In this document: piece after piece, positions 1-64,000 of the stretch
Layout of the letters: the number at the start of each line of letters is the position of its first letter
Numbering within the stretch: position 1 is the stretch's first letter
NCBI RefSeq assembly: GCF_029212645.1
Contig: NZ_JARGND010000014.1
Location: forward strand, 1-64,000
DNA: 64,000 bases
Origin: Vannielia sp.
GTDB lineage: Bacteria > Pseudomonadota > Alphaproteobacteria > Rhodobacterales > Rhodobacteraceae
Direction of reading: 5' to 3'
The notes under the pieces: generated by a model
What the model saw: only the letters and a program-made list of their open reading frames with translations
Database searches by the model: none
What the model was told of the DNA's origin: nothing
Program-made: the position numbers and the translations under genes

Positions 1-376
1 TCCTGGCGCAAGCTGCACCTCGGTCTCGATCTTGTCAGCGGCGAAGTCGTCTGCTTGAGCGCTTTGGCGAAGGAATTGAGATTGCGATCCCACCTCCCAA
101 AACCGCGATGCTGAGCCCGGACGCCGCCCGGAATCCGACGATCCGCGATCGGAAAACTACCGAAAATAAGGCGTACGGACGCATAGCTTGGCAGAAGACA
201 TCGGGCTACAATCAGCGCAGTTGAAGTGGAACTTTGATGGGTCGTTGGAAGGCCGTCATCGGGCCGAAGCTAAAAGCGCGCAGCTTTGAGAACCAGAAAA
301 CGGAGGCCAGGATTGGTGTCCGCGTGCTGAACCGGATGACCGAACTTGGTCGCCCCAGTTTCGAACGCACCGCCTG
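1..376 (+). pseudogene. Degenerate IS5-family transposase fragment, truncated by window start
   Basis: Frame 1 reads SWRKLHLGLDLVSGEVVC, then after a frame change IAIPPPKTA...IRDR...GRIAWQKTSGYNQRS*, then MGRWKAVIGPKLKARSFENQKTEARIGVRVLNRMTELGRPSFERTA*; IS5-type DDE motifs with frameshift, internal deletion and in-frame stop. Confidence 0.85.
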
Positions 377-618
377 AATTCCGTCTCGGGCAGGGCCTGT
401 TCCGAATTGGAGGCGATCCGTGCAGCACGACCCCACTACCCGCTGTTTGACAGCATCGAAGGCGAGATTTTGTTGGTGGTAGACCGGATTTATCGCCCGA
501 GCATGCGGGAGAAGCGCGATAGCATTGGGGTCACCACCATCCCCTGCCCGGACGAGCGCCTTGACGCTGAAACCAACCTTATGGACCCGCGTTTTCGCAC
601 CTGGCGCCAAGCGGATAC

Positions 619-652
619 GCACCATGCCACCCAGAATGGGGTGGCATGGTGC
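619..652. repeat. 14-bp perfect inverted repeat (hairpin) with 6-nt loop
   Basis: GCACCATGCCACCC-agaatg-GGGTGGCATGGTGC. Confidence 0.9.
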
Positions 653-723
653 TAAGTGGTATTCACGCTCATCTGGATGCCCTGACCGCCATAGCGGCCT
701 GAGCTTTCACGCGCTTGAGGGGC

Positions 724-1398
724 TTATTCTCCCAGTTTCTTGTCGAGGATCGCCTTGAACTCATCGTAGGACATGTTCGAGTACTTTTCGCCATCAATGA
801 TGAACGAGGGGGTTGAGCTGATGTCATCGGCCTTGGAGTTCGTCTGGAAGGTCGCGATCAGCGCCTGAGCCTTGTCAGCGTCTTTCAGGCAGGCGTCGAT
901 TTGGCCTTGGTCAAGCCCGGCGCGCAGGCCGAGGGTGCGCAGGTTCTTGTCAATCTCGGCGGGGGTGCCGGAGCCGATCCATTCCTGCTGCTCACTGTAG
1001 ATCATGTCGGTGATGCCAAAGTACCGGATCGGGCCTGCGCAGCGGGCAACCATGCCGGCCCAGAGGCCGAACTTGTCGAAATACACTTCGCGGTGGATGA
1101 ACTTCACCTTGCCGGTGTCGATGTAATCGGCCTTCAGACGGCCGAGCACCTGATCGTGAAAACTTGCGCAATGCGGGCAGGTGAAGGAGGCGTATTCGAT
1201 CACGGTGATCGGTGCATCCTGCTGGCCCATCGTCATATCTATCACCGACGAGGTATCAACCTCGGCGGCGGTCTGGGCGTTGGCGGTAAGGCTCAACCCA
1301 CTCGTGCTGCTGACCTGATTGCTTGTGCCAATGGCAAAGTAGGCGCCAAGCCCGAGGGCGACGGCAAAGATGGCGGATAGGGTGATCTTGTGGTTCAT
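724..1398 (-). CDS. DsbA-family thiol:disulfide oxidoreductase
   Basis: N-terminal signal/TM segment, FTCPHCASFH thioredoxin motif, C-terminal TPSFIIDG cis-Pro region. Confidence 0.9.
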   Translation of the reverse strand: MNHKITLSAIFAVALGLGAYFAIGTSNQVSSTSGLSLTANAQTAAEVDTSSVIDMTMGQQDAPITVIEYASFTCPHCASFHDQVLGRLKADYIDTGKVKFIHREVYFDKFGLWAGMVARCAGPIRYFGITDMIYSEQQEWIGSGTPAEIDKNLRTLGLRAGLDQGQIDACLKDADKAQALIATFQTNSKADDISSTPSFIIDGEKYSNMSYDEFKAILDKKLGE

Positions 1399-1440
1399 TG
1401 GTTTCCTCGTTTTGTCCTGCTCGATAGCACCGCCAGCGCT

Positions 1441-1968
1441 TTAGCTGCTCCGGTCGGCCTTTTCCATAACATGTGCGCCCAGACGATCGAGCGCCGCTTT
1501 CAGCCCCGGATCGGTGACCCCGCAAGACAGGGCCTCGGCGGCCTCAACGTGCTGTGGGGCGGGGCGGCGGCGCTTGGGTTTGGGGGCGTGGTTGAAATCT
1601 GCCTGCCCTTCGGCAAAGCCGGTGGGGGCGGTTTGGGTGAAGCGGATTTTCTGAATTGCCGCATAGCCGTAAACGGCGTTGATTCGGGCGCGCAGCTGGG
1701 GCTCCTGCATTTGTAGCATCGGTGCTTCGGCCCCTGTGGTGAGCACCGTCAGCGTCGCGCCAAAGGCACCGCGACCAAAGCTCACCTTCACCGGGCGGGT
1801 CTTGCCAGCCACCTCATCGCCCACGATTTCAGCCCAATGGGTCAACACGCGCGTCTCCGCAAAGCCGCGCGCCTCCCCGGCCTTGCGGATCTCGGAGGTG
1901 AGAAACTGCCCGGTTTGAGCGAAGCCGCGTTTGGTGCGCTTCGGTTTAGTGTAGGGCTGTTTCGCCAT
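1441..1968 (-). CDS. DUF721 / DciA-family protein
   Basis: Start placed at internal ATG (MAKQPYTKPKR); HWAEIVGDEVAGKTRPVKVSFGRG...LTVLTTGAEAPMLQMQEPQLRARINAVYGYAAIQKIRF typical of DUF721. Confidence 0.8.
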   Translation of the reverse strand: MAKQPYTKPKRTKRGFAQTGQFLTSEIRKAGEARGFAETRVLTHWAEIVGDEVAGKTRPVKVSFGRGAFGATLTVLTTGAEAPMLQMQEPQLRARINAVYGYAAIQKIRFTQTAPTGFAEGQADFNHAPKPKRRRPAPQHVEAAEALSCGVTDPGLKAALDRLGAHVMEKADRSS

Positions 1969-2055
1969 GGCCTCGCAATCTGATGGTCTGCGCCCTATCT
2001 TACCGTCCGGGTGGGCCGTGGGGCCAGCCAATTGCGCGAGGGGGTGCCATAAACA

Positions 2056-3111
2056 TTGCGTGACGGAGATTTGAGCGAGGCGCTTCTGGCGTGGTATGAC
2101 AAGCACGCACGCACGCTTCCGTGGCGTGTGCCGCCGGGTGCGGACGAGCGGGCCGATCCCTACCGCGTGTGGCTTTCGGAGGTGATGCTCCAGCAAACCA
2201 CGGTTGCGGCGGTGAAGGGTTATTTCATCACATTTACAAGCCTTTGGCCGAGGGTTGAGGCGCTTGCCGCCGCCCGTGATGAGGATGTGATGGCGCGTTG
2301 GGCGGGGCTTGGCTACTACGCCCGTGCCCGCAACTTGCTAAAGTGTGCAAGGGTTGTGGCGGATGAATTCGGCGGGGTATTCCCGGACAGCGCCGAGGCC
2401 TTGCAAAAGCTGCCGGGCATCGGCCCTTACACGGCGGCGGCGGTGGCGGCGATTGCCTTTGATCGCCCCGAGGTGGTTGTGGATGGCAATGTGGAGCGGG
2501 TGATGGCGCGGCTGCACGGGGTGCAAACCCCGCTGCCCGCAGCCAAGCCCGAGCTTGTGGCCTTGGCTGCGAAACACACGCCAAACACCCGCCCCGGCGA
2601 TTACGCTCAAGCGGTGATGGACCTTGGCGCAACCCTGTGCACCCCGCGCAGCCCGGCTTGCGGTATTTGCCCGTGGCGCGCGCCTTGCGTGGCAAGTGCC
2701 GAGGGGATTGCCGCCGAGCTTCCGCGCAAAATCCCCAAGAAACCAAAGCCAATCCGCCATGGCACCGCCTATGTGATCCGCCGCGATGATGGCGCTTTCC
2801 TGCTGGAGCGGCGGCCTGACAAGGGCCTGCTGGGCGGGATGCTGGGCTGGCCCGGCGGGCACTGGGCCGAGCAGGCCCCCAGTGCCGCTCCACCCGTGAC
2901 CGCCGCGCTGGAGGAGGTGGGCGAAGTGCGCCACACCTTCACCCATTTTCACCTGATCCTGAGCATTCAGGCCGGAGAAGCCACGGCAATCACCGAGGCC
3001 CCGGATGGGCTGGACTGGTTGCGCCTGTCCCCCGCCGCATTGCCAACGGTGATGCGCAAGGCCTATGACCTTGCGGCCACATCCCCCGCCCTTGGCGCAG
3101 CCAAAGATTGA
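2056..3111 (+). CDS. mutY: A/G-specific adenine glycosylase MutY
   Basis: LPWR, VMLQQTTV, LPGIGPYTAAAVAAIAF HhH, 4Fe-4S cysteines CTPRSPACGICPWRAPC, C-terminal NUDIX-like domain; TTG start in the ORF track. Confidence 0.95.
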   Translation: MRDGDLSEALLAWYDKHARTLPWRVPPGADERADPYRVWLSEVMLQQTTVAAVKGYFITFTSLWPRVEALAAARDEDVMARWAGLGYYARARNLLKCARVVADEFGGVFPDSAEALQKLPGIGPYTAAAVAAIAFDRPEVVVDGNVERVMARLHGVQTPLPAAKPELVALAAKHTPNTRPGDYAQAVMDLGATLCTPRSPACGICPWRAPCVASAEGIAAELPRKIPKKPKPIRHGTAYVIRRDDGAFLLERRPDKGLLGGMLGWPGGHWAEQAPSAAPPVTAALEEVGEVRHTFTHFHLILSIQAGEATAITEAPDGLDWLRLSPAALPTVMRKAYDLAATSPALGAAKD

Positions 3112-3156
3112 CGGCGCGCACCATGAGCCTATGGTCCGGCTCCGAGGGGCGCGCGC

Positions 3157-4311
3157 ATGACGAACCGGAGAGCCATGATGGTCCCGTCTTCCACAGTTGA
3201 GTCCTTTCGCAGCGCGGCCCCCTTTGGCCTGTCGCTGTTGACCCTGCCGCTTGCGCTGGCCTCTGCCGCATGGGGCGGGCTTTGGGTGATTTCGCTGCCG
3301 CTTTTCGCGTGGATGCTCTTCACCCTGCTCGATGCCGCGCTGGGCCTGAACGAGGAAAACGCCGACCTGACCACCACCGAGGCGCAGCTTTTCTGGTATC
3401 GCCTCATCACGATGATCTGGGCACCCATTCAGGTGCTGCTGATCCTTGGGATGCTGGCCTATGTGCCGCAGGCGGCGCATCTCAACGTGCTGGAAAAGAT
3501 CATGATCTTCTTCGGCCTCGGGGTGATCACCGGCACCATCGGGATTGTTTACGCGCATGAGCTGGTTCACCAGCGCAACCGGGTGGAGCGCTGGCTGGGG
3601 GATATCCTGCTGGCCTCGGTGCTTTACTCGCATTTCCGTTCCGAGCATTTGCTGGTGCATCATCGCTACATTGGCACCCCGCGCGATGCGGTGACGGCAC
3701 GCTATAACGAGCATTTCTGGGCCTTCCTGATCCGGGTTATGCGCGAAGAGCCGGTTTCGGCGTTCAAGGCGGAGCGGGATATGTTGGCGCGGCGTGGCCT
3801 GCCGTGGTGGCACCGCAGCAACCCGCATTGGCGCTACTGGTGCCTGCAAGCCGCCTTCCTCATCGCGGCGGTGGTGCTGGGCGGCTGGGCCGGGCTGTTT
3901 TTGTTTTTGTATCAAGCCTTTGTGGCGGTTTGGCAGCTTGAGTTGACCAACTATATCGAGCACTACGGGCTAACCCGAAAGCACCTTGGCGAGGGCAAAT
4001 ATGAGCATGTTTTGCCGCGCCATAGCTGGAACGCTTCGCAGACCGCATCGAACTGGCTGCTGATCAACCTTCAGCGCCACTCTGATCATCATTACAAGCC
4101 TGACAGGCGCTTTCCACTGCTGCAAACCTACGACGAGGATGAAGCGCCGCAACTGCCCTATGGCTACCCGCTGATGGGGATTTTTGCGATGATCCCGCCG
4201 GTCTGGCTGCGCCGGATGAACCCGCGTGTGCGCGAATGGCGGCGCAAGTATTACCCCGAGATCGAGGATTGGACCCCCTACAAGGAAGCGACCAACCCCT
4301 TGCCGCGCTGA
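3157..4311 (+). CDS. alkB: AlkB-like membrane fatty acid desaturase/alkane 1-monooxygenase
   Basis: Histidine boxes HELVHQ, HLLVHHR, LQRHSDHH plus NYIEHYGL; multiple TM segments. Confidence 0.88.
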   Translation: MTNRRAMMVPSSTVESFRSAAPFGLSLLTLPLALASAAWGGLWVISLPLFAWMLFTLLDAALGLNEENADLTTTEAQLFWYRLITMIWAPIQVLLILGMLAYVPQAAHLNVLEKIMIFFGLGVITGTIGIVYAHELVHQRNRVERWLGDILLASVLYSHFRSEHLLVHHRYIGTPRDAVTARYNEHFWAFLIRVMREEPVSAFKAERDMLARRGLPWWHRSNPHWRYWCLQAAFLIAAVVLGGWAGLFLFLYQAFVAVWQLELTNYIEHYGLTRKHLGEGKYEHVLPRHSWNASQTASNWLLINLQRHSDHHYKPDRRFPLLQTYDEDEAPQLPYGYPLMGIFAMIPPVWLRRMNPRVREWRRKYYPEIEDWTPYKEATNPLPR

Positions 4312-4350
4312 TGGTGGGTTTCACCCACCACCCGGCTATCACGAACCGGC

Positions 4351-5055
4351 TCAGACCATGCGGATCACGTTCTTGTCGATGGAGAGCATGTAGCCCTTGC
4401 GGGCGATGTTCTTCACCAGCAATTCGCTCACCATCTGGTTGCCAAGGCTGTCTCTCAGCCGCTTGATCCGTGTCGCGCCTGCGGCTTCATCACAATCGGC
4501 CTCGGGCTTGCCCTGAATGACGCCCTCGATGGCGGCCCCGGTGAGCACATCTTCATCCATCCGGGCCTCGGCCAGCACGGCCAGTGTTTCAATCGCGGCT
4601 TCGGTGAGCTTGAATTCCATGTTGTTCAGCAGCACCACCCGCTCCTCGCGCGAGATCACCAGCGATGACACCTGAATGCCCTGCCGCTCAATCTCGCCCA
4701 TCCGGCGATTGAGCGCGATGATGGTGACGAGAAACACCAGCGAAGCGATCAGCAGTGCCGTGGCAAAGATTAGCAGCACAAAGATGACTATTCGGTAACT
4801 GACCAGCACATCCCCGAACGCCGTGCCCGATTGTGCGAGGATCTCCAGCAGCGTCACGGCCTCGCCGGACACAAGCGCATCGTTTTCTGTGAATATCTGC
4901 TCAACCCGCGCGTTGAAGGCGTTGCCGTCCGGCAGGGTGAGGAACAAAAAGACCGCAGCCACAGCGAGGATCGCCACGATCCCGCCGATGCCATAGGTCA
5001 CCACACGGCCGCCGGAGCGGCGGATGTCAGTAGCGGAGGTAGTTTGATCCGGCAT
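4351..5055 (-). CDS. Membrane protein with two N-terminal TM helices and C-terminal OmpR-type winged helix-like domain
   Basis: TM1 VVTYGIGGIVAILAVAAVFLFLTL, TM2 YRIVIFVLLIFATALLIASLVFLVTIIAL, C-terminal MEFKLTEAAIETLAVLAEA...IKRLRDSLGNQMVSELLVKNIARKGYMLSI. Confidence 0.7.
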   Translation of the reverse strand: MPDQTTSATDIRRSGGRVVTYGIGGIVAILAVAAVFLFLTLPDGNAFNARVEQIFTENDALVSGEAVTLLEILAQSGTAFGDVLVSYRIVIFVLLIFATALLIASLVFLVTIIALNRRMGEIERQGIQVSSLVISREERVVLLNNMEFKLTEAAIETLAVLAEARMDEDVLTGAAIEGVIQGKPEADCDEAAGATRIKRLRDSLGNQMVSELLVKNIARKGYMLSIDKNVIRMV

Positions 5056-5332
5056 TCTTCTCCTGCGCCTTGCTTGGCTCCCCGTCAAAGAGCGAGATCA
5101 CATTAAGCAGCACCCAGCCGCCACGGGAAAGGCGGGCAGAGACCTGCGCCTGTGCCTCGCCGCGTGGGGGGCAGGTGGCGCCAAGCTGCATCACACCGTA
5201 GTGGAGCTGAAGCGGATTGTCCTGCTTGGCCTTGTATTCAGCATAGCAAGTCGCCGCAGCCGGGCTGGCCAGAAGCGCCAGCGCGGTGAGGGCAGCGCTG
5301 AGGGAGATGAGGTGTTTCATGCTGTATTTCAT
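5027..5332 (-). CDS. Small secreted hypothetical protein
   Basis: Signal peptide MKYSMKHLISLSAALTALALLASPAAATCYAEY; short overlap with the adjacent ORF. Confidence 0.6.
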   Translation of the reverse strand: MKYSMKHLISLSAALTALALLASPAAATCYAEYKAKQDNPLQLHYGVMQLGATCPPRGEAQAQVSARLSRGGWVLLNVISLFDGEPSKAQEKNAGSNYLRY

Positions 5333-5487
5333 GAGGTTTGCGTCGCTGATATTCAATAGCAATCGCACCCTGGGCGGGCGCTATCCCATATCTGCCTGCC
5401 GTTATTGAGCGACAGGGCGACCTGCCGCCATCCTGCTCTCATCCCGCCCCGTTTGTGGGGATCGAACAGCACATGAGAGGACAGGAC

Positions 5488-5976
5488 ATGATCAGGAAAT
5501 TCACTGCGACCATTGCCGCTGGTGCCATTGCGCTCACCGGTTTTGCCGCCACCCCGGCGCAAGCGCTTGATGAGGGCGAAACGCTGCGGCTGCTCCTGGG
5601 GGTTGGGGCGCTTGCCGCGATCGCCAGTGCTGCGCACAACAAGAACAAGGATAAGGATCGCAACACGGGCCGCGTGAAGATAAATGCGTGGCCAAACGAC
5701 CCGCATGATAACGGTTATGTGCAGGTGAAACCCTATCAGCAGCAGGGCGTCAAAACCCGCAGGCGCGCCACCCTTCCGGCCAAATGCGAGACGGTGGTTC
5801 CCACACGGCGCGGCGACCAGCGCTTCTTTGGTGAGCCTTGCCTCAAGCGCTCGGGTTTCCATGCCAAGCTGCCGCAGAAATGCGCCAAAACGCTCGATTT
5901 TGGCCGTCGCGAGGTGAAGGCCTATGGCAAGACGTGCCTTCAGAAAAAAGGTTACCGAGTGGGCTACCACCGCTAA
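5488..5976 (+). CDS. Secreted basic hypothetical protein
   Basis: Signal peptide MIRKFTATIAAGAIALTGFAATPAQA; cysteine-containing repeats CETVVPTRRGDQRFFGEPCLKRSG; followed by a terminator. Confidence 0.75.
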   Translation: MIRKFTATIAAGAIALTGFAATPAQALDEGETLRLLLGVGALAAIASAAHNKNKDKDRNTGRVKINAWPNDPHDNGYVQVKPYQQQGVKTRRRATLPAKCETVVPTRRGDQRFFGEPCLKRSGFHAKLPQKCAKTLDFGRREVKAYGKTCLQKKGYRVGYHR

Positions 5977-6067
5977 CGCCAGACACAGGTGAGGCGCGTC
6001 CCGCTTGGCGTGGGGCGCACCTGTCAGCAGGGCGTGGCCGTTATCCCCATGGGGCCACGTTGAACTT

Positions 6068-6102
6068 GGGGCGAAAGGTGCAGGCTTTTCGCCCCCTTTT
6101 TT
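6068..6102 (+). terminator. Rho-independent terminator
   Basis: GGGGCGAAA-ggtgcaggct-TTTCGCCCC followed by CTTTTTTC. Confidence 0.85.
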
Positions 6103-6138
6103 CGTTGCGGTTTGCGGCGGGGCGGGGGAGAGAGGGGT

Positions 6139-6772
6139 ATGAAAACTATGCCTGATTTCTCCTATGAGAGCACCGCCCTTGCTCAGGGCTTCACCCGGAT
6201 TGCCGGGGTGGATGAGGTGGGCCGCGGGCCGCTGGCCGGGCCGGTAACAGCGGCGGCGGTGATGCTGGATAAAACGCATATTCCAGAGGGGCTTAACGAT
6301 TCCAAAAAGCTCACCGAGAAGCGGCGGGTAGCTCTGGACGCGCAGATCAGGGCCACGGCGCAGGTGTGCATTGTGCATGTGAGCGTTGAGGAGATTGACG
6401 AGATCAACATCCTGCAAGCCTCGATGCAGGCGATGCTGCGGGCTGTGGCGGGGTTGAGGGAAGCGCCGGATCACCTGCTGATTGATGGCAACCGCCTGCC
6501 GCAACCGATGCCCTGTTCCGGGCAAGCGGTGGTCAAAGGCGATGGCAAATCACTGTCGATTGCGGCGGCGTCTATCGTGGCCAAGGTGGCGCGTGACAGG
6601 CTCATGGTGGATTTAGCGCAACAGCACCCCGGCTACGGCTGGGAGAGCAACGCCGGCTACGGCACAAGTGTGCACTTAAAGGCACTACAGGATTTGGGTG
6701 TGACACAACATCATCGGCGTACCTTTGCACCGATACGCAACATCTTGTTGCAACAAAAATCTTCAAACCCCT

Positions 6773-6774
<2 letters not shown>
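6139..6774 (+). CDS. rnhB: Ribonuclease HII
   Basis: IAGVDEVGRGPLAGPVTAAAVML, DSKKLTEKRR, SIVAKVARDRLM; start at MKTMPDFS. Confidence 0.95.
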
Positions 6775-7973
<1,199 letters not shown>

Positions 7974-8031
7974 ACACCATAATTTCAATGAGTTACCGCC
8001 GGTGCCTGTGGCCTGACCATGGCACGACCTA

Positions 8032-8068
8032 GGCCCCGCTTGCCCTTGTGGCAGCGGGGCCCTTTTTT
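8032..8068 (+). terminator. Rho-independent terminator downstream of ccrM
   Basis: GGCCCCGCT-tgcccttgtggc-AGCGGGGCC followed by CTTTTTTG. Confidence 0.9.
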
Positions 8069-8116
8069 GTGCGTGCGGTGGGGCAGGAAAGCGCCGTTAA
8101 CCGCAAAAAGCGAAGG

Positions 8117-8155
8117 GCCACAACCGATGCACAAGTGATGCACAACCCATGCGCA
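8117..8155 (+). repeat. 39-bp intergenic motif, copy A
   Basis: GCCACAACCGATGCACAAGTGATGCACAACCCATGCGCA; 37/39 match to reverse complement of 58759-58797. Confidence 0.9.
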
Positions 8156-8265
8156 GGGTTTTTCGAACGAGCGGTTGAAAGCAATGCAGCGTGCGGCGGG
8201 GTAACGGGTGGTTTGCCGGATTGGCGGCCATTGTTCTGCCCGCGCTCATCCCCTAGGGTTCTGCC

Positions 8266-8643
8266 ATGGCAGGTGTGCTTCATAAAGCCTCGGCGCTTCT
8301 CATGGTGTCGCTGGTTGCCCTGATCGTTTGGGGCGGCACGGCGCATGCGATGGTGATGGGCTGTTCCGGCCCCCATTGCGCCAGCCTGATGAGCGGGCCC
8401 GGTGCCAAGGATCATACTGCGGATCACACCGCCCATAGCGGCCTGCAAACCGCCCCGGAGGGCAAGGCACCGCCTGCCGACGAGGCGGCGGCCTGTGATC
8501 AGGCGCTGTGCCATGCGGTGGCGCTGGTGCCTGCGCAGGCACCTTTCAGCCCGGCCCCCGTTGCCCAAAGCGTGGCGTGGCAGGTTGTGAACATGCTCAA
8601 ACGCCCGCCGCATGGCCCGCCCGAGAGGCCCCCGAACCTGTAA
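8266..8643 (+). CDS. Small exported hypothetical protein
   Basis: N-terminal hydrophobic signal MAGVLHKASALLMVSLVALIVWGGTAHA; His/Cys-containing mature part. Confidence 0.6.
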   Translation: MAGVLHKASALLMVSLVALIVWGGTAHAMVMGCSGPHCASLMSGPGAKDHTADHTAHSGLQTAPEGKAPPADEAAACDQALCHAVALVPAQAPFSPAPVAQSVAWQVVNMLKRPPHGPPERPPNL

Positions 8644-8744
8644 AGCCGCACCTCACGCGCGCGCGCCCATAGGCGGGCTGGCGCGATGACCGGGCGCGGG
8701 ATGCTCCGCGCCTGCAACGCTTTATAGATACCGGGAAAAACCCA

Positions 8745-9170
8745 ATGAAACGACCCATCATCCTGATCGGCCTTGGCGCCGTTGCAGCCGTGGCTGCCCT
8801 TTCATTTTATCAACGCGGCGCCCTGCCCGCCGCCGGAAAAGAGGCCGCTGGCAGCGCAATCGTGGCGATAGAGGTGCCGCCACTGGAGGGCGATGCGCTG
8901 ATTGGAAAGCGCGCCTTTGAGAACGCCTGTGCCTCTTGCCATGGGAAGAACGCCGTGGGCCAGAACGGCGTGGCACCGCCGCTGGTGCACAAGATTTACG
9001 AACCGGGGCATCATGGTGATGCGTCCTTTCAGGCGGCGGTTGCATATGGGGTGAGGAGCCACCATTGGCGGTTTGGCGATATGCCCCCGGTAGACGGGCT
9101 GACCGAGGGGGATGTGGCGATGATCGTGGCCTATATCCGCACATTGCAGCGGGCAAATGGCATTGAATAG
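8745..9170 (+). CDS. c-type cytochrome, membrane anchored
   Basis: N-terminal anchor, CASCH heme-binding motif, GDMPPVDGLTEGDVAMIVAYIRTLQ. Confidence 0.9.
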   Translation: MKRPIILIGLGAVAAVAALSFYQRGALPAAGKEAAGSAIVAIEVPPLEGDALIGKRAFENACASCHGKNAVGQNGVAPPLVHKIYEPGHHGDASFQAAVAYGVRSHHWRFGDMPPVDGLTEGDVAMIVAYIRTLQRANGIE

Positions 9171-9194
9171 GCCGGTTTGGTGCGGCGCGCGCGG

Positions 9195-10175
9195 CTAGCT
9201 CACGCCGATCCGCGCCAGCGCGGTATCAAGCGCAGTCCAATCGGCGACCTCAAGGCGCACTGGCAGGGTGAGCACCTTCTGGCGAAACTCTGGCGGCAGG
9301 CGGACCGAGTCCTTTTCGGTGGTGACGAGCTGTGCGCCGAGGGTTTTGGCCTCTAGCTCAAGGCGGGCCATGAGGGCGGCGGTGAGGGGCTGGTGATCAT
9401 CCAGTGCCTCACCGCGGATCACATTGGCCCCGAGGCCGCGCAGGGTGGCGAAGAACTTTTCGGGGTGGCCAATGCCGGCAAAGGCGAGGGTGGCGAGGCC
9501 TTCCCAATCCATCCCGGTTTGCAACGGGGCGAGGTGGCCGGTGAGGTGGGGCACGGTGATATGGCTGCCCCAATCGGCCTGGAACCGCTCCTGCGCGGCA
9601 GCGGGGCCGATGGAGAGCAGCAGATCGGCGCGCGCCATACCCGCCGCCACAGGCTCGCGCAGGGGGCCAGCGGGGATGCAGCGGCCATTGCCAAAGCCGC
9701 GATGCGCATCGACCACCACCACCGAGAGGGATTTGACGACCGAAGGGTTTTGAAAGCCGTCGTCGAGCAGGATCACCTGCGCCCCGGCGGCTTCGGCGGC
9801 CTTTACCCCGGCGGCGCGGTCTTTGGCGATCCAGGTGGGGGCGAAGGCGGCGGTGAGCAGCGGCTCGTCACCCACCTCGGCGGCGCTGTGGCTGCGCTCA
9901 TTCACCTGCACCGGCCCGTCAAGGCTGCCGCCGTGGCCACGAGACACCACATGCGCCCCGGTAATCCGCTGGGCGAGCGCGATGGTGGTGGGGGTTTTGC
10001 CGGTGCCGCCCGCGTTGATGTTGCCGATGCAGATCACCGGGACAGAGGCGGTATAGCCCGGCTGGCCGAGGCGGCGGGCGGTGGCCTTGGCATAGAGCGC
10101 CCCGAGCGGGGCGAGCAAGCGGGCTTGCAGGGCCGGGGCCTTGGGCGGGGTGAACCAGTAGAGCGGTGCGCGCAT
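9195..10175 (-). CDS. lpxK: Tetraacyldisaccharide 4'-kinase
   Basis: [14 protein letters not shown] start; [26 protein letters not shown]-loop; [13 protein letters not shown] track start is an upstream overextension. Confidence 0.93.
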
Positions 10176-10176
10176 T

Positions 10177-11382
10177 TCAGGCGACCCCTTCAGATTGCAG
10201 CTGCGCCACGAGGTGGTTGGTGAGGGCGGCCATGGTGACGGCGTCTTCGCTGATGACGGTCCAGGCCGCTTGGGCCAGCTCGGCGGCGCGATCGGGTGAG
10301 AGCAGCTCCAGCACCGCATCGGCGATGGCGGCGGGCGCGGCGATGGTGCGCGCTCCATTCGCGGTGGCGAGGCGTTTGAGGCCGGTGGTGCGGGTGGGGC
10401 CAAGAGGGCCGAAGATGATGGCGGAGCCGAGGGCGGCAGCGGCGGAAGGCGGCTCAGCCGGGGCGGGGCCTGCGAGCGTGCCACCAAGAAAGCAGACCGG
10501 GGCGAGGCGATACCACAGGCCATTTTCCTCAGGCGAGTAGCGATCCGCGAGGTAGATTTCGGTGTGATCCTCGGGGTCGTCGCCCTCATACCGCGAGGCG
10601 GTGGCAAAACCGGCATCGGTGAGATCGGCGGTGAGGCGGGCATCATCGGGGCAGCCCGCGCCGGGCAGGAGGATCAGCAGGGCCCGGTGGGCTCCAGCGA
10701 GGGCGGCGTGGTGGGCGGCGAGCACGGCGGGAAGCTCCTCTGCCGTGGGGTGGACGGCAAACCAGAGCGGGCGCGCGGCGAACCGCTCGGCCAGTTCGGC
10801 GCGCTCACTTTCGATGCAGCGGGGCGGATCAGCCAGCGCGGTGAGCGGAGCGGCGAGCCGGGTATGGACGATGCCAGCGATGCGGGCGGCGCGCAGGGAG
10901 GTGGCATCAGACACCCATGCCTCGCGGACCGCGCGCAGGGCCGTGCGGGTGGGGCGATCAAGGCCGCTGAAGGCTTCGGGCGCGCTGGTGACGAGCGTGA
11001 GGGGGCAGTGGGAGGCCCCGGCAGAGAGCAGCGGCGCAGCTTCGGCGCGGCCAAGCCAAAGCGCGACGTCGGGTTCCCAGTGAGACAGGAAGCGCCGCGC
11101 GGAGGTGCGCCCCGGCGCGGGATGCGGCTGCCAGAGCAGCGGCGTGCCCGGCGGGGTATCGGGCGGCGTGGTAGAGGTGACGAGCAGGGTCACGCCGGGA
11201 TTTTCGCTTGCCAGTTCACGGGCCAGCGTGGGCAGGGCGGTGGCCTCGCCGGGCGCGGTGACATGCGCCCAGACCAACGGGCCGGGAGGCCGGGGAGGCG
11301 CCTCGCCCGAGTCCTCCCGCTCGGCGCTGCCCTGCGGAAGGAGACGCCGGAACAGGGCGTTGCGAAGGGGGCTGCGCGTCAT
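10177..11382 (-). CDS. waaA: 3-deoxy-D-manno-octulosonic acid transferase (KdtA)
   Basis: [70 protein letters not shown]; immediately upstream of lpxK. Confidence 0.88.
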
Positions 11383-11395
11383 TGGTGTTCAGGGA

Positions 11396-11641
11396 TCAAT
11401 CGTCGAGTTCTTCGGTTGGCGATGCTTCGCGCCCCTCATCGCGCAGGCGGTGCAGGTGGGCGATGAAGTAGCGGGTATGGGCATTGTCGACGGTGCGCTG
11501 GGCCTCGGCCTTCCAGGCATCGTAGGCGGCGGCGTAGTTGGGGAAGATGCCGACAATATGGATGTCATCGACATCTTTGAAGGTGGTGCCGGAGGGATCG
11601 ACGAGATCGCCACCGAAGACGAGGTGCAGGCGCTGGGTCAT
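11396..11641 (-). CDS. DUF4170-like small protein
   Basis: MTQRLHLVFGGDLVDPSGTTFKDVDDIHIVGIFPNYAAAYDAWKAEAQRTVDNAHTRYFIAHLHRL; adjacent to waaA-lpxK. Confidence 0.8.
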   Translation of the reverse strand: MTQRLHLVFGGDLVDPSGTTFKDVDDIHIVGIFPNYAAAYDAWKAEAQRTVDNAHTRYFIAHLHRLRDEGREASPTEELDD

Positions 11642-11841
11642 GTTGGTCTCCGTGGGGTGAGGGCCATGTAGCCTGAGGGTAGAGGATGTTGCCGGGAGGT
11701 TGAACCAGTTTGAGGTTGAGGAAGGGTGGAGAAGGGTTCCGTCGTGCTTGTCGATTGCATTCGGCGTCGGTTTCGGCCCCTTGCCAGAGCTGAGACAGAC
11801 AAATGGTGGTGGCGGTCAGCCCCAAGCGCTGACCGCTTCAC

Positions 11842-13884
11842 TCAGAACGTTTTCGACAGTGTCACTTTGAAGGTCCTGCCCGGAGCTTTGCGGCTGGGCG
11901 ATGACAGGCGACCGACGTAATCGGCGTCCAGGACGTTTTCGACCCCAAAACGCACCTCGCTTCCATCCAGCCACCCTTGCGCTTGGGGCTTCCAGGTTGC
12001 ACGCAGGTTGTGCACCGTGCTGTCGGACAGATCAGCGCCCAGCGCGTCACGGCGATCAGTTGCATGGACAATTTCCCAACTGAGATCGAGGCGGTCATCC
12101 CAATTCTTGCCGAGTGTCAGCTGCGCCCGATCCGCCGGGCTGTTGCGCCAGGTCGTATCGGTGCCGTCGGGATTGAACTCTGTTCCCTCGCCAAGGTGCG
12201 CCGCGAAATCGACATAAAACCCGTTCGCCATGCCATAGGAGGCCTCCAGTTCGAAACCGCGTGAATCCACACGGTCCAGTTCGGTCGACGTCGAGCCAGC
12301 GACCGTGTAGCTGGTGATGTCCCAGAGTTCTGTCTGATAAAGGTTGCCGCGAATGGTGAACGTATCGCCAGCAACGAAGACATCCGTGCCGGTGTATTCG
12401 GCGCCAAGTTCGAAGGTATGGGATTTCTCAGATATATCGATCCGCCGTTGCGCGGTGGCACCGGTGCCCAGATCGTCGATGATCGGAAGGCCCTCAGTAT
12501 AGGCGGCCGAGCCGAAGACCGACAGACCGTTGCCGAAATCGTAGGCCAGCGCCAGACCGCCCATCAAGGCGTCTTTTTCGTAGGTGTCCGGCGCGCCAGC
12601 CAAGGGCACGGCGCTTTCAATTCTGGAATTTTCATACCGCAAGGCCGGCGTGACCGAAAATTGCCCGATAGACATTTCGTCAACGACGAACAGCGCGAAG
12701 CGGTCGTTCGTGCCACCCGGCGCACCTGCTGCCGTGTTGTCCGCGCGGATGCGGCGCTGCGCCTCAACGCCCGCGAGCATGTCGTGCGACACCGCGCCGG
12801 TGGCGAACAACGCGCGGTTGGTCACGGTCAGCTTGGTTGTTTCATAGCGTTGATTGGCGTTCACGGTGCCAACGATGGCAGGGAAGCTTGGCGTGCCTTC
12901 CAGCGGGGATGAGCCGGGGATGTAATCGTATTCGATTTTCTGATCGGCATAGGAGAGGTTTGCGCGCAGGTCGACGAGGTCGTTGGTCGGGTTGAAGCGA
13001 TACTCCAGAACCGTCTGGATCGTTTCGGTCAGTCGGTCGACGTTGCCGAACATTCCCCCGGAGGTGTCGAATTGGTCATAGGGCACGTCCTTGTCATCTG
13101 CGACGGTGCTCGAATGGCTGAATGTCAACGAATGCGCGTCGTCCTGTCCAAAGGTGAACTTGCCTTTCGCAAGGTAGGAGGGGGTGCGGAATGCGCTGTT
13201 GCCGACGGTAGAACCGTCGCCGGCCGTAAGGTCTTCCTGATCGCGCAGGGAATAGTTCAGGAGAAACTCGGTGCGTTCGGTCGGCATCCAGGCCAGGTTT
13301 GTTGAACTGACCCAGCCTTTTCCATTTGAGCCGAACTCAAGAGTCTGGGAACCGCCGAAACCCGGCACGCCGCCTGTGAAATCAGACGCGTCTTTCGTCT
13401 CCAACTTCACGACACCACCAACGATGCCGGACCCGTAGGCAAAGCTGCCGATGGTGCCGCGCAGCACCTCTACCTCGCGATAAAGCAGGGGGTCGGTGAA
13501 GAGCTGTGTGCCAATCCGGTACAGTTCTTCCGATCCGACCGAGGCGCCGTCGATCTGCACGGCGATCTTTTGGTCCGAACCAAATGTCGTGTTTGCACCA
13601 AAGCCACGGATGTTGATGCCCGAGCCTTGCGGCGTGGTGCCATTTACAAGCGTGACGCCGGGCACGGAATCGATGAGTTGCGCGACGGTACTGGCCTGAC
13701 GGTCCTGGATTTCTTCTTCACCGACCACCGTGCGGGACAGCGCCGTGCCAAAGCTGAGATCCCTTTTCCCTCCGGTGAGAATCAGGGTGCCGAGAAAGCC
13801 TGGATCGCTATCCTGCGCCATGGCAGGCGTCGCGAGCGACAGGCAGACAAGCGCGGTCGAGCCACGCATCAGAGAAGTGAGCAT
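11842..13884 (-). CDS. TonB-dependent outer membrane (probable heme) receptor
   Basis: Signal peptide, plug domain VVGEEEIQDRQASTVAQLIDSVPGVTLVNG...INIRGFG, C-terminal FKVTLSKTF; divergent from hmuSTUV. Confidence 0.92.
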   Translation of the reverse strand: MLTSLMRGSTALVCLSLATPAMAQDSDPGFLGTLILTGGKRDLSFGTALSRTVVGEEEIQDRQASTVAQLIDSVPGVTLVNGTTPQGSGINIRGFGANTTFGSDQKIAVQIDGASVGSEELYRIGTQLFTDPLLYREVEVLRGTIGSFAYGSGIVGGVVKLETKDASDFTGGVPGFGGSQTLEFGSNGKGWVSSTNLAWMPTERTEFLLNYSLRDQEDLTAGDGSTVGNSAFRTPSYLAKGKFTFGQDDAHSLTFSHSSTVADDKDVPYDQFDTSGGMFGNVDRLTETIQTVLEYRFNPTNDLVDLRANLSYADQKIEYDYIPGSSPLEGTPSFPAIVGTVNANQRYETTKLTVTNRALFATGAVSHDMLAGVEAQRRIRADNTAAGAPGGTNDRFALFVVDEMSIGQFSVTPALRYENSRIESAVPLAGAPDTYEKDALMGGLALAYDFGNGLSVFGSAAYTEGLPIIDDLGTGATAQRRIDISEKSHTFELGAEYTGTDVFVAGDTFTIRGNLYQTELWDITSYTVAGSTSTELDRVDSRGFELEASYGMANGFYVDFAAHLGEGTEFNPDGTDTTWRNSPADRAQLTLGKNWDDRLDLSWEIVHATDRRDALGADLSDSTVHNLRATWKPQAQGWLDGSEVRFGVENVLDADYVGRLSSPSRKAPGRTFKVTLSKTF

Positions 13885-13984
13885 TGCGCCATCCTTCGTG
13901 TGTTTCTAACCGTAGCTTGCAAAGGCTGGCGCGGCTTTGTTGGTGATTTTGTGATGAACTTTATCGCGATGGGTTGCAGCACTA

Positions 13985-14006
13985 ACTGTATCAGACTAAA
14001 ACAGTC
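13985..14006. promoter_or_regulatory. Candidate operator in divergent hmu intergenic region
   Basis: Overlapping dyads ACTGT-N11-ACAGT (13985-14005) and GACT-N5-AGTC (13994-14006). Confidence 0.4.
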
Positions 14007-14081
14007 AAGTAATTAGAGAGCCACGCACCGCTTCCTTCCGGGCGCAGCCATCGGACCACAGCCCAACCTCCGAGGACGCCC

Positions 14082-15134
14082 ATGATGCAGCAAAACGCTG
14101 TCAGACCTGCCGATATTCGTTCCTTTGTAACGGACAACCCGAAACTGCGCGCCCGTGACGCGGCAGATGCGCAAGGCATCACCGAGGCGCAGCTCGCCGC
14201 CGCCAGCGTAGGCCATGGCGCGACCCGAATTGCGGCCCATCCCGACCGGATCATTCCCGCCGCGGAACGGCTGGGCGAGGTCATGGCCCTGACCCGTGTC
14301 GATGCCTGCGTGCACGAAAAGATCGGGGAGTACGGCAACTACCATCCGGGCGCTCATGCCGCGATGACCCTGACCGAAGAGATCGACCTGCGCATCTTTC
14401 CGTCGCATTGGGTGCATGCCTTTGCTGTCGAAACCGAGTCTGAGCAGGGCCCGCGCCGGTCGTTGCAGATTTTCGATGCAGCGGGCGACGCGGTGCACAA
14501 GATCCACCTTGGCGATGGCTCGAACCATGACGCCTGGGCCGGGCTCGTGGCGGACCTGGCCGTGGCAGACCAGTCCGACATGCAGGCTGTCGCGCCGCGC
14601 AAACCGGTCGAGCCGCCGAAACTGCGCGAGGACAAGCGCGACATCTTGCGCGAGGAATGGGAGAAACTGACCGATACGCACCAGTTCCTGCGGCTGTGCT
14701 CGAAGCTCAAGATGAACCGGCTGGGCGCCTACCGGATCGCCGGTGCACCCTGGGTGCGACAGCTCGATCCAGGTGCTGCCGATGCGATGCTTCAGGCCGT
14801 CTGCGATGCGGGGATCGAGGTGATGATCTTCGTCGGCAATCGCGGCTGCATCCAGATCCACACCGGCCCGATTCACACGCTCAAACCCATGGGGCCCTGG
14901 CAGAACGTCATGGACCCCGGGTTCAACCTGCATCTTCGGCTCGACAAGGTGGTTGAGATCTGGGCCGTGGAAAAGCCCACGCAACGCGGCCCTGCCGTGT
15001 CCGTCGAAGCCTTCGATGCAGAGGGCGGGCTCATTTTCCAGGTGTTTGGTGTTGGCAAGGAGGGTCGCGACACCCGTCCCGCTTGGGGCCGGATCGTCGA
15101 AACGCTTCCGACCCTCTCTGAGGTTCCGGCATGA
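14082..15134 (+). CDS. hmuS: Hemin-degrading factor HmuS/ChuX-type
   Basis: Duplicated HemS-like halves: GEVMALTRVDACVHEKIGEYGNY ... IEVMIFVGNRGCIQIHTGPIHTLKPMGPWQNVMDPGFNLHLR. Confidence 0.93.
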   Translation: MMQQNAVRPADIRSFVTDNPKLRARDAADAQGITEAQLAAASVGHGATRIAAHPDRIIPAAERLGEVMALTRVDACVHEKIGEYGNYHPGAHAAMTLTEEIDLRIFPSHWVHAFAVETESEQGPRRSLQIFDAAGDAVHKIHLGDGSNHDAWAGLVADLAVADQSDMQAVAPRKPVEPPKLREDKRDILREEWEKLTDTHQFLRLCSKLKMNRLGAYRIAGAPWVRQLDPGAADAMLQAVCDAGIEVMIFVGNRGCIQIHTGPIHTLKPMGPWQNVMDPGFNLHLRLDKVVEIWAVEKPTQRGPAVSVEAFDAEGGLIFQVFGVGKEGRDTRPAWGRIVETLPTLSEVPA

Positions 15135-16027
15135 AATCGAGCAACAAGAAGAACACGCCCTTCAAGGCCATAATAATGTCAATGTTCAGCGCCTTGATCG
15201 CGCTGCCCGTCAGCGCGCAGCAGAGCGCGGACCTGACGAACCCCCATGCCGATGTGCTCTCCATCGGGGGGTCGGTGACCGAAATCGTCGCCGCCCTTGA
15301 CCAGCAGCATCGGCTGAAGGCGCGCGACACCACGTCCAGCTATCCACCTGACGTGATCAACCTGCCCGACGTGGGGTACATGCGGTCCCTGTCGCCCGAG
15401 GGCGTATTGTCAGTTGGCCCGTCTCTGATCCTCGCTGAAGAAGGCGCTGGACCACCCGAGGCGCTCGAAGTGATCCGCGCAGCGGATGTGGACTTTGTCG
15501 AGGTGCCCGATGCGCTGACGCCGGAGGGCATTATGCGCAAGATCGAGATCATAGGCGATGCCCTTGGCGTGCCTGACAAGGCCGATGCGCTGGCCGCTCA
15601 AGTTGAAACCGCCCTGTCCACGGCACTCGACGATGCAGAGCGCCCGGAGTCCGACAAGAAGCGCGTGCTTTTCGTCCTGTCCACGCAAGGCGGCAGGATC
15701 AATGCCTCAGGCACCGGAACCACAGCGGATGCGCTGATCCGCATGGCGGGGGGCGTGAATGCCGTTACCGATTACGAAGGATACAAGCAGATCACCGACG
15801 AGGCCGTCGGACTAGCCGCACCGGACGTGATCCTGATGATGGACAGGGGCGGTGATCATGGCGCGGCAGATGACGAGTTGTTCGAGATACCTGCGATCAA
15901 GCTGACGCTGGCAGCACAGACGCGCTCGGTGGTGCGGATGGACGGCCTGCTGATGCTGGGCTTCGGGCCGCGCTCGGCTGAGGCGGTGCGCACGTTGAAC
16001 GAAGCGCTCTACGCGCCGAAGACCTGA
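15131..16027 (+). CDS. hmuT: Heme ABC transporter substrate-binding protein
   Basis: Signal peptide; VLSIGGSVTEIVAALDQQHRLKARDTTSSYPPDVINLPDVGYMRSLSPEGVLS. Confidence 0.93.
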   Translation: MKSSNKKNTPFKAIIMSMFSALIALPVSAQQSADLTNPHADVLSIGGSVTEIVAALDQQHRLKARDTTSSYPPDVINLPDVGYMRSLSPEGVLSVGPSLILAEEGAGPPEALEVIRAADVDFVEVPDALTPEGIMRKIEIIGDALGVPDKADALAAQVETALSTALDDAERPESDKKRVLFVLSTQGGRINASGTGTTADALIRMAGGVNAVTDYEGYKQITDEAVGLAAPDVILMMDRGGDHGAADDELFEIPAIKLTLAAQTRSVVRMDGLLMLGFGPRSAEAVRTLNEALYAPKT

Positions 16028-16030
16028 GCC

Positions 16031-17098
16031 TTGATTGCTGTGACCGAGATCGATGCCGTTCCGCGCGACCGGCTGTCCCATGCCCGGACCTGGCATTGGA
16101 TCCTCGCCGGTGCGCTGGCGCTGGCCTGCATCGCCAGCCTTCAGGTCGGCGCGACGGACGTGGCCCTGTCAACGATGCTGGCCAAACTGGCGAAGGGCGA
16201 GGCGCTGAGCCAGATGGAGCGCGTGGTGCTGTTCGACATTCGCCTGCCGCGGCTCGTCATGGGCGTGCTGGTTGGCGCGGCGCTGGCGGTGTCCGGCGCG
16301 GCGATGCAGGGGCTGTTCCGAAACCCGCTTGCGGATCCGGGCATCGTAGGCGTCGGTGCGGGGGCGGGCCTTGGCGCGATCCTGGCGATCGTGCTGGGCG
16401 CGCTGCTGCCCGTCTGGATGATCGATCTGACCGGCAATCAACTGGTGCCCTTCGCGGCCTTCCTCGGCGGATGGGGGTCGACCCTCCTGCTCTATCGCGT
16501 TTCGACGCGGCATGGACGCACCTCTGTTGCGACGATGCTCTTGGCGGGCATCGCGCTTGGCGCGCTGGCCGGGGCCCTTTCAGGCATCCTCGTTTACATC
16601 GCGGATGACCGGCAGTTGCGCGACCTGACCTTCTGGGGGCTTGGCTCGCTCGCCGGGGCAAGCTGGGCCAAGGTGCTCTCCGCCGGGCCGTTGATCCTAC
16701 TGTCCATCAGCGCCGCGCTGATGCTGGGCCGGGGACTGAACGGGTTGGCGCTCGGCGAGGCGACGGCCGCCCATATCGGCATCGACGTGCAGCGCATGAA
16801 ATCCATCGCAATCCTTGCCGTGGCAGGCGCCACCGGCGCGGCGGTCGCTGTGTCAGGCGGGATCGGTTTTATCGGCATCGTCGTGCCGCATCTCTTGCGT
16901 CTGGCCTCCGGCCCGGATCATCGGACGCTGCTGCTCAATTCCGCGCTCCTGGGCGCGATCCTGCTGATCCTTGCCGATGTGATCGCCCGCGTGGTCATCG
17001 CGCCCGCGGAACTGCCCATCGGAATCGTGACGGCGGTGCTGGGCGCGCCGGTGTTTCTGTGGATCCTGCTCAAGCGCCGGGGGCTGGTAGAGCTATGA
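16031..17098 (+). CDS. hmuU: Heme ABC transporter permease (FecCD family)
   Basis: RLPRLVMGVLVGAALAVSGAAMQGLFRNPLADPGIVGVGAGAGLGA; GGIGFIGIVVPHLLRLASGPDHR; TTG start. Confidence 0.93.
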   Translation: MIAVTEIDAVPRDRLSHARTWHWILAGALALACIASLQVGATDVALSTMLAKLAKGEALSQMERVVLFDIRLPRLVMGVLVGAALAVSGAAMQGLFRNPLADPGIVGVGAGAGLGAILAIVLGALLPVWMIDLTGNQLVPFAAFLGGWGSTLLLYRVSTRHGRTSVATMLLAGIALGALAGALSGILVYIADDRQLRDLTFWGLGSLAGASWAKVLSAGPLILLSISAALMLGRGLNGLALGEATAAHIGIDVQRMKSIAILAVAGATGAAVAVSGGIGFIGIVVPHLLRLASGPDHRTLLLNSALLGAILLILADVIARVVIAPAELPIGIVTAVLGAPVFLWILLKRRGLVEL

Positions 17099-17898
17099 GT
17101 CTGACTGCCAATAATATCCGCGTAAGCTATGGCAAGCGCGAAGCGCTGCGCGGGGTGAGCCTGACCGCCCTGCCCGGCGAGGTCACCGCCATCGTCGGCC
17201 CTAATGGGTCTGGTAAATCCACCCTGTTAGGGGCGATCACCGCCTCGCTGCCCTTTCACGGCCGTGTTGGTCTGAACGGGCGCGACATCGGTACGCTCAA
17301 ACCATGGGACCTGGCCGCCCAACGCGCCGTGTTGCCCCAGGCGTCGCGTCTGGCCTTTCCCTTCACCGTTGTCGAAGTGGTCCGGCTTGGATTGCAATCG
17401 GGCACCGCCGGGGACCGCCCCGAGGTGCCGATGCAGGCGCTGGCCCGCGTTGGACTGGCGCATTACGCAAACCGGACATTCCAGGAACTGTCCGGTGGCG
17501 AGGCGCAGCGCGTCATGCTGGCCCGCGTTCTGGCGCAGGTCTGGGCCCCGGTCGAGCACGGCGAGCCGCGCTGGCTTTTGCTGGATGAGCCTGTCTCAAG
17601 CCTCGACATCGGGCACCAATTGCAGGTGATGGAGATCCTCCGCGATTTCGCCCGCGCGGGGGGCGGCGTGGTTGCCGTGATGCACGACCTGAACCTGACC
17701 GCGCTTTCTGCCGACCGCGTCGCGGTGCTCGCCGAGGGGCAGCGCCTGGCCTTCGGAGCGCCGGGCGAGGTCCTGACCGATGATATCCTCTCGCGCGCCT
17801 ATGGCTGTGCCTTACGGGTTTCTGCCCCACCGCCCGAAACCATCCCTTACATCCTGCCCCATGCAGCATCAGCCCAAAAGGAACCTGCATGCGTCTGA
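17095..17898 (+). CDS. hmuV: Heme ABC transporter ATP-binding protein
   Basis: GPNGSGKSTLLGAI Walker A, LSGGEAQRVMLARVLAQ signature, LLLDEPVSSLDIGHQ Walker B. Confidence 0.93.
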   Translation: MSLTANNIRVSYGKREALRGVSLTALPGEVTAIVGPNGSGKSTLLGAITASLPFHGRVGLNGRDIGTLKPWDLAAQRAVLPQASRLAFPFTVVEVVRLGLQSGTAGDRPEVPMQALARVGLAHYANRTFQELSGGEAQRVMLARVLAQVWAPVEHGEPRWLLLDEPVSSLDIGHQLQVMEILRDFARAGGGVVAVMHDLNLTALSADRVAVLAEGQRLAFGAPGEVLTDDILSRAYGCALRVSAPPPETIPYILPHAASAQKEPACV

Positions 17899-18638
17899 GC
17901 GCCCTCTTTTTGGCCCTTGCCCTGCCCGCGACGGCCAATCCCTCGGCGGATATCGTCGTCCTCAGTGAGGTGCATGACAACCCGGACGCGCATCGTGGAC
18001 AGGCCGCCGCGTTGCGAGAGCTGCGCCCTACCGCTGTCGTGTTCGAGATGCTGACCGCAGAAGAAGCGACGCGTGCCGACGCCGACCGCAGCCGGATCGC
18101 CGCCGCGTGGGAAGCCAGCGGCTGGCGAGATTTTCCAATCTATGCACCAATCTTCGAGGCCCTCGGAGCGGCCCGCATCGTTGGGGCGGCGGCTCCGCGC
18201 GAGGCAGTCCGCAGCGTCTACAGCGACGGGCCCGCGGCCCTGTTCGGCGCGGAGGCAGCCCGCTATGGCCTCGACGAAGCTCTGCCGGACGAACAACAAC
18301 AGGTGCGCATGCAGATGCAATTCGAGGCGCATTGCGAGGCCATGCCGCTCGAAATGATGGCCGGTATGGTCGCGACCCAACGCTACCGCGACGCGGTTTT
18401 TGCCCGTGCCGCGCTGGCGGCGCTGGAGACCTATGGACCACCGGTCGCCATCATCGCCGGAAACGGTCACGCCCGCACCGATTGGGGTGTGCCCGCAATG
18501 ATTGCCAGGGCCGCACCCGAGGTCACGACCCATGCAATCGGTTTTGTCGAAGATGACACCGGCATGCCTTTCGACGAGATCCGCATCGTGCCGCCGGCCG
18601 AGCGGGACGATCCCTGCCAATCGCCGACATTCAACTGA
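17889..18638 (+). CDS. ChaN-family iron-regulated protein
   Basis: Signal peptide; IVVLSEVHDNPDAHRGQAAALRELRPTAVVFEML; VAIIAGNGHARTDWGVP typical of ChaN. Confidence 0.85.
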   Translation: MRLSALFLALALPATANPSADIVVLSEVHDNPDAHRGQAAALRELRPTAVVFEMLTAEEATRADADRSRIAAAWEASGWRDFPIYAPIFEALGAARIVGAAAPREAVRSVYSDGPAALFGAEAARYGLDEALPDEQQQVRMQMQFEAHCEAMPLEMMAGMVATQRYRDAVFARAALAALETYGPPVAIIAGNGHARTDWGVPAMIARAAPEVTTHAIGFVEDDTGMPFDEIRIVPPAERDDPCQSPTFN

Positions 18639-18697
18639 GGGGAGAAACATATACCTTGCGAGCAACCGTTTCCCCATACCACCTGAAAGCGCCGCCG

Positions 18698-18756
18698 AGT
18701 TCAAAGAGCTTTGGTCCTGTTCGACGATGGTATTGAGGTATTTGGATCGGTAGATC
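18698..18756 (-). pseudogene. IS6-family transposase remnant
   Basis: Minus strand reads RSKYLNTIVEQDQSSLNS, resembling the conserved KYLNNIVEQDH segment of IS6-family transposases; no remainder of the gene recognised. Confidence 0.6.
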
Positions 18757-19222
18757 CTGACTCTTCGCAATCTACGCCAGCCTTGCAACGTGAGAGGTAG
18801 CCTGTCGCAGTCAGCGAGAAAGTTTTGCGGCGGAACCCCAATTGCACGGAATAGGCCGTCGCGCTGGTCCCGGCGGCATCGCCAGTTTCGCCTATATGCG
18901 CCCCTCCCGAGATCGCCGCCAGAAACAGAGGGCCCGGTGCCACGTTTTCATTGGGCGTATCCGCACATGCGAACAGGCACATCTCGCACATGGCAGCATC
19001 CGATCTCTTGGGGACATCCCGTCGCGCAGCACGGCAAACATCGTCGCTGGACGGCTTGACCCTTGCGCGCCAAATGGGCTTCAGGAGGGCCACTTTCTAG
19101 CGTGACCGGGCCAATCGCTTGGCGCGGATCGGGCGCTTGGCGGGCTAATCCGTAGCGTGTTTCCACATATTAGAATTTTTCCTTCGGTTGCATAGGGATG
19201 CAGCGGCGGCTAGAGATTTGCC

Positions 19223-21595
19223 TTGATAAGAGGAAGAAATTTGTCCCAAAATCCACAATACAAATCCGCCGCCGCAACCCCGCCTGTCTGGGTGGTTATG
19301 GCTGTGTTTCGCCCCACCCCCGACCACCTTCGCGCACAGATCCAAAGCATCGCGGCGCAAAGGCACTTGCCCGCCGGGCTGGTGCTCGTCATCGCCGATG
19401 GCACCTCCGCCGATCTGGCCGGCGACATTGCCGCCGAGGCGGGTATCACCGCCGTTCTGGTCACCCCCCGGCACGAGCTTGATGCCGTCCGCGCCTTTGA
19501 GGCCGGGCTTGACCGCGTGCTTGAGCTGGCCCCCGCCGAGGCCCTCATCGCCCTGTCTGACCAAGATGATATTTGGCACCCCGATCGCCTTTTGCGCGGT
19601 GTGCAGGCCATGGCCGATCCCGCCGTCATGCTCTCCCACGCCGATGCGCGGCTGGTCGATGACACGGGCGCCGAGATTGCTGCCTCGATGTTCGCCTTCG
19701 AAAAGCGCCACCATGCCCCCGGTCTGCGTGGTCTGCTCTACCAGAACAACGTCACCGGGATGACAGCACTGTTCCGCGCCAACGTCGCCCGCCTCGCGCT
19801 GCCTTTCCCGCCGCAATCGGGGGTGCATTTCTACCACGATCTCTGGTTGGCCATGGTCGCCGCGGCCCTTGGCAAGATCACCTTTATCAACACCCCGCTG
19901 GTTGATTACCGCCAGCACCAATCCAACGCGATTGGCGCGGTTGATCGCCGCTCCGCCACGCTGCCCCGCAAGTTGCCCAGCCGCAAGGGGATGACCAATT
20001 GGTTCATGCGCGAGGCCGGCGCCTACGGTCTTGCGCGGTATCTTGCCCGCAGCCTTCAGGCGCGGCTGTCCAGTGCTGTCACCAGCGGCACACTTGCCCA
20101 TGGCGTGGCCCAAACCGCCCCGTTGCGCCCCTACCTGCGCACGCGCAGCACCGGGTTTGCGCACCTTTGGGATGGCACCAAGCTGCTGTGCACCGGCCAT
20201 CCCCGGCTGGCCCGTCTGGCCAGCGGGCAGGCGATTGTAACGCTGGGGCGGTCCTTCTGGTCGCTGCGTCTGGCCCTCTCTGAAGGGATGCGCGCGGCGA
20301 CCGAGCGGTTTGACACGCGGATCTATTCCCTGTCTCCCGGCGTCATCCCACCGCATATCGACAGCGCAGGCAATGTTGCAGCCGCCACGTCAGACCCCGC
20401 CGAAGCGCATATTGATCCCCGCAAGCACCCCTCGTGGACGCCTGTCTTTACAGCCGATACCGCCGCGCTCAACCTTCTGGTGCCCACGCTCAATCCGGCC
20501 GAAGTTTTTGCCGGGGTGGCCACCGCGCTTGATGTGGGCATCGGGTTGGCCGCGCTGGGCCACCCGGTGCGACTGATCGCCACCGACCTGCCCATCGCCT
20601 CCCATGCCGCCTCTCGCCGCTTCCTCACTGGCCGCATCCCCGCCGATGCCGCCCCCGGAACCGCCGACCGGCTCTCCCTCGCCTGCGGGCTGCACGGCAC
20701 GGGCGAGCGCAAGGACTCCACCGTCACCATCCCCTCGCACAAGGACGATGTTTTTTTGACCACCGCCTGGTGGACAGCCCATGTGGCGCGTGAGTTGATT
20801 TCCACGCATGGCTACACCCAGCCCCGCTTTGCCTACCTCATCCAGGACTTCGAGCCCAATTTCTACGCATGGGGCGCGCCCTTTGCCGAAGCCATGGCCA
20901 CCTATTCGATGGAGTATGTGCCGGTGTTCAACACCGCGCTGCTGCGGGATTATTTCGTGTCCCAAGGCCTCGCCTCGCCCACCGCTCTCACCTTTCGCCC
21001 CTCTATCGAGGTGCCAAACTACAGCTCCGGCACCCGGCCCAGCCGCACCGGCCCACGCCGCCTGGCGCTCTATGGTCGCCCGGAGGTTGAGCGCAATATG
21101 TTCCCCATGGCCATCGAGGCGCTCTCGTCTTTCCTCGAGGCCGAGGGGCTCGGCCCCGATGATATCGAGTTGGTCTCGATAGGCCTGCCCCATCCGCCAG
21201 TAAAGCTGCCCGGTGGGCTGCGCCTTACCAGCCTCGGCAAGCTGCCGTGGGAGGATTATCCGGATTACCTGCTCACCGTCGATCTGGGCCTGTCGCTGAT
21301 GTTTTCGCCCCACCCGAGCCACCCGCCAATCGAGATGGCCGCCTCCGGCGTGCGCGTGGTGACCAACAGCTTTGGCCCCAAAGACCTATCCAAGCTCAGC
21401 CCGGCGCTCATTTCCGCCGCCCCCACCGCCGAGGCCGTGACCGCCGCCTTGCACCGCGCCTGGGCCGCAGCGCCCGTGACCCAAGCCGAGCGTGAGTTCT
21501 CGCTCGCACCGCTTGGCCTGTCGATGGACGAAATGCTCACCGCCCTGTCGTCCGAGATCACCACCCTCGGCCTGCCTCCGGAGCCCGCCACATGA
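19223..21595 (+). CDS. Bifunctional glycosyltransferase: N-terminal GT2 plus C-terminal WsaF-like rhamnosyltransferase domain
   Basis: N-term VVMAVFRPTPDHLRAQIQSIAAQ...LIALSDQDDIWHPDRLLRGV; C-term RFAYLIQDFEPNFYAWGAPFAEAMATYSM...LSLMFSPHPSHPPIEMAASGVRVVTNSFGPKDLS. Confidence 0.85.
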   Translation: MIRGRNLSQNPQYKSAAATPPVWVVMAVFRPTPDHLRAQIQSIAAQRHLPAGLVLVIADGTSADLAGDIAAEAGITAVLVTPRHELDAVRAFEAGLDRVLELAPAEALIALSDQDDIWHPDRLLRGVQAMADPAVMLSHADARLVDDTGAEIAASMFAFEKRHHAPGLRGLLYQNNVTGMTALFRANVARLALPFPPQSGVHFYHDLWLAMVAAALGKITFINTPLVDYRQHQSNAIGAVDRRSATLPRKLPSRKGMTNWFMREAGAYGLARYLARSLQARLSSAVTSGTLAHGVAQTAPLRPYLRTRSTGFAHLWDGTKLLCTGHPRLARLASGQAIVTLGRSFWSLRLALSEGMRAATERFDTRIYSLSPGVIPPHIDSAGNVAAATSDPAEAHIDPRKHPSWTPVFTADTAALNLLVPTLNPAEVFAGVATALDVGIGLAALGHPVRLIATDLPIASHAASRRFLTGRIPADAAPGTADRLSLACGLHGTGERKDSTVTIPSHKDDVFLTTAWWTAHVARELISTHGYTQPRFAYLIQDFEPNFYAWGAPFAEAMATYSMEYVPVFNTALLRDYFVSQGLASPTALTFRPSIEVPNYSSGTRPSRTGPRRLALYGRPEVERNMFPMAIEALSSFLEAEGLGPDDIELVSIGLPHPPVKLPGGLRLTSLGKLPWEDYPDYLLTVDLGLSLMFSPHPSHPPIEMAASGVRVVTNSFGPKDLSKLSPALISAAPTAEAVTAALHRAWAAAPVTQAEREFSLAPLGLSMDEMLTALSSEITTLGLPPEPAT

Positions 21596-22452
21596 CAGAG
21601 CGCCACATCATCCTTCACATTGGGCTGCACAAATGCGGCTCTACCTTCCTGCAACGGGTGCTGATGCAAAACGCCCCTGCGTTGGCCGCGGCGGGGCTGG
21701 CCTATCCGCACAGCGGCACCGGCCACCCCGGCAATGCCGCTGGCGCGCATGAGTTTGACGCCGCGCAGATCGAGGAAATGTTCGGCCATTGCCAGCAGCT
21801 GTTCCTCAGCCACGAAGACCAAATCAACTTCGGCGATCAGGCCCAGCCGTTTTCTCGCGCGGCAGCCTCACTTGGCGCATCGGTAGAGATCCTGTGCTTC
21901 GTGCGCCCTTTCCCGGAGTATATCTTCGGCGATTACTCGCAACAGATGAAGCAACATTATCCAGAGTGGATCGAGGCCCGCGAGGCGTATAAGGGAATGT
22001 CGTTCGAGCAGTTCGTTGGGTCACGCTGCCGTTGGGTGAACCCGGCCAAATGGCTCAACCAGTGGCGCAATGCGCTGCGCCGCTCGCTGGGCGAGGTGCC
22101 TGTCACCGTTGCCAGCCACCGCGACATCCGCGAAACGGTTGAGCCGCTCCTGCCCCCCGGACTGGACCTTGATTGGCACGTTCCCAACCACCTCACAAAC
22201 CCTTCCCTGCGGGCCGAGGATTGCGACCGGCTGGCCGCGATGATCGAAGATTTCGACATACCCGGCGAGGACATCGTGGCCACGTTAAAGGAAGCGCTGC
22301 ATCACACCGGCGGGCCTGATGCAGGCCGCAACGAAGAGCGGATACGGTGGATCGAGGCGCTGTTTCGCCAACAGATCCAGCAGCTATACGATCAATATGG
22401 CTACGATATCAGCACACCGGCTTCCGGCAGGTTTGAGTACGAGGCCGAGTAG
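21592..22452 (+). CDS. Sulfotransferase-like protein
   Basis: LHIGLHKCGSTFLQRVL (PAPS 5'-phosphosulfate-loop-like) near N-terminus; FVRPFPEYIFGDYSQQMKQ. Confidence 0.7.
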   Translation: MTERHIILHIGLHKCGSTFLQRVLMQNAPALAAAGLAYPHSGTGHPGNAAGAHEFDAAQIEEMFGHCQQLFLSHEDQINFGDQAQPFSRAAASLGASVEILCFVRPFPEYIFGDYSQQMKQHYPEWIEAREAYKGMSFEQFVGSRCRWVNPAKWLNQWRNALRRSLGEVPVTVASHRDIRETVEPLLPPGLDLDWHVPNHLTNPSLRAEDCDRLAAMIEDFDIPGEDIVATLKEALHHTGGPDAGRNEERIRWIEALFRQQIQQLYDQYGYDISTPASGRFEYEAE

Positions 22453-22453
22453 A

Positions 22454-23425
22454 TCAGAACTTGCCGATCAGCACCGAAAACCACATCACAGCCGAGCCAA
22501 AAGCCGTTTGCCGGTAAATCCCGGCCTTTTTCAACATCAGGATGCGCCGCACCAGCGGCGCATTGCGGGCTTTTGCGATCGTTTCGAGCACGGCGCGGTT
22601 TTCCGGGGTAAAGCGATGGGCCGAGCGTGACAGCGTATCAATGTTGTCATCCAGCCAGCTTTGATAGGTGCCTTCAAACACCATCTTCAGGCGTTTCCAG
22701 CGGGCACGCCAGCTATCATTCGCGCCGATGAGGTTGTTGTCATGCTGGCGATAAAGCAGCCCCGGCGCGGGGTCATGCATCACACGCCCGCCTGCGCCCG
22801 TGATGATCTGATAAAGCCACCAGTCATGCACCGGCACATCGCCCGCCTCAAACGAGGCCGCATGGGCCAGCCGTGCGGCGGCTTCGTTCAGCACGATCGT
22901 GTTGCCACCCGCAATGTTTTGAACCACCGCGTTGGAAAAGCCCGGCGGCTTGCGGCGCATCGGCGAAACCCGATGGTTCTTCAGGTTTTCATCCGTCACC
23001 CAGCTGCGCGAGTGGTACATCGCCGGAATCCGTGGATCGAGCCCGTCAAACTTGCTGAGGGCGCGGGTTAGCTTGTGGCGCAGCCACACGTCATCCTGAT
23101 CGGAAAAAGCCCAATACCCTTCAGGGCGCACCTCTTGCATCAGATTGAGGAAATTGGCTGCACAGCCCCGGCCCGGCCCGTCAATGCAGGCGATGCGCCA
23201 GCTTTCGGGGTGGTCCTCCATCAACGCGCGGCCACCGTCATCCCGGCCCTCAACGCTGGCAATCAACCTCCAGTTGGGGTGGGTTTGTTCGGCAAAGCTG
23301 TCAATCTGCTCTTCTAGATGATCGCAGCCCTCATAGACCGCCATCAAAATCGTGACCGCCGGCTCCGAGGTGAGCAGGTCAAACGCTTCTGCGTTCTTTT
23401 GCCATTCTAGCGTGGATTGCAGCAT
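22454..23425 (-). CDS. Glycosyltransferase family 2, rhamnosyltransferase-like
   Basis: PAVTILMAVYEGCDHLEEQIDSFAEQTHPNWRLIAS...GYWAFSDQDDVWLRHKL. Confidence 0.88.
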   Translation of the reverse strand: MLQSTLEWQKNAEAFDLLTSEPAVTILMAVYEGCDHLEEQIDSFAEQTHPNWRLIASVEGRDDGGRALMEDHPESWRIACIDGPGRGCAANFLNLMQEVRPEGYWAFSDQDDVWLRHKLTRALSKFDGLDPRIPAMYHSRSWVTDENLKNHRVSPMRRKPPGFSNAVVQNIAGGNTIVLNEAAARLAHAASFEAGDVPVHDWWLYQIITGAGGRVMHDPAPGLLYRQHDNNLIGANDSWRARWKRLKMVFEGTYQSWLDDNIDTLSRSAHRFTPENRAVLETIAKARNAPLVRRILMLKKAGIYRQTAFGSAVMWFSVLIGKF

Positions 23426-23631
23426 GATAGTGGCTCAGGCTCCCTGTTGGCGGGAGTCGGCACAAGTGCGCGCCAAGCCCGCAAGGGCAGCGCTCGCCAA
23501 ATGGTTGCGTAACATTTGCGTCGGGCGACCTGCGGCCCGTTGCCGATTCTTCACTGGTATTCCTGTCATGCCATAGACTGTGGCACGTCCCCAATTAACA
23601 GATACTTAATGCGCATACCTTGCAGGCGCAC

Positions 23632-24789
23632 TCATCTCCAAGTGGAAACACACGGAATCTTGTCAAGGTTGCATCGATCGGCGTATTTCTGCGCAATTTC
23701 CTTAACTTCATCAACCAAACCGCCCTCTAAACGGATTGGATCGAGGCCCAAGCCTATAAAACGGTCATTCGAAACATGCAGGTCGTTCTCTGCGGCTTCA
23801 TTGCGCGGGTTGTCGATAGTGGCAATCTCGCCGCCGGTCATCTCCTGCAACATCCTGGCCAGATCACGCACCCGGTGAGTCTCGGTCATCTGGTTGAGGA
23901 TATTCACGCGCTCGCCCGCTTGCGGCGGGTTGGTCAGCGCCAGTTCAACGCAGCGGCAGGTGTCCTGGATGTGGATAAAGGCGCGGGTCTGGCCCCCGGT
24001 GCCATGCACCGTCATCGGGTAGTTGATCGCCGCCTGCATGATGAAGCGGTTGAGCACGGTGCCATAATCGCCATCATAGTCAAACCGGTTAATCAGGCGC
24101 TCGTCCATCCGGGTTTCATCGGTTTGCGTGCCCCACACGATGCCCTGGTGCAGGTCGGTGATCTTTACCGCGTCATTCTTGTTGTAGAACGCAAAGAACA
24201 GCTGATCCTGGCTTTTCGTCATGTGATAGATCGAGCCGGGGTTGGTGGGGTAAAGGATCTCGGTCTCGGTCTCGCCGTCAGGCGTGGTCATCTTCACCGT
24301 CAGGTAGCCCTCGGGGATCTTCATGCCCGCCGTGCCATACCCATACACCCCCATGGTGCCCAGGTGGACAAGGTGAATGTCCTGCCCGCTTTCCACAATG
24401 GCCGCGAGCACATCATTGGTGGCGTTGAGGTTGTTGCTGACGGTGTAGCGCTTATGCGCACTCGATTTCATCGAATAGGGCGCGGCCCGCTGCTCGGCGA
24501 AGTGGATCACCGCATCGGGCTTTTCGTCCTGAAACAGTGTCAGCAGGCGGTGGTAATGTTCTCCAACGGTGAAGTCATGAAAGCCTATGCGCTTGCCGGT
24601 CAGTTCCTTCCACACGGCAATGCGCTCGCCAATCGGACGGATCGGCGTCAGGCTTTCGACCTCCAGCTCAATGTCGATCTTTCGGCGCGACAGGTTATCA
24701 ACGATGATCACATCGTGCCCAAGGTTGGAAAGGTGCAAGGCCGTCGGCCATCCGCAAAATCCGTCGCCGCCAAGAACGATTACCTTCAT
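23632..24789 (-). CDS. sqdB: UDP-sulfoquinovose synthase (SQD1/SqdB family)
   Basis: MKVIVLGGDGFCGWPTALHLSNLGHDVIIVDNLSRR, VIHFAEQRAAPYSM, LVHLGTMGVYG, YHMTKSQD, TVHGTGGQTRAFIHIQDTCRCVELALTNPPQAGE, NPRNEAAENDLHVSNDRFIGLGL follow plant SQD1 closely. Confidence 0.9.
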   Translation of the reverse strand: MKVIVLGGDGFCGWPTALHLSNLGHDVIIVDNLSRRKIDIELEVESLTPIRPIGERIAVWKELTGKRIGFHDFTVGEHYHRLLTLFQDEKPDAVIHFAEQRAAPYSMKSSAHKRYTVSNNLNATNDVLAAIVESGQDIHLVHLGTMGVYGYGTAGMKIPEGYLTVKMTTPDGETETEILYPTNPGSIYHMTKSQDQLFFAFYNKNDAVKITDLHQGIVWGTQTDETRMDERLINRFDYDGDYGTVLNRFIMQAAINYPMTVHGTGGQTRAFIHIQDTCRCVELALTNPPQAGERVNILNQMTETHRVRDLARMLQEMTGGEIATIDNPRNEAAENDLHVSNDRFIGLGLDPIRLEGGLVDEVKEIAQKYADRCNLDKIPCVSTWR

Positions 24790-24889
24790 GCGCCTCATCC
24801 ATTAAATGTGCTTGTCAGTCGCGCACTTTATGTCCCGCGCCCACACAGAGGGAAAGGAAAACCTGCCCGCAGTGCCAAGCCCAGCCGGG

Positions 24890-25837
24890 TTAGCCCCTAC
24901 GCGTTGCCGTTTTTTCCCCGTACGCCCGCCGAGCGGTATTGTAGAGCACCGTGTCCCCCTCAAACCACGGGGCCAAAACCTCGCGGGCAATGTCATTATC
25001 GGCGGTCAGGGCGCGAATGTCCCCGCGGTTTTCATGCGGCAGCGCCTCGGGCACCGGGCGCCCGATATCCGCAAGGAACCCCTCCAGAAAGCTCAAACCA
25101 TCCTCGCAAAAGCCCACACCGGCAAAGCCTTCCAGCGTTTTGATCGCGCTGTCCACAAAAGCGGGTGTCGCCTCGGCAGTCATCTGAACATTGCGCCCGG
25201 TAAACAGCATCCGGCATTGCATATTGTCGAAATGGGCAAAGCGGCCCTTTTCGTTGGCGCGATCACGCAGTTTGATAATGCTTTCCCGGTCCAGCCATTC
25301 AGTCTCGGCCAGCAATGCGACGATATGAGCATAGCGCTCTTCGTTGTTTCCCTGCCCGGCCAGCGCCTCGCCCCGGTTAAAGCGATCAACCCAGTTGATG
25401 TGGCTTACCAGCCGCTTCCACGGATCGCGCAGCACTGTGATGGGGGCGTAGGCATCGGCCCCCTGCTGCCGGTGCCAGTTATTCCAGGCGATATGCCCGG
25501 TAATGCAATCTGCCTGCACCGGCGGAACCTGCCCGGATTTGATTACCGCGATGTGATATTCGGCATGCGATAGAAAGTTGTCTTCGCCGTAAGCCTGCTC
25601 CAGCACCCGGTTCCAGCTTGAGCCTGCCGTCTTGGGAATATGCACAAAAAGCACCGGTTTCAGCTTACCCTTGGGGGTGAACGGCGCCGGAACCGGAGCT
25701 TCTTGCGCAACCGTGGGGCTTAACGGCGCCGGGACCGGGGCTTCTTGCGCAACCGTGGGGCTTAACGGCGCCGGGGCCGGGGCCTCTTGCGCAACCTTGG
25801 GAGCAAGCCCCAGCCGAAGGAGGATTTTCTGAAGCAC
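24890..25837 (-). CDS. Sulfotransferase family protein with Pro/Ala-rich tandem-repeat N-terminus
   Basis: LKPVLFVHIPKTAGSSWNRVLEQAY PAPS-loop; VLRDPWKRLVSHINWV; N-terminal APAPLSPTVAQE repeats. Confidence 0.82.
   Translation of the reverse strand: MLQKILLRLGLAPKVAQEAPAPAPLSPTVAQEAPVPAPLSPTVAQEAPVPAPFTPKGKLKPVLFVHIPKTAGSSWNRVLEQAYGEDNFLSHAEYHIAVIKSGQVPPVQADCITGHIAWNNWHRQQGADAYAPITVLRDPWKRLVSHINWVDRFNRGEALAGQGNNEERYAHIVALLAETEWLDRESIIKLRDRANEKGRFAHFDNMQCRMLFTGRNVQMTAEATPAFVDSAIKTLEGFAGVGFCEDGLSFLEGFLADIGRPVPEALPHENRGDIRALTADNDIAREVLAPWFEGDTVLYNTARRAYGEKTATRRG
25680..25805. repeat. Three tandem 42-bp repeats inside the sulfotransferase gene
   Basis: Units 25680-25721, 25722-25763, 25764-25805, consensus AACGGCGCCGGrACCGGrGCTTCTTGCGCAACCGTGGGGCTT. 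Confidence 0.95.
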
Positions 25838-25851
25838 GTCGCGGCTCAGCC

Positions 25852-26754
25852 TCAGTTCAACAGGCGTTTAAGGTAGGTGCCATAGTCGTTCTTGGCAAAA
25901 AGCTTGGCGCGCTCCACCAGTTGCTCACCGGTGATCCACCCCCTGTGATAGGCGATCTCCTCCAAAGAGCCGGTCTGCAAGCCCTGCCGCTTTTCCAGCG
26001 TGCGCACAAAGTTGCCAGCGTCCAGCAGCGAGGCATGGGTGCCGGTATCAAGCCAGGCATAGCCACGCCCCATAAGCTGCACATCCAACTCCCCCGCCTC
26101 AAGATAGATCTCCAGCAGGGTGGTGATTTCCAACTCGCCGCGCGCCGAGGGTTGCACCTGCCTAGCGCGCTCAGGAGCGTTGCCATCCAAAAAGTAAAGG
26201 CCCGTCACAGCGTAATCCGAGGGCGCAACCTCGGGCTTTTCCACGAGCTGGCGCACCTTGCCGCTTTCGTCAAAATCCACCACGCCATAGCGCTCCGGGT
26301 CCGCCACGCGGTAGCCAAAAACCGTGGCGCCGCTGTCTCGCGCGGCGGCTTCCATCAGCATCTCCGGCAGGCCGTGGCCAAAGAAAATATTGTCTCCCAG
26401 CACCAACGCCGATGGGGCCCCGGCCAAAAACTCCTCGGCCAGCAGGTAAGCCTGTGCAAGGCCATCGGGGCTTGGCTGCTCGATATAGGTAAAAGACAGG
26501 CCCCACTGGCTGCCATCGCCCAGCAACCGCTTGAACTGATCGGCATCCTCAGGCGTGGTGATGATTGCAATCTCGCGGATATCCCCCAGCATCAGCACCG
26601 ACAGCGGATAGAAGATCATCGGCTTGTCGTAGATCGGCAAAAGCTGCTTTGAAAGGCCCAAGGTGATCGGGTAAAGCCGCGTGCCACTGCCGCCTGCAAG
26701 GATGATCCCTTTGCGCTTCACGCTTGCACCGTTCTGTCCTGTCTGTGTCATCAC
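25852..26754 (-). CDS. rfbA: Glucose-1-phosphate thymidylyltransferase
   Basis: [53 protein letters not shown]. Confidence 0.96.
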
Positions 26755-26833
26755 GCTTGCTCGCTCAGGTTGTCTTTTCTGGCGGAGCTATAATCTGCTT
26801 TGCTACGGCATGCCAGCGCTGGCACGCGCCCCC

Positions 26834-27577
26834 TCAGCCTTCGGTGGCAGACCGCTCATAAATCGGGTGGGTATAGTCCGTTAGCGGGTTGCGACGGCCA
26901 AGTGATTTGCTGGCCGAAGCCCTTATCGTTTGCGAGTTGTTTTGCCGCCGTTTGAACAGCACCGACTCGGGCACAACCTTATGAAATTTGCCCGCGGCCA
27001 CCGTTTCACAGTTCCAGACCCAATCCTCATAGGCGTAGCCAGCCTCGATATCGCGATCACAAAACGGGATCTCATGGTAAATCGCCGTGGGGCATACGCA
27101 AAGCGCATCCCAGTAGTTGGCGATCCGCAGCAGATCGGGGCGAAACGCGTCGCTCTCCTGATCAACATGGCAAAAGATCGTGGCCTGCTGCTCGAAGAAG
27201 TAGTTATAGGCCGGGTGGGCGATGTGGGTTTCGGGCGCACCATCAAGGAAATCCAGCGCCTGCACCAGCCAGTCCTCGCTCCACAGATCATCGGCATCAA
27301 GGAACGCGGTGTAGCGGCCATTTGCCTTGGCCACCGCCTCGTTGCGCACCTTGCCCTGATCGCCGTGATCATAGGCTTCAAACGCCACCGCGTCCTTGCG
27401 ATGCGCTTCAAAGACCGCATGGGTGAGCGGGTTGGGGCGGTCCAGCACCAGCCGGGCCTCTACCGCGTGGCCAGCGGCGCGGGCGGCATCAATCGCGGCC
27501 CAGAAACTGCGCAGCGAGGCCACGGCAAGCCGGCCCTCCCGGTGGCCGGTGATGATGCAGGTCAGATCACAACTCAT
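26834..27577 (-). CDS. Glycosyltransferase family 2 (GT-A)
   Basis: LTCIITGHREGRLAVASLRSFWAAI...KVRNEAVAKANGRYTAFLDADDLWSEDWL. Confidence 0.85.
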   Translation of the reverse strand: MSCDLTCIITGHREGRLAVASLRSFWAAIDAARAAGHAVEARLVLDRPNPLTHAVFEAHRKDAVAFEAYDHGDQGKVRNEAVAKANGRYTAFLDADDLWSEDWLVQALDFLDGAPETHIAHPAYNYFFEQQATIFCHVDQESDAFRPDLLRIANYWDALCVCPTAIYHEIPFCDRDIEAGYAYEDWVWNCETVAAGKFHKVVPESVLFKRRQNNSQTIRASASKSLGRRNPLTDYTHPIYERSATEG

Positions 27578-29828
27578 GGCGCTTCAACATCCCCTCGATC
27601 TCGGCCTCATAGCGCGATTCGGCAAATGTCGCGGCAACACGCTCGGCCAGCGCATCGGCCTTCTCTCGCGCCCCCGCAGGATCAGCCGTGGCTTGCTTGA
27701 GCGCCTTAGTGTAGGCGTCAATGTCGGTGAAATCCTCGATCAGCCAGCCGGTGCTGTCGTCCAGCATCTCGCCAATACCGCCCAGATCGGGCGCGATGAT
27801 CGGCAGGCGGGCCGCCGCCATATCCAGCAGGATCGTGGGCAGCCCATCCCACTGCGCGGTGTAAAGAAAGGCCGAATAGGGCGTTTCAAGCACCTCTTGC
27901 AGGGTGCTGTAGGTGCCCTTCTCAATAATGTTTTCCGGTGGATCAAAATCTGGCAGGCGGGCCTCGGAGAGCACCGCCTTGCCGTAAACATCAAAGGTGA
28001 TCTGCGGATTGGCGCGGGCGATCTCCACAAGGATATCCACCCGCTTTTGCCGGTCAAACCGCCCCGCCCAAAGCACCCGCTTTGGCGCATTGCGCCCCGC
28101 CACCACGGCGCGCACGCCGCTGTCGCTGGCGGGGGTGTGAAGCGCCAGCACCTCGGCCCCTTCGGCCCCCTCAGCATTGATCACACCATAGCCAAAACGC
28201 TCGGAAACGTCCCGCGCCAGCGCCTTGGTGTCGGTCAGCAGCACATGGTGGTGATTGCAGGTGTGACGCAGCCATTGGATCGGGTAGCCAACCCGGTCGC
28301 CATCCGGCGTTTCGTCCCATGTGAAAAGGTAGGTCACCACCTTCATCTCGCTCGCCAACTGGCGGCCAAAAGCCTCCAGCGTCTCCCACATGAGGCGGCT
28401 GTTGACGTTGATCACCGCCTGCGCGCCACAGCCCCTGAGCAGGTCAATCAGCGCCCGCTGGCGTTGCTCCTCGCTCAGATGTTCAATCAGCGTCGACAGG
28501 TTGAGGCGATCAATCTCATCGGGAAACCAGCCAATGTACTCCGCCTCAGAGCTATCGGTGGTGATGACCAGAATATCCTGCGGCCGCCGCACCCGCGCCA
28601 GGGCGGTCGCAAAGATCGAGGCCACCCGGCTCGCGCCCGACATCCGCACATGCGGCACCGCCACGATATAGCGATACCGCCTGCCGCCCAGCGCCTCGCG
28701 GATCGCCTCAACGGCATCGGCAGGGGCCTTGGCCGAAAGGGTTGGCGAGGTTGTCATGCGCTTTTCGGGTGGCATGGCAACCATCGGATCAAGCGCCTTT
28801 GCGGCATCAAGCCGGTCTTTCATGGCGCCGGGCTCGCTGAAGCTGTTGAGGATCTGCGCTTCGCGCACGCTCACCGCACGGCGCCAATGCTCCCTATGGC
28901 CGTGGCGTAGAAAGTCCAAAAACGGATTGGCGGGGTTGCTTGCCAGATCGCGGTTTTCCTTCAGGTAGAAAGACACCGAAAACTCCGCGCAGGGATCGCG
29001 CCCCTCGATCCAGCCCACGGTGGCAAAATGGAGCAGCGGATCGGTGATGTTGGCAGGCAGATCGGGGTTGGTGGCGCGGTAATAGTCCGGATCAAAATGC
29101 GCGCGCATCAGGTCCAGGTCGGCGCTCCGAGGGAGCCGCGCCTCCACCACAATCGGGCGGCGCGCACCGGCCTCGTCATCGCCTATCTCTGCGGTGGACA
29201 CCATCGGCAGCGTTACATACTGGGGCGCGGACGACTCGGCGCTGATGCCGGTGAGATGCAGCCATTTCTCCTGCGGGTCTTCTCCTCCGGCCTCTATCCC
29301 CGCGTGGGAAATGAAGTGCAAAAAGGGGTTCACCGCAACCGGGTCAAGATCGGGGTTCAGGCCACACCACTGCTCTGCATCAAACCACAGGGCCGCGCGC
29401 CGCCCCTCGCGCCAGCCTGCCTTTAGATAATGCTCACGCGCATCCATCCCATGCCCGGCAACATCGGGGTTTTGTTCCAGGTAGGAAACCGGATCAAAAA
29501 CGCTGTCAAACGCGGCGGTCAGCTTGCCAAGCGGTTGCTCGGCCAAACGGCCCTCCAACGTGGGATCATCGGCGCTTTTGCCCTCAAGGAACACCAGCAG
29601 CGCCGGGTCCTGACGGGTGCGGCGCCGCTGTTGCGGGCTGAGCAGGGTCGCGGCATCAAACCACGGCGCGGGCGGGCGGCCTTCGCGCCAGCCAGAGGCC
29701 ATGTAATGATCCAGCGGATCAAGGCCCGCAATCGCCACATCCGGATTTTGGCTCAGGTAATAGGCGCCATCAAACGCGCGCCGCAGCAGGGTTTCGTTGA
29801 CCGGTTCCGCCTTGCTCACCTGCCCCAA
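27567..29828 (-). CDS. GT4-like glycosyltransferase with N-terminal NPD/GWREGR repeats
   Basis: Repeats YYLSQNPDVAIAGLDPLDHYMASGWREGRPP / YLEQNPDVAGHGMDAREHYLKAGWREGRRA / YYRATNPDLPANITDPLLHFATVGWIEGRDP; C-term RVLWAGRFDRQKRVDILVEIA...TILLDMAAARLPIIAPDLGGIGEML. Confidence 0.85.
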   Translation of the reverse strand: MGQVSKAEPVNETLLRRAFDGAYYLSQNPDVAIAGLDPLDHYMASGWREGRPPAPWFDAATLLSPQQRRRTRQDPALLVFLEGKSADDPTLEGRLAEQPLGKLTAAFDSVFDPVSYLEQNPDVAGHGMDAREHYLKAGWREGRRAALWFDAEQWCGLNPDLDPVAVNPFLHFISHAGIEAGGEDPQEKWLHLTGISAESSAPQYVTLPMVSTAEIGDDEAGARRPIVVEARLPRSADLDLMRAHFDPDYYRATNPDLPANITDPLLHFATVGWIEGRDPCAEFSVSFYLKENRDLASNPANPFLDFLRHGHREHWRRAVSVREAQILNSFSEPGAMKDRLDAAKALDPMVAMPPEKRMTTSPTLSAKAPADAVEAIREALGGRRYRYIVAVPHVRMSGASRVASIFATALARVRRPQDILVITTDSSEAEYIGWFPDEIDRLNLSTLIEHLSEEQRQRALIDLLRGCGAQAVINVNSRLMWETLEAFGRQLASEMKVVTYLFTWDETPDGDRVGYPIQWLRHTCNHHHVLLTDTKALARDVSERFGYGVINAEGAEGAEVLALHTPASDSGVRAVVAGRNAPKRVLWAGRFDRQKRVDILVEIARANPQITFDVYGKAVLSEARLPDFDPPENIIEKGTYSTLQEVLETPYSAFLYTAQWDGLPTILLDMAAARLPIIAPDLGGIGEMLDDSTGWLIEDFTDIDAYTKALKQATADPAGAREKADALAERVAATFAESRYEAEIEGMLKRHEL

Positions 29829-29835
29829 CCCTTCG

Positions 29836-30876
29836 TCAAACCGTTACGCCCAGCCGCTGGCCCACACCGTCGCGCGCCCGCAACCCCTGCCACCAGGCCT
29901 CGTTGTCGAGATACCAGCGCACCGTCTTTTCCAGCCCTTCCTCCAGCGTGACCGATGGGTGCCAGCCCAGCTCGGTCGCAATGCGGGTCGGGTCGATGGC
30001 GTAGCGCAAATCATGGCCCGGACGGTCGGTCACATAGGTGATCTGCTCGGCATAGGGCCTGGCACCGGGGCGCAACCTGTCTAGCGCCGCGCAGATGGTG
30101 CGCACAATGTCGATGTTGCGCGCCTCATTCTCGCCGCCAATGTTGTAGCTGCGCCCGATCTCGCCCTTTTGGAGCACCGTCAGCAGCGCATCGGCGTGAT
30201 CTTCCACATAAAGCCAGTCGCGCACATTTTCGCCCGCGCCGTAAACCGGAATGTCCTTGCCCTCCAGCGCGTTCAAAATGACCACCGGGATCAGCTTTTC
30301 GGGGAAGTGATAAGGCCCGTAGTTGTTGGAGCAATTTGTCAGCACCACCGGCAGCCCATAGGTCTCATGCCACGCCCGCACCAGATGGTCAGAGCTGGCC
30401 TTCGAGGCGCTATAAGGGCTGCGCGGATCATAGGGCGTGTCTTCGGTAAACTGGCCTTCTGCGCCCAGCGAACCATAAACCTCATCGGTGCTGATATGAT
30501 GAAATCGAAAGCCCTCGGGCCGCCCCGCATCCTGCCAATAAGCGCGCGCGGCTTCGAGCAGATGGAAGGTGCCCAGCACGTTGGTTTCGATAAAGGTTGC
30601 CGGGCCATCAATCGAGCGGTCCACATGGCTCTCGGCGGCCAGGTGCATGATCGCATCGGGGCGGTGCGCGGCCAATACCTCATCAAGCGCGGCACGGTCG
30701 CGGATATCGGCCTGCACAAAGCTGTATCCCGGCGCATCGGCCACGCTGGCCACGTTTTCAAGGCAGGCGGCATAGGTCAGCGCATCGAGGTTCACCACCT
30801 CATGCCCCGCCGCGACCGCTTGGCGCACCACGGCCGAGCCGATAAAGCCTGCGCCCCCTGTGACCAACAGCTTCAT
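29836..30876 (-). CDS. rfbB: dTDP-glucose 4,6-dehydratase
   Basis: [91 protein letters not shown]. Confidence 0.97.
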
Positions 30877-31442
30877 ACTGAACGCTCCCAGTTAAACGGG
30901 CTGTCAAAACCCTCAAAACCCGGCGCCGCCTCGTCCTTGGCCGAAAGGCACGGCACCGCACCGCCAAGGCCCCAGTCAATGCCGATTGCAGGATCATCCC
31001 AGATCAGCGCACCCTCGGTCTCGGGGGCGTAGTCATCGGAACATTTGTAGATGATCTCGGTGTTGGGCTGGCGGGTCACGAACCCATGCGCAAACCCTGG
31101 CGGAATCCACAGCTGCACGCCGTTTTCCGCCGTCAGATCCTCCCCCACCCACTGCCCGTAGGTGGGCGATCCCTTGCGAATATCCACCGCCACGTCAAAC
31201 AGCGCCCCACGGCCACAGCGCACGAGCTTGGCCTGCGCCCTGGGTGGCGCCTGAAAATGCAACCCCCTCAGGGTGGGCGCGTCCACGCTGACAGAGTGAT
31301 TGTCTTGCACAAAGTCCGCTTCCAGACCAAGCGCCGCCAGCTTGTTCTTGGCATAGGTTTCGGCAAAAAAGCCCCGGTTGTCCCCGTGACGAACCGGCGT
31401 AATCCTATAGACGCCGGGCAATGCCGTTTTTTCAACCTTCAC
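30873..31442 (-). CDS. rfbC: dTDP-4-dehydrorhamnose 3,5-epimerase
   Basis: [46 protein letters not shown] start proposed at 31442 (track ORF starts at 31538). Confidence 0.92.
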
Positions 31443-31563
31443 GATTCGCGCGTCCTTCTGGCCATTGCCCGCAAACTCTGTGATTTGCACGAATTTCGGG
31501 TTGTGGCGGTCCTTAGCAGGTAGGCAGGGCACTGTCACCTATGCCCATTGCGCTTTCGAGCTA

Positions 31564-32418
31564 TCAAGACAACTCGCGCAACACGCGCGCCAGCCCTTCG
31601 CGCCAATCCGGTCGAGGCAGGCCAAAGGCGGCTTCGGTGGCGCTGCAATCGAGCCTTGAGTTGGCCGGTCGCGCCGCCGGGGTGGGGAAATCGGCGCTTG
31701 TGATCGGGGTCACCTCGCAGACCACATCCGCCTGCGCAAAGATCTCTCGCGCAAAAGCCGCCCAGCTTACATCGGGCGCCCCGCTGAAATGGTAGGTGCC
31801 TGCCTTATGCGGTGCCTCGCACAGCACCCGCGCCATACGGATTGCAGCGCTGGCAATATCACCCGCCCAGGTTGGCCCGCCGTGTTGATCGTCTACAATC
31901 GCCAGCCGCTCCCGCTCGGCACCAAGCCGCAGCATGGATTTCACGAAGTTTCCGCCATGCGCCGAAAACACCCAGGAGGTGCGCATCACCGCCGCCGCGC
32001 CGCCTGCCTGCGCAATCGCCACCTCTCCGGCCAGCTTTGAGCGCCCATAGGCGTTCACCGGTGACACCCTGTCGCCCGGGGACCATGCCGCCTCGCCCGT
32101 GCCATCAAACACGTAGTCGGTCGAAATATGCACAAACGGCACGCCCCTGGCCGCGCAAGCCTCTGCCATCGCGCCCGGCGCTTCGCCGTTGATCACCGTT
32201 GCCAGCGCCTCTTCGGCTTCGGCCTTGTCAACGGCGGTATAGGCGGCAGCGTTCAGCACCGCGTCGGCTGTGCTGGCGGCAATCACGGCGGCACAGGCCG
32301 CAGGATCACTCAGATCACAGTCGCCACGCCCAAGCGCCTGCACCTCAAGCCCAGCGCCCGCCCATGCCAGCACCTCGCGCGCCACCTGGCCGGTCTGGCC
32401 AAACATCAAGAGCTTCAC
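31564..32418 (-). CDS. rfbD: dTDP-4-dehydrorhamnose reductase
   Basis: MKLLMFGQTGQVAREVLAWA; VLNAAAYTAVDKAEAEEALA; VHISTDYVFDGTGEAAWSPGDRVSPVNAYGRSKLAGE. Confidence 0.96.
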   Translation of the reverse strand: MKLLMFGQTGQVAREVLAWAGAGLEVQALGRGDCDLSDPAACAAVIAASTADAVLNAAAYTAVDKAEAEEALATVINGEAPGAMAEACAARGVPFVHISTDYVFDGTGEAAWSPGDRVSPVNAYGRSKLAGEVAIAQAGGAAAVMRTSWVFSAHGGNFVKSMLRLGAERERLAIVDDQHGGPTWAGDIASAAIRMARVLCEAPHKAGTYHFSGAPDVSWAAFAREIFAQADVVCEVTPITSADFPTPAARPANSRLDCSATEAAFGLPRPDWREGLARVLRELS

Positions 32419-33329
32419 GCCATGTCCTCAAACCAGCGAAATGTTCGCGCCACACCCTCTTTCACGTCAAACTGCGGCTCAAAGCCCAGCTCAGCCTGCG
32501 CCTTGGTGATATCGGCGCAGTTATGGCGCACCTCACCTGGTAGCGCCTCCGCATGTTCGATCCGGGGTGCATTTGAGGGGGCGAGATCGGCCAATATCCC
32601 GGCCAACTGCAACACCGAGGTCGCAACGCCTGTGCCAAGCTGGTAGCACCCCTCCGCCTCGCGCCGGATCACCGCCGAAATCGCCGCGCTTATATCGTCA
32701 ACGTAAATATAGTCGCGGGTCTGCTCGCCATCGCCATTCACCGTCATCCGGTTGTCCGCCAGAAGCTGGCGGCAGAAAGAAGGGATAACCCCGCCCTGCC
32801 GCCGCGCGTTTGGCCCATAAACATTGGAAAACCGCAGCGCCACGCACTTCATCCCGAACGAGCCGCGATACGCCGAAAGCAGCCCCTCCACCGCCAGCTT
32901 CGACGCCCCGTAAGGCGAAAGCGGCGCGGGCGGGGTGGCCTCGCTGATGGGGCCGTCATGATCACCGGCAACAGCGGCGGTCGAGGCAAAGATCAGCCGT
33001 GTTGCCGGGGTGTTGGTGCGCAAATGCTCCAGCAGCGTTTCGGTTTTGCCGACATTCTCAAAGAAGGTGCCCGCCGGATCGGCAATGCTGTCCTGCACCG
33101 AGCATTGCGCGGCCAGATGCACCACCACATCGGCCTTTTCTGCCATCGCCAACCCCTCGCGGGAGGCAAAGCAGCCCTCGCTCACATGATCAAAGGGCGC
33201 GCGCTCGGCCGGGGTAGACTCCTCCAGCCAGTCAACGGCAGAAATCTCGCTCACACTGCCTTCGCTGCGCAGGTAGGAGGCAAGGTTTACACCAATAAAC
33301 CCAAGGCCCCCTGTGACCAAAACCTTCAT
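32415..33329 (-). CDS. NAD-dependent epimerase/dehydratase (UDP-glucose 4-epimerase-like)
   Basis: MKVLVTGGLGFIGVNLASYLRSEG; VVHLAAQCSVQDSIADP; SPYGASKLAVEGLL; LRFSNVYGPNARRQGGVIPSF. Confidence 0.9.
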   Translation of the reverse strand: MKVLVTGGLGFIGVNLASYLRSEGSVSEISAVDWLEESTPAERAPFDHVSEGCFASREGLAMAEKADVVVHLAAQCSVQDSIADPAGTFFENVGKTETLLEHLRTNTPATRLIFASTAAVAGDHDGPISEATPPAPLSPYGASKLAVEGLLSAYRGSFGMKCVALRFSNVYGPNARRQGGVIPSFCRQLLADNRMTVNGDGEQTRDYIYVDDISAAISAVIRREAEGCYQLGTGVATSVLQLAGILADLAPSNAPRIEHAEALPGEVRHNCADITKAQAELGFEPQFDVKEGVARTFRWFEDMA

Positions 33330-33710
33330 CGGCGCACCGCCCCAAGGCCACGCGCTTGCAACTCTACAGTTATCGCTGCCCTGTCCAAGGTCCGCATTCT
33401 GCCGGTGCCCTCGCTTGTTCCCGGTCGCGTGATCCCGGCGGTTAAACAGCAAAATCGGGCCAAAGGTAAAGCCCAATCCCCGTGCCCTGGCGGCACCCCG
33501 CCTGCCCCATTCCCGGTGGTCTGGATGAGCTGCGACCGTCCCTTACCTGTGCGCCACTTGCCCCCAAATGGATCGCAGGCTGGAACGGCCGTCTGCATCA
33601 TCATCGAGGTCAGCTATGCCCTTCCGCTACGGCAGCGGCGTGGAAACACCGGGGCAATTGTACGGCATTTGCCACCAATCGCGCAAATGGGGGCAGATTG
33701 TTGCGCGAGC

Positions 33711-34367
33711 CTAAACCCGCTCCGCCTTCGCCCTCAGCCGCGCCACACGGGCACCGGGCAGCGGCATCAGCTTCGCGGCGGTGAGGTAGATCAGGTAAAG
33801 ATCAAAGCAAAAGCTCTGGCGCGCGTTGTAAAGGATATCCAACTCCGCCTTGCGCGGAATGCAGCGGGCCACATAAACCGCATTGGTCTGCTCGGCGCTG
33901 TCGGTGTCACGCAGCAGCATCTCTTCGTGGCTGTGGTAAATGATCGTGGCCAGCCCGGTGATTCCCGGCTTTGATTTCAGCACTTCGCCATAAATCTCGG
34001 GAAACATCTCAACATATTCTCGCATCGGCGGGCGCGGGCCAACAAAGCTCATATCGCCCTTCAGCACATTGAAAAGCTGGGGCAATTCATCCAGCCGCAA
34101 CCGGCGCAGCTTGCGGCCCAGCGGGGTGATCCGCTCGGCCTTGTCGCCCCCCGAAACACCGCTCTCGGCCTCTTTTGACCCCTTTCGCATGGTGCGGAAC
34201 TTGTAAAGCCTGAAGGGCTGACCGGGCGCTTTCATCCGCTCCGAGGTGTAAAGCGCCGGACGCCCGTCTTTCCACGCGATCGCGCACCACAACACGGCCA
34301 GCATCGGCAGGCCGGGGAGCAGCAGCACGAGCGCGAAGCTCACGTCAAAAATCCGCTTCGCCGTCAC
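33711..34367 (-). CDS. Exopolysaccharide initiating sugar transferase (WcaJ/ExoY type)
   Basis: KRIFDVSFALVLLLPGLPML; FRLYKFRTMRKGS; LRLDELPQLFNVLKGDMSFVGPRPPM; KPGITGLA. Confidence 0.93.
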   Translation of the reverse strand: MTAKRIFDVSFALVLLLPGLPMLAVLWCAIAWKDGRPALYTSERMKAPGQPFRLYKFRTMRKGSKEAESGVSGGDKAERITPLGRKLRRLRLDELPQLFNVLKGDMSFVGPRPPMREYVEMFPEIYGEVLKSKPGITGLATIIYHSHEEMLLRDTDSAEQTNAVYVARCIPRKAELDILYNARQSFCFDLYLIYLTAAKLMPLPGARVARLRAKAERV

Positions 34368-34406
34368 GCCCAGCCATCGCCTCCCTAGTCCTGCGCCCTT
34401 GCGGCC

Positions 34407-35759
34407 TTAGCCTGCAACCGCTGCCGGGTCGTCGCCCTTGTCCACCGTCATATCCGGGCGGCCAACGCAGCTATAGGCCTCAAAGCCCGCGGCTTCGGCA
34501 TCTGCCGCCGAATATATGTTGCGCAGATCGGCCATGCGCGCGCTTGCCATGCTCTGCGCCATACGGCTCAGATCGAGCGCCCGAAATTCGTTCCACTCGG
34601 TGATCAGCACCAATGCATTTGCCCCCTCGGCGGCGGCGTAAGGGTCTTCCACCCAGTCCACGCCGGGCAGCAGCTTTTCGCCCTCATGGCGGCCCTGCGG
34701 ATCAACCACCCGCACCTTGGCCCCACCGCCCACCAGCGCCGGCACAATGGTGAGCGACGGCGCATCGCGCATGTCATCGGTGTTGGGTTTGAAGGTGACA
34801 CCCAGCACGGCAATCGTCTTGCCGTTGAAACTGCCTTCGCACAGGTCCCGCAGCTTCTCGATCATCCGCCGCTTCACCTCTTCGTTCACCATGATCACGG
34901 CTTCGGTGATCTCCTGAGGCACCGCGTGCTCCTGGCCAATCCGGGCCAGCGCCTTGGTATCCTTCGGGAAACACGAGCCACCATACCCCGGCCCCGCATG
35001 GAGAAACTTGTTACCGATCCGCCCATCCAGGCCCATCCCCTTGGAGACAGATTTGATATCAGCCCCCACCCGCTCGCAAAGCGCGGCAATCTCGTTGATG
35101 AAGGTGATCTTCGTCGCAAGGAAAGCGTTGGCGGCGTATTTGATCATCTCCGCGCTTTCCAGATCGGTGTAAACAACCGGGAAATCGCGCAGGAACAGCG
35201 GGCGGTAAATATCGCCCATTACCTCCTGGGCGCGCTCGGTCTCCACACCCACAACCACCCGGTCGGGGCGCATGAAGTCATCAATCGCGGCGCCTTCGCG
35301 CAGGAACTCGGGGTTGGACGCCACATCAAACTCATCCGTCGTGCGGGTTTTGTTGATGATCTCAAAGACCTTGCGGTTGGTGCCCACCGGCACCGTCGAT
35401 TTGGTCACGATGACCGTGAAGCCCTTGATCGCAGCGGCAATTTCCTCGGCGGCGGCGTACACATAGCTTAGGTCCGCATGGCCATCACCGCGCCGCGTGG
35501 GCGTGCCCACCGCGATGAATACCGCATCCGCATCCGCCACAGCCTCGGTCAGATCACCGGTGAAAGCCAGGCGGCCGGCGGCCACGTTCTTCTCCATCAG
35601 CACATCGAGGCCCGGCTCATAAATCGGCACCTCGCCGCGGTTGAGCTGGGCAACCTTCTCGGGGTTCTTGTCCACGCACACCACAGTGTGGCCGAAGTCC
35701 GAGAAGCAAACACCCGAAACCAGCCCCACATACCCGGTGCCGATCATCGCAATCTTCAT
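34407..35759 (-). CDS. ugd: UDP-glucose 6-dehydrogenase
   Basis: MKIAMIGTGYVGLVSGVCFSDFGHTVVCVDKN; FLHAGPGYGGSCFPKDTKAL; GVTFKPNTDDMRDAPSL. Confidence 0.96.
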   Translation of the reverse strand: MKIAMIGTGYVGLVSGVCFSDFGHTVVCVDKNPEKVAQLNRGEVPIYEPGLDVLMEKNVAAGRLAFTGDLTEAVADADAVFIAVGTPTRRGDGHADLSYVYAAAEEIAAAIKGFTVIVTKSTVPVGTNRKVFEIINKTRTTDEFDVASNPEFLREGAAIDDFMRPDRVVVGVETERAQEVMGDIYRPLFLRDFPVVYTDLESAEMIKYAANAFLATKITFINEIAALCERVGADIKSVSKGMGLDGRIGNKFLHAGPGYGGSCFPKDTKALARIGQEHAVPQEITEAVIMVNEEVKRRMIEKLRDLCEGSFNGKTIAVLGVTFKPNTDDMRDAPSLTIVPALVGGGAKVRVVDPQGRHEGEKLLPGVDWVEDPYAAAEGANALVLITEWNEFRALDLSRMAQSMASARMADLRNIYSAADAEAAGFEAYSCVGRPDMTVDKGDDPAAVAG

Positions 35760-35932
35760 TCGTTTACCCTCGCAAATACCGGTTTGCCCTGTCCGACCTT
35801 CAATGCGCTTTTGCGGCGCAGAAAGTCAACTTGTGCAGCAGTGTTTCCCCAGATGCGCCTTATTTCGGCCCCACCCATGCGGCCTATATGACAACAGCTT
35901 TCGGGTGGGGATCCGAAGCACTGAGGTAACCG

Positions 35933-36568
35933 ATGCATAAGGCACTGCCCTTGGCCGCTGCGGCCATCGCCATTCTCATCGTTCTGTCTCCCGCTGCCGC
36001 TTCGGCCTGCACCCGCGCTCCTGTTGCCGGTGCCCAGGCCACGCTTCAGCCCGGACAGATCAACCAGACCCTGCTTGACGCATCCATTGCGTCGGAGGTC
36101 AATTTCCAACGGTGCCGCTTGGGCCTTCGCCCGCTTGGCAAGGCGCCCGCCCTGCAACGCACCGCCAGTGAGCACGCCAGTTGGATGGCCCGTAAGGCCA
36201 AACTGAGCCACAAAAGCACGCGTCCGGGCCGGGCCACCGTCAAGGCGCGCATCCTGTCTTCGGGGCTTAAAGTCCGCCGTGGCTCGGAAAACATCGCCAA
36301 GGTCGCGCTCTACAAGGTTGAAGAGGCAGGTGGCTACCGGATCGTCAACGCTTCCGCCTGCCAGTTCGCCAGCCGTTCCGGTGCTCCGATCCCGCGCCAC
36401 ACCTATGGCTCGCTTTCGCGCTATGTGGTCGGCCTTTGGATGAAAAGCCCACATCACCGGGTCAATATCGTTGACCGCAAAGTCTCAATCGCGGGCACCG
36501 CCGCTGCCATTGATCCGCGTGGCAGAAACTGTGGGTCGATCTATCTTGCGCAAAATTTCGCCGGTTGA
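35933..36568 (+). CDS. Secreted CAP-domain (SCP-like) protein
   Basis: Signal peptide; NFQRCRLGLRPLGKAPALQRTASEHASWMA...SENIA...WMKSPHHRVNIVDRKVSIAGTAAA. Confidence 0.8.
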   Translation: MHKALPLAAAAIAILIVLSPAAASACTRAPVAGAQATLQPGQINQTLLDASIASEVNFQRCRLGLRPLGKAPALQRTASEHASWMARKAKLSHKSTRPGRATVKARILSSGLKVRRGSENIAKVALYKVEEAGGYRIVNASACQFASRSGAPIPRHTYGSLSRYVVGLWMKSPHHRVNIVDRKVSIAGTAAAIDPRGRNCGSIYLAQNFAG

Positions 36569-36701
36569 GGGCGAAATAGCTGCAAAAAAGTCACCCAAAA
36601 CCCCTTGGTACCGGGTTCTTCTTGATTTTTGACCCCCCTGTGTCACTTAGGAATCAAAGGCCGGGATAACCTCGGTTTTGTGATTCTGATGTGGAGACAA
36701 C

Positions 36702-36953
36702 ATGATCAAGCTCGCAACCGCCGCCACGCTGGCACTTGCCATGAGCACCTCGGCTTTTGCTGGTGGTTATCAGGAACCTGTGCTTGAAGGCGAAGTCTTC
36801 GTTGATGAAGGCGGTTCTTCGTCTGCATCCATGGGCTCGCTCGGCAACGGTGCCGTCATCGGCGGCGTGCTCGCCCTGGCTCTGATCGTTGCGCTCGCTT
36901 CGGATGATGACAGCGACGACGATCGCGGCCCAGTCGGCGCCGTTCGCCAGTAA
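36702..36953 (+). CDS. Small secreted protein, paralog 1 of tandem pair
   Basis: Signal peptide ending AFA|GGYQEPVLEGEVFVDEGGSSSASMGSLGNGAVIGGVLALALIVALASDDDSDDD. Confidence 0.8.
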   Translation: MIKLATAATLALAMSTSAFAGGYQEPVLEGEVFVDEGGSSSASMGSLGNGAVIGGVLALALIVALASDDDSDDDRGPVGAVRQ

Positions 36954-37057
36954 ATCCACCACCGGTTGAAGCCCGTAACTGAGTTTCAATCCTTTTGAAT
37001 TGAAATGCCCCGTGCAAATGTGCTCTAAACGGGACAGATAACATGAGGTACAGACTA

Positions 37058-37282
37058 ATGAAAAAGCTTCTCGTAACCACCGCCGTCACCGTCGCCATGG
37101 CCTCTTCGGCCTTCGCTGGTGGCTATCAGGAACCCGTGCTTGAAGGCGAAGTCTTCGTTGATGAAGGTGATTCTTCGTCCGCTTCCATGGGTTCGCTCGG
37201 CAACGGTGCCGTCATCGGCGGCGTGCTTGCTCTGGCTCTGATCGCTGCTCTGGCTTCCGACGACGACAGCGACGACGACTGA
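37058..37282 (+). CDS. Small secreted protein, paralog 2 of tandem pair
   Basis: MKKLLVTTAVTVAMASSAFAGGYQEPVLEGEVFVDEGDSSSASMGSLGNGAVIGGVLALALIAALASDDDSDDD. Confidence 0.82.
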   Translation: MKKLLVTTAVTVAMASSAFAGGYQEPVLEGEVFVDEGDSSSASMGSLGNGAVIGGVLALALIAALASDDDSDDD

Positions 37283-37317
37283 TATCCCGTCCGGGATTTC
37301 AGCCCAAACTTATAGAA

Positions 37318-37350
37318 AGCGCCGTGCAGAAATGCGCGGCGCTTTTCTTT
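37318..37350 (+). terminator. Rho-independent terminator after paralog 2
   Basis: AGCGCCG-N12-CGGCGCT followed by TTTCTTTT. Confidence 0.85.
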
Positions 37351-37357
37351 TGGGCAT

Positions 37358-37440
37358 AAGCTCGGCGACGGTGCCGTGATCGCCAGCCTCGTCGCGCTCG
37401 CGGCCCGCACCTCGGGTGACGACGGCGAAATCGGCACCGA
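37358..37440 (+). pseudogene. Decayed third copy of the small secreted protein C-terminal half
   Basis: Frame reads KLGDGAVIASLVALAARTSGDDGE, compare SLGNGAVIGGVLALALIAALASDDD in the intact copies. Confidence 0.55.
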
Positions 37441-37489
37441 AGTTCCTCACTGCCCGCAGGCCTTGCCGCCTGCCCAACGCGGCCCGTCC

Positions 37490-38515
37490 TCAGTTGGTTG
37501 GGGCGTAGTCCGCATCATACCATGAAACAAAGGCCTTCACGCCCTCATCCAGCGAGGTTTGCGGCAGTTGTCCAACCAGCGCATTGAGCAGCCCGGTGTC
37601 TGCCCAGGTGGCCGGAACATCGCCGGGCTGCATCTCCATCAGGTTCTTCTCAGCCGTCTCGCCAAGGGCACGCTCGATAGAGGCAATGAACTCGCCCAGC
37701 TCAACCGGCGCAGCGTTGCCAATGTTCACCACACGCCAGGGCGCGACGGGTGAAACACTGTCATGCGCAATCTCGGCGCGGCCCTCTCCGGGGGCTTGCG
37801 GCGCGGCCTCGATCAGGCGGCGAATCCCCTCCACCAGATCGGTGATATAGGTGAAATCGCGGCGCATCTTGCCGTGGTTATACACATCAATCGGCTGACC
37901 TCCGCGAATCGCCTTCACGAACTTGAACAGCGCCATATCAGGCCGCCCCCACGGACCATAAACCGTGAAGAACCGGAACATGGTGATCGGCAGCCCATAC
38001 AAATGCGCGTAGCTGTGCGCCATCGCCTCATTGGCCTTCTTGGTGGCGGCGTAAAAGCTCATCTGGTGATCGGCGCGATCGGTTTCAGCGTAGGGCATCT
38101 CGGTGTTGGCGCCATAAGCCGATGAGGTTGAGGCCATCAGCATATGTTGGGGCGGGTGGGCGCGCGCGGCTTCGAGCAGGCGGAAGGTGCCAATCAGGTT
38201 GGCCTCCACATAGCTCTCCGGCGCTTCGATCGAGTAGCGCACCCCGGCCTGCGCGGCGAGGTGAATCACCACCTCTGGCGTGTGCTCGGCCATCAGCGCT
38301 TCCAGCCGCCCCGGCTCTTCCAGCCGCGCCTCAACGGCGGTGAACCCTTCAGATTGCATAAGCCGCTGGTGCCGCCGTTGCTTGAGGGTGACATCGTAGT
38401 AATCGGTCATCGCATCCAGCCCGATCACCTTGAAGCCATCGTCAAGCAGGCGGCGCGCGGTGTGGTAGCCAATAAACCCGGCGGTGCCGGTCACGAGGGC
38501 GGTGCGTTGAGCCAT
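37490..38515 (-). CDS. NAD-dependent epimerase, UDP-glucuronate 4-epimerase-like
   Basis: ALVTGTAGFIGYHTARRLLDDGFKVIGLDAMTDYYDVTLKQRRHQRL; MLMASTSSAYGANTEMPYAETDRADHQMSFYAATKKANEAMAHSY. Confidence 0.92.
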   Translation of the reverse strand: MAQRTALVTGTAGFIGYHTARRLLDDGFKVIGLDAMTDYYDVTLKQRRHQRLMQSEGFTAVEARLEEPGRLEALMAEHTPEVVIHLAAQAGVRYSIEAPESYVEANLIGTFRLLEAARAHPPQHMLMASTSSAYGANTEMPYAETDRADHQMSFYAATKKANEAMAHSYAHLYGLPITMFRFFTVYGPWGRPDMALFKFVKAIRGGQPIDVYNHGKMRRDFTYITDLVEGIRRLIEAAPQAPGEGRAEIAHDSVSPVAPWRVVNIGNAAPVELGEFIASIERALGETAEKNLMEMQPGDVPATWADTGLLNALVGQLPQTSLDEGVKAFVSWYDADYAPTN

Positions 38516-38533
38516 TATTGTGATCCGTCTTTG

Positions 38534-39253
38534 TCAGGGGCGCAGCAGCGATACCGCGATATAGCCGTTGTCATTGCCCAGCCACTGGCGCGATTGCCAA
38601 ATCGTGCCGCCGCCGCTCACCCAGTAGATATTGGTGAATGTGGTGCCGCCACTGGTACTGCGGCAGATTTCGATCATCCGTTGCGTCTGCACATTGCCGC
38701 GTGTGGCGGTGGGGATGGTCTCGGCCTGATCGCGGCTGACACGGCAGGCAAAACTCAGCCCAACCTCCTGCCAATCGCCCGTCAAAAAGCGCATCACCCG
38801 CTGGCCTTGCCCGGCGCTGCGGGCGCGCACCAGCCGGGCGGTTTCATCCACGCTGGAGGACATCAGATCACCCCCCAACCCCCGGCTGGAGGTGATGATC
38901 CCGCCGCGCAGCGTGAGCGTTTGCCGCTCTGTGGTGGTGTAGGTCATGTAGCCTGCGCGGTTTTCCTGCTCACCGAGCACTGCCACCTGCTTGCCGTCGT
39001 TCAGCAGCGCCAGCAGCGCCGATCCCTTCACCCGCTTCAGCGCCAGCGGCACCAGTTGCGCTACTTGTGCGTCTGTCTGGGCACCGCCCTTGTTGTCCCC
39101 CTTCGAAACGGTCTTGCGCAGCACCTGCGTGATGTCTTTCAGCAGCGTATTGCCCGCGCCCCGGTTCGGGTCATTGCCGCAGCCCGCAAGGGCGAGGGTC
39201 AACGCAAGGGGCAGGGCCAGAAACGCGCGGGTCAGGGTCATCTGTTTCATCAT
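38534..39253 (-). CDS. YjbF-family (group 4 capsule-like) lipoprotein
   Basis: Lipobox ALAGCGND; GGIITSSRGLGGDLMSSSVDETARLV typical of YjbF/GfcB. Confidence 0.85.
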   Translation of the reverse strand: MMKQMTLTRAFLALPLALTLALAGCGNDPNRGAGNTLLKDITQVLRKTVSKGDNKGGAQTDAQVAQLVPLALKRVKGSALLALLNDGKQVAVLGEQENRAGYMTYTTTERQTLTLRGGIITSSRGLGGDLMSSSVDETARLVRARSAGQGQRVMRFLTGDWQEVGLSFACRVSRDQAETIPTATRGNVQTQRMIEICRSTSGGTTFTNIYWVSGGGTIWQSRQWLGNDNGYIAVSLLRP

Positions 39254-41415
39254 CTCCAGAACCGGCCCCAGCTGGCCTCAAGATCGGGCTCATGGGCCTC
39301 ACGCACGGTTTCATAAAGCCGCCCGTTCACCGATAGCTTCGCGCCACCATCGCGGCTGAGCGAGCGCAGCACAGTGCTGGACGCCGCGCGCGTCGGCTTG
39401 CCGTTGAAATAGCTCAGCGGAACGGTAATGCGGATGCCCTTGTCATAAGAGCCTTCGCCAAATTCCTCTGCGGTCACGTCGGTCTTGGTCACATAGGCCC
39501 CAATCCGCCAGCCGTTGGCAAACTCGCGGTCAATCGCCAGGGTCGCCCCCCAGTCACCGGCCAGGTAGCGGCCCACATCAAGCGTACCGTGAAAGCCGTT
39601 GCCAAAGGCATAGTAGGCCGAGGCATGGCCGGTCACGACCTCATAATCGAGAAACGAGAATTGCTGATCGTAATCGCGCTGCTTCACCCAGTTCACCTCG
39701 GCGCCAAAGGCAAGGCGGCTATCAACCGGTTTCCACAAAACCTCACCAGACACACCGGCAAACATCGGCTCAAGCAGGCCCGCGGTAAGGCGGCTGTAAA
39801 GGTCGGGTCCGGGGCGGCCATAGTGGGCAAGCGTCAGGTGGGAAATCGCGGTTTCACCTTCGGCCGCGTATAGCGCCGCATCAGAGCGCACATGCTGCAA
39901 TACCGAGTTTGAGGTCTGGTCACTATCTTCAATGTTGCCCGCCAGCTTTTGCACAATCGCCCCCGAAAGCACGAGGCCGGGGCTAATGTCATACTGCGCG
40001 GCAAATTGCACCCCAAGCTGCCCGCGCACCGGCTCATCGGGATCAAACGCCGAGAAGGTCACACTTGGGCTGACCGACCATGTAAACCGCGGGTATTGGC
40101 CATCCGCAGCCACCAGATTTGCGGGCGCGGGGCCTGCGGCATCTTCAACTCTGGCACGCGCCAGGATCGCGGAGGAGGGCGCTTGCTCCAGCGCCTCCAG
40201 ATCGCTGCGCTTCAGCGTTACCTTCGATCTCGGTACACCGTTGGAAACCGGCACCAGCACAAAGGTTTCAACCGAGGCGGGCAAGGCGCGGGTCATGATC
40301 CGCGCGGTGCGGCCAATCGCCTGCGGCTCGGCCCCGTAGCGGTTGTTGCGGTAGCGCACTTCGGCACGGGTGCCGCTCACGGCGAGCGATTCCAGCGTTA
40401 CGCCTTCCTTGGCCATCGCCTTTGAAAGCACCCGCCGGATTGCCGGGGCCGAGGTGCTGTCAGCCGCCCAATCCTGGCTCCATGCGTCCGGGTCAGAGCG
40501 CCGCGCCGGGCGTCCGCCCACAGGCAAGGGCGCGTTCTCGTTTGCGGCCCCTGCGGCGGGTTTGCGCGGGTTGGCCGAAAAGCTGAGCTGCACCGCCATC
40601 TCCGAGCCGCGCAAGTAGGCCGCCTGCACATGCACATTGTCACGGACGCGATAATCCACGCCAAAGTTCCACGCGCTTTCAGGCTCGATGAAGGTATTGC
40701 CAGCCTCGTCATCATATCCTGCGGTCGAGTATTCGGCCTTCAGGGTCAGCCGGTCACTGGCCTGCCACGAGATGCCGCCAAACACCGCCGCATCCCCCTT
40801 GAACCAGCTTCCCGCATTCAAATCGCCGCCCTCTTCGCCCGGCACATAGGCGTCGCGCACCGCGTCCGAAAAGCCAAGCCCGCCGTATTTGGCCAAGCCC
40901 CCCCAGCCAAGGCCCGCCGAAACGCGCAGGTTGGGCAGCACCGATTTGGTGGCCACGATATACTCACCGCTGTAAATCCCGGTGCCCAGAAAGTCTTGCA
41001 GGCCAACCGCGACGGCAGGGCGATATTGCCCCTCATCCAGCAGTTGGAATTTCAGATCAAAGCTGCGGTCAAACAGATCGTCGCCATCGGCGTAGTAGCC
41101 CGTAAAGCGCGAGTAGCGGAAGCTCCCGGTCACGCGCGGCGCGATCTGAAAAGTCAGCGTGTTGCGCATCTGATCACCAATGCGGGTGACGCTGGCGGTG
41201 ATTTGCGCATCTTCCTGCATCTCGGCGCTCGGCATCTGCAACAGGCCCGGCGTGCCAAACAGGTTCAGGCTTTCCGTTATCAACGGTTCAGGCGAAGCCG
41301 GGCTCGCCAGCCCCAAGACCAGCGCCGCCATGCTCCCTGAGCTGCTCCACCGCAGAATTTGTGCCAAAACCTGCCCCTTTTGCCCGCGTTTCATCCCGTG
41401 GGTCACTATAGCCAC
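39250..41415 (-). CDS. YjbH-family outer membrane polysaccharide protein
   Basis: NLFGTPGLLQMPSAEMQEDAQITASVTRIGDQMRNTLTFQIAPRVTGSFRYSRF; C-term VPLSYFNGKPTRAASSTVLRSLSRDGGAKL. Confidence 0.88.
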   Translation of the reverse strand: MAIVTHGMKRGQKGQVLAQILRWSSSGSMAALVLGLASPASPEPLITESLNLFGTPGLLQMPSAEMQEDAQITASVTRIGDQMRNTLTFQIAPRVTGSFRYSRFTGYYADGDDLFDRSFDLKFQLLDEGQYRPAVAVGLQDFLGTGIYSGEYIVATKSVLPNLRVSAGLGWGGLAKYGGLGFSDAVRDAYVPGEEGGDLNAGSWFKGDAAVFGGISWQASDRLTLKAEYSTAGYDDEAGNTFIEPESAWNFGVDYRVRDNVHVQAAYLRGSEMAVQLSFSANPRKPAAGAANENAPLPVGGRPARRSDPDAWSQDWAADSTSAPAIRRVLSKAMAKEGVTLESLAVSGTRAEVRYRNNRYGAEPQAIGRTARIMTRALPASVETFVLVPVSNGVPRSKVTLKRSDLEALEQAPSSAILARARVEDAAGPAPANLVAADGQYPRFTWSVSPSVTFSAFDPDEPVRGQLGVQFAAQYDISPGLVLSGAIVQKLAGNIEDSDQTSNSVLQHVRSDAALYAAEGETAISHLTLAHYGRPGPDLYSRLTAGLLEPMFAGVSGEVLWKPVDSRLAFGAEVNWVKQRDYDQQFSFLDYEVVTGHASAYYAFGNGFHGTLDVGRYLAGDWGATLAIDREFANGWRIGAYVTKTDVTAEEFGEGSYDKGIRITVPLSYFNGKPTRAASSTVLRSLSRDGGAKLSVNGRLYETVREAHEPDLEASWGRFWR

Positions 41416-41496
41416 GCGGCGCGGCGCACAAAGACAAAGGCCACGCGTCGTGCAAAATGTCGCTTAATGTCGCTCACCTGCATCGCCATCGGTGGG

Positions 41497-42981
41497 TTAA
41501 TCGGCCCAGCAATCCCCCGGCACCAGCCACACGGCTTGCGGCCGCTTGCGATAGGCCCCCTGCGTGGGCTGCAAGGTGCCAATCTCCCTGGCCCCTTCGC
41601 AGGCGGGCGGCCCTGCCTGCGCGGTGACAAAAAGCACCTCGCCCGCGCCGCCGGGATAGCTCATATGCTGCACATAATGGTTGGGCGGGCGGCCCGGTTG
41701 CGGTTTGGCAAACACCGCCACACCCTCGGGCGCCGGGCTGCTCACCCCTTGCCCCTGCACGCGGTAAACAAGGTCGGCCAGCACGTCGCGGTCATCGGCA
41801 ACCACCGTGCTCACCCCCGCCATTTTGGCCAGCTCAAACACCTGCGTGCTCATCGCCTCGCGGCCCACATAGCGGCCCAGCAACAGCGTTTTGCCATCAA
41901 GGCTCAGGTGGCTGGCCTGCGTGGTGGCCAGCGGCAAAATCACCGCGAAAGCCGCGCCAATCGCAAGGCTCGCGCCTATCCACAGCCGCCCCGCGCGCAG
42001 CAGCGCAGGCGCGGCCACAAGGCTTGCGGCCAGATAGGCGGCAGCGGCCCAGTTGGCATAGGCTTTTGAAAGCAGCGCCTGCCCGCAGACCAGCAGCACA
42101 ATCGGCACGGCAAACCACAGCAATAGCCTGGTCGCCTCTTCCTGCCGCTTCCACCGCGCCACCGCCCAGATCAGCGCGCCAAGGCACAGCGGGCCAAACA
42201 CGATGAACTGGCTGCCAAAGAACTCCCCCAGCGATCCCCAGTTGAGCGCCGCTTTTGCGCCGGGGTCGCGCACCCAATCGGCGTTGTCCATGGTGTGCTC
42301 AAAGGTCGAAAGCCCGTTCTGAATGTTCCACAGGATGTTGGGCGAGATCACCACGATTGCCGCCACCAGCGCCATCACCGCATGGCGCGGCGCGGGCCGG
42401 GCAGCGGGCATCGCAAGCGCGGCCAATGCGGCGCAGAGCACGTAATACACCCCGGCATATTTCGCCATCACCGCCGCGCCCAGCGCCACACCCGCCAGCA
42501 CCGCCGCGCCGCCGCTCTTTTCGTGCAGCACCCGCACCCAGGCCCAAAGCGCCACCGCGAGGAAGGGGAACATGATCGTATCGGTCGAGATCAAAAAGCT
42601 GCCGACGCTCACCAACGGCAGGGTGATGTAGGTTGCCGCCACCGCCAGCGCCTCTCGCCGCCCCCAAAGCTCTGCCGCCAGCCCGCCAAGGATCAGCGCG
42701 GTTGCGCCATGAAACACCGCCGCCGGGGCGCGCAGCCAAAAGGCGCTGTCGCTGCCCGCAAGCTCTGTCACGGCCCTCAGCACCCAGCCAATCAGCGGCG
42801 GCTTGGAGTAGTAGCCAAACTCGATCGACTGGCCCCAAAGCCAGTATTGCGCCTCGTCAACAAACACCTCCGCCTCGGCGAAGGGCAGCAGCGCGAGGCG
42901 AAACAGCACCACCGCACCCACCAGCGCCACCGCCGGGCCAAACCATCCGCGCCGCGCCTCAGGCATCGCGCTTCTCGGCAT
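41497..42981 (-). CDS. GT39/ArnT-like polyprenyl-phosphate-dependent glycosyltransferase
   Basis: Multiple TM helices; VDEAQYWLWGQSIEFGYYSKPPLIGWVLRAVTELAGSDSAFWLRAPAAVFH. Confidence 0.88.
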   Translation of the reverse strand: MPRSAMPEARRGWFGPAVALVGAVVLFRLALLPFAEAEVFVDEAQYWLWGQSIEFGYYSKPPLIGWVLRAVTELAGSDSAFWLRAPAAVFHGATALILGGLAAELWGRREALAVAATYITLPLVSVGSFLISTDTIMFPFLAVALWAWVRVLHEKSGGAAVLAGVALGAAVMAKYAGVYYVLCAALAALAMPAARPAPRHAVMALVAAIVVISPNILWNIQNGLSTFEHTMDNADWVRDPGAKAALNWGSLGEFFGSQFIVFGPLCLGALIWAVARWKRQEEATRLLLWFAVPIVLLVCGQALLSKAYANWAAAAYLAASLVAAPALLRAGRLWIGASLAIGAAFAVILPLATTQASHLSLDGKTLLLGRYVGREAMSTQVFELAKMAGVSTVVADDRDVLADLVYRVQGQGVSSPAPEGVAVFAKPQPGRPPNHYVQHMSYPGGAGEVLFVTAQAGPPACEGAREIGTLQPTQGAYRKRPQAVWLVPGDCWAD

Positions 42982-43270
42982 AAATCAGGTAAAGATTGCG
43001 CAGGTAAATGAAGAGCCCCATCGACTGGCCAAGCACAAATACCGGGTCTTGCCGATAAAGCGCATAAGCCAGCAGCACCGCCCCGCCGCCGATGGAAAAC
43101 CACCAGAAGGCCAGCGGCACCACCGAGCGGCGCGCCCGCTCACTGGCGATCCACTGCACCAGAAACCGGCCCGTGAACAAAAGCTGCCCGCCAAGCCCGA
43201 TCAGCACCCACCAGAACTCGACCCAAGTGTCGACGTGCAGCATCCCGAACAGCCACTCAGCCATCCTCAC
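42959..43270 (-). CDS. Lipid-A-disaccharide synthase N-terminal domain (LAB_N)-like membrane protein
   Basis: WVLIGLGGQLLFTGRFLVQWIASERARRSVVPLAFWWFSIGGGAVLLAYALYRQDPVFVLGQSMGLFIYLRNLYLIY. Confidence 0.9.
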   Translation of the reverse strand: MRMAEWLFGMLHVDTWVEFWWVLIGLGGQLLFTGRFLVQWIASERARRSVVPLAFWWFSIGGGAVLLAYALYRQDPVFVLGQSMGLFIYLRNLYLIYAEKRDA

Positions 43271-44021
43271 CGCCCCCGGGTTTCACCTCTTCGGGGGCTT
43301 GCGTCTTGCGGCGGCGGATCAACCACGCCACGCCCAGCAAATCCGACACGCCCACAATCGCGCGGCCAAAGTTGGTGTATTTCGATTGCCCCGCCGCGCG
43401 TTCGGCGTGGGTCACATCCACCAGCGCAATCTCCCAGCCGTCACGCTTGAACAGCGCGGGCAGATAGCGGTGCATATGGTTGAAAAACGGCAAGCCCAGA
43501 AAGGCATCGCGGCGAAAGCCCTTCAAGCCGCAGCCGGTATCGCGCGTGCCGTCCTTCAGGATCCTGGCCCGCAGGCCATTGGCCAGCTTCGAGGCCCAGC
43601 GCTTGCTCGCGGTATCCTGCCGCGCCACTCGCTGCCCGGCCACCAGCGCCAGCTTACCGATGTCATCGGCGAGCAGCGGCTTGAACAGTTTTGGCAGTTG
43701 GTCCGGCGGGTTTTGCCCGTCACCGTCCAGCGTGCAAATGATCTCGCCCCTGGCCGCCCTCACGCCCGAATGCACCGCCGCGCTTTGGCCCGCCGGGGCC
43801 GCGTGGCGCAGCACCCGCACCCTCGGGTCCGCCCTGGCCAAGCCCTCAAGCACCGCTCCGGTGCCATCGGTCGAGCCATCGTTCACCGCGACCACCTCGA
43901 ACGCCACGCCTTCGCCCTCGCAGGCGGCGCAAATGCCCTTGATCAGCGGAGACGCGTTTTCGGCCTCGTTCATCATCGGGATCACGACGGATATCCGGGG
44001 AAGGCTCCCGCCCGCGCTCAT
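43257..44021 (-). CDS. Dolichyl-phosphate-mannose synthase-like GT2
   Basis: ISVVIPMMNEAENASPLIKGICAACEGEGVAFEVVAVNDGSTDGTGAVLE; GEIICTLDGDGQNPPDQLPKL; start at MSAGGSLPR. Confidence 0.92.
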   Translation of the reverse strand: MSAGGSLPRISVVIPMMNEAENASPLIKGICAACEGEGVAFEVVAVNDGSTDGTGAVLEGLARADPRVRVLRHAAPAGQSAAVHSGVRAARGEIICTLDGDGQNPPDQLPKLFKPLLADDIGKLALVAGQRVARQDTASKRWASKLANGLRARILKDGTRDTGCGLKGFRRDAFLGLPFFNHMHRYLPALFKRDGWEIALVDVTHAERAAGQSKYTNFGRAIVGVSDLLGVAWLIRRRKTQAPEEVKPGGGEDG

Positions 44022-44028
44022 GGCGGCG

Positions 44029-45093
44029 TCAGCTCCGCACCAGCGTGTCGCCCAGCGCCAGCACCGGCTCCAGCACGATCGTGGTGCCACCGCCCTCGCC
44101 CGCCGCATCGCCACTTTCGTTGCGCTCTTGCACGATCCGGGCCGCAGCTTCGCCGATCTCGCGGCGGCAGGCGTCCATGGTGGCGAGCTTTTGCGGGAAG
44201 GCATCCAGCATCTCAACCCCGTTAAAGCCCGCCAACCCCACTTCGCCCGGCACGTCAATTCCGGCGGTGAGGCAATGCAGCATCCCGCCCGCGCCGATCA
44301 TGTCATTGGAATAATAGATGAAATCCAGCTCCGGCGTGCGCTTCAGCATGGTTTCGGTCATCTGGCGGCCCTTGGCGAGGCCCGAGCCACCAGCGTAAAA
44401 TTTCTTGTCGATGATCTCCAGCCCAGCCTTCGCCAACCCGCCGGTGAAGCCCTCAAACCGCTTCCTTGCGCGGTGGTCGAGCGGCATCTTGGTGCCTGCA
44501 AACCCTATGTTCTTGTAGCCCGCCCCGGCAATCGCCTCGGCCATCATGCGGCCCGCGCGGCGGTGCGAAATGCCCACCATGCTGTCAATCGGCTCACCGT
44601 CCACATCCATGATCTCAACCACCGGGCAATCGGCGTTGCCCAGCATGGCGCGCGCCGCCTCGGTATGCTCCAGCCCGGCAATGATCACCCCCGAGGGCCG
44701 CCAGGACAGCATCTCATACAGCACCTTCTCGGCCCGTTCCGGCTTGTAGTTGGTGACACCCACCACCGGCTGAAGCTCGGTATCCGCCAGCACATTGCCG
44801 ATCCCTGTCATCACCTCGGGGAACACCATGTTGGAAAGCGACGGGATGATCACCGCCACAAGGTTCACCCGGCTTGAGGCCAGCGCCCCGGCGATCTTGT
44901 TGGGCACGTAACCCAGCCGCTTGGCGGCGGCGAGCACCTTTTCGCGGGTGGCCTGGCTCACATCGCCCCGGTTGCGCAACACACGGCTCACCGTCATCTC
45001 GCTCACACCGCTGGCTTCAGACACATCGCGCAGGGTGAGCGGGCGGCGGGGGGGCTTGGTGGGTTTGGGCATGTCGGTTGGCACGTTGGGCAC
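44029..45093 (-). CDS. LacI-family transcriptional regulator
   Basis: LTLRDVSEASGVSEMTVSRVLRNRGDVSQATREKVLAAAKRLGYVPNKIAGALAS. Confidence 0.95.
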   Translation of the reverse strand: MPNVPTDMPKPTKPPRRPLTLRDVSEASGVSEMTVSRVLRNRGDVSQATREKVLAAAKRLGYVPNKIAGALASSRVNLVAVIIPSLSNMVFPEVMTGIGNVLADTELQPVVGVTNYKPERAEKVLYEMLSWRPSGVIIAGLEHTEAARAMLGNADCPVVEIMDVDGEPIDSMVGISHRRAGRMMAEAIAGAGYKNIGFAGTKMPLDHRARKRFEGFTGGLAKAGLEIIDKKFYAGGSGLAKGRQMTETMLKRTPELDFIYYSNDMIGAGGMLHCLTAGIDVPGEVGLAGFNGVEMLDAFPQKLATMDACRREIGEAAARIVQERNESGDAAGEGGGTTIVLEPVLALGDTLVRS

Positions 45094-45350
45094 CTTTCTC
45101 GGAGCTGTTACGCCTTGATTATCCCCATTTGCGCCCGCTGTCCAAGCGGTAGCCGTCCGCCCCGGCCAATGCCGCCCATCATGGTGGCGGTTTCAGGGCC
45201 AAACCCTGCTTCCGCAGACCTCATCCACGGGGGAAAACACGCATAAACGCGGTTCAGGCAGATCAGCAACGCCACACCTATTGCAGCGGGGTCGCGGCGG
45301 TAAATCTGGTTCGCAAGGCAAGCCCGGCGCCTCTTGGGCGCGCTCCGGCC

Positions 45351-46067
45351 TCACCCAATGCCGCCCTCCGGCTCAATCGTGCCGCGCTTGGCCAAAGCGC
45401 GGGCCAGCAGCCACACGCCCAGCGCCCAGGCCGCGCCCAGCATCCAGCCGGCCAACACGTCAGAGGGCCAATGCACGCCCAGATACACCCGGCTAAGCCC
45501 CACCATCACCGTCACCACAATTGCCGCCGCAAAGTAAAACACCTTCAGCCGCATTCGCTTTTCCACCCGCGCGATCATCACCGCAATTGTCAGGTAGGTG
45601 ACCGCCGCCATCATCGAATGCCCCGAGGGGAAGGAGGCCGTTGCCGCATCCACCGCATGTGGCACCAGGTCGGGCCTTGGCCGCGAGAACCCCGTTTTCG
45701 CAAGGTTCGAAATCAGCAAGCCACCCATCACCGCAACCCCCATGAACAGGGCCGAACTGCGCTGGCGATGCAGCAGCAACAGCATCAGCACCGTCAGGGT
45801 GATCAGCGTCAGCACACTCACCCCGCCCAGCGCCGTAAGATCGCGCATCGCGATCTCCACATGCTCGCCGCCTATCGGGTTTGAAACGTCACCGGGGGTG
45901 CGCAGCGCCAGCAGCACCCGCTCGTCAAACCCGCCCAGATCACCCTCCAGCATCTCATCGGCCAGCGCCACAAAGCTCCAGAGCGCCCCGGCCACCACAA
46001 AGATCGCCACCAACGTCACAACCTCGAAGCGCTTGAGAAAGCTGAGAAGAATGGCAGGAATTTTCAT
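45351..46067 (-). CDS. PAP2-family membrane phosphatase
   Basis: KTGFSRPRPD, ASFPSGHSMMAAVTYLT, LSRVYLGVHWPSDVLAGWMLG. Confidence 0.92.
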   Translation of the reverse strand: MKIPAILLSFLKRFEVVTLVAIFVVAGALWSFVALADEMLEGDLGGFDERVLLALRTPGDVSNPIGGEHVEIAMRDLTALGGVSVLTLITLTVLMLLLLHRQRSSALFMGVAVMGGLLISNLAKTGFSRPRPDLVPHAVDAATASFPSGHSMMAAVTYLTIAVMIARVEKRMRLKVFYFAAAIVVTVMVGLSRVYLGVHWPSDVLAGWMLGAAWALGVWLLARALAKRGTIEPEGGIG

Positions 46068-46202
46068 GGCTCGGCCCTGTAAAATTGCAATGTCACCGAA
46101 AGATCGCGGCATCAGGCGCAGAAAGCAACCGATGCGCCAGCGGGCCATCATGCAAGGACGGGGGAACCGCACATTCCCCCGGCGATCCCGTTGGGGGCGG
46201 CG

Positions 46203-46934
46203 TTAAAGCTCGATATCCGGCAGGCTATCGAGGGCCTGCCCAAGCGCCTCGCCCCACCCATCCGAGATGCGGCGAAAATCGGCATCGTCCACTTCAATCC
46301 GCTTGCTCAACCCGCTCTTCAGCGAGTTAGCTTCGTAAAGCTGCACATCCAGCGGCATCCCCACGGTGAGGTTCGCCTTGATGGTTGAATCAAAGCTCAC
46401 CATCAGCAGCTTGATCGCCTCGGCAAAGGTCATCTCCGGGCGATAGGCCCTTACCAGAATGGGCCGGCCATATTTGGTTTCCCCGATCTGAAAGAACGGC
46501 GTGTCGTCGCCCGCCTCAATGAAGTTCCCCTCGGGATAAATCATGAAAAGCCGCGGATCGCTGCCCGCGATCTGGCCGCCCAGGATCAGCGTGGCGTTGA
46601 ATTTGCTGTCAGCCCGCATTCCCACGTCGGCTTGAAGGGCAATCACATCGCGCAGACATGCCGCAATGAGCCGCGCCACCTGAAACATGCTTGGCGCTTC
46701 CAGCACCGAAGGAGAGCGCTCGCTGGGGGCCTTGGTGCGCTCTTCCAGCAGGCTCACCACCGCTTGCGTTGTAGCAAGGTTGCCCGCCGACATCAGGGTA
46801 ATCACCCGATCTCCGGGCACGTCCCACGTGTGGCTTTTCTTGAAAATGCTGATGTTATCAACGCCCGCATTGGTGCGGGTGTCCGACATGAAGACAAGCC
46901 CGCAATCGAGCTTCATTCCCACGCAATATGTCAT
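46203..46934 (-). CDS. Anbu proteasome-like peptidase
   Basis: MTYCVGMKLDCGLVFMSDTRTNAGVDNISIFKKSHTW (Ntn-type/Anbu N-terminus); operon with transglutaminase-like, alpha-E and ATP-grasp genes. Confidence 0.9.
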   Translation of the reverse strand: MTYCVGMKLDCGLVFMSDTRTNAGVDNISIFKKSHTWDVPGDRVITLMSAGNLATTQAVVSLLEERTKAPSERSPSVLEAPSMFQVARLIAACLRDVIALQADVGMRADSKFNATLILGGQIAGSDPRLFMIYPEGNFIEAGDDTPFFQIGETKYGRPILVRAYRPEMTFAEAIKLLMVSFDSTIKANLTVGMPLDVQLYEANSLKSGLSKRIEVDDADFRRISDGWGEALGQALDSLPDIEL

Positions 46935-46952
46935 TTTTGTCCTGCCCGGCTC

Positions 46953-47750
46953 TTACTGCTGCGAAATGTCCAGTTCAACGGTGAGCACCTCGCCCTCGCC
47001 GCCAATTCTGGTGCCAGTTACCGGAGCAGCATCCCCATAGTCCAGCCCTGTTGCAACGCGAACATAGCGCGTATCGGGGGAAACCTTGTTGCTCACGTCA
47101 AAGCCCACCCAGCCCAGGCCATCCACATGTGCCTCGGCCCAGCCGTGCATGGCGTCCTGATCGGTGCGGTCATCCAGCTTGAGATAGCCCGAAACATAAC
47201 GCGCCGGATGCTTCAAATGGCGCGCGGCGGCGATGAACACATGCGCCTGATCCTGGCACACGCCGCACCCCTCTTCGAGCGCCCGCTCGGCGGTCCAGTC
47301 CGGTTCCGAGGTGTTGATCTGGTATTTCACCGCCTCATGCACCGCGCCAAGCAACGCGTGAAGCTGATCCAGCCCCTCCTTGCCAGCCACCCCGCGGGCA
47401 AGATCACGCACCTTTGGCCCCACGCGCGTAAGCGGGGTAGACCGCTCAAACAGCCACACCGGCGCCGGGCCTTCATGCGGGCCAGTCACCCCCGACGCAT
47501 CCTGCATCTCCACCTCGCCCTCGCTTGAAAGGATAAGCTCGGTCGCGCCGGGGGCGATGCTGATCAGTTCCACCACATTGCGGTGGTGATCCTCGTATTG
47601 CAGCTCTTTCTCGCCGCCAGCCACCTTGGTTTTCCAGTTCAGCACGGTCTGCGCCCTGTGGCTCTTGGGCGTTTTGCGCAGCTGTTCCAGCCCGTAAACA
47701 ACAGGCTCGGTGAAGCTGTACTTCGTGACGTGGCGAATTTTGAGGCGCAT
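46953..47750 (-). CDS. Transglutaminase-like protein
   Basis: MRLKIRHVTKYSFTEPVVYGLEQLRKTPKSH; EGCGVCQDQAHVFIAAARHLKHPARYVSGYL; HGWAEAHVDGLGWVGFDVSNKVSPDTRYVRVATGLDYGDAAPVTG. Confidence 0.95.
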   Translation of the reverse strand: MRLKIRHVTKYSFTEPVVYGLEQLRKTPKSHRAQTVLNWKTKVAGGEKELQYEDHHRNVVELISIAPGATELILSSEGEVEMQDASGVTGPHEGPAPVWLFERSTPLTRVGPKVRDLARGVAGKEGLDQLHALLGAVHEAVKYQINTSEPDWTAERALEEGCGVCQDQAHVFIAAARHLKHPARYVSGYLKLDDRTDQDAMHGWAEAHVDGLGWVGFDVSNKVSPDTRYVRVATGLDYGDAAPVTGTRIGGEGEVLTVELDISQQ

Positions 47751-47786
47751 TCTGTCTCGTTTGCGGCTGGATCTGTCGGAACGGCT

Positions 47787-48728
47787 TTACTGGTAGAAGC
47801 GAAAATCAATCTCGATCTGTCGGCTCAGCTCCCCGAGCGAGATCAGGATGTCCTGAATATACTCGTGCAGACCATAGTCGAAAACATTGTCGATGTCATT
47901 CTCTCGCAGCCTGCGGCACAGCGCTTCGGCCTTGTCGCGGGCCAAACAGCCGCTGCCGTAGTCATGGGCAATGAAGTTGAGGTTCTCCATCAGCCGGTTG
48001 GCGCAAAAGTAAAGACTGCGGGGCATCCGCCCGTCACGCACCAGAAAGCTGGCAATGTCGCGCGGGTTGGTGTCATGGCCATAAACCGCGCGGTAGCCGC
48101 TGTCGGCGGAGACAGAGCGCAGGATGGTTTCCCACTGCACATTGTCGAGGCTGGAGCCCACCGCAAAGGAAGAGGGCAGCAGCACATAGTATTTCACATC
48201 CAGAATGCGGGCGGTGTTGTCGGCCCGTTCCAGAAAGGTGCCGATGCGGCAAAAATCGTAGATGTCATTGCGCAGCATGGTGCCATGGGTCGCGCCGCGC
48301 ACAAGGCCGGTGCGCTGGCGGATCACTTCAAGCACGCTGGGCAGATCGCGCTCGTTCACCTTGCGGCGCAGCAGCTCCTTCATCTCCATCCAGCAGCCGT
48401 TCATCGCCTCCCACACTTCATGGGTCAGCCCGGTGCGCACAAGGCGGGCATTGTTGCGTGCACTCTCCAGCGAGCGCAGCACCGACGAGGGGTTATCCTT
48501 GTCGCGCAACATCCAGTCGATCACCGCATCCTTGGACAGCTCGTCGTATTTCTCGAAATACCCCAGATCGACCGAGGCCGTCTGCATGATCGAGGCCCAC
48601 TCATCGGCATCATCCGCCGAGCGGGTGAGGGCAATGCGCTGGCCCGTGTCGATCACCCGGGTAATGTTTTCGGCCCGCTCAAGCGAGCGGAACATCCAAA
48701 ACAGCCCCCCTGCGGTTTTCCCAAGCAT
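47787..48728 (-). CDS. Alpha-E domain protein
   Basis: MLGKTAGGLFWMFRSLERAENITRVIDTGQRIAL; IGTFLERADNTARILDVKYYVLLP. Confidence 0.92.
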   Translation of the reverse strand: MLGKTAGGLFWMFRSLERAENITRVIDTGQRIALTRSADDADEWASIMQTASVDLGYFEKYDELSKDAVIDWMLRDKDNPSSVLRSLESARNNARLVRTGLTHEVWEAMNGCWMEMKELLRRKVNERDLPSVLEVIRQRTGLVRGATHGTMLRNDIYDFCRIGTFLERADNTARILDVKYYVLLPSSFAVGSSLDNVQWETILRSVSADSGYRAVYGHDTNPRDIASFLVRDGRMPRSLYFCANRLMENLNFIAHDYGSGCLARDKAEALCRRLRENDIDNVFDYGLHEYIQDILISLGELSRQIEIDFRFYQ

Positions 48729-48731
48729 GCC

Positions 48732-50159
48732 CTAGTCCTCCAGCACCCAAGTGTCCTTGGTGCCTCCGCCCTGGCTGGAATTCACCACCAGCGAGCCCTT
48801 TTGCAGCGCCACCCGCGTCAGCCCGCCGGGGGTAATGTTGATCCCCTCCGGGCTGACCAGCACAAAGGGGCGCAGGTCTACGTGGCGCGGCGCAAGGCCC
48901 TTTTGCGTCATGATCGGCACCGTCGAAAGGCTCAGCGTGGGCTGCGCGATGTAGTTGCTCGGTCTGGCTTGCAGCTTCTTGCGGAACTCGGCGATGTCTT
49001 TCTTGGTGGCTGTCGGGCCAATCAGCATCCCGTATCCGCCAGAGCCATGCACCTCTTTCACAACCAGATCCTTGAGGTTTTCCAGCACGTATTTCAGGCT
49101 GTCAGCATCGCTGCACCGCCACGTTGGCACGTTCTGCAAAATTGCCTTCTCGCCGGTGTAAAACTCAACGATCTCAGGCATGTAGCTGTAAATCGCCTTG
49201 TCATCGGCAATGCCGGTGCCCGGTGCGTTGGCAATGGCAATGTTTCCGGCGCGGTACACATCCATGATCCCCGGCACGCCAAGGGCGCTATCGGGGTTAA
49301 AGTTGAGCGGATCAAGAAATTCGTCATCAACCCGGCGATACAGCACATCAATCGGCTTGTAGCCCCGCGTGGTGCGCATGGCGACGCGGCCATCAACCAC
49401 CCGCAAATCATGCCCTTCCACCAGTTCCACACCCATGCCATCCGCGAGGAAAGCATGCTCAAAATAGGCGCTGTTGTAGCTGCCCGGCGTCAGCACGGCG
49501 ACAGTGGGCGTCCCCTCGGTGTTGGCCGGCGCGCAGGCCCGCAAGGACCGCAGCAGCGAGCGCGGGTATTGGCTCACCTTCTGCACCCGCGTTTTCGAGA
49601 AAAGCTCGGGGAACATCTTGAGCATGGTTTCGCGGTTTTCGAGCATGTAGCTCACACCGCTGGGCGTGCGGGCATTGTCTTCCAGCACATAAAATTCATC
49701 ATCGCCCGTGCGCACCAGATCAATGCCCACGATATGCGTATACACCCCGCCCGGCGGCGTCACACCGGCCATCTCGGGCAGGTAGGCATCGTTGTGCTGG
49801 ATCATCTCACGCGGCACACGCCCCGCCTTGATGATCTCCTGGCGGTGGTAAATGTCATAGAGAAAGGCGTTGATCGCCCGTACCCGCTGCTCGATCCCGC
49901 GTGTGAGCTTCGTCCACTCACTGCCCGAGATGATTCTCGGCACAATGTCGAACGGGATCAGCCGTTCCTCGGCCGCCGATTGCCCATACACGTTAAAGGT
50001 GATGCCCGTCAGGCGAAAAACCTCTTCGGCTTCGCGCTGCTTGGCTCTCAGTCGCGCGGGGTCTTCCCCGTCATACCACTGGCCGAATACCTCGTAGGGG
50101 CGGCGGAGCTTTTGGCTCTCCGGATCGCGTCCCCACATTTCATCAAATGTCCCCGTCAT
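48732..50159 (-). CDS. Circularly permuted type-2 ATP-grasp protein
   Basis: GITFNVYGQSAAEERLIPFDIVPRIISGSEWTKLTRGIEQRVRAINAFLYDIYHRQEI; VVKEVHGSGGYGMLIGP. Confidence 0.95.
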   Translation of the reverse strand: MTGTFDEMWGRDPESQKLRRPYEVFGQWYDGEDPARLRAKQREAEEVFRLTGITFNVYGQSAAEERLIPFDIVPRIISGSEWTKLTRGIEQRVRAINAFLYDIYHRQEIIKAGRVPREMIQHNDAYLPEMAGVTPPGGVYTHIVGIDLVRTGDDEFYVLEDNARTPSGVSYMLENRETMLKMFPELFSKTRVQKVSQYPRSLLRSLRACAPANTEGTPTVAVLTPGSYNSAYFEHAFLADGMGVELVEGHDLRVVDGRVAMRTTRGYKPIDVLYRRVDDEFLDPLNFNPDSALGVPGIMDVYRAGNIAIANAPGTGIADDKAIYSYMPEIVEFYTGEKAILQNVPTWRCSDADSLKYVLENLKDLVVKEVHGSGGYGMLIGPTATKKDIAEFRKKLQARPSNYIAQPTLSLSTVPIMTQKGLAPRHVDLRPFVLVSPEGINITPGGLTRVALQKGSLVVNSSQGGGTKDTWVLED

Positions 50160-50242
50160 TGCTCCGAGTATCTAAGCTGCGCGCCGGATTTACAAAGTGA
50201 ATTGACATGATGACAGGAAATTAGCGAACTTGTGCTGAAAAT

Positions 50243-51457
50243 TTAAGCAGCCGGCAGGGCGCGCAGGAAGGCGGCCATGGCCACGACGGCCTGGCCAAGA
50301 TCACCCGGCGTGGCGGATTCTTCGGGGCGGTGGCTCAGGCCCCCCTTGCAGCGCAGGAACAGCATCGCAATCGGGCAAAGATCGGCCATGGCGCTGGCAT
50401 CATGTGTTGCCCCCGAGGGCAGCTCCATCCCCTTACCACCGGTTGTGCGCATCGCCCCGGCCAGCACCTTGCGCAGCTTTGCATCACAGGGCGCGGCGGG
50501 TTGGTGATAGCTGCGACGCATCTCCAGCCCCAGCCGCATCTCTTTGGCGGTGGCCTGCGCAAAACGGGTCAGCGCCGCGCCAGCCTGTTCGCGCAGAGCA
50601 TCGTCTTCGGAGCGGAGTTCAATCGTCAGCCGCACTTCGCCCGGCACCGCGTTCACCGCATTCGGGGCAAGCTCCAGCGCCCCAACCGTGCCGCGCAATT
50701 GGGGCGTGCTTCGTGCCAGCCGGTTCACCTCTGTCACCAGCGCAGCCGCCCCCACCAACGCATCCTGGCGCCCCTCCATCGGCAAGGTGCCCGCATGGCC
50801 GGTTTCGCCCCGAAGGCGCACCTGATGCCGCTCGATCCCGCAGATCGCGGTAACAACGCCCAGCGCCTCGCCCGCCCGTTCCAGCACCGGCCCCTGCTCG
50901 ATATGCGCTTCAAGGTAGCCAATCGCCTTGGCCGGATCACGCGCCAGCGCCGGGATGCCCTCCGGGTTCACCCCGAATGCCTCCATCGCCGCGCGCATCG
51001 GCTCTCCGGGGGCGAGCGTTGCCATATCGTTGCTGCCCGCCAGCGCCCGCGATCCCACCAGCGCCGTCGGAAAGCGCACGCCTTCTTCATCGGCAAAGGC
51101 GCAAACCTCCACGGCAAAAGGCAGCTCCACGCCCTCTTGCGCCAGCAGTTCCACCGCCAAAATCGCCAGCACCACGCCAGCGATGCCATCATAAGCGCCG
51201 CCGTTCGGCACGCTGTCCTGATGTGAGCCCAGGTAAAAGGTGCGCCCCTCGCCTTTGCGGCCAATCAACGTGGCGGCGGCATCCAACTGCGGCACCAACC
51301 CGGCAGCCGTCATCATCCTCGCAAGGTAAACCAGCGCCGCGCGGTGCTCTGCGGTATAGGGCAGCCGCGTCACCCCCGGCCCGCCTGCCGAGATCTTTGC
51401 CAGTGCGCGCAAATGCGCCTCCGCCCGCTCCCCCCAGCGCTGCGCCACGGCGCTCAT
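50243..51457 (-). CDS. M20-family Zn-dependent amidohydrolase (hydantoinase/carbamoylase/allantoate amidohydrolase-like)
   Basis: FYLGSHQDSVPNGGAYDGIAGVVLAILAVELL; AFADEEGVRFPTALVGSRALAG; ETGHAGTLPMEGRQDAL; PSGATHDASAMADLCPIAMLFLRCKGGLSHRPEE. Confidence 0.92.
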   Translation of the reverse strand: MSAVAQRWGERAEAHLRALAKISAGGPGVTRLPYTAEHRAALVYLARMMTAAGLVPQLDAAATLIGRKGEGRTFYLGSHQDSVPNGGAYDGIAGVVLAILAVELLAQEGVELPFAVEVCAFADEEGVRFPTALVGSRALAGSNDMATLAPGEPMRAAMEAFGVNPEGIPALARDPAKAIGYLEAHIEQGPVLERAGEALGVVTAICGIERHQVRLRGETGHAGTLPMEGRQDALVGAAALVTEVNRLARSTPQLRGTVGALELAPNAVNAVPGEVRLTIELRSEDDALREQAGAALTRFAQATAKEMRLGLEMRRSYHQPAAPCDAKLRKVLAGAMRTTGGKGMELPSGATHDASAMADLCPIAMLFLRCKGGLSHRPEESATPGDLGQAVVAMAAFLRALPAA

Positions 51458-52119
51458 CCCTTCAGCACGCGATAGGGGTCTGCCGGGGTTGGCACCTGGC
51501 TCGCCCATTTGGCATAGTCACCGCTCGTCGCTCGCTCCAGCAGGGCGCTCAGTGCTTCAATCGGCGCTTCGGCATAGTCAATCCGCAGGGTGAGCGGCGC
51601 TTCGTCTTCCCGCAGCACCAGCAGCGCGGCTGAACTCAGCCCGCGAATGTCCCCACCCGCCGCCTGCGCCTCTGCCAGCCCTGTAATCAGCCGCTCGGGC
51701 AGGCTGCCTTTGCCGTTTTCATAGCCGCCAATCAGCGCCTCCAGCACCGTTGGCCGCTCCAGCATATTGCCCGCCGCAATCCCGCTGGCGCAAGCAAGGC
51801 TGGCCACTTCGGGGGTGTTCCTGCCCCCATCATGGCTCGCCACCCGCCCGCGCATGTCCAGCACTGTAAGCTGGCGCCAGTCGCGCCCCTCATCCGGCGC
51901 AACCACCGCCTCTATGGCCTCGGTCGGGCTTTGGCCGCCTGCGATACCGTCCAGCACCGACTCACCCCAAATGGTTGAAGGGGCCGCGCCCTGGCTGGCG
52001 CTCATTCCGGTGCCCCACCGGCCCCGGAGCACCCATCCGCCCACGCAAAGGCTGCCGGTGGCGGCCACCCCGGCGATGGCGTTTGTTTGTGCATCTCTTA
52101 CGAGAAGTGAGAATGTCAT
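51454..52119 (-). CDS. DUF1028 protein (putative Ntn-type hydrolase)
   Basis: MTFSLLVRDAQTNAIAGVAATGSLCVGGWVLRGRWGTGMSASQGAAPSTIWGESVLDGIAGGQSP. Confidence 0.9.
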   Translation of the reverse strand: MTFSLLVRDAQTNAIAGVAATGSLCVGGWVLRGRWGTGMSASQGAAPSTIWGESVLDGIAGGQSPTEAIEAVVAPDEGRDWRQLTVLDMRGRVASHDGGRNTPEVASLACASGIAAGNMLERPTVLEALIGGYENGKGSLPERLITGLAEAQAAGGDIRGLSSAALLVLREDEAPLTLRIDYAEAPIEALSALLERATSGDYAKWASQVPTPADPYRVLKG

Positions 52120-52136
52120 GGGCGAAACGTAACTCC

Positions 52137-52194
52137 TTGACCGCAAATTTATCATGAAAAATTGACCGCAGCAATTTATCACTATAAATTGACC
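52137..52194. promoter_or_regulatory. Candidate operator array between divergent DUF1028 and ABC operons
   Basis: Direct repeats AATTTATCATGAAAAATTGACC (52146-52167) and AATTTATCACTATAAATTGACC (52173-52194), 19/22 identical; second contains palindrome CAATTTAT-CACT-ATAAATTG; extra TTGACC at 52137. Confidence 0.7.
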
Positions 52195-52257
52195 TTACGC
52201 ATAACACGCACCGCCCGCCAAGGGTGGGCCCGAAATCCTCCAAACAGGGAGACACGA

Positions 52258-53838
52258 ATGACCCTTCTTTCATGGACCCGCCGCACGGTGCTTGCCATGG
52301 GGGCCGCCCTGGCCCTCTCGCCCCTCGCCGCGCCCTTGGCGGCCTCGGCCCAAACACCCGAAGGCGTGCTCATCGTCGGGCAGGTGGCCGAACCCAAGTC
52401 GCTCGATCCCGCCGCCGTCACCGCGGTGAATGACTTTCGCATCTTGGTGAACCTCTACGAGGGCCTCACCCGCTACAAACCCGGCACGCTCGAGGTCGCC
52501 CCCGGCCTCGCCACCAGTTGGGTGGTGTCCGAGGATGGCACCGAATATACCTTCAAGCTGCGCGAGGGCGTCACCTTCCATGATGGCACCCCGTTCAACG
52601 CCGAAGCGGTGAAGTTCAACTTTGATCGGATGCTGAAAGAGGATCACTCCTTTCACAATACCGGCCCCTTCCCGCTGGCCTTCTTCTTCTCTTCCGTCAC
52701 CGAAACCACCGCAGTTGATGATCTGACGGTCAAGTTCACCCTCTCGGCCCCCTACGCGCCGTTCTTGAGTAACCTCGCCTATCCAACAGGCCTCATCGTA
52801 TCTCCTGCGGCGGTTGAGGCTGGCGGCGCTGATTATGGCCGCTCGCCCGTGGGTACCGGCCCGTTCAAGTTTGTCGAATGGCGCGCCAATGAGGCTGTCG
52901 TCGTGGAGCGGTATGAGGATTACTGGGGCGAAAAGGCCGGCACACAGGCCGTTGTCTTCCGCCCCATCGAAGACGCCAACACCCGCACCGCCGAGATGAT
53001 CGCCGGCGGGATCGACATGATGGTTGAAGTCCCGCCAACCTCACTGTCGCAGTTCTCCGGCGATGGTTTTACCGTGGCCGAGCAGGCAGGCCCGCACGTC
53101 TGGTTCCTGATCCTCAACGCCAAGGAAGGGCCCTTTGCCGACAAGCGCGTGCGTCAGGCCGCGAACTACGCGATCAACAAGGAAGCGCTGGTGAATGACG
53201 TGCTTGAAGGCACCGCCGAAGTCGCCGCCGGCCCCACCCCGCCCGCCTTTGCTTGGGCCTACAACAGCGATCTTGAACCGTACCCCTACGATCCCGAGAA
53301 GGCCAAGGCCCTGCTGGCCGAAGCCGGGGCCGAAGGCGCATCGCTCACCTTTTACGTCACCGAGGGCGGCTCGGGGATGCTTGATCCCGTCGCCATGGGC
53401 ACCGCCATCCAGGCCGATCTCGCCGCCGTGGGCCTTGATGTGAAGATCGAAACCTACGAGTGGAACACCTTCCTCGGCAACGTCAATCCGGGGCTGGAAG
53501 GCAAGGCAGACATGGCCGAAATGGCCTGGATGACGAATGATCCCGATACCCTCCCCTACCTCGCCCTGCGCACCGATGCCTGGCCCGACAAGGGCGGCTT
53601 CAACTCGGGCTACTATTCCAACGCCGAGGTCGATGCGCTGCTCGAAGAGGCCCGCACCGCCGTGGACCAAGGCAAACGCGCCGAGCTTTACAAGAAGATG
53701 CAAGCCATCGTGCAGGAAGATGCCCCATGGGTCTTTGTCGCCAACTGGAAGCAGAACGCCGTCACCAGCAACCGGGTTGAGGGTTTCGAGCTGGAACCAA
53801 GTTTCCTGCTCTCGCTTCAGAACGTGGTGAAGAAGTAA
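52258..53838 (+). CDS. Peptide/nickel-type ABC transporter substrate-binding protein (SBP family 5)
   Basis: Signal peptide MTLLSWTRRTVLAMGAALALSPLAAPLAASA; PKSLDPAAVTAVNDFRILVNLYEGLTRYKPGTLEVAPGLATSWVVSEDGTEYTFKLREGVTFHDGTPFNAEAV. Confidence 0.95.
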   Translation: MTLLSWTRRTVLAMGAALALSPLAAPLAASAQTPEGVLIVGQVAEPKSLDPAAVTAVNDFRILVNLYEGLTRYKPGTLEVAPGLATSWVVSEDGTEYTFKLREGVTFHDGTPFNAEAVKFNFDRMLKEDHSFHNTGPFPLAFFFSSVTETTAVDDLTVKFTLSAPYAPFLSNLAYPTGLIVSPAAVEAGGADYGRSPVGTGPFKFVEWRANEAVVVERYEDYWGEKAGTQAVVFRPIEDANTRTAEMIAGGIDMMVEVPPTSLSQFSGDGFTVAEQAGPHVWFLILNAKEGPFADKRVRQAANYAINKEALVNDVLEGTAEVAAGPTPPAFAWAYNSDLEPYPYDPEKAKALLAEAGAEGASLTFYVTEGGSGMLDPVAMGTAIQADLAAVGLDVKIETYEWNTFLGNVNPGLEGKADMAEMAWMTNDPDTLPYLALRTDAWPDKGGFNSGYYSNAEVDALLEEARTAVDQGKRAELYKKMQAIVQEDAPWVFVANWKQNAVTSNRVEGFELEPSFLLSLQNVVKK

Positions 53839-53872
53839 CGCGCGCTTGGTAACGAGTTCTCTTTTTTCCCGT

Positions 53873-53903
53873 CCGGCCCCATCTGTGCGTGTGTTGGGGC
53901 CGG
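53873..53903. repeat. Intercistronic stem-loop 1
   Basis: CCGGCCCCA-N13-TGGGGCCGG, 9-bp perfect stem. Confidence 0.9.
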
Positions 53904-53915
53904 GCACTTCTCCCC

Positions 53916-53952
53916 GCCGGGTGGGCGCTGCCCACACATTCGCCCACCCGGC
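53916..53952. repeat. Intercistronic stem-loop 2
   Basis: GCCGGGTGGGCG-N13-CGCCCACCCGGC, 12-bp perfect stem. Confidence 0.92.
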
Positions 53953-53987
53953 CTGTCCTGCCTGCGCCAGCCACACAGGAGCCGCCC

Positions 53988-54935
53988 ATGGGTGCCTATA
54001 TCCTCAAGCGTTTGGCCGCCGCGATCCCGGTGATGATCGGCGTTTCGGTGCTGGTGTTCTTCATCATGGCGATGATACCCGGCGATCCCGCCACCGCGAT
54101 CCTCGGCAGCTACGCCACACCCGAAAATGTCGAAAAGCTCAACCGTGACCTTGGCCTCGATAAGCCGCTGGTCGCGCGGTATTTCATCTGGCTCGGCAAC
54201 ATGCTGACCGGTGATTTTGGCCGCAGCTACTCGCAGAACAAACCGGTGATTGATGAGGTGATGGGCCGCTTTGGCAACACGCTCATCCTCGCAGGCGTCG
54301 CCTTTGTGCTCTGTGCCGTACTGGGCATCCTCGCCGGGGTGATCTCGGCGGCGCGGCAGTATGGCTTTGCCGACAAGGCGATCACCTTCGTGGTGCTGAT
54401 CGGCATCTCCATCCCCTCTTTCTTTCTGGGGATGATCCTCATCATCCTCTTCGCCCTGAAGTGGAAGCTCTTTCCCGTGTCGGGCATGTATCTCATCTAT
54501 GGCGGCGGCGGGCTGGCCGATCTGGCCAATCACCTCGTCCTGCCCGCCTCGGCGCTGGCTGTTGTGGCCACCGGGGTGATTGCGCGGCTGTCCCGCTCGG
54601 CCATGCTGGAGGTGCTGCGCCAGGATTTCATCCGCACCGCACGGGCCAAGGGCGTGGGCGAGCGGCGGGTCATCATGGGACACGCGCTCAAGGCCGCAAT
54701 GGTCTCGATCATCCCGGTGCTCGGCATCCAGGCCGGATTCGTGATCTCGGGCGCGGTCTATATCGAAATGGTGTTCGACTGGCCCGGCATCGGCCAGATG
54801 CTGGTGAATGCGATCCGCCAGCGCGATGTGCTGCTGGTGCAAGGCGGCGTCGTGGTTGTCGCCGCCTGCTACGTGCTGTTCAACATCGTGGTCGACGTTG
54901 CCCAGGGCATGCTCGACCCAAGGATCAAGACATGA
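53988..54935 (+). CDS. Peptide ABC transporter permease (DppB-type)
   Basis: MGAYILKRLAAAIPVMIGVSVLVFFIMAMIPGDPA; TARAKGVGERRVIMGHALKAAMVSIIPVLGIQ. Confidence 0.95.
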   Translation: MGAYILKRLAAAIPVMIGVSVLVFFIMAMIPGDPATAILGSYATPENVEKLNRDLGLDKPLVARYFIWLGNMLTGDFGRSYSQNKPVIDEVMGRFGNTLILAGVAFVLCAVLGILAGVISAARQYGFADKAITFVVLIGISIPSFFLGMILIILFALKWKLFPVSGMYLIYGGGGLADLANHLVLPASALAVVATGVIARLSRSAMLEVLRQDFIRTARAKGVGERRVIMGHALKAAMVSIIPVLGIQAGFVISGAVYIEMVFDWPGIGQMLVNAIRQRDVLLVQGGVVVVAACYVLFNIVVDVAQGMLDPRIKT

Positions 54936-54950
54936 GCCGCCTCGCTCAAG

Positions 54951-55089
54951 CCGGGCGTGCGCCGTTCCGCGGGGTGGCGCTGCGCCCTCTGAGCGGGTGG
55001 GCTTTGTGGTCCCGTCGTCATCCACCCTCCAAGGTCATCCAAAACGTCCCCCAAGCGCCACTCCGGGGGGCGGAACGGCGCACGCCCGG
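54951..55089. repeat. 139-bp nested palindrome between permease genes
   Basis: Outer arms CCGGGCGTGCGCCGTTCCGC (54951-54970)/GCGGAACGGCGCACGCCCGG (55070-55089); middle GTGGCGCT (54974-54981)/AGCGCCAC (55054-55061); inner GGGTGG (54995-55000)/CCACCC (55022-55027). Confidence 0.92.
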
Positions 55090-55146
55090 CGCCTGCGGCT
55101 TGATTCCGGGCACAGCCACACCCGCCCTCCCCACGGGAGGCCCCGC

Positions 55147-57024
55147 ATGATCGCCTTCTTCAAGCTCCTCTTCCGCAACCGCCTCGCCGCTGTTGGCGCT
55201 GTGGTTCTCACGGTGATCGTGCTCATGGCCCTCGCCGTGCCGATCCTGCCGCTGAAAGACCCCAACCTGCCCCACACCGCCGCCCGCTTCACGCCGCCCT
55301 TCTCCGAGGGCTACCTGCTGGGCGCCGATCATCTTGGCCGTGACCAGCTTTCGCGGCTGCTCTGGGGCACCCGCACCTCCCTTGCCGTAGGGGCCGTTGC
55401 CGCCTTTCTTGCGGCCTTCCTTGGCTCGGCCATCGGCATCCTCTCGGGTTACTTCGGCGGGCGCACCGATAACATCCTGATGCGCCTGATCGATATGCTC
55501 ATGGCCTTCCCCTATATCCTCCTCGCGCTGGCCATCGTTGCCGCGCTGGGCACCGGGCTCATCAACGCCCTGATCGCGGTTGCCGCCGTCAACATCCCCT
55601 TCTTTGCCCGCAATATCCGGGGCATCACCGTGGGCCTCTCGCACCGCGAATTTGTTGATGCGGCGCGGCTGGCAGGCAAGGGGCACAGCCGGATCATCCT
55701 GTCCGAAATCCTGCCAAATGTGTTGCCGGTGATCGTGATCGCCATGTCCACCACCGTCGGCTGGATGATCCTTGAAACGGCGGGCCTGTCGTTCCTCGGC
55801 CTCGGCTCGCAGCCGCCCGATAGTGACCTCGGCTCAATGCTCGGCCTCGCCCGCGCCGCCTTTACCACCCACCCGCACACCTCGATCATCCCCGGCGTGA
55901 TGATCTTCCTGATCGTCATGTCGGTGAACCTGCTGGGCGATGGCGTGCGTGACGCACTTGATCCCCGCCTTCGCTCCGGCGCTCTGTCCCGGCCCATGGC
56001 CGTTACCAAGGTGGCGCGCAACCGCACCCTGCCCGCCGCCGCCACCCCCGCCCCGCTGCTGGCGGTCGATGATCTTGAAACCCAGTTCCATGTGGGCGAG
56101 CGTCGCTATGAGGCGGTGGGCAAGGTCTCGCTTCAGGTGAACCCCGGTGAATGCCTCGGCATCATCGGGGAAAGCGGCTCTGGCAAATCCGTCACCGCGC
56201 TTTCCCTCACCGGCCTCGTCGCCTCTCCGCCCGGTGTCATCACCGGCGGCGCGGTGCGCCTTGAGGGCGATGATCTGCTCTCGGCCAATTACGAGACCCT
56301 GCGCTCTATACGCGGCAACCGCATTGCCTATATCTTCCAGGATCCCCTCTCGACGCTGCACCCGCTCTACACCGTGGGCGACCAACTGGCCGAAGCCATC
56401 CGTTGCCACGCCCCCGTCAGCCGCGCCGATGCCAAAAGCCGCGCACTGGAGTTGATGGAAGCCGTGCGCATCCCCAATGCCGCCACCCGCCTCTCGTCCT
56501 ATCCGCATGAAATGTCGGGCGGGATGCGCCAGCGGGTCGGCATCGCCATGGCCATGGCCAATGACCCCGATATCATCATCGCCGATGAACCAACCACCGC
56601 GCTCGATGTCACCGTGCAGGCGCAAATCCTGTCGCTGCTCAATGACCTGCGCCGCGAGCGGGGGCTGGCGATCGTGTTCATCACCCATGATTTCGGCGTG
56701 GTGGCCCAACTCTGTGATCGTGTCGCCGTCATGTATGCAGGCCGCATCGTGGAAGAGGGACCAACCGATGCCATCCTCGCCACGCCCGCCCACCCCTACA
56801 CCAAGCGCCTCATCGCTTGCGTGCCCGAGCTTGGCGGCGGGCGGCGTGAGCTTGCGGCCATCCCCGGCCTGCCCCCGATGGTCGATGATCTGCCCCCCGG
56901 CTGCCACTTCGCGCCGCGCTGCGACAAGGCCACGGCAGAATGCCGCGTTGGCTACATCGCCCTGCGGGAAGGAAAGCAGCAACGCGCCGTCCGCTGCATC
57001 CACCCCGAGGAGGACATCGCATGA
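55147..57024 (+). CDS. Fused ABC permease (DppC-type) and ATP-binding protein (DppD-type)
   Basis: N-term [49 protein letters not shown]; linker; C-term [51 protein letters not shown]; one open frame. Confidence 0.92.
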
Positions 57025-57980
57025 CCAAGCTCGCCCTCAAGGTCGATAACCTGTCCAAGACCTTCACCATCGGCGGTGGCCTCCTGTCAAAGTCCCGCCC
57101 CGGCGTGCGCGCCGTGCGCCCCGTGTCCTTCGAGGTGCCCGAGGGCGAAACCCTTGGCGTGGTCGGTGAAAGTGGCTGCGGCAAATCCACCTTCGCGCGG
57201 ATGCTGGTGGGCCTGCTGGAGCCGACGACCGGCCATATCGAGATCGCTGGCAAGGCGCTGGATAATGCCGATCCCGCCGCCTTTGGCCGTCTCATCCAAT
57301 ACATGTTCCAGGACCCGATCTCATCGCTGAACCCGCGTAAGACCATCCGCCAGATCATGGAGGCCCCGCTGCGCCTGCTGCACGGCATGGACAAGCCCCA
57401 GCGCACTGCCCGCATTGCCGAAATATTTGCCTCGGTGAACCTGCGCGAAGAGTTCCTTGATCGCTACCCGCACGAGTTTTCCGGCGGTCAGGCCCAGCGC
57501 ATCGGCATCGCCCGCGCGCTGGCCGCCGCGCCCGAGATTATCATTCTGGATGAGCCGGTATCGGCGCTTGATGTTTCGGTGCAGGCGCAGGTGCTCAACC
57601 TGATGGCGCGGCTCAAGAAGGAGTTCAACCTCACCTACCTCTTCATCTCCCACGATCTTGCGGTGGTCGAGGCGGTGAGTGACCGGATCATGGTGCTCTA
57701 CTTCGGTGCCGTGGTCGAGATTGGCCGCGCCGAAGATGTGTTCCGCGCGCCCAAGCACCCCTATACCAAGCTGCTGGCCGATAGTGCGCCGGTGGTGGGC
57801 CGCGCCCTCACCGCGCCCGAATCCGCCGCCGCCGAACTGCCCGATCCGCTCAACCCGCCGCGCGGTTGTGCCTTTGCCACCCGCTGCCCCCGCGCTACAG
57901 ATGAGTGTCGCGCCAATGATCCACCGCTTACCCAAATGGGAGATTCCCAGTTTGCCGCCTGTTTCCACCCCCTCTCCTGA
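57021..57980 (+). CDS. Peptide ABC transporter ATP-binding protein (DppF-type)
   Basis: GESGCGKSTFARMLVGLLEPTTG; EFSGGQAQRIGIARALAAAPEIIILDEPVSALDVSVQAQ. Confidence 0.95.
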   Translation: MTKLALKVDNLSKTFTIGGGLLSKSRPGVRAVRPVSFEVPEGETLGVVGESGCGKSTFARMLVGLLEPTTGHIEIAGKALDNADPAAFGRLIQYMFQDPISSLNPRKTIRQIMEAPLRLLHGMDKPQRTARIAEIFASVNLREEFLDRYPHEFSGGQAQRIGIARALAAAPEIIILDEPVSALDVSVQAQVLNLMARLKKEFNLTYLFISHDLAVVEAVSDRIMVLYFGAVVEIGRAEDVFRAPKHPYTKLLADSAPVVGRALTAPESAAAELPDPLNPPRGCAFATRCPRATDECRANDPPLTQMGDSQFAACFHPLS

Positions 57981-58713
57981 GCCCAAACTCTCGCGCCCGG
58001 TCCGCGTGGCCGAAGCGATCAAGACATGGGTCGTCGAACAGGGCCTCAAAGCCGGTGATCGCCTCCCCTCCGAGGCCGAATTGATCGAGCGGTTCGGCAT
58101 GGCCAAGGGCACCATCCGCGAGGCGATGCGGATACTTGAGGCGCAAGGATTGGTGAAAACCCGCACCGGCCCCGGCGGCGGCAGCTTCGTACATGAGCCG
58201 GGCCAGGATCGCGCCCGCGCGCTGTTGGGCAATTACTTCTACTTCAAGGATCTCACGATCACCGACATTTACGAGTTGCGCCGCGTGCTGGAGCCTGAAC
58301 TTGCCGCCTCGCTGGCCGGGCAACTCTCCGCTGAGGTGTTGGCCGAGCTTGAGGCCACCATCGCCAGCTACGACAGCCCCGCCACCACGCTGGAGGAGGA
58401 GCGCGAACAGCACGTCGCCTCCCTGCGCTTCCACGCGCTGCTGGCGGCGCAGTCCAAAAACCCGCTGCTCAGCTTCACGATCGATTTCATGGTCAAGATC
58501 CTGTCAGACCTCACCGTCTATAAGGAGCTCTACGCCCCTCCCAATGTTGAGCTGTGGCGACAAGGCCGTGACTTCCAGCGCCGCCTCCTCGCTGCGCTGC
58601 GCTCGGGCGATCCCGAAAAGGCCCGCTCGATCATGGCCGCCCATATGGAATCCGCGCAAAAGCTGATGCAGGGCCAGGAGGCGCAAATGCTGCGCCGCTT
58701 CATGGCCGGTTAG
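57916..58713 (+). CDS. GntR-family (FCD/FadR-like) transcriptional regulator
   Basis: VAEAIKTWVVEQGLKAGDRLPSEAELIERFGMAKGTIREAMRILEAQGLVKTRTGPGGGSFV; ELRRVLEPELAASLA; start overlaps end of previous gene. Confidence 0.93.
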   Translation: MIHRLPKWEIPSLPPVSTPSPEPKLSRPVRVAEAIKTWVVEQGLKAGDRLPSEAELIERFGMAKGTIREAMRILEAQGLVKTRTGPGGGSFVHEPGQDRARALLGNYFYFKDLTITDIYELRRVLEPELAASLAGQLSAEVLAELEATIASYDSPATTLEEEREQHVASLRFHALLAAQSKNPLLSFTIDFMVKILSDLTVYKELYAPPNVELWRQGRDFQRRLLAALRSGDPEKARSIMAAHMESAQKLMQGQEAQMLRRFMAG

Positions 58714-58758
58714 GCGACCGGCCGCTGCGTTCGCTTAACCTTCGGGCCAGAAATCCGA

Positions 58759-58797
58759 TGCGCATGGATTGTGCATCACATGTGCATCGGTTGTGGC
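58759..58797 (-). repeat. 39-bp intergenic motif, copy B
   Basis: Reverse complement GCCACAACCGATGCACATGTGATGCACAATCCATGCGCA; two mismatches to 8117-8155. Confidence 0.9.
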
Positions 58798-58867
58798 TGT
58801 GATCTCGTTGCGATGAACGGCAAAAATCGCACAAGCGTTAACCCCCCGCCCGCGCAACGTTTGGCCC

Positions 58868-59635
58868 CTATCCCGGCTGGCGCTCGGCCCATCCGGCAAA
58901 GGTGTTTTCGAGCCAGACCACGATGTAATAAAGCAAGATGCCAAGCCCCGCGAGCGCGATCAGAACGGCAAACATCAACGGGTAGTCAGAGTTGGTTTTT
59001 GCACTGTCAAACAAGGCCCCAAGCCCCCTCCCGTGGGGGGAAACGATCTCCATCAGGTTGGTCCCGATAAAGGCCAGAGTGACGGCCACTTTCAGCGCCC
59101 CAAAGAATTCCGGCAGGGTTTTCGGCAGCGCGATTTTCCAGAATATCGTCGCCTGCGACGCCCCCAAAGCCCTTAGAATATCACGATATTCCGGCTCCAG
59201 CGTGCTGAGACCAATCGAGATGCTCACAGCAATCGGGAAGAAGGAAATCATGAAAGCAATCAGCACGGTGTTGAAGTCATGCGCGCCAACAAACATCAGC
59301 GCCACAATCGGCACCACGGTCGCCTTGGGAATCGCGTTGAAGCCTACCAGCAAGGGGTAAAGCGCCTCTCGCATGGTGCGCGAAAAGCCCATCACCATGC
59401 CAATCCCAACGCCTACAATGATCGCAAGGACAAGCCCCACAACGGTGCGCCACAGGGTTTGCCAGCCCATGATAAAGAAGAGATTCCAGTACTTTGCATA
59501 GGCCGGAACCAGATCAGACGGCGAGGCCATCTTGTAGTTCGGCCAGCCCATCACCCAAACCAGAGCTTCCCACAGGATGAGGAAAATCACGACCGCGAGG
59601 ACCGGAACGAAAAACTTGCGCAAACCGGGGTTCAT
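58868..59635 (-). CDS. ABC transporter permease (nitrate/sulfonate/NMT1 type)
   Basis: WRTVVGLVLAIIVGVGIGMVMGFSRTMREALYPLLVGFNAIPKATVVPIVALMFVG; ALGASQATIFWKIALPKTLPEFFGALKVAVTLAFIG. Confidence 0.93.
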   Translation of the reverse strand: MNPGLRKFFVPVLAVVIFLILWEALVWVMGWPNYKMASPSDLVPAYAKYWNLFFIMGWQTLWRTVVGLVLAIIVGVGIGMVMGFSRTMREALYPLLVGFNAIPKATVVPIVALMFVGAHDFNTVLIAFMISFFPIAVSISIGLSTLEPEYRDILRALGASQATIFWKIALPKTLPEFFGALKVAVTLAFIGTNLMEIVSPHGRGLGALFDSAKTNSDYPLMFAVLIALAGLGILLYYIVVWLENTFAGWAERQPG

Positions 59636-60429
59636 GCCACGCCCTCCTCAACCGGCGCCCGCCCTTGCGCCACCTCGATCTGGTGGCGCAGAACGGCCAG
59701 CATCTCAGCCGCCTCGGGGGTGTAAAGATGCTCCAGATCCCGTGGCCCGGTGTTGGGCACATCCAGCACATATTGCGTTCTGGCAGGCCGCCCTGAAAGG
59801 ACAACCACCTGATCCGCAAGGAAAATCGACTCGCGCAAATCATGGGTAATCAGCACCCCGGTAAACGGCTCTGCCTCTTTCACCTTGTGCATCGTTTGCC
59901 ACAAATCCTCACGGGTAAAGGCGTCCAGCGCACCAAACGGCTCATCCAGAATCAGCACCTCTGGCTTGTGCACCAGTGAGCGGCACAGGCTCGCGCGTTG
60001 CCGCATCCCGCCCGAAAGCTCGCTTGGCCGCTTGTCCTCAAACCCCTCCAGCCCCACCAGCGCCAGCAGGTAGCGCGCCCGCTCCTTCTGCTCTTTACGG
60101 CTCAATTTCGTGGGCACAATCTCCAGCGGCAGCATCACGTTTTGCAGGATGGTGCGCCATTCCAGAAGCACCGGGTTTTGAAAGGCCATGCCCACCGTCG
60201 AGCGCGGCCCCTTCACCCGTTCGCCATGCAACCAAACCTCGCCCACATCCGGCATCATCAGCCCCGCCACAAGGCGCGTCAGGGTGGATTTTCCGCAGCC
60301 AGACGGACCAACAACCGCAACAAAACCGCCCTCCGGCACGGCAATTTCAAGCCCGTCAAGCACCGGCAAAGGCCCGTCAGCCGTTGTGTAGGCGTGGCGC
60401 ACGCCCTTGATTTCGATGAGGTTATTCAT
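59632..60429 (-). CDS. ABC transporter ATP-binding protein (nitrate/sulfonate type)
   Basis: VVGPSGCGKSTLTRLVAGLMMPDVGEVWLHGERVKGPRSTVGMAFQNPVLLEWRTILQNVMLPLEI; ELSGGMRQRASLCRSLVHKPEVLILDEPFGALD. Confidence 0.95.
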   Translation of the reverse strand: MNNLIEIKGVRHAYTTADGPLPVLDGLEIAVPEGGFVAVVGPSGCGKSTLTRLVAGLMMPDVGEVWLHGERVKGPRSTVGMAFQNPVLLEWRTILQNVMLPLEIVPTKLSRKEQKERARYLLALVGLEGFEDKRPSELSGGMRQRASLCRSLVHKPEVLILDEPFGALDAFTREDLWQTMHKVKEAEPFTGVLITHDLRESIFLADQVVVLSGRPARTQYVLDVPNTGPRDLEHLYTPEAAEMLAVLRHQIEVAQGRAPVEEGVA

Positions 60430-60492
60430 TGGCGGCTCTTTCGTGCGTGTCCGGTGGCCCGCGTGCATAATCGGGGCCACCGGGTTTTGCGA

Positions 60493-61521
60493 TTACTTCA
60501 GCGCAAAGCCGCCTTCAGGCAGGTAATCACCCGTGAAATAGAGCGAGGCATCGGGCTCGTTCTGAAATTCATAGGTGGTGGCGATCTGCTCGATCGCGCT
60601 GGCAAAGCGGGCCTCGTCAATCGGGCCAAAGCCGTTGGTCGTGGTCGCATCGGTCAGCACGTTGGCATCAATCGAAAGTTGCAAACGGCGCTGCTCCAGC
60701 GCAGCGTCGGCGGCCGGGTTCCGCTCGATCAGGCTGGCGGTGGCGGCGGCAGGGTCAGCAATGGCGTCTTTCCAGCCCGCAGCCACGGCGGCCAAAAAGC
60801 CCTTCAGCTCATCCGTGTGGTCAGCCGCCCACTCAGTGTTGACGATGATCGCATTCCCGTAAAGGTCCACCCCGTAATCAGCCATTAACAAAGTCGAGAT
60901 ATCTTCCTCGTCAACGCCCAGCCGAACAAGGTTGAGGTATGAACTGAAAGAGAAGCCGGTGATCGCCGCAACATTACCCTCGGCCAGCATCGGCTCACGG
61001 GTCGGGAAGCCAACAGGCTCCACGGTGATCGCCTCCATGTCGAGGCCGTTTTCAGCGGCAAAGATCGGGAACTGCGCCCATGCGCCATCGGGCGGCGGTG
61101 CGCCCAGAACCTTGCCTTCAAGGTCTTTAGGGGCGCTGACGCCCAGCGATTTGCGGCCAATAACGGCAAAAGGCGGCTTGTCGTAGATCATCATCACCGC
61201 GGTCACGGGCGCGCCGGGGTTCTGGTCGAGGAATTTGATGAGCGAGTTGATATCGGCAAAGCCAACCGGGAAGGCCCCGGTGGCCACTTTCGGGATCGCA
61301 TCAAGCGACCCGGAGCCTGCGGTGATCTCCACACTCAGCCCGTTCTCCCCGAAGTGGCCATTGTCGATGGCCGCAAAGTAAGGGGCAGCAGGGCCCTCAA
61401 ATTTCCAGTCCAGCGCAAAGGGAACAGCCATCGCATGGCTCTCCGCGCGGGTCTCTGTGGTGGTGGCGGTCAAAGCGGTGGCCAGCACGGCCCCAGCGCC
61501 AAGGATGTTTCGGATGAACAA
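60493..61521 (-). CDS. ABC transporter substrate-binding protein (NMT1/THI5-like)
   Basis: Signal peptide; VPFALDWKFEGPAAPYFAAIDNGHFGENGLSVEITAGSGSLDAIPKVATGAFPVGFADINSL; TTG start. Confidence 0.92.
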   Translation of the reverse strand: MFIRNILGAGAVLATALTATTTETRAESHAMAVPFALDWKFEGPAAPYFAAIDNGHFGENGLSVEITAGSGSLDAIPKVATGAFPVGFADINSLIKFLDQNPGAPVTAVMMIYDKPPFAVIGRKSLGVSAPKDLEGKVLGAPPPDGAWAQFPIFAAENGLDMEAITVEPVGFPTREPMLAEGNVAAITGFSFSSYLNLVRLGVDEEDISTLLMADYGVDLYGNAIIVNTEWAADHTDELKGFLAAVAAGWKDAIADPAAATASLIERNPAADAALEQRRLQLSIDANVLTDATTTNGFGPIDEARFASAIEQIATTYEFQNEPDASLYFTGDYLPEGGFALK

Positions 61522-61971
61522 GCTCTATCTCCCAGGATATCAATGTGTAGACGGTCCGAACCTAAATATCTCGCACCGGATCGTAAGCGGCGATCGCTCC
61601 ATGCTCCCAACCATACAGGGAAACGCCCTTTTGTTAAGCACATGTTCTGCATGTCGCCTAAATATTGAACATGCGGGTGCCAAGCTTTGGTGGACGGTAG
61701 GTTCATAAAATCTCAAGAATTTCGCCCCGATCCACCTGCCCCCCATCCAGGCTTCGCTAGTCTGACATCGGCGGGATTTGCTAAACGGTCAAAGAACCCA
61801 AGACCTGAAAAGAGCGAACCCCAAATAACGGACCCTCAGGAGAGCAGGTCGCCCAGCTTGGCCGATGGACGAAGAAACAGAACGATACGGATTCGGAGAC
61901 GATGACGCCAACATTCCGTTCTGAATCTTGCTTGAACGAGCCGCATGTTGCGTTTAAACGGGCGGTCGCGT

Positions 61972-62023
61972 GCCTCAATAGTTCAGCAGGTAGAGCAGGT
62001 CCTTCGTAAGTAGCGGGTCCCCG
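61972..62023 (+). pseudogene. tRNA-Thr(CGT)-like fragment, 5' half only
   Basis: GCCTCAATAGTTCAGCAGGTAGAGCAGGTCCTTCGTAAGTAGCGGGTCCCC aligns with D-arm and anticodon arm of the tRNA at 62097; no T-arm/acceptor end. Confidence 0.65.
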
Positions 62024-62096
62024 CGAAAATGGCTTGCAAAACTAAAGAGTTCGGGGCACGGGAGAAGAATTAGTAGGGCCATAGTAGGGCCTGTAA

Positions 62097-62172
62097 GCCG
62101 CTGTAGCTCAGATGGTAGAGCACGTCATTCGTAATGATGGGGTCGGAGGTTCGAGTCCTCTCAGCGGCACCA
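62097..62172 (+). tRNA. tRNA-Thr (anticodon CGT)
   Basis: GCCGCTG...CAGCGGC acceptor stem, TAGCTCAGATGGTAGAGCA D-arm, CATTCGTAATG anticodon arm, GGAGGTTCGAGTCCTC T-arm, encoded CCA. Confidence 0.95.
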
Positions 62173-62577
62173 TTCTTCTTAGTTCCTAATAATTTTATTG
62201 ACGACTACAGACTACCAAGCGTTGGCTGGGTGGGAGGCACAACATTTTGACCTACACGGATTAGACACAGTTTTGGTGACCACGCTGGAACAGGTGAAAA
62301 AGTTGAGGAACGAATTAGAAATGGCCTAGAAGACCGCTTGACTGACACTGACCTTGGATGTGCACGGGTAAACCCCCAAAAAGACCGCACTACAGGTCCT
62401 ATGGCGTCCCTGGAGCGCCTTGGTGGACCGCCCGGAGGTTATACCCACCATATGCGCAAAACCGCCGCTGCTCAGCCTAAATGCTTCGCTTGTTTCCTTA
62501 CTGTAGGGAGAAGAAAGAGGTTCTTGTATGGGTGATATAGGGTGTATTGGCAAAATTGGTGACCACCACCACGGTGC

Positions 62578-62602
62578 AAAAAAGGGCGGCACAAAGCCGC
62601 CC
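62578..62602 (-). terminator. Rho-independent terminator, minus strand
   Basis: Minus strand GGGCGGC-TTTGT-GCCGCCC-TTTTTT. Confidence 0.9.
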
Positions 62603-62623
62603 CGTTTGCCTATTTCACATATA

Positions 62624-62845
62624 TCAAAACGGCGTACCGCCACCGCTCTCAAGACCGCTGTAGTCATAGTCAGGCTCGATATCACCCAGCCACTCATCCG
62701 TCTCTTCCGACCAAGGGATTGGCTGACCGATAAAGTCTTCGAACATCCTGCGACAATCTTGCAAGGGAGGAAAATGGTAACGCATTGAACGTTCGACCAC
62801 CGTCTCGCCGTGTGTGCCGTAGCCCGCTATGAACTTCCCACTTTA
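62624..62845 (-). pseudogene. C-terminal remnant of an accessory/phage-like gene; may be a 53-aa ORF from ATG at 62785
   Basis: Open frame SGKFIAGYGTHGETVVERSMRYHFPPLQDCRRMFEDFIGQPIPWSEETDEWLGDIEPDYDYSGLESGGGTPF*, preceded by in-frame stop TAA and followed by a terminator; not in ORF track (below size cutoff). Confidence 0.45.
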
Positions 62846-62886
62846 AACCTTTTTGATGCCGGTGAAAACTTTACCCAGATCGCGGC

Positions 62887-63128
62887 GGCTCTGTTGCACA
62901 AATCGTGGTGTGAACGGAGTTCCCCTTTCCCTGGACACACTTATCCTACGGGCTCAGTTTTGGGTATGCCAAGAGCGGTGTAGCGATTGAGCACCGCGAT
63001 CCGGACTTGGAGCTCGGCAACCTGCCGGTCGAAGTCTCGTGCCATGAGGCCTTGGCCAAGGAGTTTGACGCAGTTCATCTTTGTCTCTGCGCGGCTTCGT
63101 CGGTGATAGCCGGTCAACTTTCGCCAGA
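62887..63128 (-). mobile_element. IS5-family element remnant: transposase C-terminus plus one terminal inverted repeat
   Basis: Minus frame 63127-62941 reads WRKLTGYHRRSRAETKMNCVKLLGQGLMARDFDRQVAELQVRIAVLNRYTALGIPKTEPVG*; GGCTCTGTTGCACAAATC at 62887 resembles IS5/IS903-type ends. Confidence 0.8.
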
Positions 63129-63279
63129 GGGGACTGTTGCATTAATTTGGAAAGGCCGGGATTCAGACCGATCAATCACTCCTTTTATACCACATGTGCG
63201 TGAAACAGATCATTATTAACTATATATAGCTTGCGTCTTACCTCGGAATTTCTGTCATTTGATTAATGCAACAGTCCCC
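63129..63279. mobile_element. 151-bp AT-rich element with 18-bp perfect terminal inverted repeats (MITE-like or IS deletion derivative)
   Basis: GGGGACTGTTGCATTAAT at 63129-63146 and ATTAATGCAACAGTCCCC at 63262-63279. Confidence 0.85.
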
Positions 63280-64000
63280 TTTCAACAGGTGCGACATGCC
63301 GCGGTTGTTCAAGTGCGCCGCCAGGGTCTCGTAATTGTCGACCAAACTCGTGACGCTTTCGACAGGGATGTCATGTCTTTCATTGACCAGGTCGGCACCC
63401 CGCGCGGAAGATCCCAGGAAGTCCAGCAACTGGTCCGACGGTCGCGGGCGAGAGGATTGAGGATGATTGAAGCGAAACCAGGTATCAGGATGAAACGCAT
63501 CCGACATCTCCCGCCAGGTCTTATAGACTTGCCGGTAGCGCCGTAGGAAAACGTCAAACTTGTCACCATCGAACGCCACTGGTTCAAGCGACTGCACTTG
63601 CTCGACCTCTCCGATACGGTGACCTCGTCCCATGTGGTTGCGAGCAGCCCATTCCGACACCAGGAAAACCTCCAACGGATTGCGTTTGAGGACGACCTTC
63701 TTCCAGTGCGGGTTCCTCAATGTCTCGTCGATGATCGGGATCTTGGCTTGGCTGGGCAAGATCTTGAACCCCAGCAGAGGACTTGGGACCACCTGTTCGA
63801 GCCTGTCGAAAAGAGCGAAACCCGTGTCATTCCGGACCTGGGTGTCGTCCTGCGCCAGCCGAAGCTCTTGGCGAATGTCGGGCGGAAGCTCCACATGGCT
63901 TCCACGATAGATTTCGCCGTAGCAGTTTATGTCCGTCGCACTGTCAAGCAAACTCGCGAGGGGATAAGCTCCCGACCAGGACATCGCCGCAATGACGAAC
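63238..64000 (-). CDS. Sulfotransferase-like protein, partial: N-terminus outside window, 3' end replaced by 151-bp element
   Basis: FVIAAMSWSGAYPLASLLDSATDINCYGEIYRG (PAPS-loop-like) continues past the window edge; final residues GDCCINQMTEIPR are encoded by the inverted-repeat element. Confidence 0.7.
   Translation of the reverse strand, partial: FVIAAMSWSGAYPLASLLDSATDINCYGEIYRGSHVELPPDIRQELRLAQDDTQVRNDTGFALFDRLEQVVPSPLLGFKILPSQAKIPIIDETLRNPHWKKVVLKRNPLEVFLVSEWAARNHMGRGHRIGEVEQVQSLEPVAFDGDKFDVFLRRYRQVYKTWREMSDAFHPDTWFRFNHPQSSRPRPSDQLLDFLGSSARGADLVNERHDIPVESVTSLVDNYETLAAHLNNRGMSHLLKGDCCINQMTEIPR

Follow-up and report, generated by a model that had tools for sequence, protein, structure and literature searches.

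The closest described relatives of the gene considered here are UDP-sulfoquinovose (UDP-SQ) synthases that serve distinct end products. Arabidopsis SQD1 (PDB entries 1qrr and 1i24), an NAD- and UDP-Glc-binding enzyme with the fingerprint [ST]MGxnYx3K (PMC8987622), serves the chloroplast sulfolipid SQDG. SqdB is encoded in the sulfolipid operon sqdBDC of Rhodobacter sphaeroides and Sinorhizobium, and the sqdB gene of that operon is needed for SQDG in R. sphaeroides (PMC11346425). Agl3 of Sulfolobus acidocaldarius serves a glycan, the archaeal protein N-glycan, and not a lipid; its activity is lost upon mutation of His95, Arg101, Met145, Tyr182 or Lys186, replacement of Glu147 by Ala leaves 12% activity, and without sulfite the enzyme yields UDP-glucose-5,6-ene (PMC4388408). 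Another related type of locus is the Galf island, which combines DUF4422/GT111 with UDP-galactopyranose mutase (GLF), as in Klebsiella (WbbM) and Kingella (PamA/PamB), and by description lacks a UDP-SQ synthase (PMC12269835). As sources of sulfoquinovose (SQ), passages of a 2026 review on SQ catabolism give only photosynthetic sulfolipid, whose head group it is, and certain archaeal N-glycans (PMC12890257). A UDP-SQ synthase is found among the EPS sugar genes of cyanobacterial bins in a 2025 metagenome study (PMC12555021); a search of the open-access literature found no report of SQ in a bacterial polysaccharide (capsule, EPS or LPS).

The window, i.e., the entire 64,000-nucleotide stretch of Vannielia sp. 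DNA that was analysed, encodes a protein of this family, hereafter SqdB (Table 1). The longest ORF for this gene spans 23632-24798 on the reverse strand; homologues start at the inner ATG (24789), in agreement with the bounds in the initial annotation. A PDB search started with this protein identifies SQD1 as the best sequence match (E = 5e-98, residues 5-387), and a fold search with its model (pLDDT 74) also retrieves SQD1 as the best match (E = 4e-36, TM-score 0.83, 43% identity in the structural alignment), with the next enzyme at E = 2e-17. These matches rule out an ordinary GalE-type epimerase. In the profile search, the best family is NCBIfam NF041015, UDP-sulfoquinovose synthase, with a score of 326 bits, below the cut-off of 575 bits; given that SqdB proteins of the sqdBDC type (328-332 bits) fail this threshold as well, it is uninformative for the branch that includes the window protein, and the shortfall was dropped as evidence against the function.

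With residues counted from the ATG at 24798, the protein contains the fingerprint T148-M149-G150 and Y191-x3-K195, and retains H99, R104, M149, Y191 and K195, the counterparts of the residues that are essential in Agl3. All these positions are kept in 93 of the 93 sequences of a comparison set with a threshold of at least 70%. The resemblance to SQD1 noted initially, including the TMG, YxxxK-like and R-containing segments, is thus borne out by the PDB match, the fold match and the residues themselves. The position of Agl3 Glu147 is occupied by Val151 in the window protein and by Val in all homologues of its kind. Because the SqdB proteins of the sulfolipid operon, which are 63-65% identical to the window protein and have the same catalytic residues, share this Val, it is not a criterion of membership, and it was rejected as a sign of altered function. 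By family membership and catalytic residues, the protein is a UDP-SQ synthase of the SQD1/SqdB/Agl3 type, with the enzymatic activity predicted accordingly from its sequence.

Table 1. Genes at and around the predicted UDP-SQ synthase gene (positions in the window)
Feature	Position	Strand	Evidence or remark
GT2 + WsaF (N- and C-domain) glycosyltransferase	19223-21595	+	profile; congeners G003 and G006 also have it next to their SqdB operon
Possibly sulfotransferase-like protein, HIGLHKCGSTFLQ motif	21592-22452	+	54-56% counterparts in G003 and G006
GT2 downstream of SqdB	22454-23425	-	same place in G003 and G006 (57-58%) and in G343 (56%)
Predicted UDP-SQ synthase, SqdB/SQD1/Agl3-like SDR	23632-24789	-	profile, PDB, residue and fold comparison
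Sulfotransfer_2-family sulfotransferase	24890-25837	-	PF03567, 33.1 bits against a cut-off of 22
RmlA (glucose-1-phosphate thymidylyltransferase)	25852-26754	-	TIGR01207, 451 bits
GT2, candidate sulfoquinovosyltransferase component	26834-27577	-	profile; co-occurrence and linkage with window-type SqdB
GT4-type glycosyltransferase	27567-29828	-	11-bp overlap with the GT2 at 26834-27577
RmlB, RmlC, RmlD (dTDP-L-rhamnose synthesis)	29836-32418	-	profile
SDR nucleotide-sugar epimerase	32415-33476	-	
Bacterial sugar transferase PF02397 (initiating undecaprenyl-phosphate glycosyltransferase)	33711-34367	-	
UDP-glucose dehydrogenase (Ugd)	34407-35759	-	
YjbF + YjbH (group 4 capsule/exopolysaccharide proteins)	38534-41415	-	

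The synthase gene belongs to a run of 12 co-oriented genes with intergenic gaps of at most 234 bp that includes ugd, the undecaprenyl-phosphate sugar transferase, rmlABCD, GT2, GT4 and sulfotransferase genes. The gene families of the window, together with the gene order in congeners, place it inside a glycan assembly operon, and the profile search recovers the rmlABCD, ugd and several glycosyltransferase genes that had been reported around it from the outset. The GT2/GT4 pair is represented by a single fused ORF of approximately 850-950 aa in several relatives. The order ugd - sugar transferase - SDR - rmlDCBA - sqdB - GT2 is conserved in two congeners (G003 and G006). The reverse-strand ORF at 35756-36457 is unlikely to be a gene: searches of this strand detect no family, while the forward ORF 35933-36568 encodes a CAP-domain protein.

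Two sulfotransferases had been proposed next to the synthase, of which one stands. The protein encoded at 24890-25837 matches Sulfotransfer_2 with E = 8e-8, above the family cut-off, over the N-terminal part of the profile only (positions 10-104 of 252), and the motifs PKTAGSS and RDPWKRLVS are recognizable by eye; a 49% match to this protein is encoded directly before SqdB in G343 (locus L198). The protein encoded at 21592-22452 is unconfirmed as a sulfotransferase: its match to Sulfotransfer_3 is below the threshold (E = 0.12), the single-sequence model has a pLDDT of 37, too low to be usable, and a PDB search finds no relative.

A survey of 397 genomes of the family identifies window-type SqdB in 23 and the family of the GT2 encoded at 26834-27577 in 20, with both present in 15 genomes (Fisher p = 1e-17) and located within about 14 kb of each other in 11 of these 15. 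The GT pair is also found near SqdB in two Nocardioidaceae/Nocardioides MAGs. Within 12 kb of the gene, the 33 window-type SqdB loci include PAPS reductase (9 loci), sulfotransferase (9), DUF4422 (13) and UDP-galactopyranose mutase (8), and none contains sqdD or sqdC; conversely, sqdD and sqdC are present in 8 of 9 sulfolipid-type control loci, and none of the 9 has any of the other four genes. Six genomes possess PAPS reductase in a second copy, the one that adjoins SqdB; the window encodes none, and the single copy of this genome is on another contig (C87). The linkage of SqdB to one glycosyltransferase family, sulfotransferases and Galf genes recurs in many genera, and the recurrence of its gene neighbours in other genomes far exceeds chance.

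In contrast to the archaeal Agl3 system, the synthase here is bacterial and shares its operon with ugd, rml, GT2/GT4, sulfotransferase and undecaprenyl-phosphate sugar transferase genes, and several relatives possess a dedicated PAPS reductase. Unlike the sqdBDC operon, the window synthase has glycan neighbours in place of sqdD and sqdC, which are lacking both alongside it and in the genome. The Galf islands are comparable in that DUF4422 and GLF adjoin SqdB in many relatives; the window has rml and ugd instead.

Given that SqdB lies in a polysaccharide operon and recurs in relatives beside genes for linking sugars and producing sulfite, the most plausible reading, with a probability of roughly 0.7, is that the predicted synthase makes UDP-SQ for a polysaccharide or glycan of the cell surface, whose assembly is encoded by the neighbouring operon genes. 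The main competing explanation is that the UDP-SQ ends up in a sulfolipid, either SQDG or a different SQ-lipid, by way of an unlinked glycosyltransferase (SqdX/SQD2 or another type), and that the location in the polysaccharide operon is incidental. Several observations are compatible with this explanation. The initial annotation regarded a sole sqdB dedicated to SQDG as an argument against the glycan reading, and a search for a second SqdB in this genome (assembly 87% complete) finds none; but this assembly also lacks SqdD, the glycosyltransferase that partners SqdB in the sulfolipid pathway of Alphaproteobacteria. The absence of sulfolipid genes remarked upon initially for sqdC and sqdD in the vicinity thus extends, for SqdD, to the assembly as a whole, and SqdD is also absent from six congeners (99-100% complete) and from 19 of the 23 family genomes with window-type SqdB. 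Three genomes (G087, G397 and G427) contain sqdD with window-type SqdB as the sole sqdB, and in these the enzyme could therefore provide the UDP-SQ for SQDG. Both types of SqdB are present in genome G072. In Maricaulis, Brevundimonas, Paracoccus and Xenococcus, the at-least-70% set includes orphan copies that adjoin housekeeping genes; some of these taxa are reported to make SQDG, which implies that this type of enzyme has uses beyond glycans. A clean split into "glycan" and "sulfolipid" clades is likewise unsupported: in a quick tree with very long outgroup branches, the sulfolipid group falls inside the wider set, and the only strongly supported group is the 13-sequence Rhodobacteraceae group of the window protein (SH-aLRT 98). 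In Trueperaceae, SqdB is followed by a GT4 that weakly resembles glycolipid synthases; used as a query, itself a weak substitute for cyanobacterial SqdX/SQD2, this GT4 yields only weak matches in the Vannielia genome. Weighed against the conserved order with rml, ugd and glycosyltransferase genes, the lack of SqdD in the genus and the associations that recur across many genera, the sulfolipid explanation appears unlikely.

Two further explanations concern the enzyme itself and its place in the operon. The 5,6-ene that Agl3 forms without sulfite, along with the Val at the Glu147 position, might indicate a nucleotide-sugar dehydratase, or an enzyme that adds another nucleophile, so that the product is a 5,6-ene or a different modified hexose. 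This is quite improbable, considering that the sqdBDC-type enzymes carry the same Val and that sulfite-producing reductases are encoded near SqdB in 9 of the 33 loci. That SqdB is a remnant or a horizontally acquired gene without a role in the glycan of the operon might be surmised from four of the six congeners, where it is an orphan located away from recognizable glycan genes (L044-L047); this seems very improbable for an intact ORF in a tight operon, with 84-87% identity within the genus and all catalytic residues kept.

Thus, a sulfoquinovose and/or sulfated glycan rather than a sulfolipid, as initially proposed, is supported by the lack of SqdD in the genus, the conserved polysaccharide operon, the dedicated PAPS reductases beside SqdB in relatives and the strong link to one glycosyltransferase family. 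The locus encodes a candidate pathway for an SQ glycan, in which GT2/GT4 is the candidate module for sulfoquinovosyl transfer. Under this scheme, sulfate would be activated to APS/PAPS and reduced by PAPS reductase to sulfite, the co-substrate of SqdB, by a dedicated enzyme encoded next to SqdB in several relatives and by the housekeeping copy in this genome. SqdB would then oxidize UDP-Glc at C4, eliminate water across C5-C6, add sulfite at C6 and reduce C4, to give UDP-SQ. Transfer of SQ to an undecaprenyl-linked chain, which would also contain rhamnose and a uronic acid, would most likely be performed by the GT2/GT4 pair (26834-29828) or by the GT2 downstream of SqdB, and the PAPS-dependent sulfotransferase may add sulfate esters. 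It is somewhat more probable than an even chance that PAPS reductase, this SqdB branch and a new GT2/GT4 sulfoquinovosyltransferase family, as a pair or a fusion, form a dedicated module that spread through Rhodobacteraceae and into Actinomycetota.

The position of SqdB in a polysaccharide operon and its recurrent sugar-linking and sulfite-making neighbours suggest that these bacteria place SQ in surface glycans, a proposal that the linked gene set makes directly testable. If so, there would be a named candidate for a sulfoquinovosyltransferase acting on sugars and not on a lipid, the cell surface would bear an acid-stable sulfonate in place of a sulfate ester, and heterotrophic marine bacteria would be a further source of SQ besides photosynthetic sulfolipid, adding to a major organosulfur pool.

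The predicted UDP-sulfoquinovose (UDP-SQ) synthase of Vannielia sp., whose nearest named relatives are in the Rhodobacteraceae, is encoded in a run of 12 minus-strand genes that extends from 35759 to 22454, with intergenic gaps of -11 to 234 bp. The initial annotation placed an SQD1-type gene among glycosyltransferase, rmlABCD and ugd genes, and all of these are found in or near the run. Positions 1 to 64,000 of a 71,465 bp contig (C50), part of a 3.2 Mb assembly of 96 contigs that is 87% complete, make up the window. Elsewhere it encodes a haem uptake set (HemS, periplasmic binding protein, FecCD permease, ABC ATPase, ChaN-like protein and TonB receptor; 14082-18638, plus strand, and 11842-13884, minus strand), a CcrM-like DNA methylase of the N6/N4 kind that carries a RAMA domain (6867-7973, plus strand), and, in tandem, proteasome-like, transglutaminase-like, Alpha-E domain and circularly permuted ATP-grasp proteins (46203-50159, minus strand).

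Genes of the SqdB-like locus and its surroundings
Feature	Coordinates	Strand	Position or family
ugd	from 35759	-	1st of run
Undecaprenyl-phosphate sugar transferase		-	2nd of run; PF02397
SDR epimerase		-	3rd of run
rmlD, rmlC, rmlB		-	4th-6th of run
GT4	27567-29828	-	7th of run
GT2	26834-27577	-	8th of run
rmlA		-	9th of run, between GT2 and Sulfotransfer_2 genes
Sulfotransfer_2 protein	24890-25837	-	10th of run; family profile
SqdB-like gene	23632-24789	-	11th of run
GT2	22454-23425	-	12th and last of run
286-aa protein	21592-22452	+
GT2-WsaF glycosyltransferase		+
YjbF and YjbH (capsule/EPS proteins)	38534-41415		further upstream

Two sulfotransferases had been proposed next to the SqdB-like gene. 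The one in the run stands, by its profile match and the visible PKTAGSS and RDPWKRLVS motifs; the likeness of the 286-aa protein is limited to the HIGLHKCGSTFLQ motif, and profile, PDB and structure-model tests did not confirm it as a sulfotransferase.

By nearly every sequence test, the focal enzyme groups with SQD1, SqdB and Agl3. The resemblance to SQD1 noted at the outset is borne out by a PDB search, in which the only strong matches are SQD1 structures (E 5e-98; next family 1e-10), and by a fold search with an AlphaFold model (alignment of 25 sequences, pLDDT 74, pTM 0.80), in which SQD1 is the top hit (E 4e-36, TM 0.83, 43% identity) and other sugar-nucleotide enzymes are about 18 orders of magnitude weaker. 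The SQD1-type fingerprint [ST]MG...YxxxK (PMC8987622) and the counterparts of Agl3 His95, Arg101, Met145, Tyr182 and Lys186, loss of each of which abolishes activity (PMC4388408), are invariant in 93 of 93 aligned sequences. Agl3 Glu147 is replaced by Val, as it also is in SqdBs of the sqdBDC type, the alphaproteobacterial sulfolipid operon whose sqdB Rhodobacter sphaeroides needs for SQDG formation (PMC11346425). The score of 326 bits is below the NCBIfam cut-off of 575, as are those of the sqdBDC-type SqdBs (328-332). UDP-SQ is very likely the donor sugar made.

SqdB homologues of the family fall into two main identity bands, type A (76-87%, cut-off 70%) and type B (63-67%), the latter accompanied by sqdD and sqdC in eight of nine loci examined. 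Neither gene occurs within 12 kb of type-A SqdB in any of 33 Rhodobacteraceae loci. The sulfolipid genes sqdC and sqdD were indeed said not to be visible at the focal locus, and SqdD, the sulfolipid glycosyltransferase, was found neither in the genome (87% complete) nor in any of six congeners; it is also absent from 19 of 23 type-A genomes, nearly all of different genera, in a 397-genome family sample. One genome (G072) has both types: its type-B gene on C16 is accompanied by sqdD and sqdC, its type-A gene on C27 by genes for UDP-galactopyranose mutase, DUF4422, a sulfotransferase and a PAPS reductase. Three genomes (G087, G397, G427) possess sqdD without type-B sqdB, so that the type-A enzyme may feed sulfolipid there, in which case its product would be UDP-SQ. 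Pairs of sqdD and sqdC without adjoining sqdB are present at L142 (G087:C33:14000-28000) and L143 (G059:C36:184000-198000); no sqdB homologue was found anywhere in the G059 genome, so its SqdD may use another donor or depend on a missing sqdB.

Two congeners (G003, G006) retain ugd, sugar transferase, SDR, rmlDCBA, sqdB and the last GT2 gene of the run, followed by the 286-aa protein-like and WsaF-GT2 genes (identity 87% for SqdB, 66-86% for Rml/Ugd proteins, 57-58% for glycosyltransferases); in the remaining four of six, sqdB is solitary, with no recognisable glycan gene close by. A member of another genus (G343) keeps sulfotransferase (49%), sqdB (84%) and the last GT2 (56%), with GT4 (54%), the other GT2 (74%) and RmlA (84%) no more than about 13 kb away. 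The latter GT2 overlaps GT4 in the window, and several relatives have it joined to a GT4 domain in a single open frame of 848-949 aa. It is uncommon, with matches in 20 of the 397 family genomes (E <= 1e-20) and in 3 of the 72,556 plasmid records searched (E <= 1e-5). Type-A SqdB is found in 23 of the 397 genomes, in 15 together with this GT2 (Fisher p = 1.2e-17), and the two are 2-14 kb apart in 11 of the 15 (random placement chance about 6e-21), values that are too small given shared descent and island transfer. The GT2/GT4 pair is near SqdB also in two Nocardioidaceae/Nocardioides MAGs. Between genomes, GT identity is 31-75% vs 76-86% for SqdB, so the association is not the result of a single recent block transfer. 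Given this co-occurrence and linkage, the GT2/GT4 pair is the best candidate sulfoquinovosyltransferase, an assignment to which we give even odds.

The 33 type-A loci include PAPS reductase (9), sulfotransferase (9), DUF4422 (13), UDP-galactopyranose mutase (8), rml genes (8) and the GT pair or fusion (10) within 12 kb of SqdB. The co-substrate of UDP-SQ synthase is sulfite, and PAPS reductases beside SqdB therefore support the enzyme assignment independently of homology. A second PAPS reductase is present in six of 20 genomes checked, in all six as a SqdB neighbour, and the ECGIH motif and CC...CxxC cysteines are kept in two translated SqdB-linked reductases. The sole copy found in G252 (G252:C50:184695-185195) and G463 (G463:C11:132012-132512) is SqdB-linked and thus may also serve sulfur assimilation; the window contains no SqdB-linked PAPS reductase, and the single copy of its genome is on C87. 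At six loci (L048, L195, L199, L205, L206, L210), SqdB adjoins UDP-galactopyranose mutase, mostly also DUF4422 genes. In known islands DUF4422, a galactofuranosyltransferase domain (GT111), occurs together with this mutase (PMC12269835), so the glycans of some relatives probably contain both galactofuranose and SQ.

A genome scan identified 80 SqdB loci at 71-86% identity in many phyla. At locus L173 of Rhodanobacter sp. DHG33 (5318-8957), a second SqdB, closer to SQD1, is flanked by an SDR epimerase and a polysaccharide flippase-like protein (PF01943), possibly another, gammaproteobacterial, SQ glycan locus; in Xenococcus sp. PCC 7305 (L119), a single SqdB was found at E <= 1e-30, and it belongs to the present type instead of the one typical of cyanobacteria. 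Several SqdBs of the wider set adjoin housekeeping genes, namely GAPDH/PGK (Maricaulis), aconitase (Brevundimonas) and a histidine-synthesis gene (Paracoccus), so the role of this enzyme type is not limited to glycans. In a tree built by a quick method, with very long outgroup branches, the Rhodobacteraceae group of the window is recovered (13 rows, SH-aLRT 98) and sulfolipid type B is nested inside the wider set, which does not support a separate glycan-type enzyme family.

Agl3 of Sulfolobus is a known UDP-SQ synthase serving a glycan, and a 2026 review names sulfolipid and archaeal N-glycans as SQ sources (PMC12890257). No bacterial polysaccharide with SQ was found in the open-access papers searched; one metagenome paper lists UDP-SQ synthase among EPS sugar genes in cyanobacterial bins (PMC12555021). 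Delivery of UDP-SQ to a surface glycan is the reading that we favour, with a probability of roughly 0.7. Given the nesting of type B and the copies with housekeeping neighbours, this would represent recruitment of a SqdB branch into glycan islands rather than a separate enzyme family.
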